This document shows, piece after piece, positions 1 through 64,000 of a stretch of DNA of 64,000 nucleotides. A program made the position numbers and the translations under genes. The notes beneath the pieces were generated by a model that saw only the letters and a list, made by a program, of their open reading frames with translations, did no database searches and had not been told where the DNA came from. Origin of the DNA: Rhizorhabdus dicambivorans (GTDB lineage Bacteria; Pseudomonadota; Alphaproteobacteria; Sphingomonadales; Sphingomonadaceae); assembly GCF_002355275.1 (NCBI RefSeq), contig NZ_CP023449.1:1900001-1964000 (forward strand). The letters run 5' to 3'. Each line of letters starts with the position of its first letter. Positions within the stretch are counted from its first letter, which is position 1.

Positions 1-636
1 GGTGGCGGTGCGGAGCTCGACGGCCGCGGCCAGCACGTCGCGTTCGGCATGCAGCCGGGCAAGATCGGCATAGGCGGCGGCGATCGCTGTGGTCAGCATC
101 AGCCGGGCTTGGCCCTGTTCCATCCACGCCGCCTCGGCTTCGGACGTCGCGGCGGCCAGCGCCGCGCGGTTGCCGCCCCACAGGTCGAGATCATAGGACA
201 GGTTGAGCGATGCCCGGCCGATATCCTGCCAACCACGGGGGACGAACTGGGCCGGAACGCCGTTGTTGTAGCTCTGCTTCTGGAGCGCCGCCTCGCCGGT
301 CGCATCGATCGACGGCAGCAGCGGAGCACCGGCGGCTTGCGCCAGCCCTTCGGCGCGCCGGAATCGTGCGGCCGCAGCGGCGGCATCGGGCGAACCGCGC
401 AATCCTTCCTCGATCAGCTGGGTCAGCTGCTGATCGCCATAGTCCCGCCACCAGCCATCGCCGGGCCACTGCCCCGCCTCGTCACGCATGGCGAAGCTCT
501 GCTCGGCGGCGATGCTGCCCGGTGCGCGGAGCTCCGGCCGTGTCCCCAGATCGGGTATGGAAGCGCATCCAGCCAGGGCCAGGGCCAGGGCGAGCGGGAC
601 GGGACCACGGCGCGGGGTAAGGCGACTCTGATTCAT
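1..636 (-). CDS. RND efflux outer-membrane factor lipoprotein, NodT family (3' part cut by the window edge)
   Basis: Reading from the ATG at 636 gives an open frame of 212 codons that runs off the left edge. The N-terminus is a lipoprotein signal: two arginines, an Ala/Leu core, then lipobox LAGC with Cys24. The body contains DGWWRDYGD, helical repeats rich in Ala/Glu, and LSYDLDLWGGNRAAL, the signature of the NodT/OprM family that forms the outer-membrane exit duct of tripartite RND pumps. The periplasmic adaptor and RND pump genes would be expected beyond the left edge or elsewhere. It is transcribed divergently from a TetR gene with two operator-like repeats between them, so repression by that TetR protein is likely. 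The substrate cannot be told from the sequence. Confidence 0.88.
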   Translation of the reverse strand, partial: MNQSRLTPRRGPVPLALALALAGCASIPDLGTRPELRAPGSIAAEQSFAMRDEAGQWPGDGWWRDYGDQQLTQLIEEGLRGSPDAAAAAARFRRAEGLAQAAGAPLLPSIDATGEAALQKQSYNNGVPAQFVPRGWQDIGRASLNLSYDLDLWGGNRAALAAATSEAEAAWMEQGQARLMLTTAIAAAYADLARLHAERDVLAAAVELRTAT

Positions 637-640
637 CAAA

Positions 641-720
641 AGCGTACCATGTAGGATGGTTGGGGATGTGCGCCCGGCTTACCCCCTTGTCAATATGAAA
701 CTGTACCATATAGTACGGTT
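641..720. promoter_or_regulatory. Two operator-like repeats between efflux gene and tetR
   Basis: Two related elements lie in the 84-base divergent spacer. The one at 701-720 reads ctgtaccatatagtacggtt and is an imperfect palindrome centred on ATAT. The one at 642-661 reads gcgtaccatgtaggatggtt and matches it at 15 of 20 positions. The first abuts the tetR start codon at 721 and the second ends five bases from the efflux gene start at 636. This is the usual arrangement for a TetR repressor controlling both itself and a pump. That role is inferred; the repeat itself is seen. Confidence 0.6.
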
Positions 721-1362
721 ATGGATTTGACTCGGGAAGATGCAAGTCTGAGCCGCCGCGAGGTGCGCCGCAACGATCGTCGCGATGCGATGCTGGCGGT
801 GGCCTATGACTATTTCCTGGAGCATGGCTATGCGGCGACGAGCATGTCCGGAATAGCCGCGACGCTCGGTGGATCGAAGGCGACGCTCTGGAGCTATTTC
901 CCCTCGAAGGAAGCCTTGTTCGAAGCCGTGCTGGACTACGCCACGACCATGTTCCGCCAGCAGATATCGGTGCTGCTGGAGACCGGCGGAGAACCCGAAC
1001 CGACCCTGCGAAGCTTCGCCCGGCGTTTCATCGAAAGGGTGACGGCCCCGCAGGCGGTGGCGCTGCAGCGGCTGGTGCTCGCGGAGGTCGGGCGCTTCCC
1101 CGAGATCGGCGAGATATTCTACGAACGCGGCCCCCGCACGACGTATCAGCTGCTCGGCAATTTCATCGCCACGGCTATGGCCCGGGGGCAGTTGCGCCAG
1201 GATGATCCGCTCAGGGCCGCCAAGATGCTGATCGCCCTGTGTACCGGCGGGTGCCTGCAACTCGTATTGCTCGACCGGATCGACGCTCCGGCCGTGGATA
1301 TGATCGGGGCCGACGCCGATGCGGCGGTCGATTTCTTCCTGCGCGGCTACGCGCCCGACTGA
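721..1362 (+). CDS. TetR/AcrR family transcriptional repressor
   Basis: A 213-residue TetR-type regulator. The N-terminal helix-turn-helix spans about residues 20-66, with the pattern RRDAMLAVAYDYFLEHGYAA followed by TSMSGIAATLGGSKATLWSYF and a downstream KEALFEAV. The rest is the helical ligand-binding and dimer domain, of the AefR/AcrR C-terminal type. It is divergent from the NodT-type efflux gene, so a local efflux repressor is the simplest role. The ATG at 721 directly follows the operator-like repeat and has no clear Shine-Dalgarno, so the message may be leaderless or nearly so; the next in-frame ATG (790) would cut into the DNA-binding domain. The ligand is unknown. Confidence 0.9.
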   Translation: MDLTREDASLSRREVRRNDRRDAMLAVAYDYFLEHGYAATSMSGIAATLGGSKATLWSYFPSKEALFEAVLDYATTMFRQQISVLLETGGEPEPTLRSFARRFIERVTAPQAVALQRLVLAEVGRFPEIGEIFYERGPRTTYQLLGNFIATAMARGQLRQDDPLRAAKMLIALCTGGCLQLVLLDRIDAPAVDMIGADADAAVDFFLRGYAPD

Positions 1363-1377
1363 ACCCGATCCAAATGA

Positions 1378-1403
1378 AAAGGGCGGCCCGAAGACCGCCC
1401 TTT
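1378..1403. terminator. Bidirectional Rho-independent terminator
   Basis: AAAGGGCGG (1378-1386) pairs with CCGCCCTTT (1395-1403) around an eight-base loop. The A-tract on one side and T-run on the other let it work on both strands. It sits between the convergent ends of the TetR gene (1362) and rpsD (1427). Confidence 0.8.
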
Positions 1404-1426
1404 CCCTGTTCCGATAACCGGATCGA

Positions 1427-2041
1427 TCAGCGCGAGTAGAACTCGACGACCAGATTCGGTTCCATCTTGACGGGGTAGGGCACCTCGTCGAGCGTCGGCA
1501 CGCGGACGAAGGTGACCTTCGCGGCGCCGTCCTGGGCGATATATTCGGGAACGTCCCGCTCCGACAGGCCCTGCGCCTCGAGCACGAGCGCCATTTCCTG
1601 CGCCTTCGAGCCGAGGGTGATCTCGTCGCCCGGCTTCACCTGGCGCGAAGCGACGTTGCACTTCACGCCGTTGACGCGGATGTGGCCGTGGCTGACCAGC
1701 TGACGCGCGGCGAAGATGGTCGGCGCGAACTTGGCGCGATAGACGACCGCGTCGAGGCGGCGCTCGAGCAGGCCGATCAGGTTCTGCGAGGTGTCGCCCT
1801 TCATCTTCGAAGCGTCGGTATAGTTCCGCTTGAACTGCTTCTCGGTGACATCGCCGTAATAGCCCTTCAGCTTCTGCTTAGCCTTGAGCTGGATGCCGTA
1901 GTCGGACATCTTGCCCTTGCGGCGCTGGCCGTGCTGGCCGGGGCCATATTCACGCTTGTTGACCGGGCTCTTCGGGCGACCCCAGATGTTCTCGCCCATC
2001 CGGCGGTCGAGCTTGTACTTGGCGCTGGTGCGCTTCGACAT
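1427..2041 (-). CDS. rpsD: 30S ribosomal protein S4
   Basis: The 204-residue product is the alphaproteobacterial S4, which nucleates 30S assembly by binding 16S rRNA. It begins [20 protein letters not shown] and carries the S4 RNA-binding domain around residues 94-150 ([15 protein letters not shown], then [10 protein letters not shown]). The frame is open to 2056, but the ATG at 2041 is preferred because it matches the family N-terminus and has an AAGGAAG ribosome-binding site just upstream. It stands alone here rather than in the alpha operon, as usual for alphaproteobacteria. It ends against a bidirectional terminator. Confidence 0.97.
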
Positions 2042-2289
2042 GATATCTTCCTTCAATCGCTACAACGTTACCCTCCCTCGCTGTAAGCAAAGGCGGGTTC
2101 GATCCCGGTATTTCGCGCTGCGTGGATCGGAAGATCCGGCAGGGCCACCGCTTCACCGGGGTGCGGGGCCGATTACGAAGGCGCGCCTATGGCCGCGAAG
2201 AGTCGGATAGTCAAGCGCATCTGTGGTTCAGCTGCGCTGGTGCGGTAACCGGTTCACCTTTGGTGAACCTCGCTCTATACGCCCGCCGC

Positions 2290-2613
2290 ATGACCGACAG
2301 CAGCATCGTTCCCGCTTCCGAATGCACCACTATGGCGGAGGTCCGCGCCGCGATCGACGGGCTCGACACCCTGATCGTCAGCCTGCTGGCCGAACGGATG
2401 CGCTATATAGAGGCGGCCGGCCGGATCAAGGCGGACCGCGACGCCGTCCGTGACGAGGTCCGCAAGGCCGAAGTGATCGCCCATGCCGTCAAGGTCGCGC
2501 ATGATCGCGGTTTTCCGCCCAAGCTCGCCTATCGGCTCTACGACATGCTGGTCGAAGGTTCGATTTCGCATGAGTTCGAGATATTCGATGCGCGGGGAAG
2601 CGGCCCCGCCTGA
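2290..2613 (+). CDS. Chorismate mutase, AroQ type
   Basis: A 107-residue all-helical AroQ/PchB-type protein, predicted to convert chorismate to prephenate for phenylalanine and tyrosine synthesis. Recognisable features are VRAAIDGLDTLIVSLLAERM in the first helix, RIKADRDAVRDEVRK with the active-site Arg/Lys residues, and LYDMLVEGSISHE in the last helix. The frame is open upstream to 2122, but the ATG at 2290 fits the family length. It is a single-domain cytosolic enzyme, not fused to prephenate dehydratase. A pyochelin-type isochorismate-pyruvate lyase role is less likely because no siderophore genes are nearby. Confidence 0.85.
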   Translation: MTDSSIVPASECTTMAEVRAAIDGLDTLIVSLLAERMRYIEAAGRIKADRDAVRDEVRKAEVIAHAVKVAHDRGFPPKLAYRLYDMLVEGSISHEFEIFDARGSGPA

Positions 2614-2625
2614 ACCGATCGGGTT

Positions 2626-3693
2626 TCAGGCGCCGGTGTCGAGGGCGGTCCGTTTCGGCGCGAGCCGCCGTTTCAGCCCCTTGGCCGGCTTCTCGACCAG
2701 AACCCAACTGATCGCGCCGGCCGCCCAGGCGGCGAACAGCGTCGCGGCCGAATAGGCGGCAAAGCCGAGGCCGGCGAAGCTGAGCAGGATTCCCAGCGGC
2801 CAGCCATATAGATAGGTGCCGTAGCTGATGTCGAAGCGGTCGTTGATCGCCTGCAGCCGCCCAAGCCTGGCGTGCAGCGCCAGCCAGAACAGGGCGACCC
2901 CGCCGAACAGGATCGCCGAGCTCTCGGCAATCGGCCGGTAGAAGACGGCAACGGCGAAGATGGCTGCGGCCGCCGCCGCGGTGCGGCCCCGGATGATCCG
3001 GTCGAGTTCTTCACGATAGAGATAGGCGGAGGCGCCAAAGCCGAACGTCGCCAGGAAGCGGATCGTCGGATAGGGGGAGCCCAGCGTCATGTCGACGATG
3101 GGCGGGAAGCGAAACTGTTCGACGCGCCAATAGACGGGCGGCAGGTTGCAGAAGCAGAACAGCAGGAAGAAGAAGACCGCTCCCCGCAGCACCAGCTTCC
3201 GCTTGGCCAGCCATCCGGCGCTGCCCAGCAGCGCCACAAGGATATAGCAGCGGAACTCATAGGAGATCGTCCACATCGGTGAGTTCGGCTCGATCCAGGC
3301 GGCGCCTTCGTAGAAGCCCTCCGGCCGCTGCAGGATCAGTACGCGCCAGCCTTGCCACGGGCTGGGCGAATGGCCGTAGAGGGCCGGCACGATCAGCAGC
3401 GAAGCGACGAAGGCGACGATGAAGGCCGGAAAGATCCGCAATATCCGCTTGGCGAAATAATCGCCGGCCGTTGCCGAATGCTGCATCGACTGCACGATCA
3501 GATAGCCACTGAGCAGGAAGAAGGCGTCGACGCACAGCGCCGAGATGGTCAGGCCATTGCCGGTAATCGACTGGAGCAGATCGGGCGAGGGGGGCGCCTG
3601 TCCCCATTGTTCATGGACATGGGTCAGGATGACGCCGCTTGCGAACAACAGCCTGAGAAAGCCGATATTGTTTCGGGAGTGTGCGGACGCCAT
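2626..3693 (-). CDS. Acyltransferase 3 family membrane protein
   Basis: A 355-residue polytopic inner-membrane protein of the acyltransferase-3 (OafA/NodX) family, which moves acyl groups such as acetate onto sugars of surface glycans. The N-terminal NNIGFLRLLFASGVILTHV holds the conserved Arg and His, and CVDAFFLLSGYLIVQSM follows at about residues 54-70. About ten hydrophobic segments fill the rest. It is convergent with the chorismate mutase gene (12-base gap). The substrate cannot be told; capsule, exopolysaccharide or O-antigen acetylation are options given the polysaccharide cluster elsewhere in the window. Confidence 0.85.
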   Translation of the reverse strand: MASAHSRNNIGFLRLLFASGVILTHVHEQWGQAPPSPDLLQSITGNGLTISALCVDAFFLLSGYLIVQSMQHSATAGDYFAKRILRIFPAFIVAFVASLLIVPALYGHSPSPWQGWRVLILQRPEGFYEGAAWIEPNSPMWTISYEFRCYILVALLGSAGWLAKRKLVLRGAVFFFLLFCFCNLPPVYWRVEQFRFPPIVDMTLGSPYPTIRFLATFGFGASAYLYREELDRIIRGRTAAAAAAIFAVAVFYRPIAESSAILFGGVALFWLALHARLGRLQAINDRFDISYGTYLYGWPLGILLSFAGLGFAAYSAATLFAAWAAGAISWVLVEKPAKGLKRRLAPKRTALDTGA

Positions 3694-3810
3694 GCCATTT
3701 GATCCCCGTTCGATTGCGTGCTGTCAATTGCAGCACGCCTCCCCGCGATGGCCCGACGGAAGGCGATGCGCCTCGGGCCCGGCGGACTCGATAGCCGGAA
3801 CCGCCCCGCT

Positions 3811-4650
3811 TCAGCGCCGGCCCGGGAACCCGTCCCGCATCGGGTCCGCGACATCGCTGGGGGCGGCATCATCGTCGGCCAGTTCCTCCGGTGGGGGAAC
3901 GGCTATCCCATAGGAAGGCGGCCATTGCCGGGCGGGCAGATAATGAGTGCCGAACAGCCGGTCGTAGATCGGCAGCACCGACGCGAAGTTGTGATTGGGA
4001 TGATCGTCGCGCGAATGATGCCAATGGTGAAAGCGCGGGCTCGACAGGATATGTTCGAGAGGCCCCAGATTCACCTTCAGGTTCGAATGGATGAAGAAGG
4101 CCCAGAAGGTGCCGGTCAGCAGCACGATCACCGGGATCAGGCTGCCCGAACCCGAGCCTGGCGTCCCGAAGCCGGCGATGGCCACGAGCGTAAGCCCGCA
4201 CATCCGGGTGAAGATGATGTCGATCGGGTGGGCGCGGGTGTTGATCAGCCAGTCCATCCGCACCGGATCATGGTGGATGGCGTGAAACCGCCAGAGCCAG
4301 GGCACCTGGTGCATGATCCGATGGCCCCAGTAAAATCCGAATTCGCCGATGATCAGGGCCATGGCGATCTGCAGCCAGATCGGCAGGCCGATAACCCAGA
4401 TATAATAAGCGGGGGGCAGGATCTGCTGCGCGGTTGCCGCGATGGCTGCCAGAGGGAAGGCCAGCACGAATGTCGGGATGAACCCGCTCATGAAGTAAAA
4501 GCCGATATCGGCGGCCAGGCCCTTGCGGAGCACCGGCTGACGGTTGACGGCGAACAGCCATTCCAGCGGAACGAATATGGTGGTCAGCAGCACCAGCCAG
4601 AGGGTCAGGCTGGCGGCCGTCGCGAGGATGGGCATGATGGCGGACAGCAT
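3811..4650 (-). CDS. Sterol desaturase / fatty acid hydroxylase family protein
   Basis: A 279-residue integral-membrane di-iron protein of the fatty-acid hydroxylase superfamily. The histidine boxes are clear: HRIMH, HAIHH, a further HP in NTRAHPIDI, and HHWHHS with downstream HPNHNF and FGTHYLP. Several transmembrane segments precede them. Known members hydroxylate or desaturate lipids (carotenoids, sterols, sphingolipids). In a sphingomonad a carotenoid or ceramide substrate is possible, but the neighbours do not decide this. Confidence 0.85.
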   Translation of the reverse strand: MLSAIMPILATAASLTLWLVLLTTIFVPLEWLFAVNRQPVLRKGLAADIGFYFMSGFIPTFVLAFPLAAIAATAQQILPPAYYIWVIGLPIWLQIAMALIIGEFGFYWGHRIMHQVPWLWRFHAIHHDPVRMDWLINTRAHPIDIIFTRMCGLTLVAIAGFGTPGSGSGSLIPVIVLLTGTFWAFFIHSNLKVNLGPLEHILSSPRFHHWHHSRDDHPNHNFASVLPIYDRLFGTHYLPARQWPPSYGIAVPPPEELADDDAAPSDVADPMRDGFPGRR

Positions 4651-4704
4651 GGTGTGTTCGTCGACGCTCCCCTGTTCGCTCCTGCTCAGGAGCGCGACCG
4701 CGCG

Positions 4705-5736
4705 TCAGAGCATCTGCGAGCCGAGCGCGTGGCGGCCGTTGGTCGAGCGGCGGCGGGTCCGCATCACGCCCCCGATGATGCCGAAACCGATCAGCATCAT
4801 CGCCCATGTGGTCGGCTCGGGAACCGGGGCCGGCACGACCGTATCGATGCTTATGCCGTCGATCAGCGAGAAGGGGGGCTGACCCTGCGGCGTGCCATAG
4901 GCGAGCAGCGACAGCGTGGCCGTCGTCGAGGTCGCCGTGAACGAGAAGGACTCGAACATCCACGGGGTGAAGCCATGTTCCGGATTGGTCACCACGGCGG
5001 TCTTGAACAGCTTGTCCGTGCCGTTGAGCACCAGATTCGGGTCATAATTGCCGAGGTTGTTGGTATCGTCCCCATAGCTGGGATCCATGTCGCCAGGGTC
5101 GGCATTGAAATAGGTCAGGCCTTCGAGGACGCCGGGATTAGGCGTGGTATAGGCGCATGTGCCGATGCAGATGACCCAGGCTTCCTTGGTGTTGCCGTTC
5201 AGGCCCGCCTGCTGTGCCGCCGCCCAGTAGAAGCTGAGATGATAGGTTTCCCCGATCGTCATCCCCGTGATCGTCTGTTCTATCGGCCGGTTCAGATAGG
5301 AGCCGTCCGCCGCCAGGAAATTGCCGCCATAGGGGCTGTTCGTCAGCGCATTGCCGGGCGCTGCGCCAGGATAGTCGGGACCCCACAATATGAAGCGGGA
5401 TGAGCCATCATAGAGCGCGTGCGCATTGCCATCGATATAAGGGCCGTCCGCGAAATCGTCCGCGCCGGTCGCCGTCTGTCCTGGATTGCCGAAAAAGACA
5501 TAGCCGGGATTGTCAGCCATGATGAAGTTGTAGCCGCCGTTCGAGCTACGCCAGCCGGTCGAGGTCGGCAGGCCATCGCCCGCGCCGTTACCGAAGATCG
5601 TCGAATGCACCGCGTTACCGCTCGTCATCGTCAGCAATTCGAAATTGCCATTGGTCACGAGATTGGCCGCCGGGAGCGGTGCCCCCAGCGTAAACGCCAT
5701 CAAAGCCGTCAGCAATGTGACAAGCTTGAAACGCAC
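4705..5736 (-). CDS. PEPxxWA-CTERM sorting-domain exported protein
   Basis: A 343-residue secreted protein. The signal peptide covers about residues 1-24 (ending GAPLPAA), and the mature part starts NLVTNGNFE as in many PEP-CTERM proteins with a carbohydrate-binding-like beta-sandwich. The C-terminus has VPEPTTWAMMLIGFGIIGG followed by the basic cluster RTRRR, the PEPxxWA-CTERM tripartite signal (motif, transmembrane helix, basic tail). Such proteins are processed by an exosortase and are linked to exopolysaccharide and biofilm matrix. No exosortase gene is visible in the window. The central domain has no function I recognise. Confidence 0.88.
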   Translation of the reverse strand: MRFKLVTLLTALMAFTLGAPLPAANLVTNGNFELLTMTSGNAVHSTIFGNGAGDGLPTSTGWRSSNGGYNFIMADNPGYVFFGNPGQTATGADDFADGPYIDGNAHALYDGSSRFILWGPDYPGAAPGNALTNSPYGGNFLAADGSYLNRPIEQTITGMTIGETYHLSFYWAAAQQAGLNGNTKEAWVICIGTCAYTTPNPGVLEGLTYFNADPGDMDPSYGDDTNNLGNYDPNLVLNGTDKLFKTAVVTNPEHGFTPWMFESFSFTATSTTATLSLLAYGTPQGQPPFSLIDGISIDTVVPAPVPEPTTWAMMLIGFGIIGGVMRTRRRSTNGRHALGSQML

Positions 5737-5887
5737 TTACTTCAAACCCCCGATCACAGAACGCATAGGGCCGACTAGCACAATTCTCCGCTAAATACAA
5801 GATTCGGCGGAATTTTGCGGTTTACAGCTAGTTTACATTTTGCGTAAACGGGAGTTGATCGGCAAAGTGCCGAGTCTGTGCGGTATT

Positions 5888-6604
5888 TTAGCGTCGACGC
5901 GGGCGCTCGAGGGCACTCAACACGCCGCGCAATGTCCGCACCTCCTGAGTGTTCCAGCCCGGTTTTGTCAGCAAAGTCCGCAGCGTACGCTTGCTGGCGG
6001 GCGTCCGATCGGGCGGAAAGAAATATCCCGATTCTTCCAGCAGCGTTTCGAGATGTCCGATCAGGCCTTCGAGATCAGCCTGCGGCGCAACCGGATCGAG
6101 CTCGACGATGGTGGGCGAAACGAGCTTTTCTCCTTTCGACCATTCATAGGCAATTAGGATAACCGCCTGGGCGAGATTGAGGCTTCCGAACTCTGGATTG
6201 ATCGGCACGGTGACAATGGTGCGCGCCAGCGCCACGTCCTCGGTCTCGAGTCCCGAGCGCTCCGGCCCGAACAGTATGGCGGCGCGGCCCGGCTCGTTGC
6301 GGATGGTCCGCGATGCCTCCTCGGGCGTCATCACCGGCTTGGTCACCCCGCGCTTGCGGACCGTGGTCGCATAGACATGGGTGCAGTCGGCGGTCGCGTC
6401 GGCGACGCTGTCGAAGACCTCGGCCTGTTCGAGGACGATATCCGCGCCCGATGCGGCGGGGCCGGCGTCAGGATTGGGCCAGCCGTCGCGGGGGCTGACG
6501 AGGCGCAGCTCGGTCAGCCCGAAATTGAGCATGGCGCGTGCTGCCTTGCCGATATTCTCGCCAAGCTGCGGGCGGACCAGGACGATGATGGGTGTGGATG
6601 TCAT
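5888..6604 (-). CDS. trmJ: tRNA (cytidine/uridine-2'-O-)-methyltransferase, TrmJ-like SPOUT enzyme
   Basis: A 238-residue SPOUT-fold RNA methyltransferase. The three knot motifs are visible: NIGKAARAMLNFGL near residue 17, ILFGPERSGLE near 134, and VPINPEFGSLNLAQAV near 155. TrmJ methylates the 2'-OH at position 32 of tRNAs in Escherichia coli. The N-terminal PIIVLVRPQLGENIG and the length favour TrmJ/LasT over TrmL or RlmB. It is last in a minus-strand run with nrdR and glyA, separated from nrdR by a palindromic repeat. Confidence 0.85.
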   Translation of the reverse strand: MTSTPIIVLVRPQLGENIGKAARAMLNFGLTELRLVSPRDGWPNPDAGPAASGADIVLEQAEVFDSVADATADCTHVYATTVRKRGVTKPVMTPEEASRTIRNEPGRAAILFGPERSGLETEDVALARTIVTVPINPEFGSLNLAQAVILIAYEWSKGEKLVSPTIVELDPVAPQADLEGLIGHLETLLEESGYFFPPDRTPASKRTLRTLLTKPGWNTQEVRTLRGVLSALERPRRR

Positions 6605-6630
6605 GTTGGACTAACCTCATTGCCGTCTGT

Positions 6631-6718
6631 CGTCACTCCGGCCTGACCCGGGGTCCCGCTTCGTTTTTCGCCGCGTCTGAAGAAAAGCGGGACCCCCGGG
6701 TCAAGCCCGGGGTGGCGG
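6631..6718. repeat. Sphingomonad-type palindromic repeat (long imperfect hairpin)
   Basis: The segment at 6631-6660 (containing cctgacccggggtcccgct) is nearly the reverse complement of 6686-6718 (agcgggacccccgggtcaag), giving a stem of about 28 pairs with a few mismatches around a loop of about 25 bases. Its sequence resembles the interspersed GACCCGGGGTC palindromes common in alphaproteobacteria. It lies between nrdR and trmJ and could stabilise or partly terminate the transcript. Confidence 0.75.
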
Positions 6719-6761
6719 GACAAGCTCGGGAAACACCGACTCCGTAGATATGGCCGACAGC

Positions 6762-7226
6762 TCAGCCGTCCTTTCCGGCCTCGCTCACCGCGCCGGCGAA
6801 ATCCTCGAAATCCTTGGCTTCGCGGAAGTCCTTATAGACGCTCGCGAAGCGGATATAGGCGACGCTGTCCAGCGCCCTGAGCCCGTCCATCACCATGCCG
6901 CCCACCGAGGCCGCGGGGATTTCGCTGTCGCCGCTGGTCTCGATCTGGCGCTGGATCGCGGTTGCGAGCCGTTCGATCCGGGCGGGATCGACGGGGCGCT
7001 TGCGGCAGGCGACGCTGATCGAGCGTTCGAGCTTGGAGCGGTCGAACGTCTCGCGCCGCCCGTCGCTCTTCACCAGGTTGATCTCGCGCAGCTGGATGCG
7101 CTCGAATGTCGTGAACCGCGCGCCGCAGCCCTCGCACTGCCGGCGTCGCCGGATCGCCGCCCCATCGTCGGTGGGGCGGCTATCCTTCACCTGGCTGTCG
7201 TCATGGGCGCAGAACGGGCAGCGCAT
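6762..7226 (-). CDS. nrdR: Transcriptional repressor NrdR
   Basis: A 154-residue NrdR, the zinc-ribbon plus ATP-cone repressor of ribonucleotide reductase genes. It starts [17 protein letters not shown], with the first CxxC followed by [13 protein letters not shown] as the second, giving the complete zinc ribbon. The ATP-cone starts near residue 46 ([15 protein letters not shown]). It begins five bases after glyA ends, in the usual glyA-nrdR order, so the two are very probably co-transcribed. Confidence 0.96.
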
Positions 7227-7231
7227 TCAGA

Positions 7232-8548
7232 TCACAGCTCCGGGTAGATCGGGAAGCGGTCGCACAGCGCCTCGACCCGCGCCTTGACGTGCTGCTCGGT
7301 CTGGCCGTTGCCCTGCGGGCCGTTCTTGGCGAGGCCGTCGAGCACATCGGCGATCATGTCGGCGATCTCGCGGAACTCGGCCGGGCCGAAGCCGCGGGTG
7401 GTGCCGGCCGGTGAACCAACGCGGATGCCCGAGGTCTTGACCGGGGGCAGCGGATCGTTGGGCACGCCATTTTTGTTGCAGGTGATGCTGGCCCGCTCCA
7501 GCGCCTCGTCGGCATCCTTGCCGGTTACGCCGATCGGACGCAGGTCGACCAGCGCCAGATGGGTATCGGTGCCGCCAGACACGAGATCGGCGCCACGCTC
7601 CTTAAGGCGCGCGGCCAGCACCTTGGCATTTTCGACCACGGCCGCCGCATAGGCCTTGAACTCGGGGCGGAGCGCCTCGCCGAACGCAACCGCCTTGGCG
7701 GCGATCACATGCATCAGCGGGCCGCCCTGGAGACCGGGGAACACCGCCGAGTTGATCTTCTTGGCGATCGCCTCGTCATTGGTGAAGATCGCGCCGCCGC
7801 GCGGCCCGCGCAGCGTCTTGTGCGTGGTGGTGGTGACAACATGGGCGTGGCCGAAGGGCGTCGGGTGCACGCCGCCGGCGACGAGGCCGGCGAAATGGGC
7901 CATGTCGACCATGAACAGCGCGCCCACCTCGTCCGCGATGGCGCGGAAGCGGGCGAAGTCGATGTGGCGCGGATAGGCCGAGCCGCCGGTGATGATCAGC
8001 TTCGGCTTATGCTCGCGGGCCAGCGCCTCGACCTGATCGAAATCGATGCGGTGGTCATCGGGCCGGACGCCATATTGAATGGCGTTGTACCACTTGCCCG
8101 ACATCGCCGCCTTGGCGCCATGCGTCAGGTGGCCGCCGGCATCGAGGCTGAGCCCCATGATCGTGTCGCCGGGCTTGGTCAGCGCCAGCATGACGGCGCC
8201 GTTGGCCTGCGCCCCCGAATGCGGCTGGACGTTGGCGAACTCGCAGTTGAACAACTGCTTGACCCGATCGATCGCCAGTTGCTCAACGGTGTCCGACGGA
8301 TGGCAGCCCTGATAATAGCGCTTGCCCGGATAGCCCTCGGCATATTTGTTGGTGAACACCGAGCCCTGTGCCTCGAGCACCGCCTTGGAGACGATGTTCT
8401 CCGACGCGATCAGCTCGATCTGCTTCTTCTCGCGCGAGATTTCCTGCTGGAGGCCGGCGAACACCGCCGCATCGGTCTCGGCAAGACCGCGCGTGAAGAA
8501 GCCATCGGGCTGGACGTCGGACAAGGTGGCGGCGGGGTTGCTGCTCAT
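7232..8548 (-). CDS. glyA: Serine hydroxymethyltransferase
   Basis: A 438-residue PLP enzyme that interconverts serine and glycine while charging tetrahydrofolate with a one-carbon unit. The PLP-lysine motif [16 protein letters not shown] is present, as are [12 protein letters not shown] and the N-terminal LIASENIVS. Its start overlaps the rpiB stop by the ATGA arrangement (8545-8548), and nrdR follows five bases after its end. Length is normal for the bacterial family with a short N-terminal extension. Confidence 0.97.
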
Positions 8549-9003
8549 GCGTGTTCCTTGTGGAAACGTGGGTGGGAGAGCTTGTCGACCCGGCGGAGAT
8601 GGCGGTCCCCGGCGAAATCGGTCGATAAGAAGGCGGCGACGCAGGCCTTGGCCTGTTCGATGCCGATCAGCCGCGCGCCCATGGCAAGGACGTTGGCATC
8701 GTTATGCTCGCGGCAGAGCCGCGCGGACAGAACCTCGGAAACCAGCGCGCAGCGGGCCGCCGGGTGGCGGTTGACCGCGATCGAGATGCCGATGCCGGAA
8801 CCACACAGGGCGATGCCCCTGGTCGCTTCGCCGGCCGCGACCGCCTCGGCGAGCTTGTAGCCATAGTCGGGATAGTCCACCGAATCCGTGGTGGCGGGGC
8901 CGAGGTCGCGGACCTCATGGCCCTCGCCGCGCAGCCATTCGACCAGGGCGGCCTTCATGTCGAACGCGGCATGATCGGATGCGATGGCGATAGTCTCGGC
9001 CAT
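8545..9003 (-). CDS. rpiB: Ribose-5-phosphate isomerase B
   Basis: A 152-residue RpiB/LacAB family isomerase of the pentose phosphate pathway. The N-terminal [14 protein letters not shown] binds phosphate, the catalytic Cys lies in [14 protein letters not shown], and [14 protein letters not shown] is the conserved C-terminal block. It heads the run rpiB-glyA-nrdR, with its stop overlapping the glyA start by four bases. Confidence 0.94.
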
Positions 9004-9166
9004 ATCCTGTCCAGTGCTGACGAGTCGGGTGTTGCGGCTCCTCTACGGGGCAAGCGCCAACGGGGCAAGGTGCCAGGGCGATCGGGCAGAGCTTTCCTTT
9101 TGACCTCGCCGGTGCGCTCCTCCAGAAGTGGGCCGAGACGCGAACAGGGGATGACGTCGGTTGAGC

Positions 9167-10594
9167 ATGAGCGGCAGCGCGATGGCGCGCATCGTCGGTT
9201 TGCAGACGGTGCTCCAGTTCGTCATCGATTTCACCGCCAGCCTGATCGTCGCCCGGCTGCTGTCCCCGCACGAGATCGGCGCCTTCTCGATCGCCCTCGC
9301 CGCCGTGGTGATCGCGCAGACCCTGCGCAGCGCCGGCGTCAACATGTTCCTGATCGCGGCACCCAGCCTGGATGAGGGCAGGGTGCGCACCGCGCTGGGC
9401 CTGGCGATGTTCGCCAGCTTCGGCTTCGCGGCGGCGATCTTCGTCACGGCCCCCCTGATCGCGGCCTTCTATCGCGAGCCGGTGATCGCCGACGTGCTGC
9501 GGGTCGTGTGCCTCAGCTATGTGCTCGCGCCCTATCAGGTGCTCGCCCATGGCCTGCTGACCCGCGCGCTGCGGTTCAAGTCGCTTCTCGTCGCGACCCT
9601 GTCGGCCAGCCTGCTGGGGGCGCTGACGGCGGTGGGGCTGGCGATGCGGGGCTGGGGCAGCATGTCGATGGCCTATTCCTCGCTGGTCAGCGGCGTCATC
9701 CTGCTGGCGGTGATGATCGCGGCCCGGCCGCCGCAATTCGTCTTCCGGCCCGCGCTCATCCACTGGCGTTCGGTGTCCGCCTTCACCGGCTGGGTGCTCG
9801 GCGGAACCCTGCTGGGCCAGTTCGGCCCGCGCCTGAACGAGCTGTTCGTCGGCCGCGCGCTGGGCATCGCCCCGGCCGCCTATCTCGACCGGGCCGAGAT
9901 GCTGCCCCGGATGCTGTGGAACTATGCGGCACCGCCGGTGCTGAGCATATTGTCGCCGCTGGTCGCACATGAATTGCGGCAGGGGATCGATGCCCATACC
10001 ACGCTGCTGCTGCGGATGCGGCTGTTCGGCTGCATCTTCTCGCCGATCCTCATCGGGATCGCGACCCAGTCGGCCCCGATATTGATCGGCCTATATGGCT
10101 GGCAGTGGCAGGCATCGATCGATCCGGCGCCATGGCTGTGCGTCGCGGCGGCGATCACCGGCCAGTTCGTCGTCCTCAACGCCTCGATGAATGGCCTCGG
10201 CCAGGCGCGGGCGCTGTTCTTTCTCGGCCTCACCGAACAGGTGGCGCGGGTGGCGATGCTGGCGCTGCTGAGCTGGACGCATATTGAACTGGTCGCGATG
10301 GGAACGGTCGCGGTGGCGCTGATCTATGCGGCGGCGGCGATCCGGCTGGGTGCCCGGCTGAAACTGTTCACTGTAAGGGAGGTGCTCGCGAGCCTCCTGC
10401 CGGCTGTCGCGATCTGTGCGGTGGTCGGCGCGGCCGGCATCGCGATCGACCTGGCGCGGGGCGGGGGCCTGCCGTCGAACCCGATCGTCGCCGTGCTGCA
10501 GGCGGCTGCGATCCTGGCGGTGGTGTGGCTGGGTGCGGTGGCGGTCTTTCAGCGCGCGGTAATCGTCGCGCTGTGGAAGCTGGTCAAACATTAG
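9167..10594 (+). CDS. Oligosaccharide flippase family protein (Wzx-like)
   Basis: A polytopic membrane protein of about 475 residues, of the polysaccharide biosynthesis/MOP flippase family, predicted to flip lipid-linked glycan units across the inner membrane. The N-terminal LQTVLQFVIDFTASLIVARL and LSPHEIGAFSIALA match the family start, and about 12 to 14 hydrophobic segments follow. The frame begins with TTG at 9161, but the ATG at 9167 or 9182 is more likely. It is not surrounded by glycosyltransferases here; a second flippase sits in the polysaccharide cluster at 59 kb. A terminator follows its stop. Confidence 0.85.
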   Translation: MSGSAMARIVGLQTVLQFVIDFTASLIVARLLSPHEIGAFSIALAAVVIAQTLRSAGVNMFLIAAPSLDEGRVRTALGLAMFASFGFAAAIFVTAPLIAAFYREPVIADVLRVVCLSYVLAPYQVLAHGLLTRALRFKSLLVATLSASLLGALTAVGLAMRGWGSMSMAYSSLVSGVILLAVMIAARPPQFVFRPALIHWRSVSAFTGWVLGGTLLGQFGPRLNELFVGRALGIAPAAYLDRAEMLPRMLWNYAAPPVLSILSPLVAHELRQGIDAHTTLLLRMRLFGCIFSPILIGIATQSAPILIGLYGWQWQASIDPAPWLCVAAAITGQFVVLNASMNGLGQARALFFLGLTEQVARVAMLALLSWTHIELVAMGTVAVALIYAAAAIRLGARLKLFTVREVLASLLPAVAICAVVGAAGIAIDLARGGGLPSNPIVAVLQAAAILAVVWLGAVAVFQRAVIVALWKLVKH

Positions 10595-10624
10595 GTCCGG
10601 CCGCCCTCTTTGCTGTTGACCGCG

Positions 10625-10653
10625 CGCCCGATGTCGCTTTGAAGCGTCGGGCG
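10625..10653 (+). terminator. Rho-independent terminator after the flippase gene
   Basis: CGCCCGA (10625-10631) pairs with TCGGGCG (10647-10653), and an inner CGCTT/AAGCG stem is separated by a small bulge; TTTCC follows. It lies 31 bases after the flippase stop and before the next gene at 10679. Confidence 0.65.
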
Positions 10654-10678
10654 TTTCCGTTCCCAAGGGAGTCGATCG

Positions 10679-11197
10679 ATGACCATCCGTACCCCCGCTG
10701 CGCTTGCGGCCCTGTTGCTCGTCGCCGCCTGTGCTCGCGGTGAGGATGCGCGTCCGATCGAGAACGCGGCAGCCGTCGAAAATACTGCCGACGAACTGGC
10801 CGAGGACAGCGATCCGGCCGCCAACGCGTCGGCGCCAGCGCTGTCGACCGATGCGTGGGTCGGCAAGTGGATCGGAGTCGAGGGGCTCGTCCTCGATATT
10901 CAGCCGGCAGGCGAGCGCGGCCATTATGTGTTGAGCGTTACGCTGCTCGACGGGACGAAGAGCTACGACGGCGTCGCGGATGGCGATCTGATCCGCTTCA
11001 CCCGCAACGGCCGGCCCGAGAGCGTCCGCGCCGCGACAGGCGATCAGACCGGGCTCAAATGGCTGGCCGGCAAGCAGAATTGTCTGATGATCCAGCAGGG
11101 CGAGGGTTTCTGCCGTGAGAATGCCCCCGCTGCCCCGGCCGCACCCGTTGCGGCCGGGGCAGCGGTCACGCCGCCGCCGGCCGCCGGCCAGCCTTGA
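10679..11197 (+). CDS. Hypothetical lipoprotein
   Basis: A 172-residue predicted lipoprotein with signal sequence ALAALLLVAACARG and Cys at the lipobox (VAAC). The middle part, WVGKWIGVEGLVLDIQP to LKWLAGKQNCLMI, looks like a small beta-rich domain. The tail is an Ala/Pro linker. A GGGAG ribosome-binding site precedes the ATG. No family recognised. It is likely anchored in the periplasm; the two cysteines in the mature part (NCLMI and GFCREN) could form a disulfide. Confidence 0.75.
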   Translation: MTIRTPAALAALLLVAACARGEDARPIENAAAVENTADELAEDSDPAANASAPALSTDAWVGKWIGVEGLVLDIQPAGERGHYVLSVTLLDGTKSYDGVADGDLIRFTRNGRPESVRAATGDQTGLKWLAGKQNCLMIQQGEGFCRENAPAAPAAPVAAGAAVTPPPAAGQP

Positions 11198-11228
11198 AAT
11201 GGCCGGTTTTCGCGACTAGGGCGCGGCG

Positions 11229-11501
11229 ATGACCCAGCCGACTCCATTGATGTCCGCCGAGGAATTCGCAGAACGCGCGCGCCAGATCGTCGCGACGATG
11301 CACGGCCATGCCGCGCATCGGGCGATCGATCTGCTGACCAATGATGTGCTGCGCGGCCTTGGCTATGGCGAGGGGATCGAGATTTTCGAGGCGATGGTGG
11401 GGCACTGGCACGATGCCGACGCCCTCTATCCCCACGCCGGTCCCTGTCCCGATTGCGAGCGCAGGGCCGCCGAACAACTGAGCGGCCGCCGCGCCGCCTG
11501 A
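11229..11501 (+). CDS. Small conserved-type hypothetical protein
   Basis: A 90-residue soluble protein with an amphipathic N-terminal half (AEEFAERARQIVATMHGHAA) and a C-terminal CPDCERR that could bind a metal. It lies 31 bases after the lipoprotein gene on the same strand and may share its transcript. I do not recognise the family. Confidence 0.6.
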   Translation: MTQPTPLMSAEEFAERARQIVATMHGHAAHRAIDLLTNDVLRGLGYGEGIEIFEAMVGHWHDADALYPHAGPCPDCERRAAEQLSGRRAA

Positions 11502-11591
11502 ACCGCCGCAAGATTGCAGAGCAAGCGCCGGGAAGCATTTCCGGCCTCGCATCGCCATGGTCTGCCCACAATAACGGGCAAGGACTATGAG

Positions 11592-12647
11592 ATGCTGATG
11601 GACTCGATCGTCAACGACCCCCGCTGGATGCGGATGATCACCCGCGATGCCGGCGCGGACGGCAGTTTCGTCTATTCGGTGAGATCGACAGGCGTCTATT
11701 GCCGGCCGAGTTGCGCTGCGCGGACGCCCAGCCCCCGCAACGTCGCCTTTCATGACGACCCGGCCGCGGCGGAGGCGGCGGGTTTCCGCCCCTGCAAGCG
11801 CTGCCGGCCCAATGAGGCGCCGCGCGCCGAACGGCACGCCGCGCTGGTCGAGGCGGCCTGCCGCCGGATCGAGTCGGCCGAGGAGCCGCTGTCGCTGGGG
11901 GAACTGGCCGACGGTGCCGGGCTCAGCCCTTATCATTTCCATCGCCTGTTCAAGGCCGTGACGGGCCTGACGCCCAAGGGTTATGCCGACGCTCACCGCG
12001 CGCGCCGCGTGCGGGAGGCGCTGGGCAAGGGAACTCAGGTCACCGAGGCGATCTATGAGGCGGGTTACGGATCGAGCGGGCGCTTCTACGCGGCGGCCGA
12101 CAATGCGCTTGGAATGCTGCCGGCCGATTACCGCAGGGGCGGCCGGGCGGCGACGATCCGCTATGGTATCGGCCAGAGCTCGCTTGGCCGGGTGCTGGCG
12201 GCGGCCAGCGAGCGCGGCATCTGCGCGATCATGATGGGCGACGATGATGCCGAACTGGTTGCCGATCTTGGCCGGCGCTTCGCCAATGCCCGGGCGATCG
12301 AGGCCGATAGCGGCTTCCAGGCGACGATCGATGCCGTCGTGGCGCTGGTCGAGGAACCCGCGCGTGGGCTGGGGCTGCCGCTCGACATACGCGGTACGGC
12401 TTTCCAGCGGCGCGTGTGGCAGGCGCTGCAGGCGATCCCGGCCGGCGAAACCCGCAGCTATGCGGAGCTTGCTCGCGCCATCGGCGAACCCAGGGCCGCC
12501 CGTGCGGTGGCCGGTGCCTGTGCGGCCAACAAGCTGGCCGTCGTCGTGCCCTGCCATCGAGTTGTCCATGGCGACGGGAGCCTTTCCGGTTATCGCTGGG
12601 GCGCCGAGCGGAAGAGGGCGCTGCTGCGCAAGGAGGGGCGGGGCTGA
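11592..12647 (+). CDS. ada: Bifunctional Ada regulator / methylated-DNA-[protein]-cysteine S-methyltransferase
   Basis: A 351-residue Ada protein. The N-terminal zinc domain has the methyl-phosphotriester acceptor Cys in STGVYCRPSCAARTP and the CKRCRP pair. A central AraC helix-turn-helix follows (LGELADGAGLSPYHFHRLFK), and the C-terminal O6-alkylguanine transferase domain has VVVPCHRVVHGDGSLSGYRW with the acceptor Cys in PCHR. It repairs alkylated DNA and activates the adaptive response once methylated. The frame is open from a TTG at 11514, but the ATG at 11592 has an AAGGA site seven bases upstream and gives the family N-terminus. No alkB or alkA is adjacent. Confidence 0.95.
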   Translation: MLMDSIVNDPRWMRMITRDAGADGSFVYSVRSTGVYCRPSCAARTPSPRNVAFHDDPAAAEAAGFRPCKRCRPNEAPRAERHAALVEAACRRIESAEEPLSLGELADGAGLSPYHFHRLFKAVTGLTPKGYADAHRARRVREALGKGTQVTEAIYEAGYGSSGRFYAAADNALGMLPADYRRGGRAATIRYGIGQSSLGRVLAAASERGICAIMMGDDDAELVADLGRRFANARAIEADSGFQATIDAVVALVEEPARGLGLPLDIRGTAFQRRVWQALQAIPAGETRSYAELARAIGEPRAARAVAGACAANKLAVVVPCHRVVHGDGSLSGYRWGAERKRALLRKEGRG

Positions 12648-12725
12648 AGCGCTCGCACCGCGGAGTGACAATAAATCCCGATTGTCTGGATGGCTTTCGA
12701 GCTTTTCGCGGGATAGGCGTTCGCC

Positions 12726-13649
12726 ATGCACGGCACCGGCCATCATCATGTTACGCTGCGCCATCTGCTGCTGGCGCTCGCCGTGGTCGCGGTGTGGGGC
12801 ACCAATTTCGTCGTGATCCGCGTGGCGCTGGACGAATTGCCGCCGCTGCTGTTCGCGACGTTGCGCTTCTGCTTCGTGCTGCTGCCGGCCGCCTTCTTCA
12901 TCCGCAGGCCGGCGGTCTCGTGGGGCTCGCTCGCCGCCTATGGCGTGCTGATCGGCTTCGGCCAGTTCGGCATGATCTACATCGCGATCAGCCATTATAT
13001 CTCGCCGGGTCTAGCCTCGCTGGTGGTGCAAAGCCAGGTGTTCTTCACCATCGGCCTGGCCATGATCTTCAGTGGTGAGCGGATACGCCCGTTCCAACTG
13101 ATCGCCCTTGTCACCGCGACGGCCGGGATCGGCATCATCGTCCAGCATGGCGACAGCAGCGCCACGCCCTTCGGCATTCTGCTCGTCCTGATCGCGGCGG
13201 CGGGCTGGGGAGGGGGCAATCATGTCGCCAAAGCGAGCGGGGCCACCAACATGGTGGCCTATGTCGTCTGGTCGGCGATGTTCGCCATCCCGCCACTGTT
13301 CGTCGGATCGCTGATCATGGAGGGATGGCCGGCCATCACCTTCGCCGTTACCCATGCCGGGCCCATGGCCTGGGGCGCCGTGCTGTGGCAGTCCGTCGGC
13401 AACAGCATGTTCGGCTATGCCGCCTGGGGCTGGCTGCTCAACCGTCATCCCGCCGCCACGATCACGCCCACGTCGATGCTCGTTCCGGTCTTCGGTATGG
13501 GCGCCTCGGCCATGCTGCTCGGCGAGCCGCTGCCGCTGTGGAAGCTCGCGGCGGCGGCGCTGGTGATCGGGGGGCTTGCGCTCAATGTGCTGTGGCCGCT
13601 CGCGGCGAAGCTGCCGGCCTTTCCGTGGCGGCGCGGCGCCGCAAGCTGA
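12726..13649 (+). CDS. EamA/DMT family transporter
   Basis: A 307-residue drug/metabolite transporter with two EamA repeats and about ten membrane segments. The first repeat starts LLALAVVAVWGTNFVVIRVA, the second around AAGWGGGNHVAKASGATN, and the tail has TPTSMLVPVFGMGASAMLLG. Relatives export amino acids such as O-acetylserine/cysteine or other metabolites (YdcZ/RhaT/EamA types). The substrate is unknown. It follows ada by 78 bases but need not be part of that unit. Confidence 0.88.
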   Translation: MHGTGHHHVTLRHLLLALAVVAVWGTNFVVIRVALDELPPLLFATLRFCFVLLPAAFFIRRPAVSWGSLAAYGVLIGFGQFGMIYIAISHYISPGLASLVVQSQVFFTIGLAMIFSGERIRPFQLIALVTATAGIGIIVQHGDSSATPFGILLVLIAAAGWGGGNHVAKASGATNMVAYVVWSAMFAIPPLFVGSLIMEGWPAITFAVTHAGPMAWGAVLWQSVGNSMFGYAAWGWLLNRHPAATITPTSMLVPVFGMGASAMLLGEPLPLWKLAAAALVIGGLALNVLWPLAAKLPAFPWRRGAAS

Positions 13650-13774
13650 AGCGGCGATGTTGCGAAAACCTCGCACGCTATTGTGTCACCGCTGAAAAGC
13701 GCTTTTCCGGGCTGAGAAAGCCGGGCAAGAAATCCGGTTCATGACTGTCCCATCCAACGATAGGGATAATGGAC

Positions 13775-13873
13775 ATGAAGCTTCTGAACGTGGTGGCGGC
13801 GGAGACGATCCTGGTATCGCTGGCGATAGCCGATGCCCTCATCTTCCTGACGGTGCTCGTGCCCAACGGCTGA
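13775..13873 (+). CDS. Possible 32-residue membrane peptide
   Basis: A short ATG-to-TGA frame, MKLLNVVAAETILVSLAIAD followed by ALIFLTVLVPNG. Nearly the whole peptide is hydrophobic and would form one membrane helix. It lies in the 266-base gap between the DMT transporter and the convergent SDR gene. The upstream sequence taggGATAATGGAC is only a weak ribosome-binding site. Codon use resembles the neighbours. This is a candidate small protein, not a firm gene. Confidence 0.35.
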   Translation: MKLLNVVAAETILVSLAIADALIFLTVLVPNG

Positions 13874-13915
13874 CCCGGCCTGATCGTCGATCGAGCCGGG
13901 CACCGGAGCGGCCGT

Positions 13916-14689
13916 TCAGAGACCGTACCGCGCCGCCGCCTTGCGATGCGAGAGGTTGGGGCGCAGCGCGTCCCGCGCAGAGAGGAAGGCGTCGAAGTCC
14001 TCCTTGTCCGGCAGCGATGGCATGGTGATCGTCTCGCCCTGGTCGAAGCCCGCCAGCGCGGCGTCGACCATCTCGCCAACTTCCATCACCATCTCGGCCG
14101 GGAACTGGGAGAGACGCTCCTCCTCCCAGATGGCGGTGCGGGTGATCCCAGGCAATACCGCCTGGACGCGCACCCCTTTCGGGCCGAGCTCGGCCGCCAG
14201 CGCCTCCGAGAAGGCGAGCACGAACGCCTTGGTCGCGGGATAGACCGACGTGAAGTGCGCTGGCATCAGGGCAGTGACCGAGGTGAGGTTCACGATGGCG
14301 CCCGTGCCGTTGGCCGCCAGGCGGGGCGCGATCGCGGTGGCGAGGCGGGTAACCGCGACGATGTTCAGGTCGATCATGTCGCTCAGATAATCGGGATCGG
14401 CGCTTGTGATCGGGCCTTCTCCCGCGATGCCGGCATTGTTGACCAGCGTGTCGATCGCCGCGTCCTCGCGCAACCGGGCCTCGACCCTGGCGAGATTGTC
14501 GACCTTGCCGAGATCGGCGGCGATGGTCTCGATGCCGACTCCGGTCTCGGCACGCAGCCGGGCGGCGATGGTTTCGAGCTTGCCGGCGCTACGCGCTACA
14601 AGGACGAGGTCGAAACCGCGGCGGGCGAGGCGTTGGGCATAGGCTTCGCCGATCCCACCCGACGCACCGGTGATGAGGGCCTTGGACAT
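13916..14689 (-). CDS. Short-chain dehydrogenase/reductase
   Basis: A 257-residue classical SDR. The cofactor motif is TGASGGIG near residue 7, NNAGIAG follows near residue 85, and the catalytic Ser and Tyr-Lys are in NLTSVTALMP and YPATK. It probably uses NADP because an Arg follows the second beta strand (VARSAGKL). The frame is open to 14746, but the ATG at 14689 gives the family start MSKALITGA. It follows the chloroperoxidase-like hydrolase gene on the same strand with 49 bases between. The substrate is unknown. Confidence 0.9.
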   Translation of the reverse strand: MSKALITGASGGIGEAYAQRLARRGFDLVLVARSAGKLETIAARLRAETGVGIETIAADLGKVDNLARVEARLREDAAIDTLVNNAGIAGEGPITSADPDYLSDMIDLNIVAVTRLATAIAPRLAANGTGAIVNLTSVTALMPAHFTSVYPATKAFVLAFSEALAAELGPKGVRVQAVLPGITRTAIWEEERLSQFPAEMVMEVGEMVDAALAGFDQGETITMPSLPDKEDFDAFLSARDALRPNLSHRKAAARYGL

Positions 14690-14738
14690 ATCGTGTCTCC
14701 TTGGAAGCAGACGGCGGATCGCTCCGCCGTCTTGCTGA

Positions 14739-15566
14739 TCAGCCATTGATGAAATCGAGCAGGTCGGCGTTGAACCGGTCCTGATGGGTCTGGGTCAGCC
14801 CGTGGTCGGCCCCTTCGTAGACTTTCAGCACCGCGTGGCGGACGATCCGGACGGTCGAGCGGGCCGAGGCGTCGATCGGTACGATCTGGTCGTCGTCGCC
14901 GTGCAGGACCAGGGTCGGAATGTCGAACTTCGCGAGGTCCTCGTGAAAGTCGCTCTCCGAGAAGGCCCGGATGCTGTCGAGCTGGCCCTTGAGGCCGCCC
15001 ATCATCCCCTGCCGCCAGAACTCTTCGCGAACTCCCGCCGAGATCGCGGCGCCTTCGCGGTTATAGCCGTAGAAGGGGATCGTCAGATCCTTGAAGAACT
15101 GGCTGCGGTTATCGAAGGTGCCCTTGCGGATGCCGTCGAACACGTCGATCGGCAGGCCGCCGGGATTGGCCTCCGTCTTCAGCATCAGCGGGGGAACCGC
15201 GCCGATCAGCGCAACCTTGGCGACCCGCGCCGTGCCATGCCGGCCGACATAGCGGGTAACCTCGCCGCCGCCGGTCGAATGGCCGACCAGGATGACGTCG
15301 CGAAGATCCAGCTGCTCGATCAGTTCGCCGAGGTCGTCGGCATATTGATCCATATTGTTGTTTTCCCACACCTGATCCGAGCGGCCATGGCTGCGGCGGT
15401 CATGGGCGATGGTGCGAAAGCCCTGATTGGCGAAGAAGACCATCTGCGCATCCCAGGCGTCGGCCGAAAGCGGCCAGCCATGCGAGAAGATGACGGGCTG
15501 CCCGTCGCGAGGGCCCCAGTCCTTGTAGAAGATGCGGGTGCCGTCCTTGGTTGTGATCGTGGTCAT
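14739..15566 (-). CDS. Alpha/beta hydrolase, non-heme chloroperoxidase type
   Basis: A 275-residue alpha/beta hydrolase of the non-heme haloperoxidase/aryl-esterase group. The nucleophile is in [14 protein letters not shown], the acid in [12 protein letters not shown], and the histidine in [11 protein letters not shown]. The oxyanion motif is [11 protein letters not shown]. Such proteins are esterases or perhydrolases in practice. The start at 15566 is the family [10 protein letters not shown]; frames that stay open further upstream are antisense to the divergent regulator and are not coding. It is divergent from a GlxA-type regulator, which probably controls it. Confidence 0.92.
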
Positions 15567-15692
15567 GGCGGTGTTCCTTGTCCGATGGTGGGGGGCGCTT
15601 TCGCCCGATGGTTGAACAGATAGGCCGGTTGCTGCATCGTAAGGATTGGCGGATTCGACATTATCCGGGGCAAAACCGACAAAGGATGCACC

Positions 15693-16682
15693 ATGGTCAG
15701 GACGGCGGCGACACGCACCGAGGTCGGGATACTGCTCTATCCCGGCTGCCAGCTGGCGATGGTGCATGGCATCACCGACATGCTGATCATCGCCGGGCAT
15801 TTCGCCAAGCGGCTGGGCAGGCAGGCGGTTCGCGTCAGCCATTGGCACCGGCAGGAGGCGGGGGGATTCGCCCGATGCTTCGACAGCCATCCGGACGAAG
15901 GGGGCAGCCCGGCCTATCTCCTCACCCCCGGCCGGCTGGCGGGGCCCCCCGATGCCGATGAGGCCGCACCCTATGCCCGTTTCCTGCTGGATCGGCATGC
16001 GCAGGGCGCGGTGCTCGCCTCGAATTGCGGGGGGGCCTTCGTGCTGGCGGCGACGGGATTGCTGGCGGGGCGTCCCGCCACCACCCATTGGCAGTTCGCC
16101 AACGCCTTCCGCGATCGTTTCCCCGATGTGCTGCTCGATCCGGACAAGATCGTGATCGAGGATGGCGATATCATCACGGCAGGCGGGCTGATGGCCTGGA
16201 CCGACCTCGGCCTGCGGCTGGTCGACCGGCTGTTCGGGCCCTCGGTGATGATCGAAACGGGCCGCTTCCACCTGGTCGATCCGGTGGGGCGCGAGCAGCG
16301 CCATTACAGCAATTTTTCCCCGCGCATGACCCATGGCGACGAGCCGATCCTGAAGGTCCAGCATTGGTTGCAGGCCAGGGGTGCGCGGGCGGTGAGCGTC
16401 GGCGAGATGGCCGCGCAGGCCGGACTGGAGGAGCGCACCTTCCTGCGCCGCTTCAAGGCGGCGACCGGCCTGAAGCCCAGCGAATATTCGCAGCATCTGC
16501 GGATCGGCAAGGCGCGCGAGCTGCTGGAGGCGACCAGGCGGCCCGTCGAACAGATCGCCTGGTCGGTCGGCTATGAGGATGCGGCGGCGTTCCGCAAGCT
16601 GTTCCACCGCATCGTCGGGCTGACGCCCGGCGAATATCGGCAGCGCTTCGGCGTGGGCCGGGACGAGCCGCTAGCGGCGTAG
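15693..16682 (+). CDS. GlxA family transcriptional regulator (DJ-1/PfpI plus AraC)
   Basis: A 329-residue regulator. The N-terminal two-thirds are a DJ-1/PfpI-like domain ([38 protein letters not shown] with a Cys at the elbow), and the C-terminal AraC domain has [20 protein letters not shown] and [18 protein letters not shown]. Its start is 127 bases from the divergent chloroperoxidase-like gene. It is a likely local activator; the ligand is unknown. Its 3' end overlaps the convergent DUF808 gene by 12 bases. Confidence 0.92.
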
Positions 16683-17597
16683 CCTGCCGGCGAGGTGAAC
16701 CAGCGGGACGATCGCGGCGCCGACGATCAGGCCGACGATTCCCGAACCGATCGCCGTTACCAGCCAGGATAGGACGCCCGTGGCAGCGGGCACGGCATGG
16801 GCGGCGCCCTCGGCGAGATGATGGATGGTGCCGGCGGGTTCGTGCACGCCGAAGCCTTCCAGTCCATGGACCAGAATACCGCCGCCGACCCAGATCATCG
16901 CTGCGGTGCCGATGATCGCCAGCCAGCGCATCACCACGGGCATGCCCTTCACCAGCGCGGTACCGATCGCCCGGCTCGCCGGCTTGCGGGCGAGATGGAG
17001 GCCGATATCGTCCATCTTCACGATCAGCGCGACGACGCCATAGACGCCGATGGTGATGGCGATTCCGACCGCAGCCAGGACGGCGGCCCGCATCAGCAGC
17101 GGCGTGGTCGCGACCTCGGCCAGCGCGATCGCCATGATCTCCGCCGACAGGATCAGGTCGGTGCGGATCGCGCCCGACACCTGCTCCTTCTCCAGCGTGG
17201 CGGGGTCGGTGGTGGCGACATGCTCCTCGGCATGGCCATGGCCGGTCACGGCCTCGATCACCTTCTCGGCGCCTTCGAAGCAGAGGAATGCGCCGCCCAG
17301 CATCAGCAGCGGCGTGACCGCCCAGGGGGCGAAGCTGCTGAGCAGAAGGGCGGCGGGGAGCAGGATGAGCAGCTTGTTGCGGAGCGACCCGATCGCGATG
17401 CGGCCGATGATCGGCAGTTCCCGATCAGGGGTGAGGCCGGTGACGTAGCGCGGCGTGACCGCGGCATCGTCGACCACCACGCCCACCGCCTTGGTGCCCG
17501 CCTTGCCGGCCGCCGCGCTCACATCGTCGAGCGAGGCCGCCGCCAGCTTCGCTATCGCGGCGACGTCGTCCAGCAGTGCGACCAATCCCGATGCCAT
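16671..17597 (-). CDS. DUF808 family inner-membrane protein (YedI-like)
   Basis: A 308-residue DUF808 protein with about seven membrane segments. The family start MASGLVALLDDVAAIAKLAA and the block AAGKAGTKAVGVVVDDAAVT are both present; GLEGFGVHEPAGTIHHLAEG lies near the C-terminus. The frame opens at 17639, but the ATG at 17597 gives the family N-terminus. The function of the family is not established. It overlaps the convergent GlxA-type gene by 12 bases. Confidence 0.9.
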   Translation of the reverse strand: MASGLVALLDDVAAIAKLAAASLDDVSAAAGKAGTKAVGVVVDDAAVTPRYVTGLTPDRELPIIGRIAIGSLRNKLLILLPAALLLSSFAPWAVTPLLMLGGAFLCFEGAEKVIEAVTGHGHAEEHVATTDPATLEKEQVSGAIRTDLILSAEIMAIALAEVATTPLLMRAAVLAAVGIAITIGVYGVVALIVKMDDIGLHLARKPASRAIGTALVKGMPVVMRWLAIIGTAAMIWVGGGILVHGLEGFGVHEPAGTIHHLAEGAAHAVPAATGVLSWLVTAIGSGIVGLIVGAAIVPLVHLAGRLRR

Positions 17598-17692
17598 CGA
17601 ATCCCCCTTCGTTCGCGCCTCTGTAGAGATCGGCGACAACGGATCAAAGGCTCCCTGTTTCCGTTGTCACGCCAACAGGATAGATAAGCGAC

Positions 17693-18715
17693 GTGCGCCA
17701 ACAAGCTTCCGCTCCTTCGAAACCGCTGACCCTGCGCCGTCGGAGCAGGACGCCGGTGTGGCTCTCACTCCTGTGGCGGGTGCTGCTCGCGCTGGCGCTG
17801 ATCGCGGTGGCGCTGGCCGGCCACTGGTTCGATCGCGACGGCTTGCGCGATAATATCGATGGCGCGATCAGCTTCGTCGACGTGCTCTACTTCACGATGA
17901 TCACGGTCACCACCGTGGGTTATGGGGACATCGTGCCGGTGACCGATCAGGCGCGGATGTTCGACACCTTCGTGGTGACACCGGTGCGGCTGTTCGTCTG
18001 GCTGATCTTCCTGGGGACGGCCTATGAGTTCCTGTTCAAGCATGTCTGGGAGAGGTGGCGGATGAGCGTGATCCAAAGCAAGCTGCGCGGCCATGTGGTC
18101 GTCGCCGGCTACGGCACGAGCGGCGCCGAGGCAGTGAGCGAGTTGGTCCGGCGCGGCACCGATCCGGCCGAGATCGTCGTGATCGACGGGCACGATCAGA
18201 GCCTGGCGGCGGCCGAGGCGATCGGCGCCAATATCATCGACGGGGACGCTACCCGCAATGCGACGCTGGAAGCGGTGCAGGTGGCGCGGGCGCGCGCGAT
18301 CCTGGTGTCGGCGGGACGCGACGACACCTCGATCCTGATCGTGCTGACCGCGCGCCGGCTGGCGCCCGACGTGCCGATCAGCGTGGTGATCCGGTCCGAG
18401 GACAATGAGGCGCTGGCCCGGCAGGCGGGCGCGGACACGGTCATCAACCCGGCGAGCTTCGCGGGAATGCTGCTGGCGGGATCGACCCACGGGCCGCATA
18501 TCGCCGATTATATGGCCGACCTTGCCAATGCCGGTGGGCAGGTGTCGCTGCGCGAACGGACGGTGACGGCCCAGGAGGTCGGCAAGTCCCTCTCGGCGAT
18601 CTCCACCGGACTGGGGCTGCGTATTTATCGCGCCGGTGCCTGCCATGGCTTCTGGGAGCCGGAGGTCGCGCGGCTGGAGGCCGGTGACCTGATCGTTGAA
18701 GTGGTACCGCGCTAG
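17693..18715 (+). CDS. Potassium channel with RCK/TrkA-N domain
   Basis: A 340-residue channel: membrane helix 1 near residues 22-43, pore loop with the selectivity filter TVTTVGYGDI near 70-79, helix 2 near 92-108, then a cytosolic RCK domain starting VVVAGYGTSGAEAVSE with a Rossmann GxGxxG and the acid DGDATRNATLEAV. It should conduct K+ under ligand control. The start is a GTG at 17693; no ATG precedes the first helix. It is divergent from the DUF808 gene. Confidence 0.92.
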   Translation: MRQQASAPSKPLTLRRRSRTPVWLSLLWRVLLALALIAVALAGHWFDRDGLRDNIDGAISFVDVLYFTMITVTTVGYGDIVPVTDQARMFDTFVVTPVRLFVWLIFLGTAYEFLFKHVWERWRMSVIQSKLRGHVVVAGYGTSGAEAVSELVRRGTDPAEIVVIDGHDQSLAAAEAIGANIIDGDATRNATLEAVQVARARAILVSAGRDDTSILIVLTARRLAPDVPISVVIRSEDNEALARQAGADTVINPASFAGMLLAGSTHGPHIADYMADLANAGGQVSLRERTVTAQEVGKSLSAISTGLGLRIYRAGACHGFWEPEVARLEAGDLIVEVVPR

Positions 18716-18743
18716 ATATGGTGCGGGGCCAGTTTTCCGGCGC

Positions 18744-20342
18744 TTAGCCGACCATGCTCAGTGCCACCGCCTCCGCCACCTTGATCCCATCCACCGCCGC
18801 CGAGAGGATGCCGCCGGCATAGCCCGCGCCTTCGCCTGCCGGGAACAGGCCCGCCACGTTGAGGCTCTGGAAGTCCTTGCCACGGGTGATGCGGACCGGG
18901 GAGGAGGTACGGGTTTCGACGCCGGTCATCATCGCGTCGGGGTCGTCGTAGCGGGCGATCTGGCGGCCGAAGACGGGGAGCGCCTCGCGCAGGGCCTCCA
19001 CCGCGAAGTCGGGCAGGCACAGCGACAGGTCGGTGAGGTGGACGCCGGGCTTGTAGGAGGGGATTACCCCGCCCAGCGCGGTCGAGGGGCGGCCGGCGAG
19101 GAAATCGCCGACCCGCTGGCCGGGGGCCGCATAGCTGGAGCCGCCCGCCAGATAGGCCTGTTCCTCCCACTGCCGCTGGAGGGCGATCCCGGCGAGCGGA
19201 TGGCCGGGATAGTCCCGCTCGGGATCGATGCCGACGACCAGACCGGAATTGGCGTTGAACTCCTGCCGCGAATATTGGCTCATGCCGTTGGTGACGACGC
19301 GGCCTTCCTCCGAGGTGGCGGCGACGACCCGGCCGCCCGGGCACATGCAGAAGCTGTAGACCGAGCGACCGTTGGCACAATGGTGCGACAATGCATAGGC
19401 GGCGGCGCCGAGATCGGGATGGCCCGCGCATGGGCCGAAGCGGGCGCGGTCGATCCAGCTTTGCGGATGCTCGATGCGCACGCCGATCGAGAAGGGCTTG
19501 GCCTCGATATGGACGCCGCGATCATGGAGCGCGTGGAAGGTGTCGCGCGAGCTGTGACCCACTGCGAGGACGACATGGCTCGTCTCGATATAATCGCCGG
19601 TGTGGATATGCAGGCCGCGCAGCCTGCCGTCGACGATATCGAAGTCCGAGACGCGCTGCTGCCAGCGATATTCGCCGCCGAGTTCCTCGATGGTGGTGCG
19701 CATGCTCTCGACCATCGAGACGAGGCGGAAGGTGCCGATATGGGGATGCGCTTCGGTGAGGATTTCCTCCGGCGCGCCTGCCTTGACGAACTCGGTCAGC
19801 ACCTTGCGGCCGAGATGGCGCGGGTCCTTGATCTGGCTGTAGAGCTTGCCGTCGGAGAAGGTGCCGGCGCCGCCCTCGCCGAACTGGACGTTGGATTCGG
19901 GATCGAGCACGCTTTTGCGCCACAGGCCCCAGGTGTCCTTGGTCCGTTCGCGCACCACCTTGCCGCGATCGATGATGATCGGGCGAAAGCCCATCTGGGC
20001 CAGGATCAGCCCCGCGAACAGGCCGCACGGGCCGGCACCGATCACGACCGGGCGGGGTGCGCCCCTCGGCGCCTGCGCCACGAAGCGATAACCGGTGTCC
20101 GGGGTCGGCCGGACATGGTTGTCCCCCGCGAACCGGGCGAGGATGGCGGCTTCGTCGGCCAGTTCGACATCGACCGAGTAGACCATCAGTATCGCCGACT
20201 TCCGCCGCGCGTCATTGGCGCGACGGGCGATCTGCCACGACAGGAGCTCGGCGGGTGCGATGCCCAGCCGTTCGACGATCGCGGCGGGCAGCGCCTCGGT
20301 CGGATGGTCGAGCGGCAGCTTCAGTTCGGAGATGCGGAGCAT
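18744..20342 (-). CDS. NAD(P)/FAD-dependent oxidoreductase (COG2509 type)
   Basis: A 532-residue flavoprotein of the uncharacterised FAD-dependent dehydrogenase group. Residues 1-80 form a small N-terminal domain, then VVIGAGPCGLFAGLILAQMG starts the dinucleotide fold, followed by FGEGGAGTFSDGKLYSQI. SFCMCPGGRVVAATSEEG is typical of this family, and the C-terminus has GLFPAGEGAGYAGGI. The natural substrate of the family is unknown. It is convergent with the K+ channel gene. Confidence 0.9.
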   Translation of the reverse strand: MLRISELKLPLDHPTEALPAAIVERLGIAPAELLSWQIARRANDARRKSAILMVYSVDVELADEAAILARFAGDNHVRPTPDTGYRFVAQAPRGAPRPVVIGAGPCGLFAGLILAQMGFRPIIIDRGKVVRERTKDTWGLWRKSVLDPESNVQFGEGGAGTFSDGKLYSQIKDPRHLGRKVLTEFVKAGAPEEILTEAHPHIGTFRLVSMVESMRTTIEELGGEYRWQQRVSDFDIVDGRLRGLHIHTGDYIETSHVVLAVGHSSRDTFHALHDRGVHIEAKPFSIGVRIEHPQSWIDRARFGPCAGHPDLGAAAYALSHHCANGRSVYSFCMCPGGRVVAATSEEGRVVTNGMSQYSRQEFNANSGLVVGIDPERDYPGHPLAGIALQRQWEEQAYLAGGSSYAAPGQRVGDFLAGRPSTALGGVIPSYKPGVHLTDLSLCLPDFAVEALREALPVFGRQIARYDDPDAMMTGVETRTSSPVRITRGKDFQSLNVAGLFPAGEGAGYAGGILSAAVDGIKVAEAVALSMVG

Positions 20343-20371
20343 CAGGCGGCTTTAGGGCCGTGGCGCGCTCT

Positions 20372-20482
20372 CTACAACACGTCCCAGAACATGAAGTAGA
20401 GCAGCGCGAACCAGGCGACCAGCGCGACCACACCCCGGATCCAGCCGAGATGCGAGCGCAGGCGATCGATCCAGTTTTCCAT
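20372..20482 (-). CDS. Small single-pass membrane protein, 36 residues
   Basis: A complete short frame reading MENWIDRLRSHLGWIRGVVA followed by LVAWFALLYFMFWDVL. A basic amphipathic segment precedes a strong transmembrane helix ending in aromatic residues. It sits 73 bases from the divergent retropepsin-TPR gene and upstream of the FAD protein gene on the same strand. No convincing Shine-Dalgarno is present. The sharp charge-then-hydrophobic composition argues for a real gene. Confidence 0.5.
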   Translation of the reverse strand: MENWIDRLRSHLGWIRGVVALVAWFALLYFMFWDVL

Positions 20483-20555
20483 CGGGACGAGGGTAGGAGG
20501 CGCACGCCATCGCCGCAAGCTTTGCGCGGGCGCCCGGCGAGGCTAGAGTGCGCGG

Positions 20556-22319
20556 GTGAGCGGGTGGGCATTTCTGAAAGCAGCGGTTCTGCTCGCCCTG
20601 GCGCTGCCGGGCGTGGCGCAGGCGCGATGCGCCCTGGGGCAGGGGGCGGAACTGCCGGTGACGATGGCAGGCTGGAAACCGCTGGTGCGTGGCCTTGTCG
20701 AGGGCAGGGAACTGCCCTTCGTCGTCGATAGCGGCGCTCTGGTCAGCATGCTGACGGCAAACACCGCCGAGGCGCTGGGCCTGCCTTTGGTGGATGCCCC
20801 CGAACGGTTCCGGATGCACGGGGTGGGCGGCGAGTTCGCCTTCAGACTGGCGGCGGTGCGGCGGTTCGAACTGGGAGGGCAGGCACGCCAGAATCTCGAT
20901 TTCCTCGTCGGGGGCAGCGAAGCCGATGCGGCGGGGTGGATTGGCCAGAACCTGCTGGCCCAGGGGGACACCGAATATGATCTGGGCAGCGGCGCGATCC
21001 GCTTCTTCCGGCCCACGGGATGCTCGGCCCCCGAACTCGCCTATTGGAGCAGGGCGCCGGCGGCGGTGGAGATCGAGCCGGTGGACGGCCGCAAGACCCA
21101 TATCATCGCCACGGTGATGCTGAACGGCCAGCCGTTGCGGGCGGCGTTCGACACCGGCGCCGCGCGGACGGTCATCTCGCTCGAGGCGGCGGCGCGAGCA
21201 GGGTTTCGGCCGGGCGGGCCGGGCATCGTTCCGGGGGGGACGGCGGTAGGGCTGGGGCAGCGGTCCCTCGCGGCCTGGATATTGCCAAGCGCGAGCCTGC
21301 GGATCGGCGACGAGGAGATCCGCGCGCCCGGGCTGCGGATCGCCGATATCGGTTCGATCGGTGTCGACATGCTGATCGGCGCCGATTTCTTCCTGGCCCA
21401 CCGGCTAATCGTCGCGAACAGCCAGCGCCGGCTTTATTTCAGCTATAATGGCGGGCCGGTCTTCGATGCGCCGCCCGACATCTTGCTGGTGCGTGGGGCC
21501 GAATGGAAGCGCGGCGCGGCGGTCGCCGAACTCGCCGATGGCGAAAGCTATGCGCGGCGTGGGCTGGCCGCGCTAAAGCGGGGGGACGCGGCGGGGGCGC
21601 TCGCGGATTTCGATCGGGCGGTGACGCTGAACCCCGGGGAAGCGCGCTATTATTTTGTGCGCGCGCAAGCCCGGCTGACGCGCAACGAGGCGCTGCTGGC
21701 GCGGCAGGACCTCGATGCGGCGCTGATCCGCAGGCCCGATTATGCCGAGGTGCGGCTGATGCGGGCGCGGCTCGCGATGCTCGATTTCGATGTGGCTGCC
21801 GCGCGGCGCGATCTGGAGGCGGCATCGCGATCGGTGGCGCGGGACGCCGATCTCCATCTCCCCATCTCCGCCGGCTATGCGGCGATGGAGGACTGGGCGG
21901 GGGCGATCGGCGAACTCGATCTGTGGATCGCGGCCCATGCCGGAGACCGCCGGCTGGCCGACGCGCTCAACGTTCGCTGCTGGAGCCGGGCGATGCTGAA
22001 CGATGGGCTGCCGCAGGCGCTGGCCGATTGCGAAGCCGCATTGCGGCTGGCGCCGGGGGCGGCGCAGCTGCGCGACAGCCGGGCGCTCGTGCGGCTGCGA
22101 ATGGGCGACCTCGCCGGCGCGATCACCGACTATGACGCGGCGTTGGCGGCGCAGCCCGGCATTGCCTGGTCGCTGTTGGGCCGCGGCCTGGCGAAACGGC
22201 GGAGCGGCCGGGAGGCGGAGGGAAAAGCCGACATCGCCTCTGCCTTCGCGCGGGACCATAGCCTGGCGGAGAAAGCGCTCCGGATCGGGCTGATCCGATC
22301 GGTCGATGACCCGCGCTAA
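20556..22319 (+). CDS. Secreted tandem retropepsin-like aspartic protease with TPR repeats
   Basis: A 587-residue exported protein. A signal peptide covers residues 1-24 (ALALPGVAQA). Two retropepsin-like domains follow: the first with LPFVVDSGALVSML near residue 53, the second with LRAAFDTGAARTVI near 198 and IGVDMLIGADFF near 268. From about residue 325 to the end are TPR-like helical pairs (ALADFDRAVTLNPGEARYYF). Retropepsins work as dimers, so the tandem could form an intramolecular pair. The start is GTG at 20556. Its stop overlaps the convergent L,D-transpeptidase gene by four bases. Substrate unknown; periplasmic. Confidence 0.85.
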   Translation: MSGWAFLKAAVLLALALPGVAQARCALGQGAELPVTMAGWKPLVRGLVEGRELPFVVDSGALVSMLTANTAEALGLPLVDAPERFRMHGVGGEFAFRLAAVRRFELGGQARQNLDFLVGGSEADAAGWIGQNLLAQGDTEYDLGSGAIRFFRPTGCSAPELAYWSRAPAAVEIEPVDGRKTHIIATVMLNGQPLRAAFDTGAARTVISLEAAARAGFRPGGPGIVPGGTAVGLGQRSLAAWILPSASLRIGDEEIRAPGLRIADIGSIGVDMLIGADFFLAHRLIVANSQRRLYFSYNGGPVFDAPPDILLVRGAEWKRGAAVAELADGESYARRGLAALKRGDAAGALADFDRAVTLNPGEARYYFVRAQARLTRNEALLARQDLDAALIRRPDYAEVRLMRARLAMLDFDVAAARRDLEAASRSVARDADLHLPISAGYAAMEDWAGAIGELDLWIAAHAGDRRLADALNVRCWSRAMLNDGLPQALADCEAALRLAPGAAQLRDSRALVRLRMGDLAGAITDYDAALAAQPGIAWSLLGRGLAKRRSGREAEGKADIASAFARDHSLAEKALRIGLIRSVDDPR

Positions 22320-22924
22320 TCGTTTCGTTTCGACCGGCCGGCATAGAGCAGCCGCCCCTTGCCGAGCCGGGCCAGCACCGTGGCGATGTCCTGTTCGCCG
22401 AAGGCGAAGCAGCCGTCGCTGCGGCCGAGCTTGCCCTGGCGGGCGATCATGTCGGGATTGGCGTACCAGGCCGAATGGATGACGATCGCCCGCTCCTCGG
22501 CATGGGTGTTGGTCGGATCGAGGCCCACCAGCCGGCGCGACGGGCCATGGACGCCATCATAGGCCTCGCCGGTGAGATAGGCGCCCTCGGAGGTGGCGGC
22601 GGAACCCACCGCGTCGGAGAAACTTCGCAACATCCCGCCATGATCGGGGTCCGAACCCTTGCCATGCGCGACGAGCAGCGCGGTGGTCGTACCCCGCAAT
22701 ATATCCATCAGGAAGAAGCGCGGTGCGGCGGAAGGCAGTCCGAAATCGGCGATGGCGATCACGTCGCGCGACCAGAGGGCGGCATGGTGACGAAACAGCG
22801 CATCCAGCGCACGCTGGACGAGCCGGGGATCGACGCCGGCCGCGATGCTGGCGAGGCCGGGCGGGGCCGCAGCGGCCGGAGCCGAGAGCAAGGCGCCGAG
22901 CAGGGCGCGTCTGGTCAGCCGCAC
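22316..22924 (-). CDS. Murein L,D-transpeptidase catalytic-domain protein
   Basis: A 202-residue exported protein with a twin-arginine-like N-terminus (RLTRRALLGALLSAPAAAA). The YkuD_2-type catalytic block is clear: VIHSAWY supplies the histidine and RSDGCFAF the nucleophile Cys. FFLMDILRGTTTALLVAHGKG precedes them. Members make or remodel 3-3 peptidoglycan crosslinks or attach lipoprotein to peptidoglycan. It lies four bases downstream of the CYTH-CHAD gene and is convergent with the retropepsin gene. Confidence 0.88.
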   Translation of the reverse strand: MRLTRRALLGALLSAPAAAAPPGLASIAAGVDPRLVQRALDALFRHHAALWSRDVIAIADFGLPSAAPRFFLMDILRGTTTALLVAHGKGSDPDHGGMLRSFSDAVGSAATSEGAYLTGEAYDGVHGPSRRLVGLDPTNTHAEERAIVIHSAWYANPDMIARQGKLGRSDGCFAFGEQDIATVLARLGKGRLLYAGRSKRND

Positions 22925-22928
22925 CGGC

Positions 22929-24401
22929 TCAATCGCGCCAGAAGCGCTTGCAGTCGATCAGGGCGTCGAAACAATCCTCTGCATCCTCCAGCAGCCGCTT
23001 GCGCTCCTTCCTGCCCAGCGGCGGCAGGGCGAGGTCGACGCCGAGCCGGGCGAACAGGGCAGGGGCCGCCGCGCGGTCGTTCAACTCGCCGAGCTTGTCC
23101 TGAAGCGCTTCGAGCCGATCGAGGAAACGGTCCATCCGGCGGCGCGGTTTCCGGCCCGGATAGAGCGACACGAAGAATTCCGCAGCATAGCGCAGCTTCT
23201 TCGCGTCCTTGCGGACCTCGTGGCGATGGTCATCGGCGAGATCGGCGAGACCCTTGCCCTCGCGCTTGATCCGCCTGCGCAGCCTTTCCAGCCGGTCGGC
23301 GGCAAAGCCGCGCAGGTCGCGGTCGCGGGGCCCCGGCCCGGCGGTCTCGCCGCGCCATGGGCCGATGGAGAGCCATTCGGCCAGGTCGATCGGCAGCAGC
23401 CGGGCGCGACCCGTCTGGAGCTGGTTGCACAGATGGACGAACCGGCTCTCGCGCATCGCCGCAAGGCTGGTGCGCTGGACACCCTCCAGCCTCGGGAGCA
23501 GCGCATCGATGTCGCGGATCTCACCCAGTTCGCCGGCCAGCCAGCGCAGTTCCGCGGCGAACATCGCCGCCTTGTCGTCGCCCTCCAGCAGCGGCCGGAA
23601 CAGCCAGAAGGCGGATCGCAGCCGGCGCAGGGCGACCCGTGCCTGGTGCAGCGGCTCGACGCCGCCCGACCGGAGCAGCAGATCCTCGTTAAGCCGATAT
23701 TGGCGGATGCAGGCCGCGGTGATCGCCGCGAAGCCGTCGCCAGCGGTCATGCCCTTGTCGAGCCGGATCGGTTCGGCGCGGACGGCGGCAGCCGACCGGT
23801 TTCGCGCGAGCGCATAGCCGCGCTCGGACTTCGACTGAACGCCGAGACGCAGGGGCACCGTTTCGTTGAGGGTGCGGGCCAGATCGAACAGCGTTTCAGG
23901 CGATCCCTGCTTCAGTTCCAACTCGATCTCGCTCAGCGCCTGATGACGGGCGCCGGCCCGCACTTCGCCCGCATCGATCGCATATTCGACCAGGCTGCCA
24001 TCCTTGCGCTCGATCGGCCCCGCCAGCCGCTCTACATCGGTAACGAACAGGGGCGCGATCTTCTCCAGCGTGGCGGCGTCGAAAAGCTGGGTGAGCGGGC
24101 CCGCCTTATCGTCCAGCACCGGCTTGCCGCCGCCGACCTTGCGTTCCCACTCGCCGCGCACGAACAGGCCGGCGGCCTGGCGGGATGCGGCCTTCACCGT
24201 CTGGACGTGTCTGGTCCCCTCTTTCCGGATGCGCAGCACATAGCCGGCCTTGTCGAGCTTGAGATCGGGCGTGTCGAAATAGGTGGCGCAGAGCCTTTTC
24301 GGGCTTTGCCCTTCCACGCCCAGCAGGGCGCAGCCGAGCAGCCGCTCCCGGTCGGAAGGATCAAATTCGAGCTTGAGCTCAATCTCTAAAGGATCGTCCA
24401 T
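22929..24401 (-). CDS. CYTH and CHAD domain-containing protein
   Basis: A 490-residue two-domain protein. The N-terminal CYTH domain begins with EIELKLEF (the ExExK triphosphate-tunnel motif) and covers about residues 1-205. The C-terminal CHAD domain is helical with conserved histidines and basic residues (LHQARVALRRLRSAFWLFR; DDHRHEVRKDAKKLRYAAEF). The domain pair is linked to inorganic triphosphate/polyphosphate metabolism or binding. Its stop is four bases before the L,D-transpeptidase start, so the two are probably co-transcribed. Confidence 0.92.
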   Translation of the reverse strand: MDDPLEIELKLEFDPSDRERLLGCALLGVEGQSPKRLCATYFDTPDLKLDKAGYVLRIRKEGTRHVQTVKAASRQAAGLFVRGEWERKVGGGKPVLDDKAGPLTQLFDAATLEKIAPLFVTDVERLAGPIERKDGSLVEYAIDAGEVRAGARHQALSEIELELKQGSPETLFDLARTLNETVPLRLGVQSKSERGYALARNRSAAAVRAEPIRLDKGMTAGDGFAAITAACIRQYRLNEDLLLRSGGVEPLHQARVALRRLRSAFWLFRPLLEGDDKAAMFAAELRWLAGELGEIRDIDALLPRLEGVQRTSLAAMRESRFVHLCNQLQTGRARLLPIDLAEWLSIGPWRGETAGPGPRDRDLRGFAADRLERLRRRIKREGKGLADLADDHRHEVRKDAKKLRYAAEFFVSLYPGRKPRRRMDRFLDRLEALQDKLGELNDRAAAPALFARLGVDLALPPLGRKERKRLLEDAEDCFDALIDCKRFWRD

Positions 24402-24511
24402 GCCGTCCTGACGCCGCTGCCATCATGTCATATTAGCGGGAAGTCCGGGTCAAAGTCATGACGGCGATCAATTCGGCCAAATGGCTCGTCGATCGAGACC
24501 GGGGATGACGA

Positions 24512-25624
24512 TCAGGCGAGGGCGAGCCTGAGGCCGCGGGCCGCCTGACCGGTTTGCCGGGCTTCGTCTTCGTCGTTCCAGCTGTGGAAGGACAGGCGCA
24601 GGATATCGCCGCGACGATCGAAACGGCAACCGATCCTTTGGAACGCGGCGGCGAGCGCGTCGGCCTGCCCGGAACGCAGGCAGAGCGTGCCGCCGCGATG
24701 GGTCATGTCGATATCCGCGCCGGCCTCTTCGGCGAAACAGGCTATCAGGCGGCGATTGTCGGCGAGGATGCGATCAACGCCGAGGCCGGTGATCGTCGCG
24801 ATGCCGGCCGTCGCCAGCGCATAGGGCGCGATCGACGGCGTTCCGCCCCAGAAGCGGCGCGCGTCGGGTGCGTAGCGGAAGTCGTCTATATCGAAGGCGA
24901 AGGGATCGACGTGCGAGAACCAGCCGACATTGAGCGGTTCGGCTTGGTCGATCAGGGTTTGCGAAGCCCAGAGGAACGCCGCGCCGGGGCCGCCGCAGAG
25001 CCATTTGACGCAGGAGCCGATCGCGGCATCGACGCCCCACGCCGCCGGATCCACCGGCAGGATTCCAGCCGACTGGGCGATATCGACGATCGAGAAGGCT
25101 CCGGCGGCGCGGGCAAGCGCGGCGATCTCGTCGATTGGGGAGAGGCGGCCGCTGTTCGAATGGACGTGCATCGCGACCACCGCTGCGACGTCGGGGCCGA
25201 TCGCGGCGCTCCAGATGCCGGCGTCGGACGGGTCGCCGTCGATCAGTTCCAGCCGGTAGCCGAGGCGCTCGCATGCCCGCATTGCGAAGCCGATCGACGG
25301 GAAGGCGTGGCGTGAGGCGAGCAGCCGCTCACGCCCGGCCCTGCGCGGCAGGCCTGAAAGCAGGGCGGTTAAGGCAATCGAGACGCTTGGCTGCGGACAG
25401 ATCAGGTCCGGGCCGGTGGCGAGCAGGCCGGCGAGGGCCAGGCGGAAGCGGTCGATCGCCGCCAGCCAGTCGAGCCAGCCGTCCGATCCCTTGTCCGCCC
25501 AGGGCTGGAGCATCGCCGCGTCGATCGCCGCCCGCGCCGAGACCGGCAGGCAGCCGACCGAATGGGCGAGCAGATAGGGGCCGGGGGCAGGGACCTCGAA
25601 CAGATCGCGCGGGGCGGCGATCAT
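24512..25624 (-). CDS. kynU: Kynureninase-like class V aminotransferase
   Basis: A 370-residue PLP enzyme of the class-V aminotransferase fold. FSIVDIAQSAGILPVD holds the cofactor Asp and GSCVKWLCGGPGAAFLW the PLP lysine. FWGGTPSIAPYALATAG is also typical of kynureninases. It is shorter than most kynureninases (about 400-420). Its start overlaps the kynA stop by four bases, so a role in cleaving kynurenine to anthranilate is well supported by context. It is moderately divergent from textbook KynU, so another cysteine-desulfurase-like role is not excluded. Confidence 0.8.
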   Translation of the reverse strand: MIAAPRDLFEVPAPGPYLLAHSVGCLPVSARAAIDAAMLQPWADKGSDGWLDWLAAIDRFRLALAGLLATGPDLICPQPSVSIALTALLSGLPRRAGRERLLASRHAFPSIGFAMRACERLGYRLELIDGDPSDAGIWSAAIGPDVAAVVAMHVHSNSGRLSPIDEIAALARAAGAFSIVDIAQSAGILPVDPAAWGVDAAIGSCVKWLCGGPGAAFLWASQTLIDQAEPLNVGWFSHVDPFAFDIDDFRYAPDARRFWGGTPSIAPYALATAGIATITGLGVDRILADNRRLIACFAEEAGADIDMTHRGGTLCLRSGQADALAAAFQRIGCRFDRRGDILRLSFHSWNDEDEARQTGQAARGLRLALA

Positions 25625-26367
25625 GCCGCCTCGTTATGCGAGATGCTGTCCCGTACTCGGCCATGATGGTCGCCCCAGTCATCGGTCATCGCGACGCGGA
25701 CGTCCCACAGCTCGGGGAAGAAGCGGTGCTTGGCGCCGGCCTGGAGCAGATCGACTGGGCGGCCCTTGAGCGAGGCCGAGCCCATGCCGATCGAGCGCTG
25801 GATCAGGAAAAGGTGATGCCAGCGGAACTTGCCGAACAGTTCGTCGAACTCGATCAGTGCTTCGGCCACGGCATAGGCGGCGTCGTGGCGGTAATCTTGG
25901 TCGTAGATCGAACGGACGGTGCGCCCCTCCGCCTTCAGATAGCGACCCTCGAAGCTGCGCCATAGCTCGGGCACCATCTTCAGCAGCACGCGGAAGCCCG
26001 GTGATTCCTGGCCGCTGCCATTGCCGAGCTGAAGCCTTATCTCCTGATATTCCTTGGGCGACATCGTCTCGAGCAGGTCGAGCTGCGCGATCATCAGCTT
26101 GAGCAGCTTGTGGCAGCGGCCCATCAGCGTGATTACGCGGTGGGTCTCGCCCGCCTGGAGATAATCGTCGATGTCGAGCAGGGTGTACGCCATCAGCTTC
26201 ATCCACAGCTCCTCGACCTGGTGGACGATCTGGAACTGAAGCTCGTCGCGGTTGCACAGCGCGTCAAACGCCTTCTGGCAGGCGAGCAGCGAACCGGTGC
26301 GCAGGTAAACCTCATAATCGAGTGCCTCCGGCGCCTGCATCTGTTCATAATATCGGTTGCGGTCCAT
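25621..26367 (-). CDS. kynA: Tryptophan 2,3-dioxygenase
   Basis: A 248-residue heme dioxygenase that opens the indole ring of tryptophan to N-formylkynurenine. LYLRTG-type residues (YEVYLRTGSLLACQ), HQVEELWMKLMAYTL, and RWHHLFLIQRSIGMG match the substrate- and heme-binding blocks. The ATG at 26367 is chosen over upstream frame openings because it has a GGAGGAGGACGAGG ribosome-binding site. It heads a kynA-kynU operon and is divergent from an Lrp-family regulator. The formamidase (kynB) that would join the two steps is not visible in the window. Confidence 0.93.
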   Translation of the reverse strand: MDRNRYYEQMQAPEALDYEVYLRTGSLLACQKAFDALCNRDELQFQIVHQVEELWMKLMAYTLLDIDDYLQAGETHRVITLMGRCHKLLKLMIAQLDLLETMSPKEYQEIRLQLGNGSGQESPGFRVLLKMVPELWRSFEGRYLKAEGRTVRSIYDQDYRHDAAYAVAEALIEFDELFGKFRWHHLFLIQRSIGMGSASLKGRPVDLLQAGAKHRFFPELWDVRVAMTDDWGDHHGRVRDSISHNEAA

Positions 26368-26447
26368 CCTCGTCCTCCTCCGTGCCGGGCGGTCGCAGCT
26401 TAGCATCGCAGCGCGGGGACATTGTCCGCATAATGATCGTCAAAGGC

Positions 26448-26472
26448 GAAGGACGTAGGACGTTGGTCCTTC
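26448..26472. promoter_or_regulatory. Inverted repeat in the kynA-lrp divergent spacer
   Basis: GAAGGAC (26448-26454) and GTCCTTC (26466-26472) form a 7-base-arm inverted repeat with an 11-base spacer, followed by a T-rich stretch. It lies between the start codons of kynA (26367) and the Lrp-type regulator (26532) and is a plausible operator for the latter. Function is inferred from position. Confidence 0.45.
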
Positions 26473-26531
26473 CAATCGTATTTTTTTGCGACTATCGTGC
26501 TATGGATTATCGATTCCGAAGATTGGATGTG

Positions 26532-29349
<2,818 letters not shown>

Positions 29350-29398
29350 AGGCAAGAAACGGAAAGTGCGCCGACCCGCGATCGGGCAGGGACAGGCG

Positions 29399-30097
29399 AT
29401 GATTCCGACCGATGACCATGACTGGGCCCGCGCCGCCGACGATCTTGACGAGCGCGGCTGGACCGTGCTGCCGAAACTGCTCGATCCTGAGCAATGTGCC
29501 GCAACGGCGGCGCTCTACGATCACGAGACGGCTTTTAGAAAGCAGGTGGTCATGGCGCGGCACGGCTATGGGCGGGGCGAATATCGCTACTTCGCCTATC
29601 CGCTGCCGCGGCTGGTGGCCGGGTTGCGGAGCGCGCTCTATCCGCGCCTCGCGCCGGTCGCCAATCGTTGGCACGAGCGGATGGGCTTCGACGCCCGCTT
29701 TCCCGAGGAGCATGGCGACTTCCTCGATCGCTGCCATGCTGCGGGACAGGGGCGACCCACCCCGTTGATCCTGCGCTATGGGCCGGGCGACTATAATTGC
29801 CTGCACCAGGACCTCTATGGAGAGCATGTCTTCCCGCTGCAGGCGGCGGTGCTGCTGTCTTCGCCGGGCGAGGATTTCACCGGCGGGGAGTTCGTGCTGA
29901 CCGAGCAGCGCCCGCGCATGCAGTCGCGGGCGGAGGTGGTACCGCTCGGACAGGGCGATGCCGTGGTTTTCGCGGTGGCGCACAGGCCGCGCGCGGGGTC
30001 ACGCGGCGATCACCGCGTTAATATGCGGCACGGCGTGGCGACGATCCGCGCCGGGCGGCGGCATATGCTCGGCATCATCTTCCACGACGCGGCCTGA
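29399..30097 (+). CDS. 2OG-Fe(II) oxygenase
   Basis: A 232-residue member of the double-stranded beta-helix 2-oxoglutarate oxygenases (the small bacterial group related to prolyl hydroxylases). The HxD iron motif is in NCLHQDLYGEHVFPLQ, and the distal histidine is in VNMRHGVATIRAG, followed by the 2OG-binding arginine. GYGRGEYRYFAYPLPRLV is a conserved N-terminal block. The ATG at 29399 was chosen for family length. It starts 49 bases after the permease. The substrate is unknown. Confidence 0.85.
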   Translation: MIPTDDHDWARAADDLDERGWTVLPKLLDPEQCAATAALYDHETAFRKQVVMARHGYGRGEYRYFAYPLPRLVAGLRSALYPRLAPVANRWHERMGFDARFPEEHGDFLDRCHAAGQGRPTPLILRYGPGDYNCLHQDLYGEHVFPLQAAVLLSSPGEDFTGGEFVLTEQRPRMQSRAEVVPLGQGDAVVFAVAHRPRAGSRGDHRVNMRHGVATIRAGRRHMLGIIFHDAA

Positions 30098-30116
30098 TCG
30101 TCGCGGAAGAGAGGGG

Positions 30117-30479
30117 TCACGCCGTGGCGGCGCGCGGCGATGAAGGGTTCGCCGAGACCAGGCCGCGACGCCCTTCGGCCAGCAGCATCTCGAACTTGGC
30201 GGCGGGCAGGCCCTGGTCGAAGGCCAGGCCGAAGCGGTTGCCACGGACCCAGGCCGTCCGCGAAAGCACCTCATTGCCCCGGCACACCAGCCAGACGGTC
30301 TCGCCCGGCTCGGGCGGTTGGTCCGCATGGGCAAGGGCGCCCTTGCGCGAAAGATCGAGAAGATAGACCGGGGTCGGCCGTCCGCTGGCAAGAAGCGAAG
30401 CGCGCAGCAGTATCCGGTTACGCGCATCCTGACGCGCGTCGGGCCGCTGCCGGAACCCCAATAGGCTTGCAATCGACAT
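30117..30479 (-). CDS. PilZ domain protein
   Basis: A 120-residue single PilZ domain. An N-terminal basic stretch (ARQDARNRILLRAS) stands for the RxxxR motif, and LLDLSRKGALAHA supplies the D/NxSxxG motif, so cyclic di-GMP binding is likely. It would act as a cytosolic c-di-GMP effector. No GGDEF or EAL gene is in the window. A second PilZ gene lies just upstream on the same strand. Confidence 0.82.
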   Translation of the reverse strand: MSIASLLGFRQRPDARQDARNRILLRASLLASGRPTPVYLLDLSRKGALAHADQPPEPGETVWLVCRGNEVLSRTAWVRGNRFGLAFDQGLPAAKFEMLLAEGRRGLVSANPSSPRAATA

Positions 30480-30642
30480 GGTTACGCTACCTCACACGCC
30501 GGCCCAAAACACCGGGTCGACACGAGGACGCTAATGGCTGAGGCGATACGGACGCGTTATGGGAATTGGTGAACGCGGCGCTAAGGCTGATTTGTTCGAC
30601 CGGGGTTGGAGCGGTTCTGGATCGAACCCCGGGCGGACGAGT

Positions 30643-31173
30643 TCAGGCGAGCAGGAGGGCCAGCGCGAGTGTGAGGACGATGCCGAACAGCGCAGCGGCG
30701 AGGATAGCCGATGGAAGCACCCAGCCGTGCCGGTGCGGCCGTGACGTCACGGTCTCCTCGACGATGGCGGCGTCGGGCCTGGCCTCCGCGCCGGCCGCGA
30801 TCTCGGCGATCTGGGCGGCGAGTTCCGGGCATTCGGCGGCCAGGCGATCGCTATGGGCGGCGGCCAGCGCCAGTTCTTCCAGGCTGAGTGGCTGGAGAAA
30901 GCGACAGCCCGCACGATTGTCCGCGATCCAGACGACTTCGCCCTCGCGCCAGCCGACCAGCGGTACCTCCAGCGTCAGGAAGGCGCCCGGGACGAGTTGC
31001 CCAGCGCCCGCGGCCATCAGTCCGCCACGCGAGATGTCGGTAAGGGTGACGCCATGAATCGACTCGGTCCCGGTCTCGGCTCCGTCCAGGGTAAGGCGCA
31101 GGTTGGAGCGATGATCGATCGCCAGCCGCAGGCTCTGGCGGCGTTCGGAGGGGCGGTAGGCCTGTTCGATCAT
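30643..31173 (-). CDS. PilZ domain protein with C-terminal membrane anchor
   Basis: A 176-residue protein. The PilZ domain occupies about residues 1-110, with ERRQSLRLAI as RxxxR motif and VTLTDISRGGLMAAG as DxSxxG. A helical linker follows, then a hydrophobic C-terminus (LPSAILAAALFGIVLTLALA) that would anchor it in the inner membrane as a tail-anchored protein. The ATG at 31173 is preferred over 31203. It probably brings c-di-GMP sensing to the membrane. The divergent MFS gene starts 165 bases away. Confidence 0.82.
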   Translation of the reverse strand: MIEQAYRPSERRQSLRLAIDHRSNLRLTLDGAETGTESIHGVTLTDISRGGLMAAGAGQLVPGAFLTLEVPLVGWREGEVVWIADNRAGCRFLQPLSLEELALAAAHSDRLAAECPELAAQIAEIAAGAEARPDAAIVEETVTSRPHRHGWVLPSAILAAALFGIVLTLALALLLA

Positions 31174-31337
31174 TGCAAATCCGGTCAAGAGCATTGGCGG
31201 CACATGCCCCCCGGATGCGCCGTCATGAAATCTACGCCGCTGCCCTTTTCATGCGACCCGGGTCTTTTCCGTTACGTAGATTCCCAAGGATGACGCGAAG
31301 GCTTGGCACGGCACGCGGGCTCCTGCATGGCGGAGCG

Positions 31338-33008
31338 ATGTCCGACGCGTCGAGCGACACTCCGACTCCGCCGCCCTCGCCATTCCGCGTGCCCATCTTC
31401 CGCGCGGTTTGGGCGGCATCGCTGATGTCGAACTTCGGCGGGCAGATCCAGTCGGTCGGCGCGGCATGGATGATGACATCACTCGCCCAGTCGGCCCAGA
31501 TGGTGGCGTTGGTGCAGACATCGGCGGTGCTGCCCTTCATGTTGCTGGCCCTGCTGGGCGGCGCGGTGGCCGACAATTTCGACCGGCGCAAGGTGATGCT
31601 CGTCTCGCAGAGCTTCATGTTGCTGGTTTCGGCCATATTGAGCCTGTTCGCGTGGCAAGGCTGGCTGACGCCCTGGCTGTTGCTGGTCTTCACCTTCCTG
31701 ATCGGCTGCGGGATGACCATGAACGGGCCGGCCTGGCAGGCGTCGGTGGGAGAGATCGTGCCGCGGCCGCAGATACCCGGCGCGGTCGCGCTCAACTCCA
31801 TGGGGTTCAACCTCGCGCGGACCGCCGGCCCGGCGATCGGCGGCGCCGTCGTCGCGGCGGCGGGCGCCGCGGCGGCCTTCCTGTTCAACACGCTGTCCTA
31901 TCTGGGGCTGATCGCGGTGCTGCTGCGTTGGCGGAAGCCGAAGGCGCAACGGCTGCTGCCCCGCGAGGGGGTGTTCGTCGCGATGGGCGCCGGGCTGCGC
32001 TATGTCGCCATGTCTCCCAATCTGCGGATCGTGATCGGCCGGTCGACGGCCTTCGGGCTTTGTGCCGGCGCCATACCGGCGATGATGCCGCTGGTCGCGC
32101 GCGAGCTAATCCAGGGCGGCCCGCTGACCTACGGCATATTGCTCGGGGCCTTCGGAAGCGGAGCGGTGATGGGCGGGCTGCTGACCGACCGGCTGCGCCG
32201 CCGCATGACGATCGAGACGATGATCCGCCTGATATCGCTGACGCTCGCGGCCGGCACCGCGGTCACTGCCCTGAGCCATTGGCTGGTGCTTACCATCCTG
32301 GGGCTGATGCTGGCCGGCGCGAGCTGGGTATTGGCCTTTTCCACCTTCAACATCACGATCCAGCTGGCGTCACCCCGCTGGGTCGTGGCGCGTGCCCTGT
32401 CGGTCTATCAGATGGCGTCCTTTGGCGGCATGGCGCTGGGCGCCTGGGGGCTGGGCGTCCTTGCGGACCACCAGGGCGTGGCGTTCGCCTTGCTGGTCGC
32501 GGCGGCGGTGCAGGCCGGCGTGATCCTGATTGGCCTGATGCAGCCTCTGCCGCAGGTCGACGACCTGAACCTCGATCCCCTCAGGCAGTTTCAGGAGCCC
32601 CAGCTCGCGGTCGGGATCGAGCCGCGCAGCGGGCCAGTGGTTATCACGATCGAACATCGCATCGAGCAGGAGAATATCGTCGTCTTCCTGGCGGCGATGA
32701 CCGAGCGGCGGCGCATCCGGCGCCGGGATGGCGCGCGGGGCTGGACCCTGCTGCGCGACCTGCATGAGCCGGAACTGTGGGTGGAGCGCTATCACGTCGC
32801 CACCTGGCACGATTATATCCGCCACAATCTCCGCCGTACCCATGCCGATGCCGAGAACAGCGCCGCGATCCACGCGCTCCACAAACCTGGAACCTCCCCC
32901 CGCGTGCACCGGATGATCGAGCGGCAGACCGGATCGCTGCCCAGTGCGCGGCGCAACGAGCCGGTGACGATCGATCCGGAGATGACCGATCCGGCGCGCT
33001 CGGCCTGA
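31338..33008 (+). CDS. MFS exporter (EntS-type) with C-terminal ABM-like domain
   Basis: A 556-residue protein. Residues 1-410 are a 12-helix major facilitator of the EntS/MFS_3 group (FRAVWAASLMSNFGGQIQSV; VADNFDRRKVMLVSQ; GGLLTDRLRRRMTIE). The C-terminal 120 residues, from about EPRSGPVVITIEHRIEQENI, look like an antibiotic-biosynthesis-monooxygenase (ABM) type ferredoxin fold. The combination recurs in annotated MFS proteins, but the role of the soluble domain is not known. The ATG at 31338 has GGAG upstream. Substrate unknown. Confidence 0.88.
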   Translation: MSDASSDTPTPPPSPFRVPIFRAVWAASLMSNFGGQIQSVGAAWMMTSLAQSAQMVALVQTSAVLPFMLLALLGGAVADNFDRRKVMLVSQSFMLLVSAILSLFAWQGWLTPWLLLVFTFLIGCGMTMNGPAWQASVGEIVPRPQIPGAVALNSMGFNLARTAGPAIGGAVVAAAGAAAAFLFNTLSYLGLIAVLLRWRKPKAQRLLPREGVFVAMGAGLRYVAMSPNLRIVIGRSTAFGLCAGAIPAMMPLVARELIQGGPLTYGILLGAFGSGAVMGGLLTDRLRRRMTIETMIRLISLTLAAGTAVTALSHWLVLTILGLMLAGASWVLAFSTFNITIQLASPRWVVARALSVYQMASFGGMALGAWGLGVLADHQGVAFALLVAAAVQAGVILIGLMQPLPQVDDLNLDPLRQFQEPQLAVGIEPRSGPVVITIEHRIEQENIVVFLAAMTERRRIRRRDGARGWTLLRDLHEPELWVERYHVATWHDYIRHNLRRTHADAENSAAIHALHKPGTSPRVHRMIERQTGSLPSARRNEPVTIDPEMTDPARSA

Positions 33009-33016
33009 ACCGATCG

Positions 33017-33190
33017 CTATCGGGGCGGCAGGGCGCGTGCCAGCAGGGTCTGGATCTCGCGCTCGTACATCTCGGCTATGGCAAGGTGAAGCTGGCGGGC
33101 GGTGTCGCTGTGCGCGGCGTCCGCAGCCTTGCGGGCACGCTTGATGCGCAGCCGATAATGCGTCAGCCGGGTGTCGTTGATCTCGATCAT
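33017..33190 (-). CDS. Small helical protein
   Basis: A 57-residue helical protein if the ATG at 33190 is used (MIEINDTRLTHYRLRIKRAR and onward); the frame is open to 33271. The core RLHLAIAE-type pattern (DTARQLHLAIAEMYEREIQTL) resembles the protein encoded divergently at 33320, suggesting the two are related. It is convergent with the MFS gene (8-base gap). Function unknown. Confidence 0.6.
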   Translation of the reverse strand: MIEINDTRLTHYRLRIKRARKAADAAHSDTARQLHLAIAEMYEREIQTLLARALPPR

Positions 33191-33319
33191 CGAATTGGCC
33201 GGCGGCTCCCCAAATGCCACGCCGCTGCATAGCAGGGCGCGGGGGATGGGCGCCGTAAACAATTGCAACATCCCGATTGCGTAACGATCTGTTCAGGTGG
33301 CCCGATCTAAAGCGGCGGC

Positions 33320-33568
33320 ATGACAGAGTTGATTGTTGGCGGCATGTCCAGCGGTTCGGTGGCGATCAGCCCCGGGAGTGCGAAACAATTGCGCCGCGAG
33401 GCGGCCAAGGCCCGAACCCTGGCCGACAATGCCTTTGCCGAGGACGAGCGCCGCAGGTTGCAGGACGTCGCCCACAGCCTCGAACGGGAGGCGATGGCGA
33501 TAGAGGCTGCACTGCGTATCAGCCCGGCAGGCTTGCCGCAGCCTGGCCGGCGGGGGCCGCGCATCTGA
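33320..33568 (+). CDS. Small helical protein, likely paralogue of its divergent neighbour
   Basis: An 82-residue protein with one long charged helix, KQLRREAAKARTLADNAF then RRRLQDVAHSLEREAMAIE. The pattern LA-A-(x)n-R-L-IA-YEREA is common in small alphaproteobacterial proteins of unknown role. It is divergent from the related gene at 33190. The Gly/Ser-rich N-terminus may be disordered. Confidence 0.6.
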   Translation: MTELIVGGMSSGSVAISPGSAKQLRREAAKARTLADNAFAEDERRRLQDVAHSLEREAMAIEAALRISPAGLPQPGRRGPRI

Positions 33569-33653
33569 TCAGGCGGTCGGGCGGCGGATCAGACGGCCTA
33601 TACGCGTAGACCGATTGGGCATGCCACGCAGGGATGTGGTGACGCGGGGGTGA

Positions 33654-34901
33654 TCATGGACTGGCGCTGTCCTCGGTCTCGAAGGAAGGATAGGCGCCCA
33701 GGCTGCCCAGCAATATTGCGCATAGCCCGAACACCGGCATCATTCCCCATAGCAGCGGCTCATAACTCTGCGCGCGATCGAACACGAAGCCGGCGATCGG
33801 CGCGCCGAGCCCCACCGCACATCCCTGCGCGGCGACGATCATGCCATAGACCGCACCGAAACTGCGCATGCCGAAATGCCGCGAGGCTAGATAACTCAGC
33901 ACATCGACTTCCGAGCCGAGCGACAGGCCGAACAGCAATGCGGCGAGGGGTGCCGCCGGTCCATCCATGAAGATCAGGGTCAATAGAACCGGGAAGGGCA
34001 GACAAAGCGCACATGCGCCGACGATCGAGCCATTGATGCGATCGAGCAGAAATCCGGTCGCCAGCCTTCCCACAACCGATCCCACGCCGATCAGTGCCGC
34101 CGCCGAGGCGGCATCGGTCCGCGACAGGCCTTTTGCCGTCAGGATCGGCACGAAGTGCACTGTGAGCGCGACGATCGACATGCCCGCCAACAGAGCGACG
34201 ACCGCAAGCCGCCAGAAGCGCGAGGAGCGCGTGGCCTCGGCGAGGCCGATGCCCGTCATCCTTCTTGCGGGGCGCGATGGACCGGCCCCGGCGCTCGAGC
34301 GTCGCAGATCGCGAGCGTCGCGAAAGAACAGCAGCAACAACGGAACGCACAGCATCGCCATCAATGCGGCCAAGGCGACATAGGCGTCGCGCCAGCCGAG
34401 TATCGCGATCAGCCGGTTTGCCACCGGCGGAAGCGTTGCCGTGGCGAGTCCCGCACCGCACAGGGTGATCGACATGGCCAGCCCACGCGCACGATCGAAG
34501 CGCGAGGCCACCGCGCCCACCCAGGTCATCGACTGGATCGTCAAGGTGGCGAGCCCCAGCAGCACCCAGAGCGCCCACCAGTTCCACAGCGCGGGGCCGG
34601 TGGTTGAAAGCGCGGCCAAGGCCAGGCAGAAGAACAGCGTTCCGGCTATGCCGATCCGCCGGGCGCCCCAGCGGTCGATCAGCAGCCCCATCGCGGGCGC
34701 GAGCAACATCGTCGCGCTGAGCATGGTTAGGCCCGAGGTGATCGCCGCCCTGCTCCAGCCAAATTCCTCCTGAAGCGGGGCGATAAACAGGCCGAGGGTG
34801 AAGATGTGCGACATACCAACGCCAAGGCCAACCGCACTGACCAGTGGTAATATCCATCCCTCACGCCATTCCCGGCGGGCGGCCGCCTGCTCACCCTGCA
34901 T
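33654..34901 (-). CDS. MFS transporter (monocarboxylate/oxalate-formate-like)
   Basis: A 415-residue, 12-helix major facilitator. LFIAPLQEEFGWSRAAITSG and the loop motif LIDRWGARRIG are typical of the organic-anion branch. It is the last gene of the minus-strand catabolic arm, 30 bases after the P450 gene, so uptake of the substrate or an acidic intermediate is the likely role. A GGGAGGGAAT ribosome-binding site precedes the ATG. Confidence 0.88.
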   Translation of the reverse strand: MQGEQAAARREWREGWILPLVSAVGLGVGMSHIFTLGLFIAPLQEEFGWSRAAITSGLTMLSATMLLAPAMGLLIDRWGARRIGIAGTLFFCLALAALSTTGPALWNWWALWVLLGLATLTIQSMTWVGAVASRFDRARGLAMSITLCGAGLATATLPPVANRLIAILGWRDAYVALAALMAMLCVPLLLLFFRDARDLRRSSAGAGPSRPARRMTGIGLAEATRSSRFWRLAVVALLAGMSIVALTVHFVPILTAKGLSRTDAASAAALIGVGSVVGRLATGFLLDRINGSIVGACALCLPFPVLLTLIFMDGPAAPLAALLFGLSLGSEVDVLSYLASRHFGMRSFGAVYGMIVAAQGCAVGLGAPIAGFVFDRAQSYEPLLWGMMPVFGLCAILLGSLGAYPSFETEDSASP

Positions 34902-34931
34902 ATTCCCTCCCCGATTTGTCGCGCGTTCCCA

Positions 34932-36182
34932 TCAACTGCGGTGAAGGCGTACGGGTAGCGCCGAAAAGCCCCTGAACATGGTGCTGTGGATCCTTACCGG
35001 GTCACCGGTCACTTCGATGCGGTCGAAGCGCGGCAGGATCTCCTCCCACAACACCCGCAGTTGCAGCTCCGCCAGCCGGTTGCCGAGGCAGCGGTGGATG
35101 CCGAAGCCGAAGGTGAGGTGCTGGCGCGGGTTCGGCCGCCCGATGATGAAATCCTCGGGCCGCTCGTACATGCCCTCGTCGCGGTTGCCTGACAGATACC
35201 ACATGACGACCTTGTCGCCCTTGCGGATCGTCTTGCCGCCCAGTTCGCTGTTCTCGGTCGCGGTCCGCCGCATATAGGAGACCGGGCATTGCCAGCGCAG
35301 GATTTCCGAGACCGCGACCGGCACCAGGCTGGGATCGGCCTTCAACTTGGCGAACTCGTCCGGAAACTGGTGCATCGCCAGGATCGACCCGCTCATGGAA
35401 TTGCGCGTGGTGTCGTTGCCGCCGGTCATCAGCAGGGTGATCGTGCCAAGGAACTCCTCCGGGCGCATCTCCTGCGTCAGCGGCGACTTGGCGAGCACCG
35501 ACATCAGGTCGGCGGACGCCGGCGCGTCGATCTTTTCGTTCAGCAGCCGGGTGAACCGCTCGGCGATCTCGCGCATCACCGCGCTGCGATGCTCCCAGGA
35601 TTCGACGACCCCGTCGCCCGGCGCACCTGACTGGACATTCGACCAGTAGAGCAGCTTGTGCCGTTCTTCGAACGGGAAGCCCATCAGGATGGCCAGCATG
35701 CGCAGGGTCAGCTCGATCGAGACCTCGCTCACCCAATCGAACTCCTCGCCGATCGGCAGGCTGTCGAGCAGCTGGCGGGTCCGCTCGCGGATGCCCGCTT
35801 CCATCTTTTGGATATTGCCCGGGGACAAGGCCGGGATCACGATGCTGCGCCGCGGGCCGTGATGGGGTGGATCCATCACGATGAAGCTCGTCTTGGACAC
35901 CTCGTTTTCGATGTGGCCCCCGGAAAAGAAGGCATCGTCCAACACCACTGTTCCGTCCGAGGAATAGGTCTGGTGGTTCATGTCGACGTGCAGGATGTCG
36001 GCATATCTGGTGACCGACCAATAGGGGCCGAACTTGCTGTCGGCGCAATAATGGACCGGGTCCTCGCGGCGCAGGCGGCGGAAATAGCTCCGGGCGAGGT
36101 CGCGCTGGTGCAGCAGCGGATCGCTGACGTCGATCGCCGCCAGCGGCATGCTTTCGATTTCGGACGGATCGAGCGAAGCCAT
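34932..36182 (-). CDS. Cytochrome P450 (first of two)
   Basis: A 416-residue soluble bacterial P450. The heme ligand is Cys365 in FGFGIHRCLGNRLAE, the I-helix has the canonical TGGNDTTRN, the K-helix SEILRWQCPVSYM, and NPRQHLTFG follows the meander. The ATG at 36182 gives MASLDPSEIES; the frame opens further upstream without support. It is 10 bases after the crotonase gene in a run that includes AMACR-like and acyl-CoA dehydrogenase genes, so it may hydroxylate a terminal or side-chain carbon before beta-oxidation. No ferredoxin or reductase is nearby. Substrate unknown. Confidence 0.93.
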   Translation of the reverse strand: MASLDPSEIESMPLAAIDVSDPLLHQRDLARSYFRRLRREDPVHYCADSKFGPYWSVTRYADILHVDMNHQTYSSDGTVVLDDAFFSGGHIENEVSKTSFIVMDPPHHGPRRSIVIPALSPGNIQKMEAGIRERTRQLLDSLPIGEEFDWVSEVSIELTLRMLAILMGFPFEERHKLLYWSNVQSGAPGDGVVESWEHRSAVMREIAERFTRLLNEKIDAPASADLMSVLAKSPLTQEMRPEEFLGTITLLMTGGNDTTRNSMSGSILAMHQFPDEFAKLKADPSLVPVAVSEILRWQCPVSYMRRTATENSELGGKTIRKGDKVVMWYLSGNRDEGMYERPEDFIIGRPNPRQHLTFGFGIHRCLGNRLAELQLRVLWEEILPRFDRIEVTGDPVRIHSTMFRGFSALPVRLHRS

Positions 36183-36192
36183 GGCGATCCCC

Positions 36193-36978
36193 TCAGCGGC
36201 CGGTGTAGCGCGGCGGCCGCTTCTCGTTGAACGCGGCCAGCCCTTCGCGAAGATCGTCCGAACGGACATTCTCCAGGACGATCTTGCGCTCCTCGGCGAT
36301 CGCGGCCTCCAGGGGCACGTCGAAGGCGAAAGGGGTCGCCCGCTTGATATTGGCGAGGCACAGCGGGCTCTTGCTGGCGATCATCTCGACATAGCGGTCG
36401 ACGGTCGCCTGCAGCTGTTCCAGCGGCACGACGTCGTTGATCAGGCCCCATTCCTTCATCTCGCTTGCGGGCGCGAGGCGGCCGGTAAACAGCAGGTCGT
36501 TGGCGCGCGACAGGCCGACGCGGCGGGGCAGGCGGATGGTGCCGCCCGCACCCGGTACCAGCGCGAAATTGGAATGACACTCGCCGATCTTGGCGTGCTC
36601 GGCCGCGAAGATCAGGTCGCAGCACAGGATCAGCTCCAGCCCGCCAGCCGCCGTCGTTCCGTTCACCGCGGCGATGGTGGGCTTGGGGAAGCGTTCGACG
36701 CCGAAGAACAGCCTGTCACCCCCGCTGCAGAGATGCTCGAAGAATTCGGCCAGTTCGTCACCGACCAGATGCTGGAAGCGCAGCAGATCGCCGCCGGCCG
36801 AAAAGGCCTTGCCCGCGCCGGTGAAGACGACGGCATGCACTTCGGAATCGTCGCCGGCGATCTCGAGCAGTTCGATGATCCGAGCGCCCACCTCCTCCGT
36901 CAGCGAGTTGAGCTTTTCCGGACGGTTGATCGTCAGCCACGCGGCACCGCCGCGCTTTTCGTATAGAACACAGTCCAT
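36193..36978 (-). CDS. Enoyl-CoA hydratase/isomerase (crotonase) family protein
   Basis: A 261-residue crotonase-fold protein. INRPEKLNSLTEEV, FSAGGDLLRF (oxyanion hole), AVNGTTAAGGLELILCCD and VPGAGGTIRLPRRVG are all family blocks. At the position of the first catalytic Glu of classical hydratases (PE in GQPE), this protein reads His135 in IGECHSNF. It may therefore be an isomerase, hydrolase or a hydratase with a shifted acid. It stands between the P450 and CoA-transferase-family genes with gaps of 10 and 16 bases. Confidence 0.9.
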   Translation of the reverse strand: MDCVLYEKRGGAAWLTINRPEKLNSLTEEVGARIIELLEIAGDDSEVHAVVFTGAGKAFSAGGDLLRFQHLVGDELAEFFEHLCSGGDRLFFGVERFPKPTIAAVNGTTAAGGLELILCCDLIFAAEHAKIGECHSNFALVPGAGGTIRLPRRVGLSRANDLLFTGRLAPASEMKEWGLINDVVPLEQLQATVDRYVEMIASKSPLCLANIKRATPFAFDVPLEAAIAEERKIVLENVRSDDLREGLAAFNEKRPPRYTGR

Positions 36979-36994
36979 CAGATGCTCCTTTTGG

Positions 36995-38125
36995 TCACAG
37001 CAGGGCGCCGCGTTCGACCAGCCCGTCGATTTCGCCGTCCGAAAAGCCCCAGTCGCTCAGCGCCTCGCGGTTGTGCGCGCCGGCGTCGGGGGGCGAACGC
37101 TGGATCGCGCCCGGCGTCGCCGAGAAGCGCGGCGCGGGGGCGGGCTGAACCACGCCGTCACGCTCGACGAAGATCTGCCGGGCGACATTGTGCGGATAGG
37201 CCGGCGCTTCCTCCAGCGAGAGAACGGGCGCGAAGCAGACGTCGGTCCCCTCCAGCAGCGCGCACCATTCCGCTCGGCTCTTGGTGGCGATCAGTTCGGC
37301 CATCTTCTCGCGCAGTTCGGGCCACACGTTGCGGTTCATCCGGTTTGGGATATCGGGATCGTGGAAGCCGGTCTTCTCGATCAACAGCAGGTAGAATTGC
37401 GGTTCGAACGACGCGATCGAGATCCATTCTCCGTCGGCGCATCGATAGGCGCGATAGAAATGCGCGCCACCATCGGCGAAATTGCTCTCGCGCTCATCCT
37501 TCCAGACGCCGGCCGCCTTCATCCCGTAGACCATCGCCATCAGCGATGCGGCGCCGTCCACCATCGCGGCGTCGACCACCTGGCCGGTGCCCGTCGCGCG
37601 GGCATGGAGCATGCCGGCGAGCAGGCCGATCGCCAGATAGAGTGCGCTGCCGCCCGTGTCGCCGACCAGATGGAGCGGCGGGATCGGCCGCTCGGCCGTT
37701 CCGATCGCGTGCAGCGCGCCGGTGACGGCGATATAGTTGATGTCGTGCGCGGCGGCCTGGGCGAGGGGGCCGGTCTGTCCCCATCCGGTCACCCGGCCAT
37801 AGACGAGCCGGGGGTTGCGTTGCAGCGCCACGTCGGGGCCCAGGCCGAAGCGCTCCATGACGCCCGGCCGGAACCCTTCGTACAGCGCGTCGGCGCGTTC
37901 GATCAGGGTCAGGCAGGCTTCGATCGCTTCCGGACGCTTAAGGTCGAGCCGGATCGAGCGGCGCCCGCGCGCGGTGACATAGGTCGGGCCGCTGTCCTTC
38001 GCGCCGGGCCGGTCGATCCGGATGATGTCGGCGCCCAGGTCCGACAGGATCATCCCGCAGAAGGGCACGGGCCCCAGGCCCGCGAACTCGACGATCCTGA
38101 AGCCGCTCAGCGGTCCCTGATCCAT
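36995..38125 (-). CDS. CaiB/BaiF CoA-transferase family protein, alpha-methylacyl-CoA racemase-like
   Basis: A 376-residue family III CoA enzyme. Features point to the alpha-methylacyl-CoA racemase branch: FRPGVMERFGLGPDV, AAAHDINYIAVTGALH with the catalytic His, and GQVVDAAMVDGAASLM with the catalytic Asp. The racemase converts (2R)- to (2S)-methylacyl-CoA so that branched chains can enter beta-oxidation. With the adjacent acyl-CoA dehydrogenase and crotonase this suggests degradation of a methyl-branched side chain. A true CoA transfer role is the alternative. Confidence 0.87.
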   Translation of the reverse strand: MDQGPLSGFRIVEFAGLGPVPFCGMILSDLGADIIRIDRPGAKDSGPTYVTARGRRSIRLDLKRPEAIEACLTLIERADALYEGFRPGVMERFGLGPDVALQRNPRLVYGRVTGWGQTGPLAQAAAHDINYIAVTGALHAIGTAERPIPPLHLVGDTGGSALYLAIGLLAGMLHARATGTGQVVDAAMVDGAASLMAMVYGMKAAGVWKDERESNFADGGAHFYRAYRCADGEWISIASFEPQFYLLLIEKTGFHDPDIPNRMNRNVWPELREKMAELIATKSRAEWCALLEGTDVCFAPVLSLEEAPAYPHNVARQIFVERDGVVQPAPAPRFSATPGAIQRSPPDAGAHNREALSDWGFSDGEIDGLVERGALL

Positions 38126-38146
38126 GGCCTGCCTCCTCGCTCGCGA

Positions 38147-39292
38147 TCAGGCGAAGGCGTCCAGCCCGGTCAGCTCGCGGCCGATCGTGAGCTTGTGGAT
38201 CTCGGTGGTGCCGTCGGGGATGGTCAGCAGCCGCGCATCGCGGAAATAGCGCTCGGCGGCGCATTCCTTGGTCAGGCCGATCGCGCCGTGGACCTGGATA
38301 CCGAGCGACGCCACCCGCACCGCCGCCTCGCAGGTATAGGCCTTGGCGATCGACACGGTTTTGCGGCAGCGTTCGCCGGCCATGAACTGTGACGCGACGC
38401 GATAGGCCATCAGCCGCGACAGCTCGGTCTCGATCGCCATGTCGGCCAGCATGCCCTGGACGAGCTGGAAGGAGCCGATCGGCCGGCCGAACTGCTGGCG
38501 GACCTTGGCATATTCGACGGCCAGATCCAGCGCGGCCTGGGCGATGCCGACGGCCATGAACATCATCTTGATCCGCGCTTCCTCGACGAAGCTCAGTGCG
38601 GTCTTCAGGCCGCCCTTGCCAGGGGTCAGCTCGGCATCGCCATCCAGCCGGCAGTCGACGAATGAGACTTCGCAGAAGGAGGTGGCGTGCCAGCCCAGCT
38701 TGGGGATGGTCCGCACCTCATATTGCTGGCGGGTGGCATCGACCAGGAACAGTGAGATCAGGCCCGATTCCAGATTGCGCGCCGCGACGATGATGCCCGC
38801 CGCGATCTGTGCGTTGGATGTCCAGATCTTGTTGCCGTTCAGCACCCAGCCGTCACCGTCGCGGCGCGCGGTGGTCTGCAGGCCGGCCAAGTGCGATCCG
38901 GCGTTGGGCTCGCTCATCCCCATCGCGACGATCTCGCCGGGGCCGAACATATGGCCATATTTCTCTTGCTGCGATCCCTGGAGCAGGCTGCCCAGGTCCC
39001 AGACCGGAAAGAAGACCGGCGTCGCGAGTGAGGCGAGGCTGGGGTTGAGCTTGCTGATCTCCTCAATGAAGATGCCCAGGCAGATCAGGTCGAGCCGGCC
39101 ATTCTCGTCGACCGGCGCGGTGGTGGCGATCTCATGGCCGGACACGTCGGCGCGCAGCGCCGCCACTTCTTCGCGGGTCTGCAGCCGGTCGAAATCATAT
39201 TTATCGTTGATCAGGGGCGCCAGCACGCGGCTGACGAAGCGCTGGACGCCCTCGCGATACTGGGCTTGTTCATAGGTGTAGGTCAGATCCAT
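38147..39292 (-). CDS. Acyl-CoA dehydrogenase family protein
   Basis: A 381-residue flavoprotein with all three ACAD domains. MGMSEPNAGSHLAGLQTTAR is the middle-domain FAD motif, YAKVRQQFGRPIGSFQLVQG and GAIGLTKECAAERYFRDARL are the C-terminal blocks. Where many acyl-CoA dehydrogenases have the catalytic Glu of an EGT motif, this one has Asp360 in IPDGTTEIHKL. It is 21 bases upstream of the AMACR-like gene. It probably oxidises a CoA ester of the island's substrate. Confidence 0.9.
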   Translation of the reverse strand: MDLTYTYEQAQYREGVQRFVSRVLAPLINDKYDFDRLQTREEVAALRADVSGHEIATTAPVDENGRLDLICLGIFIEEISKLNPSLASLATPVFFPVWDLGSLLQGSQQEKYGHMFGPGEIVAMGMSEPNAGSHLAGLQTTARRDGDGWVLNGNKIWTSNAQIAAGIIVAARNLESGLISLFLVDATRQQYEVRTIPKLGWHATSFCEVSFVDCRLDGDAELTPGKGGLKTALSFVEEARIKMMFMAVGIAQAALDLAVEYAKVRQQFGRPIGSFQLVQGMLADMAIETELSRLMAYRVASQFMAGERCRKTVSIAKAYTCEAAVRVASLGIQVHGAIGLTKECAAERYFRDARLLTIPDGTTEIHKLTIGRELTGLDAFA

Positions 39293-39346
39293 CGCTTGTC
39301 TCCTGGGCCGCCGCCTCGCGCGGGGTCGGGATTGGGGGATATATGC

Positions 39347-40171
39347 TCAGTTGCCGACGCGCCCGACATGGCGGCGCATCGCCGCATTCCATTCGGCGGG
39401 ACGCTCAAAATAGGGCGAGTGGCCGGCGCCGGGCAGCGTCTCGACGGTCGCATTGGGCAGATGCGCGGCGAGTTCGACATAGGCGGCCGGATCGGCGACA
39501 TGGTCATGCTCGCCCCGGCCAAGCAGGATCGGCGCGGGCAGCGCCGCAAGCGCCGCGATCGACACCGGCTCGGCCTGCGCGGCGGCGAAGGTGCGGCTGT
39601 AGGGCGGCCGCTGGTTCCCGACCTCCTGGAAGGTCTGGTAGAGATAGGTGCGGACCGGATCGCGCGCGGCGAAGTCGGCGCCGACCGAGCGGGTCCAGCC
39701 CAGCCGGCGGTCCACCAGCGTGGCCTGCACATCCGTGTCGTCGGGCTTGAGCTGCCAGCCCAGTTCGCGTCCGCCCTTGATCGGCGCGAACGGCCCGTCC
39801 CACAGCGCCAGGCTCAGCACCCGTTCCGGGTTGGAAACCGCCCATCGCGCGGCCACCAAGGCACCGAGCGCCTGTCCCGCGAGGTGGATCGGTGCCGCCG
39901 CCAGACCGACCGCATCGAGCACGGCCGACAGGTCGGACGCCCCGGTCGCGATCCCCCAGTCATCGCTGGTGAAGGTCGAGTTGCCATAGCCGCGCTGGTC
40001 CCAGAGGATGACCTGCGTCCCGTCATCGGCGAGGCCGGCGATCTGCTGGAAGAAGGAGAGGTGATTGCTGCCGGCGCCATGGCAGATCACGATCGGCGCG
40101 CCTTCTCCGGCTTTTTCCCAATAGATGCGCTCGCCGCCGCTCGCCGCATAGCCGTGCTGCCAACCCGTCAC
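39347..40171 (-). CDS. Alpha/beta-hydrolase-fold protein lacking the nucleophile Ser
   Basis: A 274-residue alpha/beta-hydrolase-fold protein. VICHGAGSNHLSFF is the oxyanion loop, WDQRGYGNSTF is a family block, GEHDHVADP would carry the acid and PGAGHSPYF the histidine. At the nucleophile elbow it reads AGQALGALVAARWA: Ala101 replaces the usual Ser of GxSxG. The GCG codon at this site is clear in the DNA. The GTG at 40171 is preferred to a TTG at 40186 because GGCGGAGG lies just upstream. It may not be a serine hydrolase at all. It sits in the minus catabolic arm. Confidence 0.87.
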   Translation of the reverse strand: MTGWQHGYAASGGERIYWEKAGEGAPIVICHGAGSNHLSFFQQIAGLADDGTQVILWDQRGYGNSTFTSDDWGIATGASDLSAVLDAVGLAAAPIHLAGQALGALVAARWAVSNPERVLSLALWDGPFAPIKGGRELGWQLKPDDTDVQATLVDRRLGWTRSVGADFAARDPVRTYLYQTFQEVGNQRPPYSRTFAAAQAEPVSIAALAALPAPILLGRGEHDHVADPAAYVELAAHLPNATVETLPGAGHSPYFERPAEWNAAMRRHVGRVGN

Positions 40172-40245
40172 GCGCGCCTCCGCCAAATCTTCGCTGTTAT
40201 CCGACCGATATCATCATCGTCACCGCGACACCCGGCATTGGCTCG

Positions 40246-40761
40246 TCACTTCGGATGCGGGCTGATCATCAGGAAGGCGAAGGTGCCGCCGGTCTCGGTC
40301 CGCCAGGCGTGCGGGGTGCGCGGCAGATAGGCGGTATCGCCCGGCCTGAGCACGATCTCCTCGGTCTCGAGGATCAGGATCATCTCGCCCGCGATGCACA
40401 TGTCGAAGTCGATCGAGTCGGTGAAGTGCATCTTGCTCTGATAGCCGGGGCCATAGCTGGCGACGCACCAGCGGGTCACACCGGCCGGCACATCCAGGCT
40501 CATCAGCCCGGGCGCCTCGGTATAGTCGTTGGGGTCCTCCTCGACGATGCCGGCGGGGTTCATCCGGGTGGTGAAGACTTCGGTCAGCGCGCCCGAATGC
40601 GGGCCGGGCTGGAAGGTCGCGGGATTCTCGACCAGCCGGCGCTCCACGAAATGGGGCGCTTCCTCCGAACTGTTGGTCCAGGTCCAGGTGCGGACCGAGT
40701 CGGTGCGATGGAGGACCGCCGACTTGCCGTTCGCGTCGACGCCGGTGATGTAGCGCATCAT
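40246..40761 (-). CDS. Cupin-domain protein (first paralogue)
   Basis: A 171-residue cupin. The barrel is in the C-terminal half: GYQSKMHFTDSIDFDMCIAG (a metal-site-like H with D residues) and VLRPGDTAYLPRTPHAWRTE (second cupin motif). The N-terminal half resembles that of the cupin at 50923, so the two are probably paralogues. Its ATG at 40761 overlaps the stop of the NTF2-like gene. Non-heme dioxygenase, isomerase or a sensor role are all possible; the classical HxHx(3-4)E motif is degenerate. Confidence 0.85.
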   Translation of the reverse strand: MMRYITGVDANGKSAVLHRTDSVRTWTWTNSSEEAPHFVERRLVENPATFQPGPHSGALTEVFTTRMNPAGIVEEDPNDYTEAPGLMSLDVPAGVTRWCVASYGPGYQSKMHFTDSIDFDMCIAGEMILILETEEIVLRPGDTAYLPRTPHAWRTETGGTFAFLMISPHPK

Positions 40762-41195
40762 CGGGCCAATCCTCCGCCCGAAGCCGGGATCGAGTCGAGA
40801 TGGCGCGCGCGCAGGGTGTTGCGCACATGGTAGGTGTCGCCATGTTCCCAGCCTTTGACGATCCGGCCATCCTCGCCGATGTCGAACTGGAAGAAATAGA
40901 TATTGTTGTAGGGAACGCCGTTGTCCATCGTCCCATGCGATTCCGCGCGCACCGCGACGCGGTTCTCGTCGGCGGTGATGTCGTGAATCTCCAGAACCAG
41001 CCCGTCGGGGAATTGTGCGGTGATCAGCTTTTCCCAGAGCTCGATATAGCTCGCCATGCTGATTTCGCGCCGCTCGGTGAGGCTCCACCAGGAACCGGAG
41101 GGATCGACCATCGTCCAGGCGGTATCCAGATCGTTACGGGATTGCGCGTCGATAAACCGTCGGACCATGTCCTTGTTCTCAGCCGGCGTAGGCAT
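40758..41195 (-). CDS. NTF2/SnoaL-like protein (first paralogue)
   Basis: A 145-residue protein of the NTF2-like alpha+beta barrel superfamily (SnoaL, ketosteroid isomerase, limonene epoxide hydrolase). MVRRFIDAQSRNDLDTAWTM starts the helical part, GTMDNGVPYNNIYFFQFDIG and IVKGWEHGDTYHVRNTL the sheet. It resembles the plus-arm protein at 50193 (LDxAWxM, GS, L-R-IS-A). The ATG at 41195 fits the family. Cyclase, isomerase, dehydratase or epoxide hydrolase are possible activities. It is coupled to the cupin by a four-base overlap. Confidence 0.83.
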   Translation of the reverse strand: MPTPAENKDMVRRFIDAQSRNDLDTAWTMVDPSGSWWSLTERREISMASYIELWEKLITAQFPDGLVLEIHDITADENRVAVRAESHGTMDNGVPYNNIYFFQFDIGEDGRIVKGWEHGDTYHVRNTLRARHLDSIPASGGGLAR

Positions 41196-41259
41196 GCGGC
41201 AATACTCCACTGTTCGGACCCGATCCGGGCGCAACCGGATCGGGCCAGATTTCCGTGCG

Positions 41260-41275
41260 TTCTTTCGTCGTTCAA
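41260..41275. promoter_or_regulatory. Degenerate copy of the island's palindromic operator
   Basis: ttctttcgtcgttcaa matches the inferred TTGTACGATCGTACAA operator at about 10 of 16 positions and keeps the right half TCGT-CAA. It lies about 65 bases upstream of the NTF2-like gene start at 41195. Weak on its own; listed because of the stronger copies at other promoters of the island. Confidence 0.25.
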
Positions 41276-41308
41276 GAGCCGGCGGGCGTTCGGCCCGAGT
41301 TATGGGCC

Positions 41309-43516
41309 CTAGAACTTGAACTCGGCGGAGACGCCATAGGTACGCGGTGCGCCAGGCGAGCCATAGGGCGGCAGGCCCGTCGCTGTGCGGACCAGGGTGT
41401 AATATTTCTCCTTGAAGGCGTTCTTCACCCAGGCGCGCAGGGTGAAACGTTCGCTCTCCGGCGTCCAGCGACCCTCGAAATTGAAGATATTATAGGAAGG
41501 CTGACGGATCTGATTGTCAGGCTCGAAATAGAAGCCGTCATTATAGTAATAATTTCCGTTCAGGCCGAACTCGCCCATGCTCGTCGGGATGACATAGTCG
41601 AAGCCGAGGTTCACGGTCATCTTGGGTGTGCGCTGTAGATCGTGGCCGGAATTGTCGATCGGGGTGGCCACGCCGACGCCCGTGGTCGGGCTGGTGACGA
41701 ACGAGGTCGCGCCGGGATAGCTGTCATATTTGGAGTCGATGAACGAGACGCCGTAGGTGATCGAGAAGTCACGGGTGACGTTCGCCTGGCCCTCGATTTC
41801 CATACCATAGACGGTTGACTGGGCTGCATTGGCGGTGATTGCGCCAGTGGTACGGGTCTGCGTCAGCTGCAGGTTCTTATAGTCATAGTAAAAGCCCGAC
41901 AGGTTGATACGCACGCGGCGATCGAACAGCTCGGTCTTCAGGCCGACCTCATAGTCGGTCAGCGTTTCCGGATCGACCGGCGCCTGGCTGGGGTTCGACG
42001 CATTCCAGTAGCCGCTCTTGAAGCCCGTGCTGATGCTCGCATAGGCAAGCACCGTCGGGGTGAGCTGCTGCGAGATGGCGGCGCGATAGGTGAATTTCGA
42101 CTCATTCTTCTTGGTGCCGGCCGGAACCGTGAAGAGCAGCCCCTGCGCCGAGGTGGTGGTGCCGCTGAACTTCTTGCGGTCGGTGGTGTAGCGGCCCCCC
42201 AGGGTGATCAGCGTGTCGTCCGTGAACAGCGGGAAGGTGGCCTGCGCATAGGCGGAGTAGCTGTTGTTCACCTGCTCGGAGTCGTTGATGCGGAACTGTG
42301 AGGCGCCGAATGCGGGGGCAACGATCAGCTGCGGCTGATAGCCGGTCCGCGCATGGAAGTAGAACAGGCCCGCCTGCCACTGCAGCCGATTGCCGGCCGG
42401 AGCCAGAAGTTGCAGCTCGTTGGTCCAGCTTTCGGTGACATCGGTGAAGAAGGCGTTCGAAGCGGGGAACGGCGTCGCGTCGTTGTCGAGGTCCTCCCGG
42501 CGCTTCACCTGGCGGTAGGAGGTGGTGTTGACCAGGCGGATCGCATCGAAATCATGGGCGACGCGGAAATAGCCGCCATAATTCTTGGCGACGCCGATGC
42601 TGGCGATGTTGCTGATCGTGTCGTAGATCGAACCACGGAAGAAGGTGCCGGCCAGGCTGGGCGGTGGTGGCGGCAGGCCCGGCAGGGTCATCGCCGAGGC
42701 GCCGACGTCGGTCTTGGTATATTGATATTCGCCGACCAGCGTGACGGTGGTGTTCTCACCCGGCCTCCACTGCCATTTCGAACGGACCTGCCATTCCTTG
42801 CGGAAATTGGCATCGACGTTGAGGACCAGGTTACGGCCCCAGCCCTTGCTCTGGTTATAGCCATAGGCCGAGAAGTCGGCGGCCAGCGTCTCGGACAGCG
42901 GGCCGGACAGGTAGACGTCACCTTCCAGTGCCTGATAATTGGCATAGCCCGCCTTGATCCGGCCGGTCAGCGTGTCCGACGGATCCTTGGTAATGACGTT
43001 GATCAGGCCGCCCATGCTGTTGCGCCCGAACAGGGTGCCCTGCGGTCCCTTGAGAACCTCGACCCGCTCGATGCTGTTGAAGCTCGACGCGCTGCCGAGC
43101 GCGCCGGCATAGTAGACGCCGTCGACATAGAAGGCGACGGGCGGCTCTACGCCCGGCGCACGGCTGTTGGAGCCGACGCCGCGCAGGAAGACGGCGTTTG
43201 CGCCGCTGATGCGCTGCGTGTTCAGTGCGGGTACCAGCGTATTCAGATCTTCGGTGGTGCGCACGCCCTTCGAGGTCAGCGCGTCGGATGTGATCGCGGA
43301 CACCGAGATCGGAACCTTCTGCAGGCTTTCGCTGCGGCGCTGCGCGGTCACCACGATTTCGGTCAGAGCGCCGCTGTCGTCGGTGGCGTCGGCGCCTGGC
43401 GCGGCCACTGCCTGCGCCCCTGCGGGGGCCGCGATCACGAGGGCCAGGATCGAAGAAGCGCCGATCAGAAGGGCTATACCACCCCGACGGCGCGCCATGG
43501 CACGGAATTTTGTCAT
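41309..43516 (-). CDS. TonB-dependent receptor
   Basis: A 735-residue outer-membrane receptor. A signal peptide ends near residue 35 (APAGAQA), followed by a TonB-box-like EIVVTAQ at about 53-59. The plug domain contains NAVFLRGVGSN, VAFYVDGVYY and VEVLKGPQGTLFGRNSMGG, and the 22-strand barrel ends with the expected aromatic (SAEFKF). Such receptors in sphingomonad catabolic islands import hydrophobic substrates. Two operator-like elements lie about 200 bases upstream, so expression is probably induced with the catabolic genes. Confidence 0.95.
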   Translation of the reverse strand: MTKFRAMARRRGGIALLIGASSILALVIAAPAGAQAVAAPGADATDDSGALTEIVVTAQRRSESLQKVPISVSAITSDALTSKGVRTTEDLNTLVPALNTQRISGANAVFLRGVGSNSRAPGVEPPVAFYVDGVYYAGALGSASSFNSIERVEVLKGPQGTLFGRNSMGGLINVITKDPSDTLTGRIKAGYANYQALEGDVYLSGPLSETLAADFSAYGYNQSKGWGRNLVLNVDANFRKEWQVRSKWQWRPGENTTVTLVGEYQYTKTDVGASAMTLPGLPPPPPSLAGTFFRGSIYDTISNIASIGVAKNYGGYFRVAHDFDAIRLVNTTSYRQVKRREDLDNDATPFPASNAFFTDVTESWTNELQLLAPAGNRLQWQAGLFYFHARTGYQPQLIVAPAFGASQFRINDSEQVNNSYSAYAQATFPLFTDDTLITLGGRYTTDRKKFSGTTTSAQGLLFTVPAGTKKNESKFTYRAAISQQLTPTVLAYASISTGFKSGYWNASNPSQAPVDPETLTDYEVGLKTELFDRRVRINLSGFYYDYKNLQLTQTRTTGAITANAAQSTVYGMEIEGQANVTRDFSITYGVSFIDSKYDSYPGATSFVTSPTTGVGVATPIDNSGHDLQRTPKMTVNLGFDYVIPTSMGEFGLNGNYYYNDGFYFEPDNQIRQPSYNIFNFEGRWTPESERFTLRAWVKNAFKEKYYTLVRTATGLPPYGSPGAPRTYGVSAEFKF

Positions 43517-43709
43517 CTGCTTTCCTCCCCTAGGATGATTGTCCGATGCGCCATTTCGGCGATCGGCTCATCGCGATGCCCGAACGCGACCTCCGGAACT
43601 CGGTGTGGACTGGATTTCGATCCGATGTGTCGAAGAATGCCGCGCATCCCGGATCAACACCAAAGTCACCTGCGAGTCGTCGTTCAAGCGATGTGGTTTG
43701 TAGAAATTA

Positions 43710-43725
43710 TTATACGGTCGATCAA
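43710..43725. promoter_or_regulatory. Palindromic operator-like element, copy 1 (TonB receptor promoter)
   Basis: ttatacggtcgatcaa matches the inferred palindrome TTGTACGATCGTACAA at 12 of 16 positions. It lies about 195 bases upstream of the TonB receptor start, in an AT-rich patch. The presumed ligand is the TetR protein encoded at 44195. Confidence 0.55.
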
Positions 43726-43731
43726 CTAAAT

Positions 43732-43747
43732 TATATCGGCTGTACAA
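43732..43747. promoter_or_regulatory. Partial operator-like element, copy 2 (TonB receptor promoter)
   Basis: tatatcggctgtacaa keeps the right half GTACAA and a left TTATAT just outside it, spaced one base wider than in copy 3. It lies 22 bases downstream (plus direction) from copy 1, so the receptor promoter may carry tandem sites. Confidence 0.35.
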
Positions 43748-44194
43748 TTGGTCCAAGCACTCTCCCGGAAAACTGCGGCGCCGGGCGCCATCGACCTGCC
43801 GGCAGCTGGTTCGGTCAACTGGGCCAAAGGCTGGTTGCCGAGACTCTGTCGCCGGTCGGGCAGGGCTCGTTTTAATCATTTTTTGAACGGACGTCTATCT
43901 TATTTTTGACGTGTTTCGATCGCGTGGACCTGGCCCTTTTCCGCCCTGTCCTGCTCCGAACCTATGGCGTCGCCGCCGGCGCGATCCCGCCGCGGGGATG
44001 GACGTGGTGCTGGCGAGGCCCGCGTGTAGCCGACGGGCGGGCGTGCCCGAGTTGGTCGCCGGAATAATTTTCCGTTCGGGATTCGATGTCGTCTTGACGC
44101 CGCTCGGCCTCGCGCCGACAGCTGTTTCCGTCCGATCCGATTCGGCGGAGCCGGAGCCCGGTGTGCAAGGGTTCCTGCTGGACGGATTGGCCGG

Positions 44195-44995
44195 ATGAAG
44201 CGATATTCGTTCGCCGCGTCTGCGCGGCGGCCCAGCCATGATGGGGACAGGAAGTTGGCGACAAATACGGCGGTGAGCAAGGTGGCCACCAAGGGTCGTG
44301 CCAGGCAGGCGCCGGTCGAGGCGGAAGCCAAGGCCGCCCCCGCCGCGCGCGGCGGCCGGAAGAAGTCCCGTGCCGGTGCCGATACCCGGGTGAAGCTGCT
44401 CGACGCGGCCGAGCGGCTGTTTGCCGAGGATGGCTATGACGGCACCTCGCTCCGCGATATCGCCAACCGCGCCAAGCTGCATCTTGCGCTCTCGACCTAT
44501 CATTTCGGGACCAAGGAGAAGCTTTTCGAAGAGGTGATCCAGCGCCGCGCGACCGAGATGGAGCAGATCCGCCTCGCCGAACTCGCGAAGATCGATCTCG
44601 ACAAGCTTTCGTCGGACGAGGCGCTGATGGCCCTGATTGAGGCCTATGCGCTGCCGATGATCCGCGCGCGCTACGGCCCGTCGCGGCAATGGCAGGCCTA
44701 TGTCCGCCTGGTGTCGCAGCTGATCAGCGTGAAGCGCTGGGTGCCGCTGATCCGCAAATATTACGACAATTGCGGCCGGCAGTTCATCGCGAAGTTCGAA
44801 AAGGTCCTGCCCCATGCCGATCATGACAGCCTGCTCGATTCCTTCTCGTTCATGATATCGAACATGCTGTACGTCTGTTCCTATACGAACAGGTTCGACA
44901 AGCAGAAGGCCAAGCATCTTTCCGCCAAGGAAGATGTCGATGCGGCCGTCAAGAACTTCCTGCGGTTCACGCACGCGGGCTTCAAGGCGCTCTAG
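44195..44995 (+). CDS. TetR family regulator of the catabolic island
   Basis: A 266-residue regulator. After a basic, Ala-rich leader of about 60 residues comes the TetR helix-turn-helix (VKLLDAAERLFAEDGYDG, SLRDIANRAKLHLALSTYHF), then a helical C-terminal domain with FAYALPMIRARYG-type features. The leader is unusual for the family; a start within it is possible, but the ATG at 44195 is the first. It lies at the divergence point of the two catabolic arms and is the obvious candidate to bind the palindrome repeated upstream of the receptor, Rieske, P450 and hydrolase genes. Confidence 0.9.
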   Translation: MKRYSFAASARRPSHDGDRKLATNTAVSKVATKGRARQAPVEAEAKAAPAARGGRKKSRAGADTRVKLLDAAERLFAEDGYDGTSLRDIANRAKLHLALSTYHFGTKEKLFEEVIQRRATEMEQIRLAELAKIDLDKLSSDEALMALIEAYALPMIRARYGPSRQWQAYVRLVSQLISVKRWVPLIRKYYDNCGRQFIAKFEKVLPHADHDSLLDSFSFMISNMLYVCSYTNRFDKQKAKHLSAKEDVDAAVKNFLRFTHAGFKAL

Positions 44996-45161
44996 CGCCG
45001 TCGAGCGGGTTCGCTCGATCGGAATGGTGGTCCGGCGGGGGTCGTTCTGCGGCGTGACCTGCTGCTCGTCCGCATGCGGCCTATCGTTCTGCGGGATGCC
45101 GGCGATGGCCACAAAACGGCCGTCGAGCCGGCTTTCGGGGGCGTTGGACCCGCACAAGAAT

Positions 45162-45177
45162 TTATATGGTCGTACAA
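45162..45177. promoter_or_regulatory. Palindromic operator-like element, copy 3 (Rieske gene promoter)
   Basis: ttatatggtcgtacaa matches TTGTACGATCGTACAA at 13 of 16 positions and continues into ataa. It is about 85 bases upstream of the Rieske oxygenase start in an AT-rich segment between two GC-rich ones. Confidence 0.6.
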
Positions 45178-45261
45178 TAAGTCTCATGCTATGTGGGCGG
45201 TGTATCGAGAGTCGCCCGAAAGCAGTCCCCGGGCGTGCTGGGCGATAGAAGGAGATGGGTT

Positions 45262-46422
45262 TTGGAAGGCCAAGTTGATGTTGAGCCCGAGGCTGGCGGA
45301 TCTACGAAGTCGAAGGGTTCGCGCCAGTTCCTGAAGGACAAGCTCCCGCGCGCCGGCCTCAAGGAATTCTGGTATCCTGCGGCCCGGGCCAAGGCGGTCG
45401 GGGAGAAGCCGATCGCCGTCAAGCTGCTCGGCGATGAGGTCGCGTTGTTCCGAGACGGGGGCAAGGTCCACGCCGTCCACAATCGCTGCCCGCACCGGGG
45501 CCTGCCGATGTCGATGGGCAAGCGCCATTTTCCGGGCACCATCTCCTGCGGCTATCATGGCTGGACCTTCGACATGAAGGGCAACTGCGTCGCCGCGCTC
45601 AATGAGGGGCCCTGCTCGCGGCTTCCGGGGCGCGTCAACCTGCGTACCTATCCGGTCGAGGAGCGCAGCGGCATCGTCTGGATATTCATGGGCGACAAGG
45701 CGCCCAAGCCGATCGAGGAGGATGTTCCGGCCGAACTGCTCGACAAGGATGCGATCACCTATTTCCATGTCGAGAACTGGGACTTCAACTGGCTGCCGGG
45801 TCTCGAGAATCTGATGGATACGCACGATCTGTTCGTGCACCGCAATTCGCCCTTCTACCTGTTCACCAAGATCCCGGCCTGGGCCGAGGTGGGCTCCGAG
45901 GTGATGGCTGATGGCCGTGGCGTCGCCTATCATTATTCGAAGGTCGGGCCCCTGCAGGAGGACTATCCCGGGCTCGGCAAATGGCCCAAGCGGGTCTGGT
46001 GGCGCAGGAAGAGGATCGCCGCGCCGAGCGGCGAATATCTGACCGCCGAACTGCGCCTGCCCGGCATCACCCGGGTTGGCTTCACCACGCTGATGTTCAT
46101 CCGCTACATGGTGCCGATCGACGAGAATAGCTGCCGCGCCTTCCTTTTCTCGACGCGGCGCGTCACCGGCATCCGGGCGCTGTTCTACCGGGCTTATTAT
46201 CATCTATGGGCGTCGTGGAGCCTGCTCAAGCTGTTCATCGGCCAGGATACGGTGGTGTTCGGCGCGCAGGATTATGATGCGCCCGAGCAGCTTTCGGCGC
46301 CCGACAACGGCATCATCAAATGGCGCCGTATCCTTGCCAGTTTCGCCGCCGCCGAGGCGGGGCAGGGCGATGGCGGCAGCGGCGGCCGCAAGATATCCAA
46401 GATCGATGTCGCCGCAGCCTGA
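45262..46422 (+). CDS. Rieske [2Fe-2S] ring-hydroxylating oxygenase, alpha subunit
   Basis: A 386-residue terminal oxygenase. The Rieske cluster motif is complete: Cys76/His78 in NRCPHRG and Cys96/His99 in SCGYHGWTF. The mononuclear iron region reads LENLMDTHDLFVHRN, with His188 and His193 correctly spaced but Asp186 only two before the first His instead of three. The frame opens at a GTG (45193), but the TTG at 45262 has AAGGAG seven bases upstream and is preferred. No ferredoxin, reductase or beta subunit is adjacent, as in VanA/KshA-type oxygenases. It probably hydroxylates or demethylates the island's substrate. Confidence 0.92.
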   Translation: MEGQVDVEPEAGGSTKSKGSRQFLKDKLPRAGLKEFWYPAARAKAVGEKPIAVKLLGDEVALFRDGGKVHAVHNRCPHRGLPMSMGKRHFPGTISCGYHGWTFDMKGNCVAALNEGPCSRLPGRVNLRTYPVEERSGIVWIFMGDKAPKPIEEDVPAELLDKDAITYFHVENWDFNWLPGLENLMDTHDLFVHRNSPFYLFTKIPAWAEVGSEVMADGRGVAYHYSKVGPLQEDYPGLGKWPKRVWWRRKRIAAPSGEYLTAELRLPGITRVGFTTLMFIRYMVPIDENSCRAFLFSTRRVTGIRALFYRAYYHLWASWSLLKLFIGQDTVVFGAQDYDAPEQLSAPDNGIIKWRRILASFAAAEAGQGDGGSGGRKISKIDVAAA

Positions 46423-46440
46423 CGTTTGTCTCTGGATTAT

Positions 46441-46456
46441 TTGTACGACTGCATAA
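46441..46456. promoter_or_regulatory. Palindromic operator-like element, copy 4 (second P450 promoter)
   Basis: ttgtacgactgcataa contains a perfect left half TTGTACGA; the reverse strand matches TTGTACGATCGTACAA at 12 of 16. It starts 19 bases after the Rieske stop and is 180 bases before the P450 ATG. An A-tract follows it. Confidence 0.55.
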
Positions 46457-46635
46457 AAAAATTGACTCGGCTCCGGGGCGCGACTAGCAGTTTGGCGAGG
46501 GCCGGGAAGCTGGCCGCTGCCGGCGATGCGTGCGACCACTCGGCTGACGCGTCGGTAACGGGCGCGCCACGCCGGCGATGGCGGGGCGTCCGCCCCGGGG
46601 TTGGGCCGCGCAGGACAGGCTTGAGGAGAGAGGTC

Positions 46636-47844
46636 ATGGAGTCTCAATCGATCGCGGGGGAAGCGGGCGGCGAAGCGGTCGACAGGCGAATGGCGGCGCT
46701 GGTCGGCGATCCGGGCTTCCATGTCGATCCTTACCCGGCCTATCGCGAATTTCTGCGCGCGCCGGGCTGGCGGACGCCGTCGGGCTACCGCGTCTTCTCG
46801 CGCTACAAGGACGTTCAGGACATATTGCGCGACCCGACCGCCTTTGGGCAGGAAGGGATTCCCTATCCCAATTTCCACGTTCTCAACCCGCCCGAACATA
46901 CGCGTCTTCGCAAGCTGGTGGCCAAGGCCTTCACCCAGCGTGCGGTGAACGATCGCATCGGCCAGATCACCGCCTTCGTCGATGAGCTGATCGACGATGT
47001 CGTCGCCGATGGCTCTATGGACTTCATGGGCCGCTTCGCGCTGGAACTGCCCGGGCGTGTGGGCGCATCGCTGCTCGATGTGCCCTATGAGGACATCCAT
47101 CTGTGGAATCACTGGCTGTGGGCGATCGGCCAATTTCGCGGCAAGACTCATTATCTGGGCGAAGGCAGCGACGCCGACAAGAAGATCGCCAAGGATGCGG
47201 CGGCGGCAGCAGCGGACTATTTCCGCAACCTCGTTGCGGACCGGCATTCGGTGCGCGGCACCGACATCGTCAGCTCTCTCTTCTCGGCCCGCGAGGGCGA
47301 GGATCGGCTGAGCGACGAGGAGATCATGTACAGCCTGGTGCTGATCCTCGGCGGCAGTCTTCACACCACCGCCAGCCAGCTCGGCAACATCTTTCGTGCG
47401 CTGTTCGAGCATCCCGATCAGCTCGCGCTGCTCGAAGCCGATCCCTCGCTGGTCAATGGCGTGGTCGAGGAGGGGCTGCGCTATGACGGGTCGCTCCAGG
47501 CCGAATATCGTGTCTGTCGCGTGGATACAGAGGTTAACGGCGTCGCGGTCGAGGCCGGCACGCCGATCATCGTCGCGGTCGGCGCCGCGAACCGGGATCC
47601 CGAGCAGTTCCCCGATCCCGATCGGTTCGACATCCGCCGCGAGAATGCGGCGCAGCACCTGACCTTCGGTATGGGCATCCATCGCTGCCTCGGCGCGCAG
47701 CTCGCCCAGGCCGAGATGCGCATCGCGGTCGAGGCGCTGATCCGCCGCCTCCCCAGCCTGCGGCAGGCGGGCGCGCTGGAGCAGCATGAATATGATCGCT
47801 GGCGTGGGCTGCGCTCGCTGCCGGTCGCCTGGGAGGTCGCATGA
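46636..47844 (+). CDS. Cytochrome P450 (second of two), with atypical I-helix
   Basis: A 402-residue P450. The heme ligand is Cys351 in FGMGIHRCLGAQLAQ; the ExxR motif is in VVEEGLRYDGS. In the I-helix, where P450s usually have (A/G)Gx(D/E)TT, this protein reads GGSLHTT: His243 takes the place of the acid before Thr244-Thr245. That residue pair normally delivers protons to bound oxygen. The ATG at 46636 has GAGGAGAGAGG upstream; the frame before it is not coding. It leads a six- or seven-gene operon, overlapping the next SDR by ATGA. No redox partner is adjacent. Confidence 0.92.
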   Translation: MESQSIAGEAGGEAVDRRMAALVGDPGFHVDPYPAYREFLRAPGWRTPSGYRVFSRYKDVQDILRDPTAFGQEGIPYPNFHVLNPPEHTRLRKLVAKAFTQRAVNDRIGQITAFVDELIDDVVADGSMDFMGRFALELPGRVGASLLDVPYEDIHLWNHWLWAIGQFRGKTHYLGEGSDADKKIAKDAAAAAADYFRNLVADRHSVRGTDIVSSLFSAREGEDRLSDEEIMYSLVLILGGSLHTTASQLGNIFRALFEHPDQLALLEADPSLVNGVVEEGLRYDGSLQAEYRVCRVDTEVNGVAVEAGTPIIVAVGAANRDPEQFPDPDRFDIRRENAAQHLTFGMGIHRCLGAQLAQAEMRIAVEALIRRLPSLRQAGALEQHEYDRWRGLRSLPVAWEVA

Positions 47845-48803
47845 ACATGGGGAATGAGCTTCGTTTCGACGGCAAGGTCGCAGTGGTGACCGGCGCCGGG
47901 CGGGGGCTGGGGCGCGAATTCGCGCTGCTGCTGGCGTCCAGGGGCGCGGCGGTGATCGTCAACGACATCGGTTCGTCGGTCGACGCGCAGCGCTACGCCG
48001 CAGGCGAAAAGGCTCCCAACCCGGCGGGCGAGGTGGTCGAGGAGATCATCGCGGCCGGCGGACGGGCGAAGGCGAACACCGCCTCGGTCGCCGATCCCGC
48101 CGGGGCGGCCTCGATCGTCGATGACGCGGTGGAGGCTTTCGGGCGGATCGACATCGTCATCAACAACGCCGCCGTGGTGCTCACCGAGCCATTCGCCACG
48201 ATGTCGCTCGACATGCTGACGACCAGCCTGGAGGTGAACCTGAAGGGACCCTTCCTGGTCGCGCAGCGCGCCTGGGGCCATATGCTGAAGCAGGGCGGCG
48301 GCCGCATCCTGAACATCTGTTCGGTCGACGGCGTCGTCTTCGGCAACGTCAACCATTCGGCCTATGACGCCGCCAAGGGCGGCCTCGCCGGCCTGACGCG
48401 GGGCATGGCCATCGAGGGGGCAGAGGTCGGGATCGCCGTCAACGGCCTGCTGCCCGGCGCCTATACGCGTGGCCAGAAGTCGGTCGACCAGTCGCTGACC
48501 CCGGTCAAGCTGATCGATATGCGGCCCGAACTGGTCGCCCCCGCCGCCTGCTGGCTGGTGCACGAGGCGTGCGGGGAGAATGGTGCCTTCTTCCATAGCA
48601 GTTCGGGCCGGCTCAGCCGCGTCTTCGTTGGCGTCGGTGAGGGGTTCCAGGACGTGCCCGAGCATTTCTCGATGGAGCGCATCCGCGACAATCGCGAGCA
48701 GGCTCACAGCTACGAACCCTATGTGTCGCCGCGTACCACCCAGGAGTTCAACGAGTTCCGGGTGCGCCGCTTCCGCGAGATCAACCCGCCGGTGGAGGCC
48801 TGA
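47841..48803 (+). CDS. SDR family oxidoreductase, MFE-2 3-hydroxyacyl-CoA dehydrogenase-like
   Basis: A 320-residue SDR. VVTGAGRGLGREFALLLASR is the cofactor motif, VIVNDIGSSVDAQ and VVEEIIAAGGRAKAN resemble the N-terminal dehydrogenase of peroxisomal MFE-2, NNAAVVL follows, and the catalytic Ser and Tyr-Lys are in NICSVDGVVF and YDAAK. A 60-residue C-terminal extension is present. A (3R)-hydroxyacyl-CoA or other hydroxyl substrate is plausible. It overlaps the P450 stop by four bases. Confidence 0.9.
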   Translation: MNMGNELRFDGKVAVVTGAGRGLGREFALLLASRGAAVIVNDIGSSVDAQRYAAGEKAPNPAGEVVEEIIAAGGRAKANTASVADPAGAASIVDDAVEAFGRIDIVINNAAVVLTEPFATMSLDMLTTSLEVNLKGPFLVAQRAWGHMLKQGGGRILNICSVDGVVFGNVNHSAYDAAKGGLAGLTRGMAIEGAEVGIAVNGLLPGAYTRGQKSVDQSLTPVKLIDMRPELVAPAACWLVHEACGENGAFFHSSSGRLSRVFVGVGEGFQDVPEHFSMERIRDNREQAHSYEPYVSPRTTQEFNEFRVRRFREINPPVEA

Positions 48804-48804
48804 G

Positions 48805-49368
48805 ATGCAGCGGCTTCCCCCCGCCGAACCCGGCGCCGAGGAAAAGGCCTTCCGCGCGCGCGAGGGCACGGTCTCGCCCAACATCCAGCTCGCCCTGGCG
48901 CATGCGCCGGAGGTCGCGCAAAAACAGCTTGAACTGCTGCGGGCCTTTTCCGCCGGCATGTCGCTGCGCGACAAGGAGGCGGCGATCCTCCACATCGCGG
49001 TGCTGACCGACAACAGCTATTGCTGGGGCTTCCATGTCCGTCCCGGTATCCGGGCCGGCCTCAGCGAAGCGGAGATTCGGGGCATCCTGGCCGGCGACCA
49101 TTCGATGTTCCCGCAAAGGGATCGCGATCTGCTCGATTTCGTGGGTGCCACGGTCGCGCAGACGACCACCGATCAGCAATGGGCACGGATGGCGGAAGGG
49201 CGATCCCATGAGGAGATCGTCAAGCTGATTTTCCTGGTCGGCTTCTACTGCATGCTCGGCAAGATCAATGCGGTCGTCCGCGTTCCGCTCGATCCCGGAC
49301 AGGGGGAGACGGATGGCGAGAGCTGGTCGCCGCTGGTGCGGGCGATGGTGGAAGAAGCAGCGCTCTGA
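48805..49368 (+). CDS. Carboxymuconolactone decarboxylase family protein
   Basis: A 187-residue helical protein of the AhpD/CMD fold. LRDKEAAILHIAVLTDNSYC leads into WGFHVRPGIRAGLSEAEIRG, with a single Cys73 and His77 rather than the CxxC pair of AhpD peroxidases, and HEEIVKLIFLVGFYCMLGKI near the C-terminus. The loss of CxxC points away from thiol peroxidase activity. It starts one base after the SDR stop, so it belongs to the same operon. Reaction unknown. Confidence 0.87.
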   Translation: MQRLPPAEPGAEEKAFRAREGTVSPNIQLALAHAPEVAQKQLELLRAFSAGMSLRDKEAAILHIAVLTDNSYCWGFHVRPGIRAGLSEAEIRGILAGDHSMFPQRDRDLLDFVGATVAQTTTDQQWARMAEGRSHEEIVKLIFLVGFYCMLGKINAVVRVPLDPGQGETDGESWSPLVRAMVEEAAL

Positions 49369-49392
49369 ATATTAGGAACGGGAGAGGCTAAG

Positions 49393-50193
49393 GTGGACCT
49401 GGGAGTTTCTGGAAAGACCGCGCTGATCGCCGGCGGATCGATGGGGATCGGCCGCAAGACCGCGGAGATTCTCGCCGCTGATGGCTGCGCCGTCGCGGTC
49501 GTCGGTCTTGCCGATGATCCGGCCTCGATCGCGGCGGCGGTCGATGCGATCACAGGGGCTGGCGGCAAGGCGATCGGCATCGGCGCGGACATGACCCGCA
49601 AGAGCGAGATCCAGCGCGCCATGGCCGAGTGCAAGGCCGCGTTCGGATCGCCCGATATTCTCGTCGCCAATGTGAACGGCCCGCCGCCCGGCTATTTCGA
49701 GGAAGTGACCGACGAGCAGTTCGAGGAAGCCGTCCGCAGCATGACGATGTCGCTCGTCTACACGCTGCGCGAGGCCTTCCCGCACATGAAGGAAAAGGGC
49801 TGGGGCCGCGTCGTCAACATGAACTCGATCGGCGCGAAGGAGCCGACCCGCTTCATCGGTCACACGCTGGTCAACACCGGCCGCGCGGCGGCGGTGGCGC
49901 TCTCCAAGTCGCTGTCCGACGAATATGCGCCGTTCGGCATCACCGTGAACTCGATCGGCACCGGCTTCATCGGCACCGACCGCTTCATGGGCTATTGGAA
50001 TCGTCTCTCGGAGAAGACCGGCGCGCCGCTCGACGAGGTGCTCAAGGACGTCACCGCCTCGATCCCCGCCGGCCGCATCGGCCGGGTCGAGGAGATTGCC
50101 GGGACGATCGCCTTCCTCTGCTCCGACCTGGGCGGCTATGTGAACGGCGAGTTCATCAATGTCGACGGCGGCTGGCACAGGAGCGCCTGGTGA
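49393..50193 (+). CDS. SDR-fold protein without the catalytic Tyr/Lys
   Basis: A 266-residue SDR of the 3-oxoacyl-reductase-like branch. IAGGSMGIGRKTAEILAADG is the cofactor motif, and VANVNGPPPGYFEEVTDEQF carries the GPPPG typical of its subgroup. Counting from Ser145 in NMNSIGAKEP, the positions of the catalytic Tyr and Lys are Thr158 and Thr162 (GHTLVNTGR). The subgroup is known to have this loss, so its reaction, if any, differs from a classical SDR. The GTG at 49393 follows AGGAACGGGAGAGG. The NTF2-like gene begins at its stop. Confidence 0.88.
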   Translation: MDLGVSGKTALIAGGSMGIGRKTAEILAADGCAVAVVGLADDPASIAAAVDAITGAGGKAIGIGADMTRKSEIQRAMAECKAAFGSPDILVANVNGPPPGYFEEVTDEQFEEAVRSMTMSLVYTLREAFPHMKEKGWGRVVNMNSIGAKEPTRFIGHTLVNTGRAAAVALSKSLSDEYAPFGITVNSIGTGFIGTDRFMGYWNRLSEKTGAPLDEVLKDVTASIPAGRIGRVEEIAGTIAFLCSDLGGYVNGEFINVDGGWHRSAW

Positions 50194-50660
50194 TGGCGGC
50201 ACCCGAAAGCCCGGCGGTCGTCCTACGCCCATCTTCCGAAGTGCTGGTGGGGCTCGGTGCGGATGTCGGCGCGGCCGCCCGGCTGGTCGTCCAATGGTTC
50301 GCCACCCTGTCCGAGGGCCACCTTGATGAGGCCTGGGCGATGATGGAGCGGACCGGCAGCTATTATCTGCTGCGCCAGCGCAAGACGATCTCGATCGCCG
50401 ATTTCACGGCGGTCATGTCGGGCCTCGTCGGCACCACCTTCGCCGGCCCGATCGTCTGGTCGCTGGGCGCGGTCACAGCGCAGGACGGCCGCGTCTCGGT
50501 GGTCGCGGGATCGAAGGTGCCGCTGACCAAGGGCGGCTATTACGAGAATCTCTACCATTTCCTTTTCCGCGTGGAGGATGGGCTGATCCGCGAAGGCTAT
50601 GAGTTCGCCGACACCTTCGTCTCGGCGCAGACCTTCGCCGCCCCTCCGGGAGAAGGCTGA
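50193..50660 (+). CDS. NTF2-like protein (second paralogue)
   Basis: A 155-residue NTF2-like protein, similar to the one at 40758 (EGHLDEAWAMM, then SYYLLRQRKTISIADFTAVM against the first copy's WSLTERREISMASYIELW). LYHFLFRVEDGLIREGYEFA is the sheet. The ATG at 50193 overlaps the SDR stop. Isomerase, cyclase or epoxide hydrolase activities are known in the superfamily. Its presence with a cupin in both arms points to a shared chemical step or two parallel steps. Confidence 0.82.
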   Translation: MAAPESPAVVLRPSSEVLVGLGADVGAAARLVVQWFATLSEGHLDEAWAMMERTGSYYLLRQRKTISIADFTAVMSGLVGTTFAGPIVWSLGAVTAQDGRVSVVAGSKVPLTKGGYYENLYHFLFRVEDGLIREGYEFADTFVSAQTFAAPPGEG

Positions 50661-50689
50661 GGCGGCGACGGCATCATCGGGAGGCTGAT

Positions 50690-50926
50690 ATGCAGGACAT
50701 GGGCGAAAGCTGCCCCTTCGCGTTCAATTTCGACGAACGGAGCTTCAAGGCGGGCGATATCGTCAGCTACCGCGTCGAGGGCCTCGCCGACTTTCCCTTC
50801 GTCGGCACGCTGATCGAGGTCCATGACGATCATGTCGTGATCAGCGCCGATCCGAAAGACGCGGCCAGCCGGATGCGGGCCACGCGCGAGAGCCGGCCGC
50901 TGGTCGCCGCAGGGGACGCGCTTTGA
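50690..50926 (+). CDS. Small unknown protein in the P450 operon
   Basis: A 78-residue protein with a compact beta pattern: FKAGDIVSYRVEGLADFPFV then GTLIEVHDDHVVISADPKD, which could be a small SH3-like or Hfq-like barrel. It lies between the NTF2-like and cupin genes and overlaps the cupin start (TTGA at 50923-50926). Operon position and codon use support it as a gene; I do not recognise the family. Confidence 0.75.
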   Translation: MQDMGESCPFAFNFDERSFKAGDIVSYRVEGLADFPFVGTLIEVHDDHVVISADPKDAASRMRATRESRPLVAAGDAL

Positions 50927-51384
50927 ATCCGGAGCGGTCCACGAAACGGGTGGTGACGGGGCGCGGGGCGGATGGCCGGGACGCCATCCTGCAGCAGGGG
51001 CCGATCGACCCGATCGCCGGCATGGCCGGCAGCGCCAACCAGACGCGGCTGCACTGGGCGACGTCCGATCCTGTCACCCTGCCGCATGACGGCACCGATC
51101 CGGTGGCGGGCGCCGGGATGTCGATGCCTGCGCCGGGCGAGACCCTTTTCCTCCAACTCACCCTCGTCCCGCATTCGGCGACGCCGATCCATGCGACGCC
51201 GACCCTGGACTATGTCGCGATCCTGTCCGGCGAACTGTGGCTGGTCATGGAGGATGGCGGGGAGACCCGGCTGACGGCGGGCGACACGGTCGTCCAGAAC
51301 GGTACGCGCCACGCCTGGGAAAACCGTTCCGCCGAACCGTGCACGATGATGGCGGTGATGGTCGGCGCGAAAGTCATTGATTGA
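50923..51384 (+). CDS. Cupin-domain protein (second paralogue)
   Basis: A 153-residue cupin. LVPHSATPIHATPTLDYVAI and LSGELWLVMEDGGETRLTAG form the first motif and TVVQNGTRHAWENRS the second. Its N-terminal half matches the other cupin (TGxxANGK / TGRGADGR and following), supporting paralogy. The start is a TTG at 50923 that overlaps the upstream stop; no ATG precedes the conserved part. The metal-ligand set is incomplete, so a non-oxygenase function is possible. An operator-like palindrome overlaps its stop codon. Confidence 0.82.
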   Translation: MNPERSTKRVVTGRGADGRDAILQQGPIDPIAGMAGSANQTRLHWATSDPVTLPHDGTDPVAGAGMSMPAPGETLFLQLTLVPHSATPIHATPTLDYVAILSGELWLVMEDGGETRLTAGDTVVQNGTRHAWENRSAEPCTMMAVMVGAKVID

Positions 51385-51396
51385 ACGATCGTACAA
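51381..51396. promoter_or_regulatory. Palindromic operator-like element, copy 5 (hydrolase promoter)
   Basis: ttgaacgatcgtacaa is the best copy: 15 of 16 match to the perfect palindrome TTGTACGATCGTACAA, and 14 of 16 bases are self-complementary. It overlaps the cupin stop codon and lies about 80 bases before the hydrolase ATG, so the last two genes probably have their own regulated promoter. Confidence 0.65.
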
Positions 51397-51473
51397 GTTT
51401 ATGTGCTGGTCCGGAACCGGGAGGCGGGGTCGGCTCCTTGGACAAGCGGGGCGGGACGCAGGAGAATGACAGC

Positions 51474-52385
51474 ATGAGCAGCGAAGTCGCGCAGGCCGGC
51501 AGTTTCTGGCTGGAGCTGGTTGGAACGGGCCTCAAGGAGAATTTCCACCTCGTCTCGGGCGTGCGTACCCGGGTGCTGGAGGCGGGATCGGGCCCGGCCC
51601 TGCTGATCCTGCACGGCACCGGCGGCCATGCCGAAACCTATCAGCGCAACATCGGGCCGCTCTCGAAATATTTCCGGGTGATCGTGCCAGACATGATCGG
51701 CCATGGCTTCACCGATCGGCCCGATCTCGATTACACGCTCGATGACTTCGCCGATCATCTGTTCGGCCTGCTCGACGTACTCGGAATCGACAAGGCCCAT
51801 GTCTCGGGGGAATCGCTGGGCGGCTGCATCGCGGCCTGGATGACGATCCGCAATCCCGAGCGGGTCGACCGGCTTGTGCTCAACACCGGCATCCTCGATC
51901 GCCCCGACGCGAAGGGGCTGGTCCAGCTTGCGGACCTCGAGCAGCGGACCAAGACGCTGGCCGAGGATTGCTCGCTCGATACGGTGCGGCGGCGCCTTCA
52001 ATGGCTGGTGCTCGACAAGGATACGATGACCGAGGAGATGGTCCATATCCGTCATCGCATCTACAACCAGCCGGGCATGATCGATTCCGTGATCCGGGTG
52101 ATGGGCGCCGTCCTGTCGATGAACCGCGGCCTCTACAAGGGCGGCGACTATCTCGCGCGCGAACGGATGGCGCAGATCAGCCGTCCGACCTTGGTGCTGT
52201 GGAGCGATCATAATCCCGGCAAGCCCTATGACGTGATCAAGCCGGCGATCGACCTGATTCCCGATGCCGAGGTGCATATCATCAGGGATGCCGCGCATTG
52301 GCCGCAGTTCGAGCAGCCCGACGCCGTCAACGGCCTGATGATCGACTTCCTCACACGGCCCGAAGCGGCCCGGTCGGCCGCCTGA
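51474..52385 (+). CDS. Alpha/beta hydrolase, meta-cleavage-product hydrolase type
   Basis: A 303-residue hydrolase related to BphD/XylF-type carbon-carbon hydrolases. LLILHGTGGHAETYQRNIGP is the oxyanion block, PDMIGHGFTDRPD a family signature, VSGESLGGCIAAW carries the nucleophile Ser, LWSDHNPGKPYD the acid, and AAHWPQFEQPD the histidine. The ATG at 51474 is preceded by GGAG. No extradiol dioxygenase is in the window, so a C-C hydrolase role needs a partner elsewhere; ester hydrolysis is the alternative. It is fully equipped, unlike the minus-arm relative at 39347. Confidence 0.9.
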   Translation: MSSEVAQAGSFWLELVGTGLKENFHLVSGVRTRVLEAGSGPALLILHGTGGHAETYQRNIGPLSKYFRVIVPDMIGHGFTDRPDLDYTLDDFADHLFGLLDVLGIDKAHVSGESLGGCIAAWMTIRNPERVDRLVLNTGILDRPDAKGLVQLADLEQRTKTLAEDCSLDTVRRRLQWLVLDKDTMTEEMVHIRHRIYNQPGMIDSVIRVMGAVLSMNRGLYKGGDYLARERMAQISRPTLVLWSDHNPGKPYDVIKPAIDLIPDAEVHIIRDAAHWPQFEQPDAVNGLMIDFLTRPEAARSAA

Positions 52386-53257
52386 TGCCGGACCCGCTGG
52401 CCTTGGGATTCATCGGGCTGGGTGACATGGGCGGCCCGATTGCCGAGCATATCCTGGAGGCCGGCCACGCGCTTGGCCTGTGCGATCTGCGCGCGGAGGC
52501 GGTCGCGCATCTGGTGGCGCGCGGCGGCCGGGCGGCGGCGAGCCCCGCCACGCTGGCGGCGGAAAGCGACGTGCTGTTCCTCTGCGTGGTCGACGACAAG
52601 CAGGTCCTGTCATTGAGCCGGGACCATCTCGTCGGGGCTATGCGCTCTGGTTCGGTTCTCGTCATCCTGAGCAGCGTGCGGCCCGACACGATGCACCAGC
52701 TGCAGGCGCTGTTCGACGGGCGCGGCGTGGAGCTGCTCGATTGCCCGGTTTCCGGTTCGCGGCCGGCGGCGGCGGCCGGCACCCTCACCCTGATCATCGG
52801 TGGCGACACCGAGCTGATCGATCGGCTCCGTCCGGTGCTGGAATGCTTTTCGGAGCGCATCTTCCACACCGGCCCGCTCGGCTCGGGACAGGCGATGAAG
52901 ATCGCCAACAACGTGATGCTCCACATGAACCACCTCGTCGCGCTCGAGGCGGTTCGCTTCGCTCGCGCGCAGGGCATTGCCGAGGAGAAGCTGATCGAAG
53001 TGGCGAACACCAGTTCGGGCCGCTCCTGGGTCACCGAGACCTGGGGGCTGATCGACGACATGTTCCGCGATCATCCCCAGGCGGGAACGCCCGGCATCTA
53101 CGAGATGATGGTCAAGGAGATGTGGAACTCGGTGCTGCTCTCGCGCGGCAGCGAGACCTGGCTGCCGCTGACCGGCCTGGGCCTCCAGGTCAGCCGCGCC
53201 TTCTACGAGGAGCGCGAGCGGCAGCTCGGCATCGTCCCCGCCGACGAGCGGGATTAG
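52385..53257 (+). CDS. NAD-dependent oxidoreductase, 3-hydroxyisobutyrate dehydrogenase family
   Basis: A 290-residue beta-hydroxyacid dehydrogenase. LGFIGLGDMGGPIAEHI is the cofactor motif, DCPVSGSRPAAAAGTLTLII the substrate loop, and GSGQAMKIANNVMLHMNH holds the catalytic Lys. Its ATG overlaps the hydrolase stop (TGATG), and the pair would be transcribed from the promoter near 51390. It likely oxidises a short hydroxy acid from the pathway. Its stop overlaps a convergent small gene by four bases. Confidence 0.9.
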   Translation: MPDPLALGFIGLGDMGGPIAEHILEAGHALGLCDLRAEAVAHLVARGGRAAASPATLAAESDVLFLCVVDDKQVLSLSRDHLVGAMRSGSVLVILSSVRPDTMHQLQALFDGRGVELLDCPVSGSRPAAAAGTLTLIIGGDTELIDRLRPVLECFSERIFHTGPLGSGQAMKIANNVMLHMNHLVALEAVRFARAQGIAEEKLIEVANTSSGRSWVTETWGLIDDMFRDHPQAGTPGIYEMMVKEMWNSVLLSRGSETWLPLTGLGLQVSRAFYEERERQLGIVPADERD

Positions 53258-53544
53258 GCCGCCAGCCTCTCGAAGCGCGGGCTCGGGCAGGCGCGAAAGA
53301 GGCGGGGGCGGGCGCAGCTCCGGAAGAAGCTGACACTGTCCTCGCTCAGCACGATCCGCTCGCGTCGCGAGACGGGCACGGTCTCCCCGTTGATCTCGCG
53401 GACCAGCTGCGCATCATGCGCCAGCCGTCCGTGCAGCGCGATGATCTCCTCCGCCTTCACCAGCATGCTGTTGGTAGCGCGCAGGCAACCATCGATGTCG
53501 ATGATGTAGCGGCCGATCCCCTGATGCTCGAAACCCTGGTTCAT
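53254..53544 (-). CDS. Small protein of unknown function
   Basis: A 96-residue protein with IGRYIIDIDGCLRATN and VREINGETVPVSRRERIVLS as its clearest parts; a polar beta-rich domain is likely, with Cys and Pro in the tail. AAGGA lies before the ATG, within a predicted hairpin. It is downstream of the WYL regulator on the same strand with a palindrome between them, so it may be that regulator's target. Convergent with the dehydrogenase gene. Family not recognised. Confidence 0.65.
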   Translation of the reverse strand: MNQGFEHQGIGRYIIDIDGCLRATNSMLVKAEEIIALHGRLAHDAQLVREINGETVPVSRRERIVLSEDSVSFFRSCARPRLFRACPSPRFERLAA

Positions 53545-53546
53545 TG

Positions 53547-53573
53547 CTCGTCGTCCTTTTCCGATTCGACGAG
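53547..53573 (-). promoter_or_regulatory. Hairpin covering the ribosome-binding site of the small gene at 53544
   Basis: On the minus strand CTCGTCG (53573-53567) and CGACGAG (53553-53547) can pair around a loop containing the AAGGA of the ribosome-binding site; the ATG follows two bases later. This could hold translation down until unfolded. Seen in sequence; the effect is inferred. Confidence 0.4.
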
Positions 53574-53594
53574 GATAACTATGAATGGGCGGCA

Positions 53595-53609
53595 TGACAA
53601 AAACTGTCA
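53595..53609. promoter_or_regulatory. Palindrome TGACA-N5-TGTCA upstream of the small gene
   Basis: tgacaaaaactgtca has 5-base arms around AAAAC. A second palindrome, gtttggcaaac (53617-53627), is 8 bases away. Both lie in the 92-base gap between the WYL regulator stop and the small gene start and could be operator sites. Confidence 0.4.
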
Positions 53610-53636
53610 CCCACTCGTTTGGCAAACAAAATGCGC

Positions 53637-54629
53637 CTAGGGCAGCGCCGGAAAATCCCCGCGCCGATAGGGATGAACCATGGCCGCCAGCGCGGACGGG
53701 GCAAGCACCTCCACCGACGATCCCCAGCTGTAGAGATGCCACGCCATCTCCAGATGGCCGGATGCCTCGAAACGGACCACCAGCGATCCGTCGTCGAGGA
53801 TTTCGCTCCTCTGTGACGGGTGGAACAGGAAGCGCTGCGCCCGGTCGGCGGCGGCCGGTGCGAACTTCCAGATCACCTCGCCATATTCGCGATCGTCGTG
53901 GAAGGAGCCGAAGGCGCGCTGGGCATAATCCGCCAGATTGAAATCCTCCGGATAGTCGAAGCTGCTCTCCAGAGGCTCGGCGCGGCTGATGTCCTCGACC
54001 CGGTAATGGCGCAGTCGCCCGTCGGTCCGCGCAAGATCGATGCCCACAAGATAGCGGCGTGCGCCGAGCAGCAGACCATAGGGTGCGATGGTGCGTGTGC
54101 TGGGGGCGGCCTCGGTTCGGGCACGATAGTCGACGGCGAGGTGGAACGGCCCTTTCAGCGCATGCGAGATCGCCTCGTCGATCTGGCTGTTGGCGCTGGG
54201 GCGGGGCCCCGGCCGCGCGGCATAGCCCATCGCTTCCAGCAACGCCTCCTCGTCCACCGCCAGCCGCGTACCCTTTTCGGGCGGAACCAGCGCGCGGACC
54301 TTCCGCGAAAGGGTGCGCAGCTGTCCCGCTTCCGATCCCATGCCGGCGCGCTCCAGCTCGGTGATTGCAGCTGCCATCGCCACCAGTTCGTCGGCGGAGG
54401 GCGAGAGCAGCGGCGCGATGGCCCGCGCGGGCAGGGTCCAGTAATGGCGGCCGTCGTCGGCGACATGGTGCTCGGTGGCGGGGAACGCCTCCTGCAGCGC
54501 CGCGATCATGCGCTGCGCCGTGCGCCGCACCCCTCCAAACTCGGCCTCCACGTCCGCCAGGCAGACACCGCGCCGGCCGGTGCTCATCATCGCCAGGCGG
54601 AGCAGGTCGACGGCTTTTCCGAAGGACAT
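53637..54629 (-). CDS. WYL-domain transcriptional regulator (YafY type)
   Basis: A 330-residue regulator. The N-terminal winged helix covers about residues 1-60 (LADVEAEFGGVRRTAQRMIA), followed by a helical linker and a WYL domain (PFHLAVDYRARTEAAPSTRT; IAPYGLLLGARRYLVGIDL; WYL-type YLVG), then a WCX-like C-terminal part. WYL proteins sense nucleic acids or small ligands. It is immediately upstream of a small unknown gene. No known defence genes surround it, so a phage-defence role is not supported here. Confidence 0.88.
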   Translation of the reverse strand: MSFGKAVDLLRLAMMSTGRRGVCLADVEAEFGGVRRTAQRMIAALQEAFPATEHHVADDGRHYWTLPARAIAPLLSPSADELVAMAAAITELERAGMGSEAGQLRTLSRKVRALVPPEKGTRLAVDEEALLEAMGYAARPGPRPSANSQIDEAISHALKGPFHLAVDYRARTEAAPSTRTIAPYGLLLGARRYLVGIDLARTDGRLRHYRVEDISRAEPLESSFDYPEDFNLADYAQRAFGSFHDDREYGEVIWKFAPAAADRAQRFLFHPSQRSEILDDGSLVVRFEASGHLEMAWHLYSWGSSVEVLAPSALAAMVHPYRRGDFPALP

Positions 54630-54810
54630 GGCGTTTCTCCCAGGTGACCGATTTTGTCGCCACCCGATGGCGGGCGCAAGCCGCCTCGTGCCGTCGATTC
54701 CCGGATTGCCCGCCGCCTCCGCCCGGCTTATTCAGGACCGGCGGACGGTGCTGCACCGTTGCAACAAGGAACAGAGGATGCGGGGCAGTCCGGGGGCGGA
54801 GGAGCCTGGT

Positions 54811-54993
54811 ATGGATACGGTGACGGCCAAGGATGCCCCGAAGGTTGCAGAGCCCCGGCCTGCGGCGCGGCCGTCCGCCGGGCGATCGTCAGGTGACGAC
54901 CGCAAATGGCCGCTGGCAACGCGGGTGGCCTTCATCGCCGGTTCGGCGGCGGCGCTCTGGGGCCTGATCTATCTCGGCTATCGGGCGCTGTAG
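54811..54993 (+). CDS. Small single-pass membrane protein
   Basis: A 60-residue protein from the ATG at 54811: a polar Ala/Pro/Lys-rich N-terminus (KDAPKVAEPRPAARPSAG), then WPLATRVAFIAGSAAALWGL forming a membrane helix and a short aromatic tail. A strong GGAGGAG ribosome-binding site lies seven bases upstream. It is convergent with the GT2 gene and divergent from the WYL regulator. Function unknown. Confidence 0.6.
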   Translation: MDTVTAKDAPKVAEPRPAARPSAGRSSGDDRKWPLATRVAFIAGSAAALWGLIYLGYRAL

Positions 54994-54999
54994 CCTCCG

Positions 55000-56133
55000 T
55001 CAGTCGCGTGATTTGGCGGGCGCCCAGGTCTGGTAGGTCTGGCCGCGCCAGCTGTCGGTGAGCCCGACGAAGATCGCGCTGATCGACAGGAAGATCTCCC
55101 CGATCTGCCCGAACGGCCGGATATGCGCGCGCGCCAGCAGCAAGGTTGCCGCCGCCGCTGCCCATAGCGCCAGTGCCCAGCCCGCCTGTCCCGCCAGCAG
55201 CAGCGCGGCGGTGGCGCACAGCCCGCTCAGCGCCAGGATCGGCAGGCCCAGCCAGCGCAGCAGCTTGTGCGACACATATTTGTAGATGTCGGCCGCGCCA
55301 TAGCTGCGCCATATCTGTGGCCAGAGATGGCGGTGGGTGTTGAAGGCGCGGCAGGCGATGCGGCGCTTGCGGCGGAATTCGTCGGCCGAGGCGGTGGCGT
55401 TCTTCTCATAGGCCACCACATCGGCGGCGTGGATCAGTCGGTAGCCGGCGAAGGTCGTGCTCATCGACACCGTCATGTCGTCGAGCAGGTGGGGCGGCAC
55501 CTCGGGATAGAGGTGGCGGCGCGTCGCGAAGATCGAGCCATCGGCGCCCATGATTGAACCGCAGTGCGACTCCCGGCGCTTGATCCATTCCTCCAGCCGC
55601 CAATAGAGCCCGCTGACCTCGGCGGTCAGGCTGTCGGCATCGTTGATGTAGCGCAGCGTTCCGGCGACGCCGCCCACCTCCGGATCGCTGAAATAGTCGA
55701 GCAGCCGGTCCACCGCGACAGGGTCGAGCAGCACATTGGCATCGGTGAAGATGCAGATATCGGCATAGCTGGTGGCGACCATGCGGCGCATGCCCGTCGC
55801 CTTGCCGGTGCGTTCGGTCGAAGGCACGACGCGCAGCAGGTCGGGCCGCGCGCTCAGCATCTCCAGCGTCCGGTCGGCGCTCATGTCCGAATAGGCGACC
55901 ACGTCGGTCGCGGGGTGGAGCGCCTTGATCTCGGCGACGTTCGCCAGCTTGGCGGGGAGGGCGCGCTCCTCATTATAGGCGGCGAAGAACAGCGAGGCGC
56001 TGTGCGGGCGCGGCCCGGCGCCCCTGCGGACCGGCCGCTCGCGGAACAGCAGCAGGCTCAGTGGATAGCTGATATAGGGGTGCAGGAAGAGCAGCAGCAG
56101 CACCGCCGACAGCAGGGCGAGGATGGTGATCAT
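55000..56133 (-). CDS. Glycosyltransferase family 2, processive type, membrane-bound
   Basis: A 377-residue inner-membrane glycosyltransferase. An N-terminal helix (residues 3-25) and several C-terminal helices flank the GT2 domain. The motifs are VVAYSDMSADRTLEM, FTDANVLLDP (DxD-like), HLLDDMTVSM and FRRKRRIACRAF (RxxR near the Q/RxxRW position). It should build or extend a surface polysaccharide. It is last in the minus-strand polysaccharide operon. Confidence 0.88.
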   Translation of the reverse strand: MITILALLSAVLLLLFLHPYISYPLSLLLFRERPVRRGAGPRPHSASLFFAAYNEERALPAKLANVAEIKALHPATDVVAYSDMSADRTLEMLSARPDLLRVVPSTERTGKATGMRRMVATSYADICIFTDANVLLDPVAVDRLLDYFSDPEVGGVAGTLRYINDADSLTAEVSGLYWRLEEWIKRRESHCGSIMGADGSIFATRRHLYPEVPPHLLDDMTVSMSTTFAGYRLIHAADVVAYEKNATASADEFRRKRRIACRAFNTHRHLWPQIWRSYGAADIYKYVSHKLLRWLGLPILALSGLCATAALLLAGQAGWALALWAAAAATLLLARAHIRPFGQIGEIFLSISAIFVGLTDSWRGQTYQTWAPAKSRD

Positions 56134-56146
56134 GGGCGGTGCCTCC

Positions 56147-57367
56147 TCATAGCGAGAATTTGATGCCGGCCAGCACGCGCTGGCCCGAGAAGCGGTCGCT
56201 GCGGATCGTCGCGCTGCGCTTCACCTGCTGGATCGAGAAATTCATCGAGGTGAGCCGGCTGAGCAGATAGCTGGCCCGCAATTCGGCCCGATATTCGATC
56301 GCCTTGCGCGGGATGCCGACATATTTGATCCGGTCATAGGCGCCCTCGGCGGTGACGATGACATTGGGCAATATCTCGCGGTCGACGCCGGCCTTCATCG
56401 TGGTGACGAGCTGCCCCTCGACCGTGGGCGCGCTCGACTCGCTCACCCGGCGCGCCGCTTCCAGCCGGAAGCTGGTGCGCGGGATCATGTTCCAGATCGC
56501 CCGGGCGTTGAGGCTCAGCCCCTTGGCATCGTTGAGGCGCGGATCCTTGAAACGCTGAACCAGCCAGCCGGCCCGCGCTTCCACCGAGACATGCTCGTTG
56601 GGCCGCCACAACATCCCGCTCTCGATCGTCCCGCCGCGCGAGCCACGGTTGATCCCGCCCGTCGAACGCTGATCGAACACGCGCTTGTTGAAGCTGCCCG
56701 CGACGATCGCCGACAATGATCCCGACAGCGCATAGCCGAGCCTGAGCGAGCCCTGATAGCGGGTGAAGTCGCGCTCGCCCTGGCGGGTGCGGCGACCGTT
56801 GAAATCGGTATAGCTGCGGTAGGTCCGCCGGTCGACGAGTGCACGCGCCTCGACCTGGACGAGGTTGTTGTCGCGCGCATAGGTCAGCGTGCCGCGCAAC
56901 TGGTCGTAGAGCGCGGGGCTCCGCGCGTCGCCGGGGGCGTTGATCTCCTCGCGTGGCTCGACCAGCCGGTCATAGGAGCCGGCCCAGCCGAGATGGCTCG
57001 TCGCCGATATGTCGTAGCGGGCGATTGCCTTCGCGCCATATTCGGTGCGGCTTTCCTTGCTCAGCGAGGCATATTGGCTGCGCCTGGCATAGGCCTGTCC
57101 CGACAGCGCATGGCGTCCCCAGTCGCTCTTCACCAGCAGATCGGCGGTCGCGGTCGCGGCGATATCGGCTTTGCGGTCGGTCTCGCTCGCACGGACGTTG
57201 GTCGCGCCCACCGCGCCCAGTTCGATCGAGGGCAGCGCCACCCATGGCCCCATCCGGATGCCGAGCGGCTCCCATTCGGGACGCGGCTGGTCGGCGACGC
57301 TGATCACATCGGTGGTAAGCTGGGCGTGGGCGGGGGTGGCGACAAGGAGGCTGGCGGTTACCAGCAT
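56147..57367 (-). CDS. Outer-membrane beta-barrel protein of the polysaccharide cluster
   Basis: A 406-residue barrel protein if started at the ATG at 57367, which gives a clean signal peptide (MLVTASLLVATPAHAQ). The body has alternating strands such as HALSGQAYARRSQYASLSKE and ends with SGQRVLAGIKFSL, an outer-membrane barrel terminus. It matches the BBP2-type barrels found near exopolysaccharide genes. The frame continues upstream to a TTG at 57493 overlapping the ugd stop, but that part is the translation of a palindromic repeat (57371-57462), so the shorter form is preferred. Confidence 0.85.
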   Translation of the reverse strand: MLVTASLLVATPAHAQLTTDVISVADQPRPEWEPLGIRMGPWVALPSIELGAVGATNVRASETDRKADIAATATADLLVKSDWGRHALSGQAYARRSQYASLSKESRTEYGAKAIARYDISATSHLGWAGSYDRLVEPREEINAPGDARSPALYDQLRGTLTYARDNNLVQVEARALVDRRTYRSYTDFNGRRTRQGERDFTRYQGSLRLGYALSGSLSAIVAGSFNKRVFDQRSTGGINRGSRGGTIESGMLWRPNEHVSVEARAGWLVQRFKDPRLNDAKGLSLNARAIWNMIPRTSFRLEAARRVSESSAPTVEGQLVTTMKAGVDREILPNVIVTAEGAYDRIKYVGIPRKAIEYRAELRASYLLSRLTSMNFSIQQVKRSATIRSDRFSGQRVLAGIKFSL

Positions 57368-57370
57368 GGA

Positions 57371-57462
57371 CGCCGCCCCGGCGGAGGCCGGGGCCGCAAC
57401 CGGTCTGTGCGGCCAGGTCGAGGCAAGCGCCGCCAGCGGCCCCGGCCTCCGCCGGGGCGACG
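57371..57462. repeat. Palindromic repeat between ugd and the barrel gene
   Basis: Two 27-base arms, 57371-57397 and 57436-57462, are reverse complements apart from one mismatch (core gccccggcggaggccggggc). The resulting hairpin ends three bases before the barrel gene ATG. The GCCCCGGCGGAGGCCGGGGC core is the interspersed palindrome widespread in sphingomonads and related bacteria. It either separates the two genes or is translated within a longer barrel protein. Confidence 0.85.
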
Positions 57463-57489
57463 CTCTGCTCAGATTCTGGACCAGCCCGA

Positions 57490-58794
57490 TCAATGCCGCC
57501 CGACCGAGCTATATTCGAAGCCTGCGCTGCGCATCTGTTCGGGCCGGTAGATGTTGCGCAGGTCGACGATGGTGGGGGATTTGAGGAGGCGCCTGACCCG
57601 GTCGAGGTCGAGGGCGCGAAACTCGTTCCATTCGGTGACGAGGACGAGGGCATCGGCGCCGTCCATGGCGGCATAGGCATCCTCGGCGAAGTCGACCTTG
57701 TCGAGGAGGGCTTCGGCCTGCCTGCGGCCTTCGGGATCGAAGGCGCTGATGCGGGCGCCATTGTCCTGGAGGACGCGGACGATGTCGATGGCGGGGCTGT
57801 CGCGCATGTCGTCGGTGTTGGGCTTGAAGGTGAGGCCGAGCAGGGCGATCTTCTTGTCCTGGACCGAGCCTCCGGCGGCGGCGATGACCCGGCGGCCCAT
57901 CGATCGCTTGCGCTGCGCATTGACGTCGACCGTGGCCTTCACGATCTGCATCGGGCTCTCATAGTCCTCGGCGGTCTTGAGCAGGGCGGTGGTGTCCTTG
58001 GGGAAGCAGGAGCCGCCATAGCCGGGGCCGGCGTGGAGGAACTTGCTGCCGATGCGGTTGTCCATGCCGATGCCCCTGGCGACCGCTTGCACGTTGGCGC
58101 CGGTCTTCTCGCACAGGTCGGCGATCTCGTTGATGAAGGTGATCTTGACCGCCAGGAAGGCGTTGGCGGCATATTTGATCAGTTCGGACGTCTCGCAGTC
58201 GACGAACAGGATCGGCACCTCGCGTAGCGAGAGGGGCCGGTAGATGTCCTTGAGCACCTGCTGCGCGCTCTCGCTGGCGGTGCCGCAGACGACCCGGTCG
58301 GGGCGCATGAAATCCTCGATCGCCGAGCCCTCGCGCAGGAACTCGGGATTGGAGGCGACCTCGATGGCAAGGTCGGGCCGGGCCTTGGACACGATCGCTG
58401 CCACCTGCTTGGCGGTGCCGACCGGGACGGTCGACTTGGTGACCATGACGCATGGTTTGGTCAGCGCCTCGGCGGCCTGCTGGGCGGCGGCGAAGACATA
58501 GGAGAGATCGGCATGGCCGTCGCCACGCCGGCTGGGGGTGCCGACCGCGATGAACACCGCATCGGCATCCTTCACCCCCTCCTTGATGTCGTTGGTGAAG
58601 CTCAGCCGGCCCGAACGGCTGTTCCGCCGCACCAGATCGTCCAGACCCGGCTCGTAGATCGGGATCTCGCCGCTCTTCAGCTTCGCGATCGTCGCCTCGT
58701 TGATGTCGACGCAGGTCACGTCATGCCCGAACTCGGAGAAGCACGCCCCCGATACCAGACCGACATAACCCGTGCCGATGATCGCCAATCGCAT
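57490..58794 (-). CDS. ugd: UDP-glucose 6-dehydrogenase
   Basis: A 434-residue enzyme that oxidises UDP-glucose to UDP-glucuronate for polysaccharide synthesis. AIIGTGYVGLVSGACFSEFG is the NAD motif, FLREGSAIEDFMRPDRVVCG a family block, and GPGYGGSCFPKDTTAL carries the catalytic Cys. It lies in the minus-strand polysaccharide operon downstream of the flippase with 39 bases between. Confidence 0.95.
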   Translation of the reverse strand: MRLAIIGTGYVGLVSGACFSEFGHDVTCVDINEATIAKLKSGEIPIYEPGLDDLVRRNSRSGRLSFTNDIKEGVKDADAVFIAVGTPSRRGDGHADLSYVFAAAQQAAEALTKPCVMVTKSTVPVGTAKQVAAIVSKARPDLAIEVASNPEFLREGSAIEDFMRPDRVVCGTASESAQQVLKDIYRPLSLREVPILFVDCETSELIKYAANAFLAVKITFINEIADLCEKTGANVQAVARGIGMDNRIGSKFLHAGPGYGGSCFPKDTTALLKTAEDYESPMQIVKATVDVNAQRKRSMGRRVIAAAGGSVQDKKIALLGLTFKPNTDDMRDSPAIDIVRVLQDNGARISAFDPEGRRQAEALLDKVDFAEDAYAAMDGADALVLVTEWNEFRALDLDRVRRLLKSPTIVDLRNIYRPEQMRSAGFEYSSVGRH

Positions 58795-58833
58795 AAGATT
58801 ACCTCCACTGTGCTCCGCAGAGCAGACATAGTT

Positions 58834-60111
58834 TCAAGCGGTTACGGCCATTTCTCGCGATGGCATGGGAAAGGATCGGAGCTGCCGGCGGCTCAGCCAC
58901 CACAGCGCCCCCAGATTGCAGGCCTGCGCGATCACCAGCGCGATGGCGGCGCCGAGCAGGCCCAGCAGCGGCCCGAGCAACATGAGCCCAGCGACCGCCA
59001 ACACTGCGCTCAGGCAGCGCGAGAAGAGCAGGGTGCGTGCCTGTTCCTGTACGACCAGGAAGGTTTCAAATGGTTGGTTGATGCTGAGCAGCAGGCAATA
59101 GACGGCGAGCACCGCCATCTCGACGGGATGGTGATAGGCCGGGCCCAGCACCAGATGCTGATAGGGCGCGGCGAGGAACGCGGCGGCGAGCAGGAACGGG
59201 CCGTTGAGGGCGAGCAGCAGCCGGCGGGTCCGGTCGGCCGAGCGCTTGGCGCCGGGCGGGCCATCCTCGTGGAAGGCGGCGATGGCGCGCAGCTTGTCGG
59301 TCGAATCCACCGCGCTGATCAGGCTCACCGAGGGGGAGAGCAGGGTGCGCAGCGCGGTATAGCCCGCCGCCGCCATCGGCCCGGTGAAGATCGCCAGCAG
59401 CAGCGTATAGCCGTTGTTGTAGAGGATATAGGGGATATGGGCGAGGCTTTGCCACAAGGTGAACTCGCGCCGCCGCCCGATCAGCGTCGCGGCCCGCACG
59501 CCCAGCCCGTCGCGCGAGGGGCGGCAGAGCAGGAAGGCGATCAGCGCGGCGGCGAGCGCGGCGGCGCCCAGCACTGCCGAGGCGAGCATCGCCACCGGCA
59601 GCGCCAGCGCCACCAGCGCGACCCCGGCCAGCACCAGAGCGAAGCCGCTGCCCGAGCTGATCAGCACCGCGCCGGGCCGCTGGTGCTGGTAGAGCCAGCG
59701 CTTGGCGAATTCCTGGAGCAGCAGGCCGGGCGACTGGAATGCCGCGAACAGCGCGCATTTGGTGGCGAACAGCGACAGGCCCGACAGGCCCAGGCCCAGC
59801 GCGGCGAGGAACAGCAGCAGCCCCACCAGCAGCGAGACCCGCATCGCCAGCCAGGCCCAGGCGCTGCGCGGCACCGGATCGGACCGGTCCTTGGCGCTCA
59901 ATATATAGGGCATGACGATCGCGGCGCGGTGGAAGCCGAAGATCACATAATGGATCGCCACCGCCACGCCGATCGCGGCGAAGTCCTCGCGCGGCAGGAC
60001 GCGCGCGAAGGCCGCGAGCGCGAGGAAATTGGAGAGGCCGACCAGCGCCTGGTCGCCAATCGCCACCACCCGGTCGCGGCGCCGGGCGATCTGGTCGAAT
60101 ATCCGCCGCAC
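58834..60111 (-). CDS. Polysaccharide flippase (Wzx-like membrane protein)
   Basis: A 425-residue polytopic protein of the MOP flippase superfamily, with about 12 membrane segments (FLALAAFARVLPREDFAAIG near the N-terminus; LLLAIFTGPMAAAGYTALRT in the middle). The start is taken as the GTG at 60111, giving MRRIFDQIARRRDRVVAIGD; the frame remains open through the upstream gene but is not coding there. It starts 11 bases after the Wza-like stop. It should flip the lipid-linked repeat unit. Confidence 0.82.
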   Translation of the reverse strand: MRRIFDQIARRRDRVVAIGDQALVGLSNFLALAAFARVLPREDFAAIGVAVAIHYVIFGFHRAAIVMPYILSAKDRSDPVPRSAWAWLAMRVSLLVGLLLFLAALGLGLSGLSLFATKCALFAAFQSPGLLLQEFAKRWLYQHQRPGAVLISSGSGFALVLAGVALVALALPVAMLASAVLGAAALAAALIAFLLCRPSRDGLGVRAATLIGRRREFTLWQSLAHIPYILYNNGYTLLLAIFTGPMAAAGYTALRTLLSPSVSLISAVDSTDKLRAIAAFHEDGPPGAKRSADRTRRLLLALNGPFLLAAAFLAAPYQHLVLGPAYHHPVEMAVLAVYCLLLSINQPFETFLVVQEQARTLLFSRCLSAVLAVAGLMLLGPLLGLLGAAIALVIAQACNLGALWWLSRRQLRSFPMPSREMAVTA

Positions 60112-60122
60112 CGGCCTGCCGC

Positions 60123-60707
60123 TCAGAAATAGCGCTTGGGGACGGTGATGATGTCGCCGGGGCGGACGACGAACTGGCTCCTGGCTTCGATCGGTACCCG
60201 CCGGTTCGTCGAATCGCCGTCGCGATGCAGGATCAGCTGGCGGCTGTTGGCGCGTACCGTATATCCGCCCGCGATCGCCACCGCGCTCTGCAGCGTCATA
60301 TTCGCCTCGAACGGATAGCGCCCCGGCTTCGCGACCTCGCCCAATATGTAGAAGGGGCGGAACTGGACGACGTTCACTGCCACGCGCGCGTTGCGCACGA
60401 GGCCGCCGCCGGCCAGCCGCTGTTCCAGCAGCGCGCGGATCTGTTCGGTGGTCAGGCCCTGGACATCGACCTCGCCGGTCAGCGGGAAGGCGAGCTTGCC
60501 GTTGGGCAGCACCGTGAATTCGTTGGAGAGGTCGGTCTCCATATAGGTGTTGATCCGCAGCACGTCGCCGGGGCCGACCCGATAGACGCCGTCCGACGCC
60601 GGCAGCGCCGCCGCCGATTCGAGAGGGAGGCCGCCCGTTTCGGTGCAGGCGGCGAGCCAGCATAGGCTGGCGGCGAGAAGGGGGGTGAGAAGGTGCCGGG
60701 CTTTCAC
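60123..60707 (-). CDS. Polysaccharide export lipoprotein (Wza-like, PES/SLBB)
   Basis: A 194-residue outer-membrane polysaccharide export protein. The lipobox is WLAAC near residue 21. DGVYRVGPGDVLRINTYMET begins the PES domain and YILGEVAKPGRYPFEANMTL the SLBB-type domain; GDIITVPKRYF ends it. The start is a GTG at 60707 with AAGGGAG upstream. It is first in the minus-strand operon and has a long leader that can fold into a stable hairpin. Confidence 0.9.
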   Translation of the reverse strand: MKARHLLTPLLAASLCWLAACTETGGLPLESAAALPASDGVYRVGPGDVLRINTYMETDLSNEFTVLPNGKLAFPLTGEVDVQGLTTEQIRALLEQRLAGGGLVRNARVAVNVVQFRPFYILGEVAKPGRYPFEANMTLQSAVAIAGGYTVRANSRQLILHRDGDSTNRRVPIEARSQFVVRPGDIITVPKRYF

Positions 60708-60733
60708 GGTTTCTCCCTTGCGCAGTAAGGCAC

Positions 60734-60777
60734 GCAGGGGCGGAAACGCCGGATAGGGGCGTTGCTCCGCCCCGCTG
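60734..60777 (-). promoter_or_regulatory. Stable stem-loop in the leader of the polysaccharide export operon
   Basis: GGGGCGG (60737-60743) pairs with CCGCCCC (60767-60773), with an inner AACGCC (60745-60750)/GGCGTT (60758-60763) stem and outer GCAG/CTGC. It lies 27 bases upstream of the Wza-like start on the minus strand, in the 224-base spacer between the divergent polysaccharide operons. A regulatory leader is possible; no T-tract follows in the minus direction. Confidence 0.5.
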
Positions 60778-60931
60778 CGATTATAGCAGCATCAATTCGG
60801 TATGCATCGGGGGGCCATCTCGGCGCGTCGCCGATTTCTACCGCATTGCAGCAAAAGCCTTCCGGAAAATCGGCGGCGCCCGTAGCGTTCTCGTCAACGG
60901 GGGTATTTTAAACCAGCAGCTGGAGCTGTGG

Positions 60932-62185
60932 ATGGTGGAATGCCGCGTCGCTCATCTCAGTTCGCATCATCAGCCTGTCGACAACCGGATATTCCAACGG
61001 GAATGCCGGAGCCTGGCCGATGCGGGCTATCAGGTTCATTTCATTGTCCGGAATCCCGCCGACGAGATACGTGATGGGGTCCATATCATGGCGATCCCGG
61101 CGCCTCGCAACCGGCTCGAGCGGGTCACTGTCACGGCATGGCATGTGTTCCGCCGCGCGCTCGAATCGAAGGCGCGGATCGTCCACCTCCATGATCCCGA
61201 ACTGATCCCCTGGGGCTTCCTGCTCCGCGCGATGGGGCGGACGGTGGTGTTCGACGTGCATGAGGACTTCGCCCACGCCGCCGGCGTGCGCAGCTGGATA
61301 CCGAAGCCGCTGCGCGGGCTGGTCGCCCATGGCTGGTCGGGGCTCGCCTGGCTTGCGTCCAGGGCGTTCCACATCGTCATCGCCGAACGCTATTATGCGC
61401 GCAGCTTCCCGAAATCGGTGAAGGTGCTGAACTATCCGCATCTCGAACGCTCGGCCGCGCTCCGCTCGGTGCCGCGCTCGGCGGAGCCGCGCGATCGCAT
61501 CCGGCTGATCTATGCCGGCAGCGTCACGATCAGCCGTGGCGCGGAGCTGCATGCCCGGCTCGCCACCCTGCTGCCGGGCTGCCTGATCCATTTCTGCGGC
61601 AACATGTCGCAGGCGACGGCGGACGCGATTCGCCGGGCGAGCGGCGATGCGACGATCGGGGTGATGGCCGAGGATGGCTCGATCGCGTGGGAGAAGCGCT
61701 CCGACCGGCCCGACGCCGAGGTCTCGACGATATTGCTCGAAGGGGTCGGCTATTACGTCACCGACCGGATGGTCGCGGCACTTCAGGAGCCATGGACCGC
61801 TGGCCTGTCCATCTTTCCCTACAGCGAGCATTATTATGAGAAGGAACTGACCAAGTTCTTCGAATATATGGCCGCCGGCCTGCCGTTGCTGGTTTCCGAC
61901 TTCCCCAATTGGCGCGCGATCGTCGACGGCACCCAGTGCGGACTGGCGCTCGATCCCGAGCGGCTCGATATCGCCGCCGAACTGATCCGCCGCCTGCACG
62001 ACAGCCCCGCCGAACGGATCGCCATGGGCGAGCGCGGCCGGGCGGCCGTGGAGAGCCGCTACAGCTGGACCAGCCAGCGCCAGAATCTCCTCGATTTCTA
62101 CGGAAGCCTCGTCCGGCCGCCGGCGGCCCCGCCGATGCCGAACAACAACTCCTCTTCGGACCTGGAGGCGGAAAAGAGCCTATGA
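60932..62185 (+). CDS. Glycosyltransferase family 4
   Basis: A 417-residue GT-B glycosyltransferase. RVAHLSSHHQPVDNRIFQRE is the N-terminal start of the group, RLIYAGSVTISRGAELHARL opens the C-terminal donor domain, and EKELTKFFEYMAAGLPLLVS is the donor-binding E-x7-E-like block. It is divergent from the export operon and first in the plus-strand operon, with its stop overlapping the GumC-type ATG. Confidence 0.87.
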   Translation: MVECRVAHLSSHHQPVDNRIFQRECRSLADAGYQVHFIVRNPADEIRDGVHIMAIPAPRNRLERVTVTAWHVFRRALESKARIVHLHDPELIPWGFLLRAMGRTVVFDVHEDFAHAAGVRSWIPKPLRGLVAHGWSGLAWLASRAFHIVIAERYYARSFPKSVKVLNYPHLERSAALRSVPRSAEPRDRIRLIYAGSVTISRGAELHARLATLLPGCLIHFCGNMSQATADAIRRASGDATIGVMAEDGSIAWEKRSDRPDAEVSTILLEGVGYYVTDRMVAALQEPWTAGLSIFPYSEHYYEKELTKFFEYMAAGLPLLVSDFPNWRAIVDGTQCGLALDPERLDIAAELIRRLHDSPAERIAMGERGRAAVESRYSWTSQRQNLLDFYGSLVRPPAAPPMPNNNSSSDLEAEKSL

Positions 62186-63591
62186 TCGTCGATCTCGAAC
62201 CGATGGAGGGCTCGCCCGCCGTGCGGCGCCGTTTCGCGCAGCCCGGCTACCTCTTCACCTTCGCGACCGAGCGGGCGCGGCTGATGGGCATCGTCGCGGG
62301 CGCCGTGCTGGCGCTCGTGCTGCTCTACCTGCTGCTGGCCACGCGCGAGTACAGCGCCCGCTCGATGGTGATCATCGATCCGCGCAAGCAGGAGACCACC
62401 AAGAGCGATCCGGTGCTGTCGGGGCTGGAGCCCGACGCCACCGTGGTGGAGACCGAACTGCAGATGCTCCAGTCGCGCTCGCTGGCGGAACAGGTCGGCA
62501 AGGATCTCGGCCTCGATCGGGACAGCTCGTTTGTCGAGCCACCCTCGGGCCTGCTCCATAGCCTCAAGTCGATGGTCCGGGGCGGGGAGGAGAATGATCC
62601 GAACCGGGCGATGACCGACAAGCTGCTTGGCGGGCTCAAGGTGGCGCGGGTCGGCACCAGCTATGCGATCTCGATCAACTGGAGCGGCGACGAGCCGGGT
62701 CTCGCCGCGCGCATCGCCAACCAATATGCCCAGCGCTACATCATCAATCAGGTCGACACCAAGGACAGCGCCACCGCGCAGGTCAACAGCAAGATCCGCG
62801 ACCGGCTCGACGAGATACGCGAGCAGTTGACCGATGCCGAGGCGAAGGTGGTCGCCTTCCGGCAGAAGACCGGGCTGATCAGCGCCATGGATCCGGCCAA
62901 CAGTTCAATCCAGATCAGCGGCCTCGGCCAGCAGATGGCGCTGGCCCGTGCCCAGGCCGCCGAGCAGGCGGCGCTGCTGGCCGCCGCCCAGCGTGCCAAT
63001 GGCGCTGCTTCGCCCGCCGCGCAGGCGTCGCAGGTGATCCAGGCGCTGCGCGCCCAGCAGGGCGGGATCGAGGCGCGCGCCGCCGAACTCAACACGCGCT
63101 ACGGGCCGCAGCACCCGCTGGTCCAGCAGGTCGCCGAACAGCAGCGCGACATCCAGGCGCTGATCGACGGCGAAGTGGCACGGGCCAACCGCGCAGCTCA
63201 GGACGCTGCCCGTGCCGCCGCCTCGGCGGCCGGCAGCCGGGCCGGGTCGAGCGCATCGAGTCTCGGTGCCGCGCAGGGCAGCTTCGCCGCGAACAACGTC
63301 GCCACCACCCGCCTTGCAGAGCTGGAGCGCGACGCCGCCGCGTTGACCGCGCTCTACCAGTCCTATCTCAGCCGCTACAAGGAAACCGGGGTAGAGGTGG
63401 GCATGCAGACGCCCGACGCCCGGATCATCAGCCGCGCCGTGCCTCCGTTCGATCCCTCGACACCCAATGTGCCACTCACCATCGCGCTGGGCCTGCTGCT
63501 CGCGCTGTTCGCCGCGATCGGCGCCGCGATCATCGCCGAACTGATGCTGTTCGTGAAACTCAAGCGCGACGAGGCCGCGCTTGTCGCCTGA
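62182..63591 (+). CDS. Exopolysaccharide chain-length / export protein, GumC (Wzz) type
   Basis: A 469-residue inner-membrane protein. Membrane helices lie near residues 36-53 and 437-459, enclosing a periplasmic coiled-coil rich in Ala/Gln (QAAEQAALLAAAQRANGAAS, QQGGIEARAAELNTRYGPQH). TYNPDSPNVP-type proline motif is seen as PPFDPSTPNVPLTI just before the second helix. There is no Walker A motif, so the tyrosine autokinase part is absent or separate. The ATG overlaps the GT4 stop. Confidence 0.88.
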   Translation: MIVDLEPMEGSPAVRRRFAQPGYLFTFATERARLMGIVAGAVLALVLLYLLLATREYSARSMVIIDPRKQETTKSDPVLSGLEPDATVVETELQMLQSRSLAEQVGKDLGLDRDSSFVEPPSGLLHSLKSMVRGGEENDPNRAMTDKLLGGLKVARVGTSYAISINWSGDEPGLAARIANQYAQRYIINQVDTKDSATAQVNSKIRDRLDEIREQLTDAEAKVVAFRQKTGLISAMDPANSSIQISGLGQQMALARAQAAEQAALLAAAQRANGAASPAAQASQVIQALRAQQGGIEARAAELNTRYGPQHPLVQQVAEQQRDIQALIDGEVARANRAAQDAARAAASAAGSRAGSSASSLGAAQGSFAANNVATTRLAELERDAAALTALYQSYLSRYKETGVEVGMQTPDARIISRAVPPFDPSTPNVPLTIALGLLLALFAAIGAAIIAELMLFVKLKRDEAALVA

Positions 63592-64000
63592 ACGGGTCGC
63601 ACCAGCCGGTCCGGCGGCAGGCGGAGGCGGGGCTGCGCGGCCGTCCGCGCATCCGCGCGGCGGCGCGCTGCAGGGCGGGCTGTGGGGGCTATGGCTCGGC
63701 TGCGGGCCGCTGATCCTCTTCCTCGGCGCGCCTGCCCGCATCCCGATCTACCTCTACGGTCAGGTCGATACCCGGCTGGAGACGCCGCAGGCCAAGGCGC
63801 TGACCATCCTCGTCATCCTGCTCGGGCTGGTCCCCGCGCTGGCGACGCTGATCGGCTCGCGGATCAGGCCCGCCCAGGCACTGCCTTTCCTTGCCATCGC
63901 GACGATGATCCTGTTCGCGATCACGCTCAGCCTGGTCGGCACCCATGAACGCGCGGATATCGTCAAGCCGCTGCTCGGCCTCTACGTCTTCGGGCTGGTC
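63581..64000 (+). CDS. Polymerase-like membrane protein (Wzy / O-antigen ligase type), cut by the window edge
   Basis: An open frame of 140 codons that runs off the right edge. The TTG at 63581 overlaps the GumC-type coding end; an in-frame stop lies at 63554. After a basic Pro/Gly-rich leader come hydrophobic segments (LWGLWLGCGPLILFLGAPAR; ALTILVILLGLVPALATLIG; ALPFLAIATMILFAITLSLV). Position after GT4 and GumC suggests a polymerase or ligase; the diagnostic Wzy_C loop would be outside the window. Confidence 0.65.
   Translation, partial: MSPERVAPAGPAAGGGGAARPSAHPRGGALQGGLWGLWLGCGPLILFLGAPARIPIYLYGQVDTRLETPQAKALTILVILLGLVPALATLIGSRIRPAQALPFLAIATMILFAITLSLVGTHERADIVKPLLGLYVFGLV

Follow-up and report, generated by a model that had tools for sequence, protein, structure and literature searches.

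Predicted operators of a NicR2-type TetR repressor system in catabolic islands of Rhizorhabdus dicambivorans

Genes and predicted operators of the first island

The window, by which we mean the whole 64-kb stretch of Rhizorhabdus dicambivorans DNA analysed here, contains an 11.5-kb catabolic island (island 1), and its genes and predicted operators are listed in Table 1. The island encodes a TetR-family protein, TetR1, which scored 51.2 bits for TetR_N (cut-off 24) and 66 bits for TetR_C_30 (cut-off 26.3), both above the curated Pfam cut-offs. The minus-strand genes at 34932-39292 (for a P450, a CoA transferase and an acyl-CoA dehydrogenase) adjoin the island and are without an operator match of at least 9.5 bits, and those at 55000-58794, also on the minus strand (for a glycosyltransferase, a beta-barrel porin and a UDP-glucose dehydrogenase), look like a polysaccharide cluster beside it.

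A first-pass annotation of this DNA had described a repeated 16-base palindrome, with main copies ahead of four separate transcription units. All four copies were found at 43710, 45162, 46441 and 51381, and each lies upstream of the start codon of its own unit, with gaps of 193 bp (TonB receptor), 84 bp (Rieske oxygenase), 179 bp (P450) and 77 bp (hydrolase). Compared with the ideal form TTGTACGATCGTACAA proposed in that annotation, they have 4, 3, 4 and 1 mismatches, respectively, and no other 16-mer in the 64-kb window has four or fewer. Only 8, 10, 8 and 14 of their 16 positions are symmetric, so that singly they are imperfect palindromes, and the flanking DNA is A+T-rich. The 45162 site matches the degenerate pattern TTRWAYGNNCRTWYAA with zero mismatches, and the 51381 site covers the final 4 bases of the cupin frame.

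The two weaker copies listed in the same annotation, at 41260 and 43732, fared less well, and neither stands alone. The former is barely palindromic. The latter makes more sense as a 17-base variant spanning 43731-43747, possibly a second operator in tandem with operator 1; it scored 8.6 bits in the 16-mer register and is similar to the other strand of the NicR2 Phsp operator, as that operator is given in PMC6550519. No strong operator was found directly before tetR1.

Table 1. Genes and predicted operators of island 1 (window positions) and predicted operators of island 2 (positions on contig C1). Bits and window ranks of operators 1-4 are from the island-2-only matrix.
Feature	Position	Strand	Sequence	Remarks
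SnoaL-like protein	40758..41195	-		downstream of receptor; Pfam
weak candidate	41260..41275			between TonB receptor and SnoaL-like gene; 13.1-13.6 bits; 4/16 positions symmetric
TonB-dependent receptor	41309..43516	-		Pfam
predicted operator 1	43710..43725		TTATACGGTCGATCAA	precedes TonB receptor gene (minus strand); 20.7 bits, rank 3
possible second operator, tandem	43731..43747		TTATATCGGCTGTACAA	17-base variant; 21 bp from operator 1
weak candidate	43883..43898			upstream of tetR1; 12.2 bits (island-2 matrix)
TetR1, NicR2-like repressor (predicted)	44195..44995	+		TetR_N + TetR_C_30; N-terminal stretch of low confidence
predicted operator 2	45162..45177		TTATATGGTCGTACAA	precedes Rieske oxygenase gene; 24.7 bits, rank 2
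Rieske oxygenase	45262..46422	+		best solved matches are carbazole 1,9a-dioxygenase oxygenases
predicted operator 3	46441..46456		TTGTACGACTGCATAA	precedes P450 operon; 17.9 bits, rank 4
cytochrome P450	46636..47844	+		
short-chain dehydrogenase	47841..48803	+		
carboxymuconolactone decarboxylase-family protein	48805..49368	+		
short-chain dehydrogenase	49393..50193	+		
cupin protein	50923..51384	+		last frame before operator 4
predicted operator 4	51381..51396		TTGAACGATCGTACAA	precedes hydrolase-dehydrogenase pair; 26.0 bits, rank 1
alpha/beta hydrolase	51474..52385	+		meta-cleavage hydrolase-like
6-phosphogluconate / 3-hydroxyisobutyrate dehydrogenase-like protein	52298..53257	+		
island-2 site	3943364			P450/GMC oxidoreductase
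island-2 site	3946357			CoA transferase
island-2 site	3949574			extradiol-type dioxygenase, MFS, tetR2
island-2 site	3949827			F420-type oxidoreductase
island-2 site	3951451			enoyl-CoA hydratase/P450
island-2 site	3953645			SDR
island-2 site	3953738			P450, CoA transferase
island-2 site	3956494			ferredoxin (read by eye), then FAD reductase and hydrolase
island-2 site	3960155			GST on one side; 3-hydroxyisobutyrate-dehydrogenase-like frame (read by eye) on the other
island-2 site	3961006			dioxygenase

Clustering of the motif in the genome

The genome (5.54 Mb, 5 contigs) was examined by pattern and profile searches. The ideal form of the first-pass annotation, with up to 3 mismatches, occurs at 11 places, 6 in three islands and 5 elsewhere, against 3 for the pattern written backwards. 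The pattern TTRWAYGNNCRTWYAA, which was composed only after the sites had been seen, matched exactly at 6 places, all within the islands; with up to one mismatch it matched at 20 places, i.e., 3, 7 and 4 in islands 1, 2 and 3, respectively, and 6 elsewhere, with 7 for its control. The ten best places of the profile search were all in islands 1 and 2, the sites on which the profile had been trained. The motif is thus not scattered at random, as 6 of the 11 and 14 of the 20 places are in islands. The earlier claim that it recurs only at these promoters is true of the window but not of the genome, where two further catabolic islands contain clusters of the motif as well.

The isolated matches outside the islands occur at a frequency near the control level. 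We excluded from the regulon the TTRWAYGNNCRTWYAA places at 73591, 2892317, 3460856, 3977785, 4949456 and contig 2 at 26953, and further places of the ideal form at 113420, 4042944 and 4764488. C1:73591 and C1:2892317 (loci L017, L019, L129 and L131) carry the same 16-mer as mutual reverse complements (22.5 bits), each as a single occurrence; they lie near the gene of a pyridine-nucleotide oxidoreductase that carries a Fer4_20 domain and near a radical SAM gene, respectively, and no second site of at least 12 bits was found in the 20 kb taken around each.

Island 2 (C1:3.943-3.961 Mb) contains ten sites of 14.3-26.4 bits with the two-island matrix, for which five of the ten served as training sites, and the gene at C1:3946416-3947129 for a second TetR protein, TetR2, which is 56-57% identical to TetR1. 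Island 3 (3.734-3.739 Mb) was recognised around 3734406, where four sites in 11.9 kb scored 15.3-20.6 bits with the island-2 matrix and 11.7-19.3 bits with the two-island matrix. Two of them precede a TonB receptor and one precedes an SDR, whereas the fourth is flanked by a luciferase-like monooxygenase on one side and an acyl-CoA dehydrogenase on the other; the MFS carrier encoded there shares 64% identity with the one in island 2. Four matches at 12 bits were also reached in island 3 by 2 of 500 permuted matrices (3 of 500 for the other matrix), and this island is therefore less strongly supported than the others; its count is, moreover, partly selected, because one of its own sites led to it. 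Beside island 3, an open frame of 870 amino acids (L128:16342-18954) matches an Lrp/AsnC regulator in its last part alone and is probably overlong. Across the three islands, 17 measured sites are 37 to about 240 bp upstream of start codons. Among 21 site-to-start gaps, 14 are at most 104 bp and some are long (142-237 bp), values accurate to about one base, as 5 of the 21 start positions were off by one.

For the tests against chance, circularity was avoided by building the matrix from eight island-2 sites, that is, from another locus than the four sites under test. Over the whole window, the four best matches of this matrix were the four main sites, and the next scored 13.6 bits. At 16 bits or more, it gave 4 matches in the 11.5 kb of island 1; the other 52 kb of the window had none, and a single match occurred in 400 kb of control DNA from the same genome, in stretches whose spacing was chosen by hand and not at random. 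In the reverse test, the matrix from the four window sites gave 8 matches in the 18.5 kb of island 2 and 1 in the 400 kb. When the matrices were permuted with palindromy and composition kept, none of 500 reached four matches in island 1 (maximum 3), and none of 500 reached the observed count in island 2 (maximum 6). The two-island matrix gave 5 control matches at 13 bits or more, the range in which the weak 41260 candidate scores. The earlier judgement that the motif is unlikely by chance is borne out by these results, in which an independent matrix ranks the four sites first and no permuted matrix equals the count.

TetR1, its relatives and known systems

The recognition-helix stretch ALSTYHFGTK is identical in TetR1 and TetR2. 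A third TetR relative in the genome (33% identical, C1:4016239) has a related but different palindrome pair just upstream, TTGGTCGATCCGCCAA and TTGGTCGATCCACCAA, at C1:4016145 and 4016176 (L003:1407 and 1438; L133), and a TonB receptor gene is located about 2 kb before it. When TetR1 orthologs were searched in 298 genomes of the family (E 1e-50, 8 candidates scored per listed genome) and in 14 of the genus (E 1e-40), the own genome alone matched, and because none of the 297 other family or 13 other genus genomes did, the promoters are not comparable between species. Among 72,556 plasmid records (E 1e-20), 8 matched, the best at 35% identity.

The upstream regions of TetR relatives were then compared, using the 76 with at least 150 bp upstream among 80 kept from the matches listed; the 4 shorter ones were left out. 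The palindrome TTGWACGATCGTWCAA was found within 3 mismatches in the 350 bp before the match in 23 of the 76, with 53 below the threshold; of 3191 other windows taken from these loci, 3 contained it. None of 400 permuted palindromes reached 23 relatives, the best reaching 12. Relatives of one genus are not independent, and the 23 include three Hoeflea, two Delftia and two Cupriavidus, with TTGAACGATCGTTCAA, CTGTACGATCGTACAG and CTGTACGAGCGTTCAG as respective examples. Upstream of tetR in the relatives L029, L045, L049 and L055, the sequences read TTCAACGATCGTTGAG, TTCAACGAGCGTTGAA, TTCAATGATCGTTGAA and TTGAACGTACGTTCAA, so that position 3 and the central bases vary from one operator form to another. 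The closest outside relative among the matches listed, from a Rhodoferax MAG (L022), is 48% identical, and no good site was found in the 350 bp before its tetR. This locus has four weak matches (10.2-12.9 bits with the two-island matrix), where the control rate predicts about one: 7090 precedes a LigB-type dioxygenase, 7644 is at no clear promoter, and 14160 and 14193 have a glyoxalase-type dioxygenase on one side and a Rieske gene on the other. A search of open-licence papers returned no match to the motif strings and none to PF17939/TetR_C_30.

Among solved structures, NicR2 of Pseudomonas putida (PDB 5fgl, 5fhp) gave the best Z and the best sequence E-value to the TetR fold of TetR1, at 26-28% identity, so that the two are kin in both fold and sequence. 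In PMC6550519, NicR2 is described as a repressor that binds as dimers to an inverted repeat over the -35/-10 region and is antagonised by a pathway compound. For the NicR2 operators given there, the two-island matrix yielded scores of 16.3 and 16.1 bits, and the single-island matrices 14.4-17.0 bits. The predicted operators therefore belong to the NicR2 operator sequence class, an assignment that holds for the DNA. NicR2 alone controls two promoters within a single catabolic cluster, and a comparable joint control of promoters is predicted here; the genes and inducer of NicR2 are, however, those of nicotine, whereas R. dicambivorans has two paralogs and three islands. Sigma-70-type promoters were found around the sites in 2 cases against 1.2 expected, which is not beyond chance and does not place the -35/-10 regions relative to the sites.

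Other known regulators resemble this system less. Identity with PsrA was rejected, as TetR1 scored 67.5 bits against the NCBIfam PsrA equivalog cut-off of 300. PA3006 (PDB 2fbq) is a protein that we take to be PsrA, a fatty-acid-linked TetR. The PsrA operator quoted in PMC13104628, G/CAAAC(N2-4)GTTTG/C, also differs from the column-count consensus here, TTGTACGRYCGTACAA. PA3973 of Pseudomonas aeruginosa was likewise rejected as a model for the Pseudomonas relatives, since its motif, SAAGRNMTGAACG in PMC9736018, differs. PheR of Sphingobium, according to PMC13273656, is like the present case in that one repressor is linked to TonB-dependent uptake and aromatic oxygenase genes, but it is an IclR-family protein with a GCAACG core motif and is unrelated to TetR1.

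Proposed regulation and alternative readings

The sites very probably serve as operators for a TetR repressor system of the NicR2 type, for which we infer binding, repression, induction and the sharing of sites. TetR1 and TetR2 would each form dimers that recognise palindromes conforming to WWTTRTACGRYCGTAYAAWW, and the bound repressors would silence the uptake and oxygenase genes in the three islands until a pathway compound loosens them and the units are switched on together. By analogy with NicR2, repression with joint release would be the likeliest mode. TetR2 is probably autoregulated, because tetR2 appears to close the dioxygenase-MFS-tetR2 unit, which has its own operator. The first-pass annotation had assigned the island to one TetR regulon under the 44195 protein, and three lines favour this protein as the predicted regulator: its 57% identical paralog sits in the second motif-rich island, the operators of its best solved relative, NicR2, as given in PMC6550519, fit the same matrix, and 23 of the 76 listed relatives have the palindrome upstream of their own gene. 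The predicted regulon probably extends from island 1 to all three islands, and the candidate repressors are the two paralogs TetR1 and TetR2 rather than a single TetR. Given the oxygenases, CoA transferases and TonB receptors, the substrate may be a hydrophobic cyclic compound. We tentatively propose that repressor duplication may have produced a two-sensor gate, in which two paralogs with diverged ligand domains share one operator over three unlinked islands.

The motif could also be a true operator bound by one paralog alone, e.g., TetR2, with another role for TetR1. Ten sites occur in island 2, where the apparent tetR2 unit is preceded by an operator, against four in island 1, of which none is clearly before tetR1. 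However, the recognition-helix stretch is the same in both proteins and a matrix from either island finds the sites of the other, and we regard binding by a single paralog as rather unlikely. Some start-codon gaps are long and the promoters were not located, as might be expected of an activator acting from sites upstream of promoters; this is improbable, since NicR2 is a repressor whose site covers the -35/-10 region (PMC6550519) and two thirds of the gaps (14 of 21) are short. Binding by a different regulator encoded elsewhere is doubtful to a high degree: the genome holds 16 further TetR1 matches (E 0.001 or better), and island 3 carries the motif with no TetR1 match listed there and no TetR among nine scanned proteins, but the two islands richest in the motif are also those that encode the two closest paralogs, the subfamily is connected to the motif through NicR2 and through the palindromes that precede the genes of relatives, and the third homolog has a related pair of its own that differs. 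Chance likeness in A+T-rich intergenic DNA, to which the imperfect symmetry of individual copies and the A+T-rich flanks might point, is practically dismissed by the same-composition permuted matrices, none of which matched the observed counts in islands 1 and 2.

The regulatory system described here, read as a NicR2-type repressor system, belongs to an already known kind. If the two-sensor gate is true, one long pathway would be released only with two different compounds, or with either, possibly through heterodimers. Islands of unnamed oxygenases become one predicted regulon of about 18 operators with candidate repressors named, and the predicted operators are testable targets for substrate finding and sensor building. 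These results suggest that the operator class known from NicR2, the nicotine repressor, is common to a TetR subfamily that occurs in many proteobacteria.
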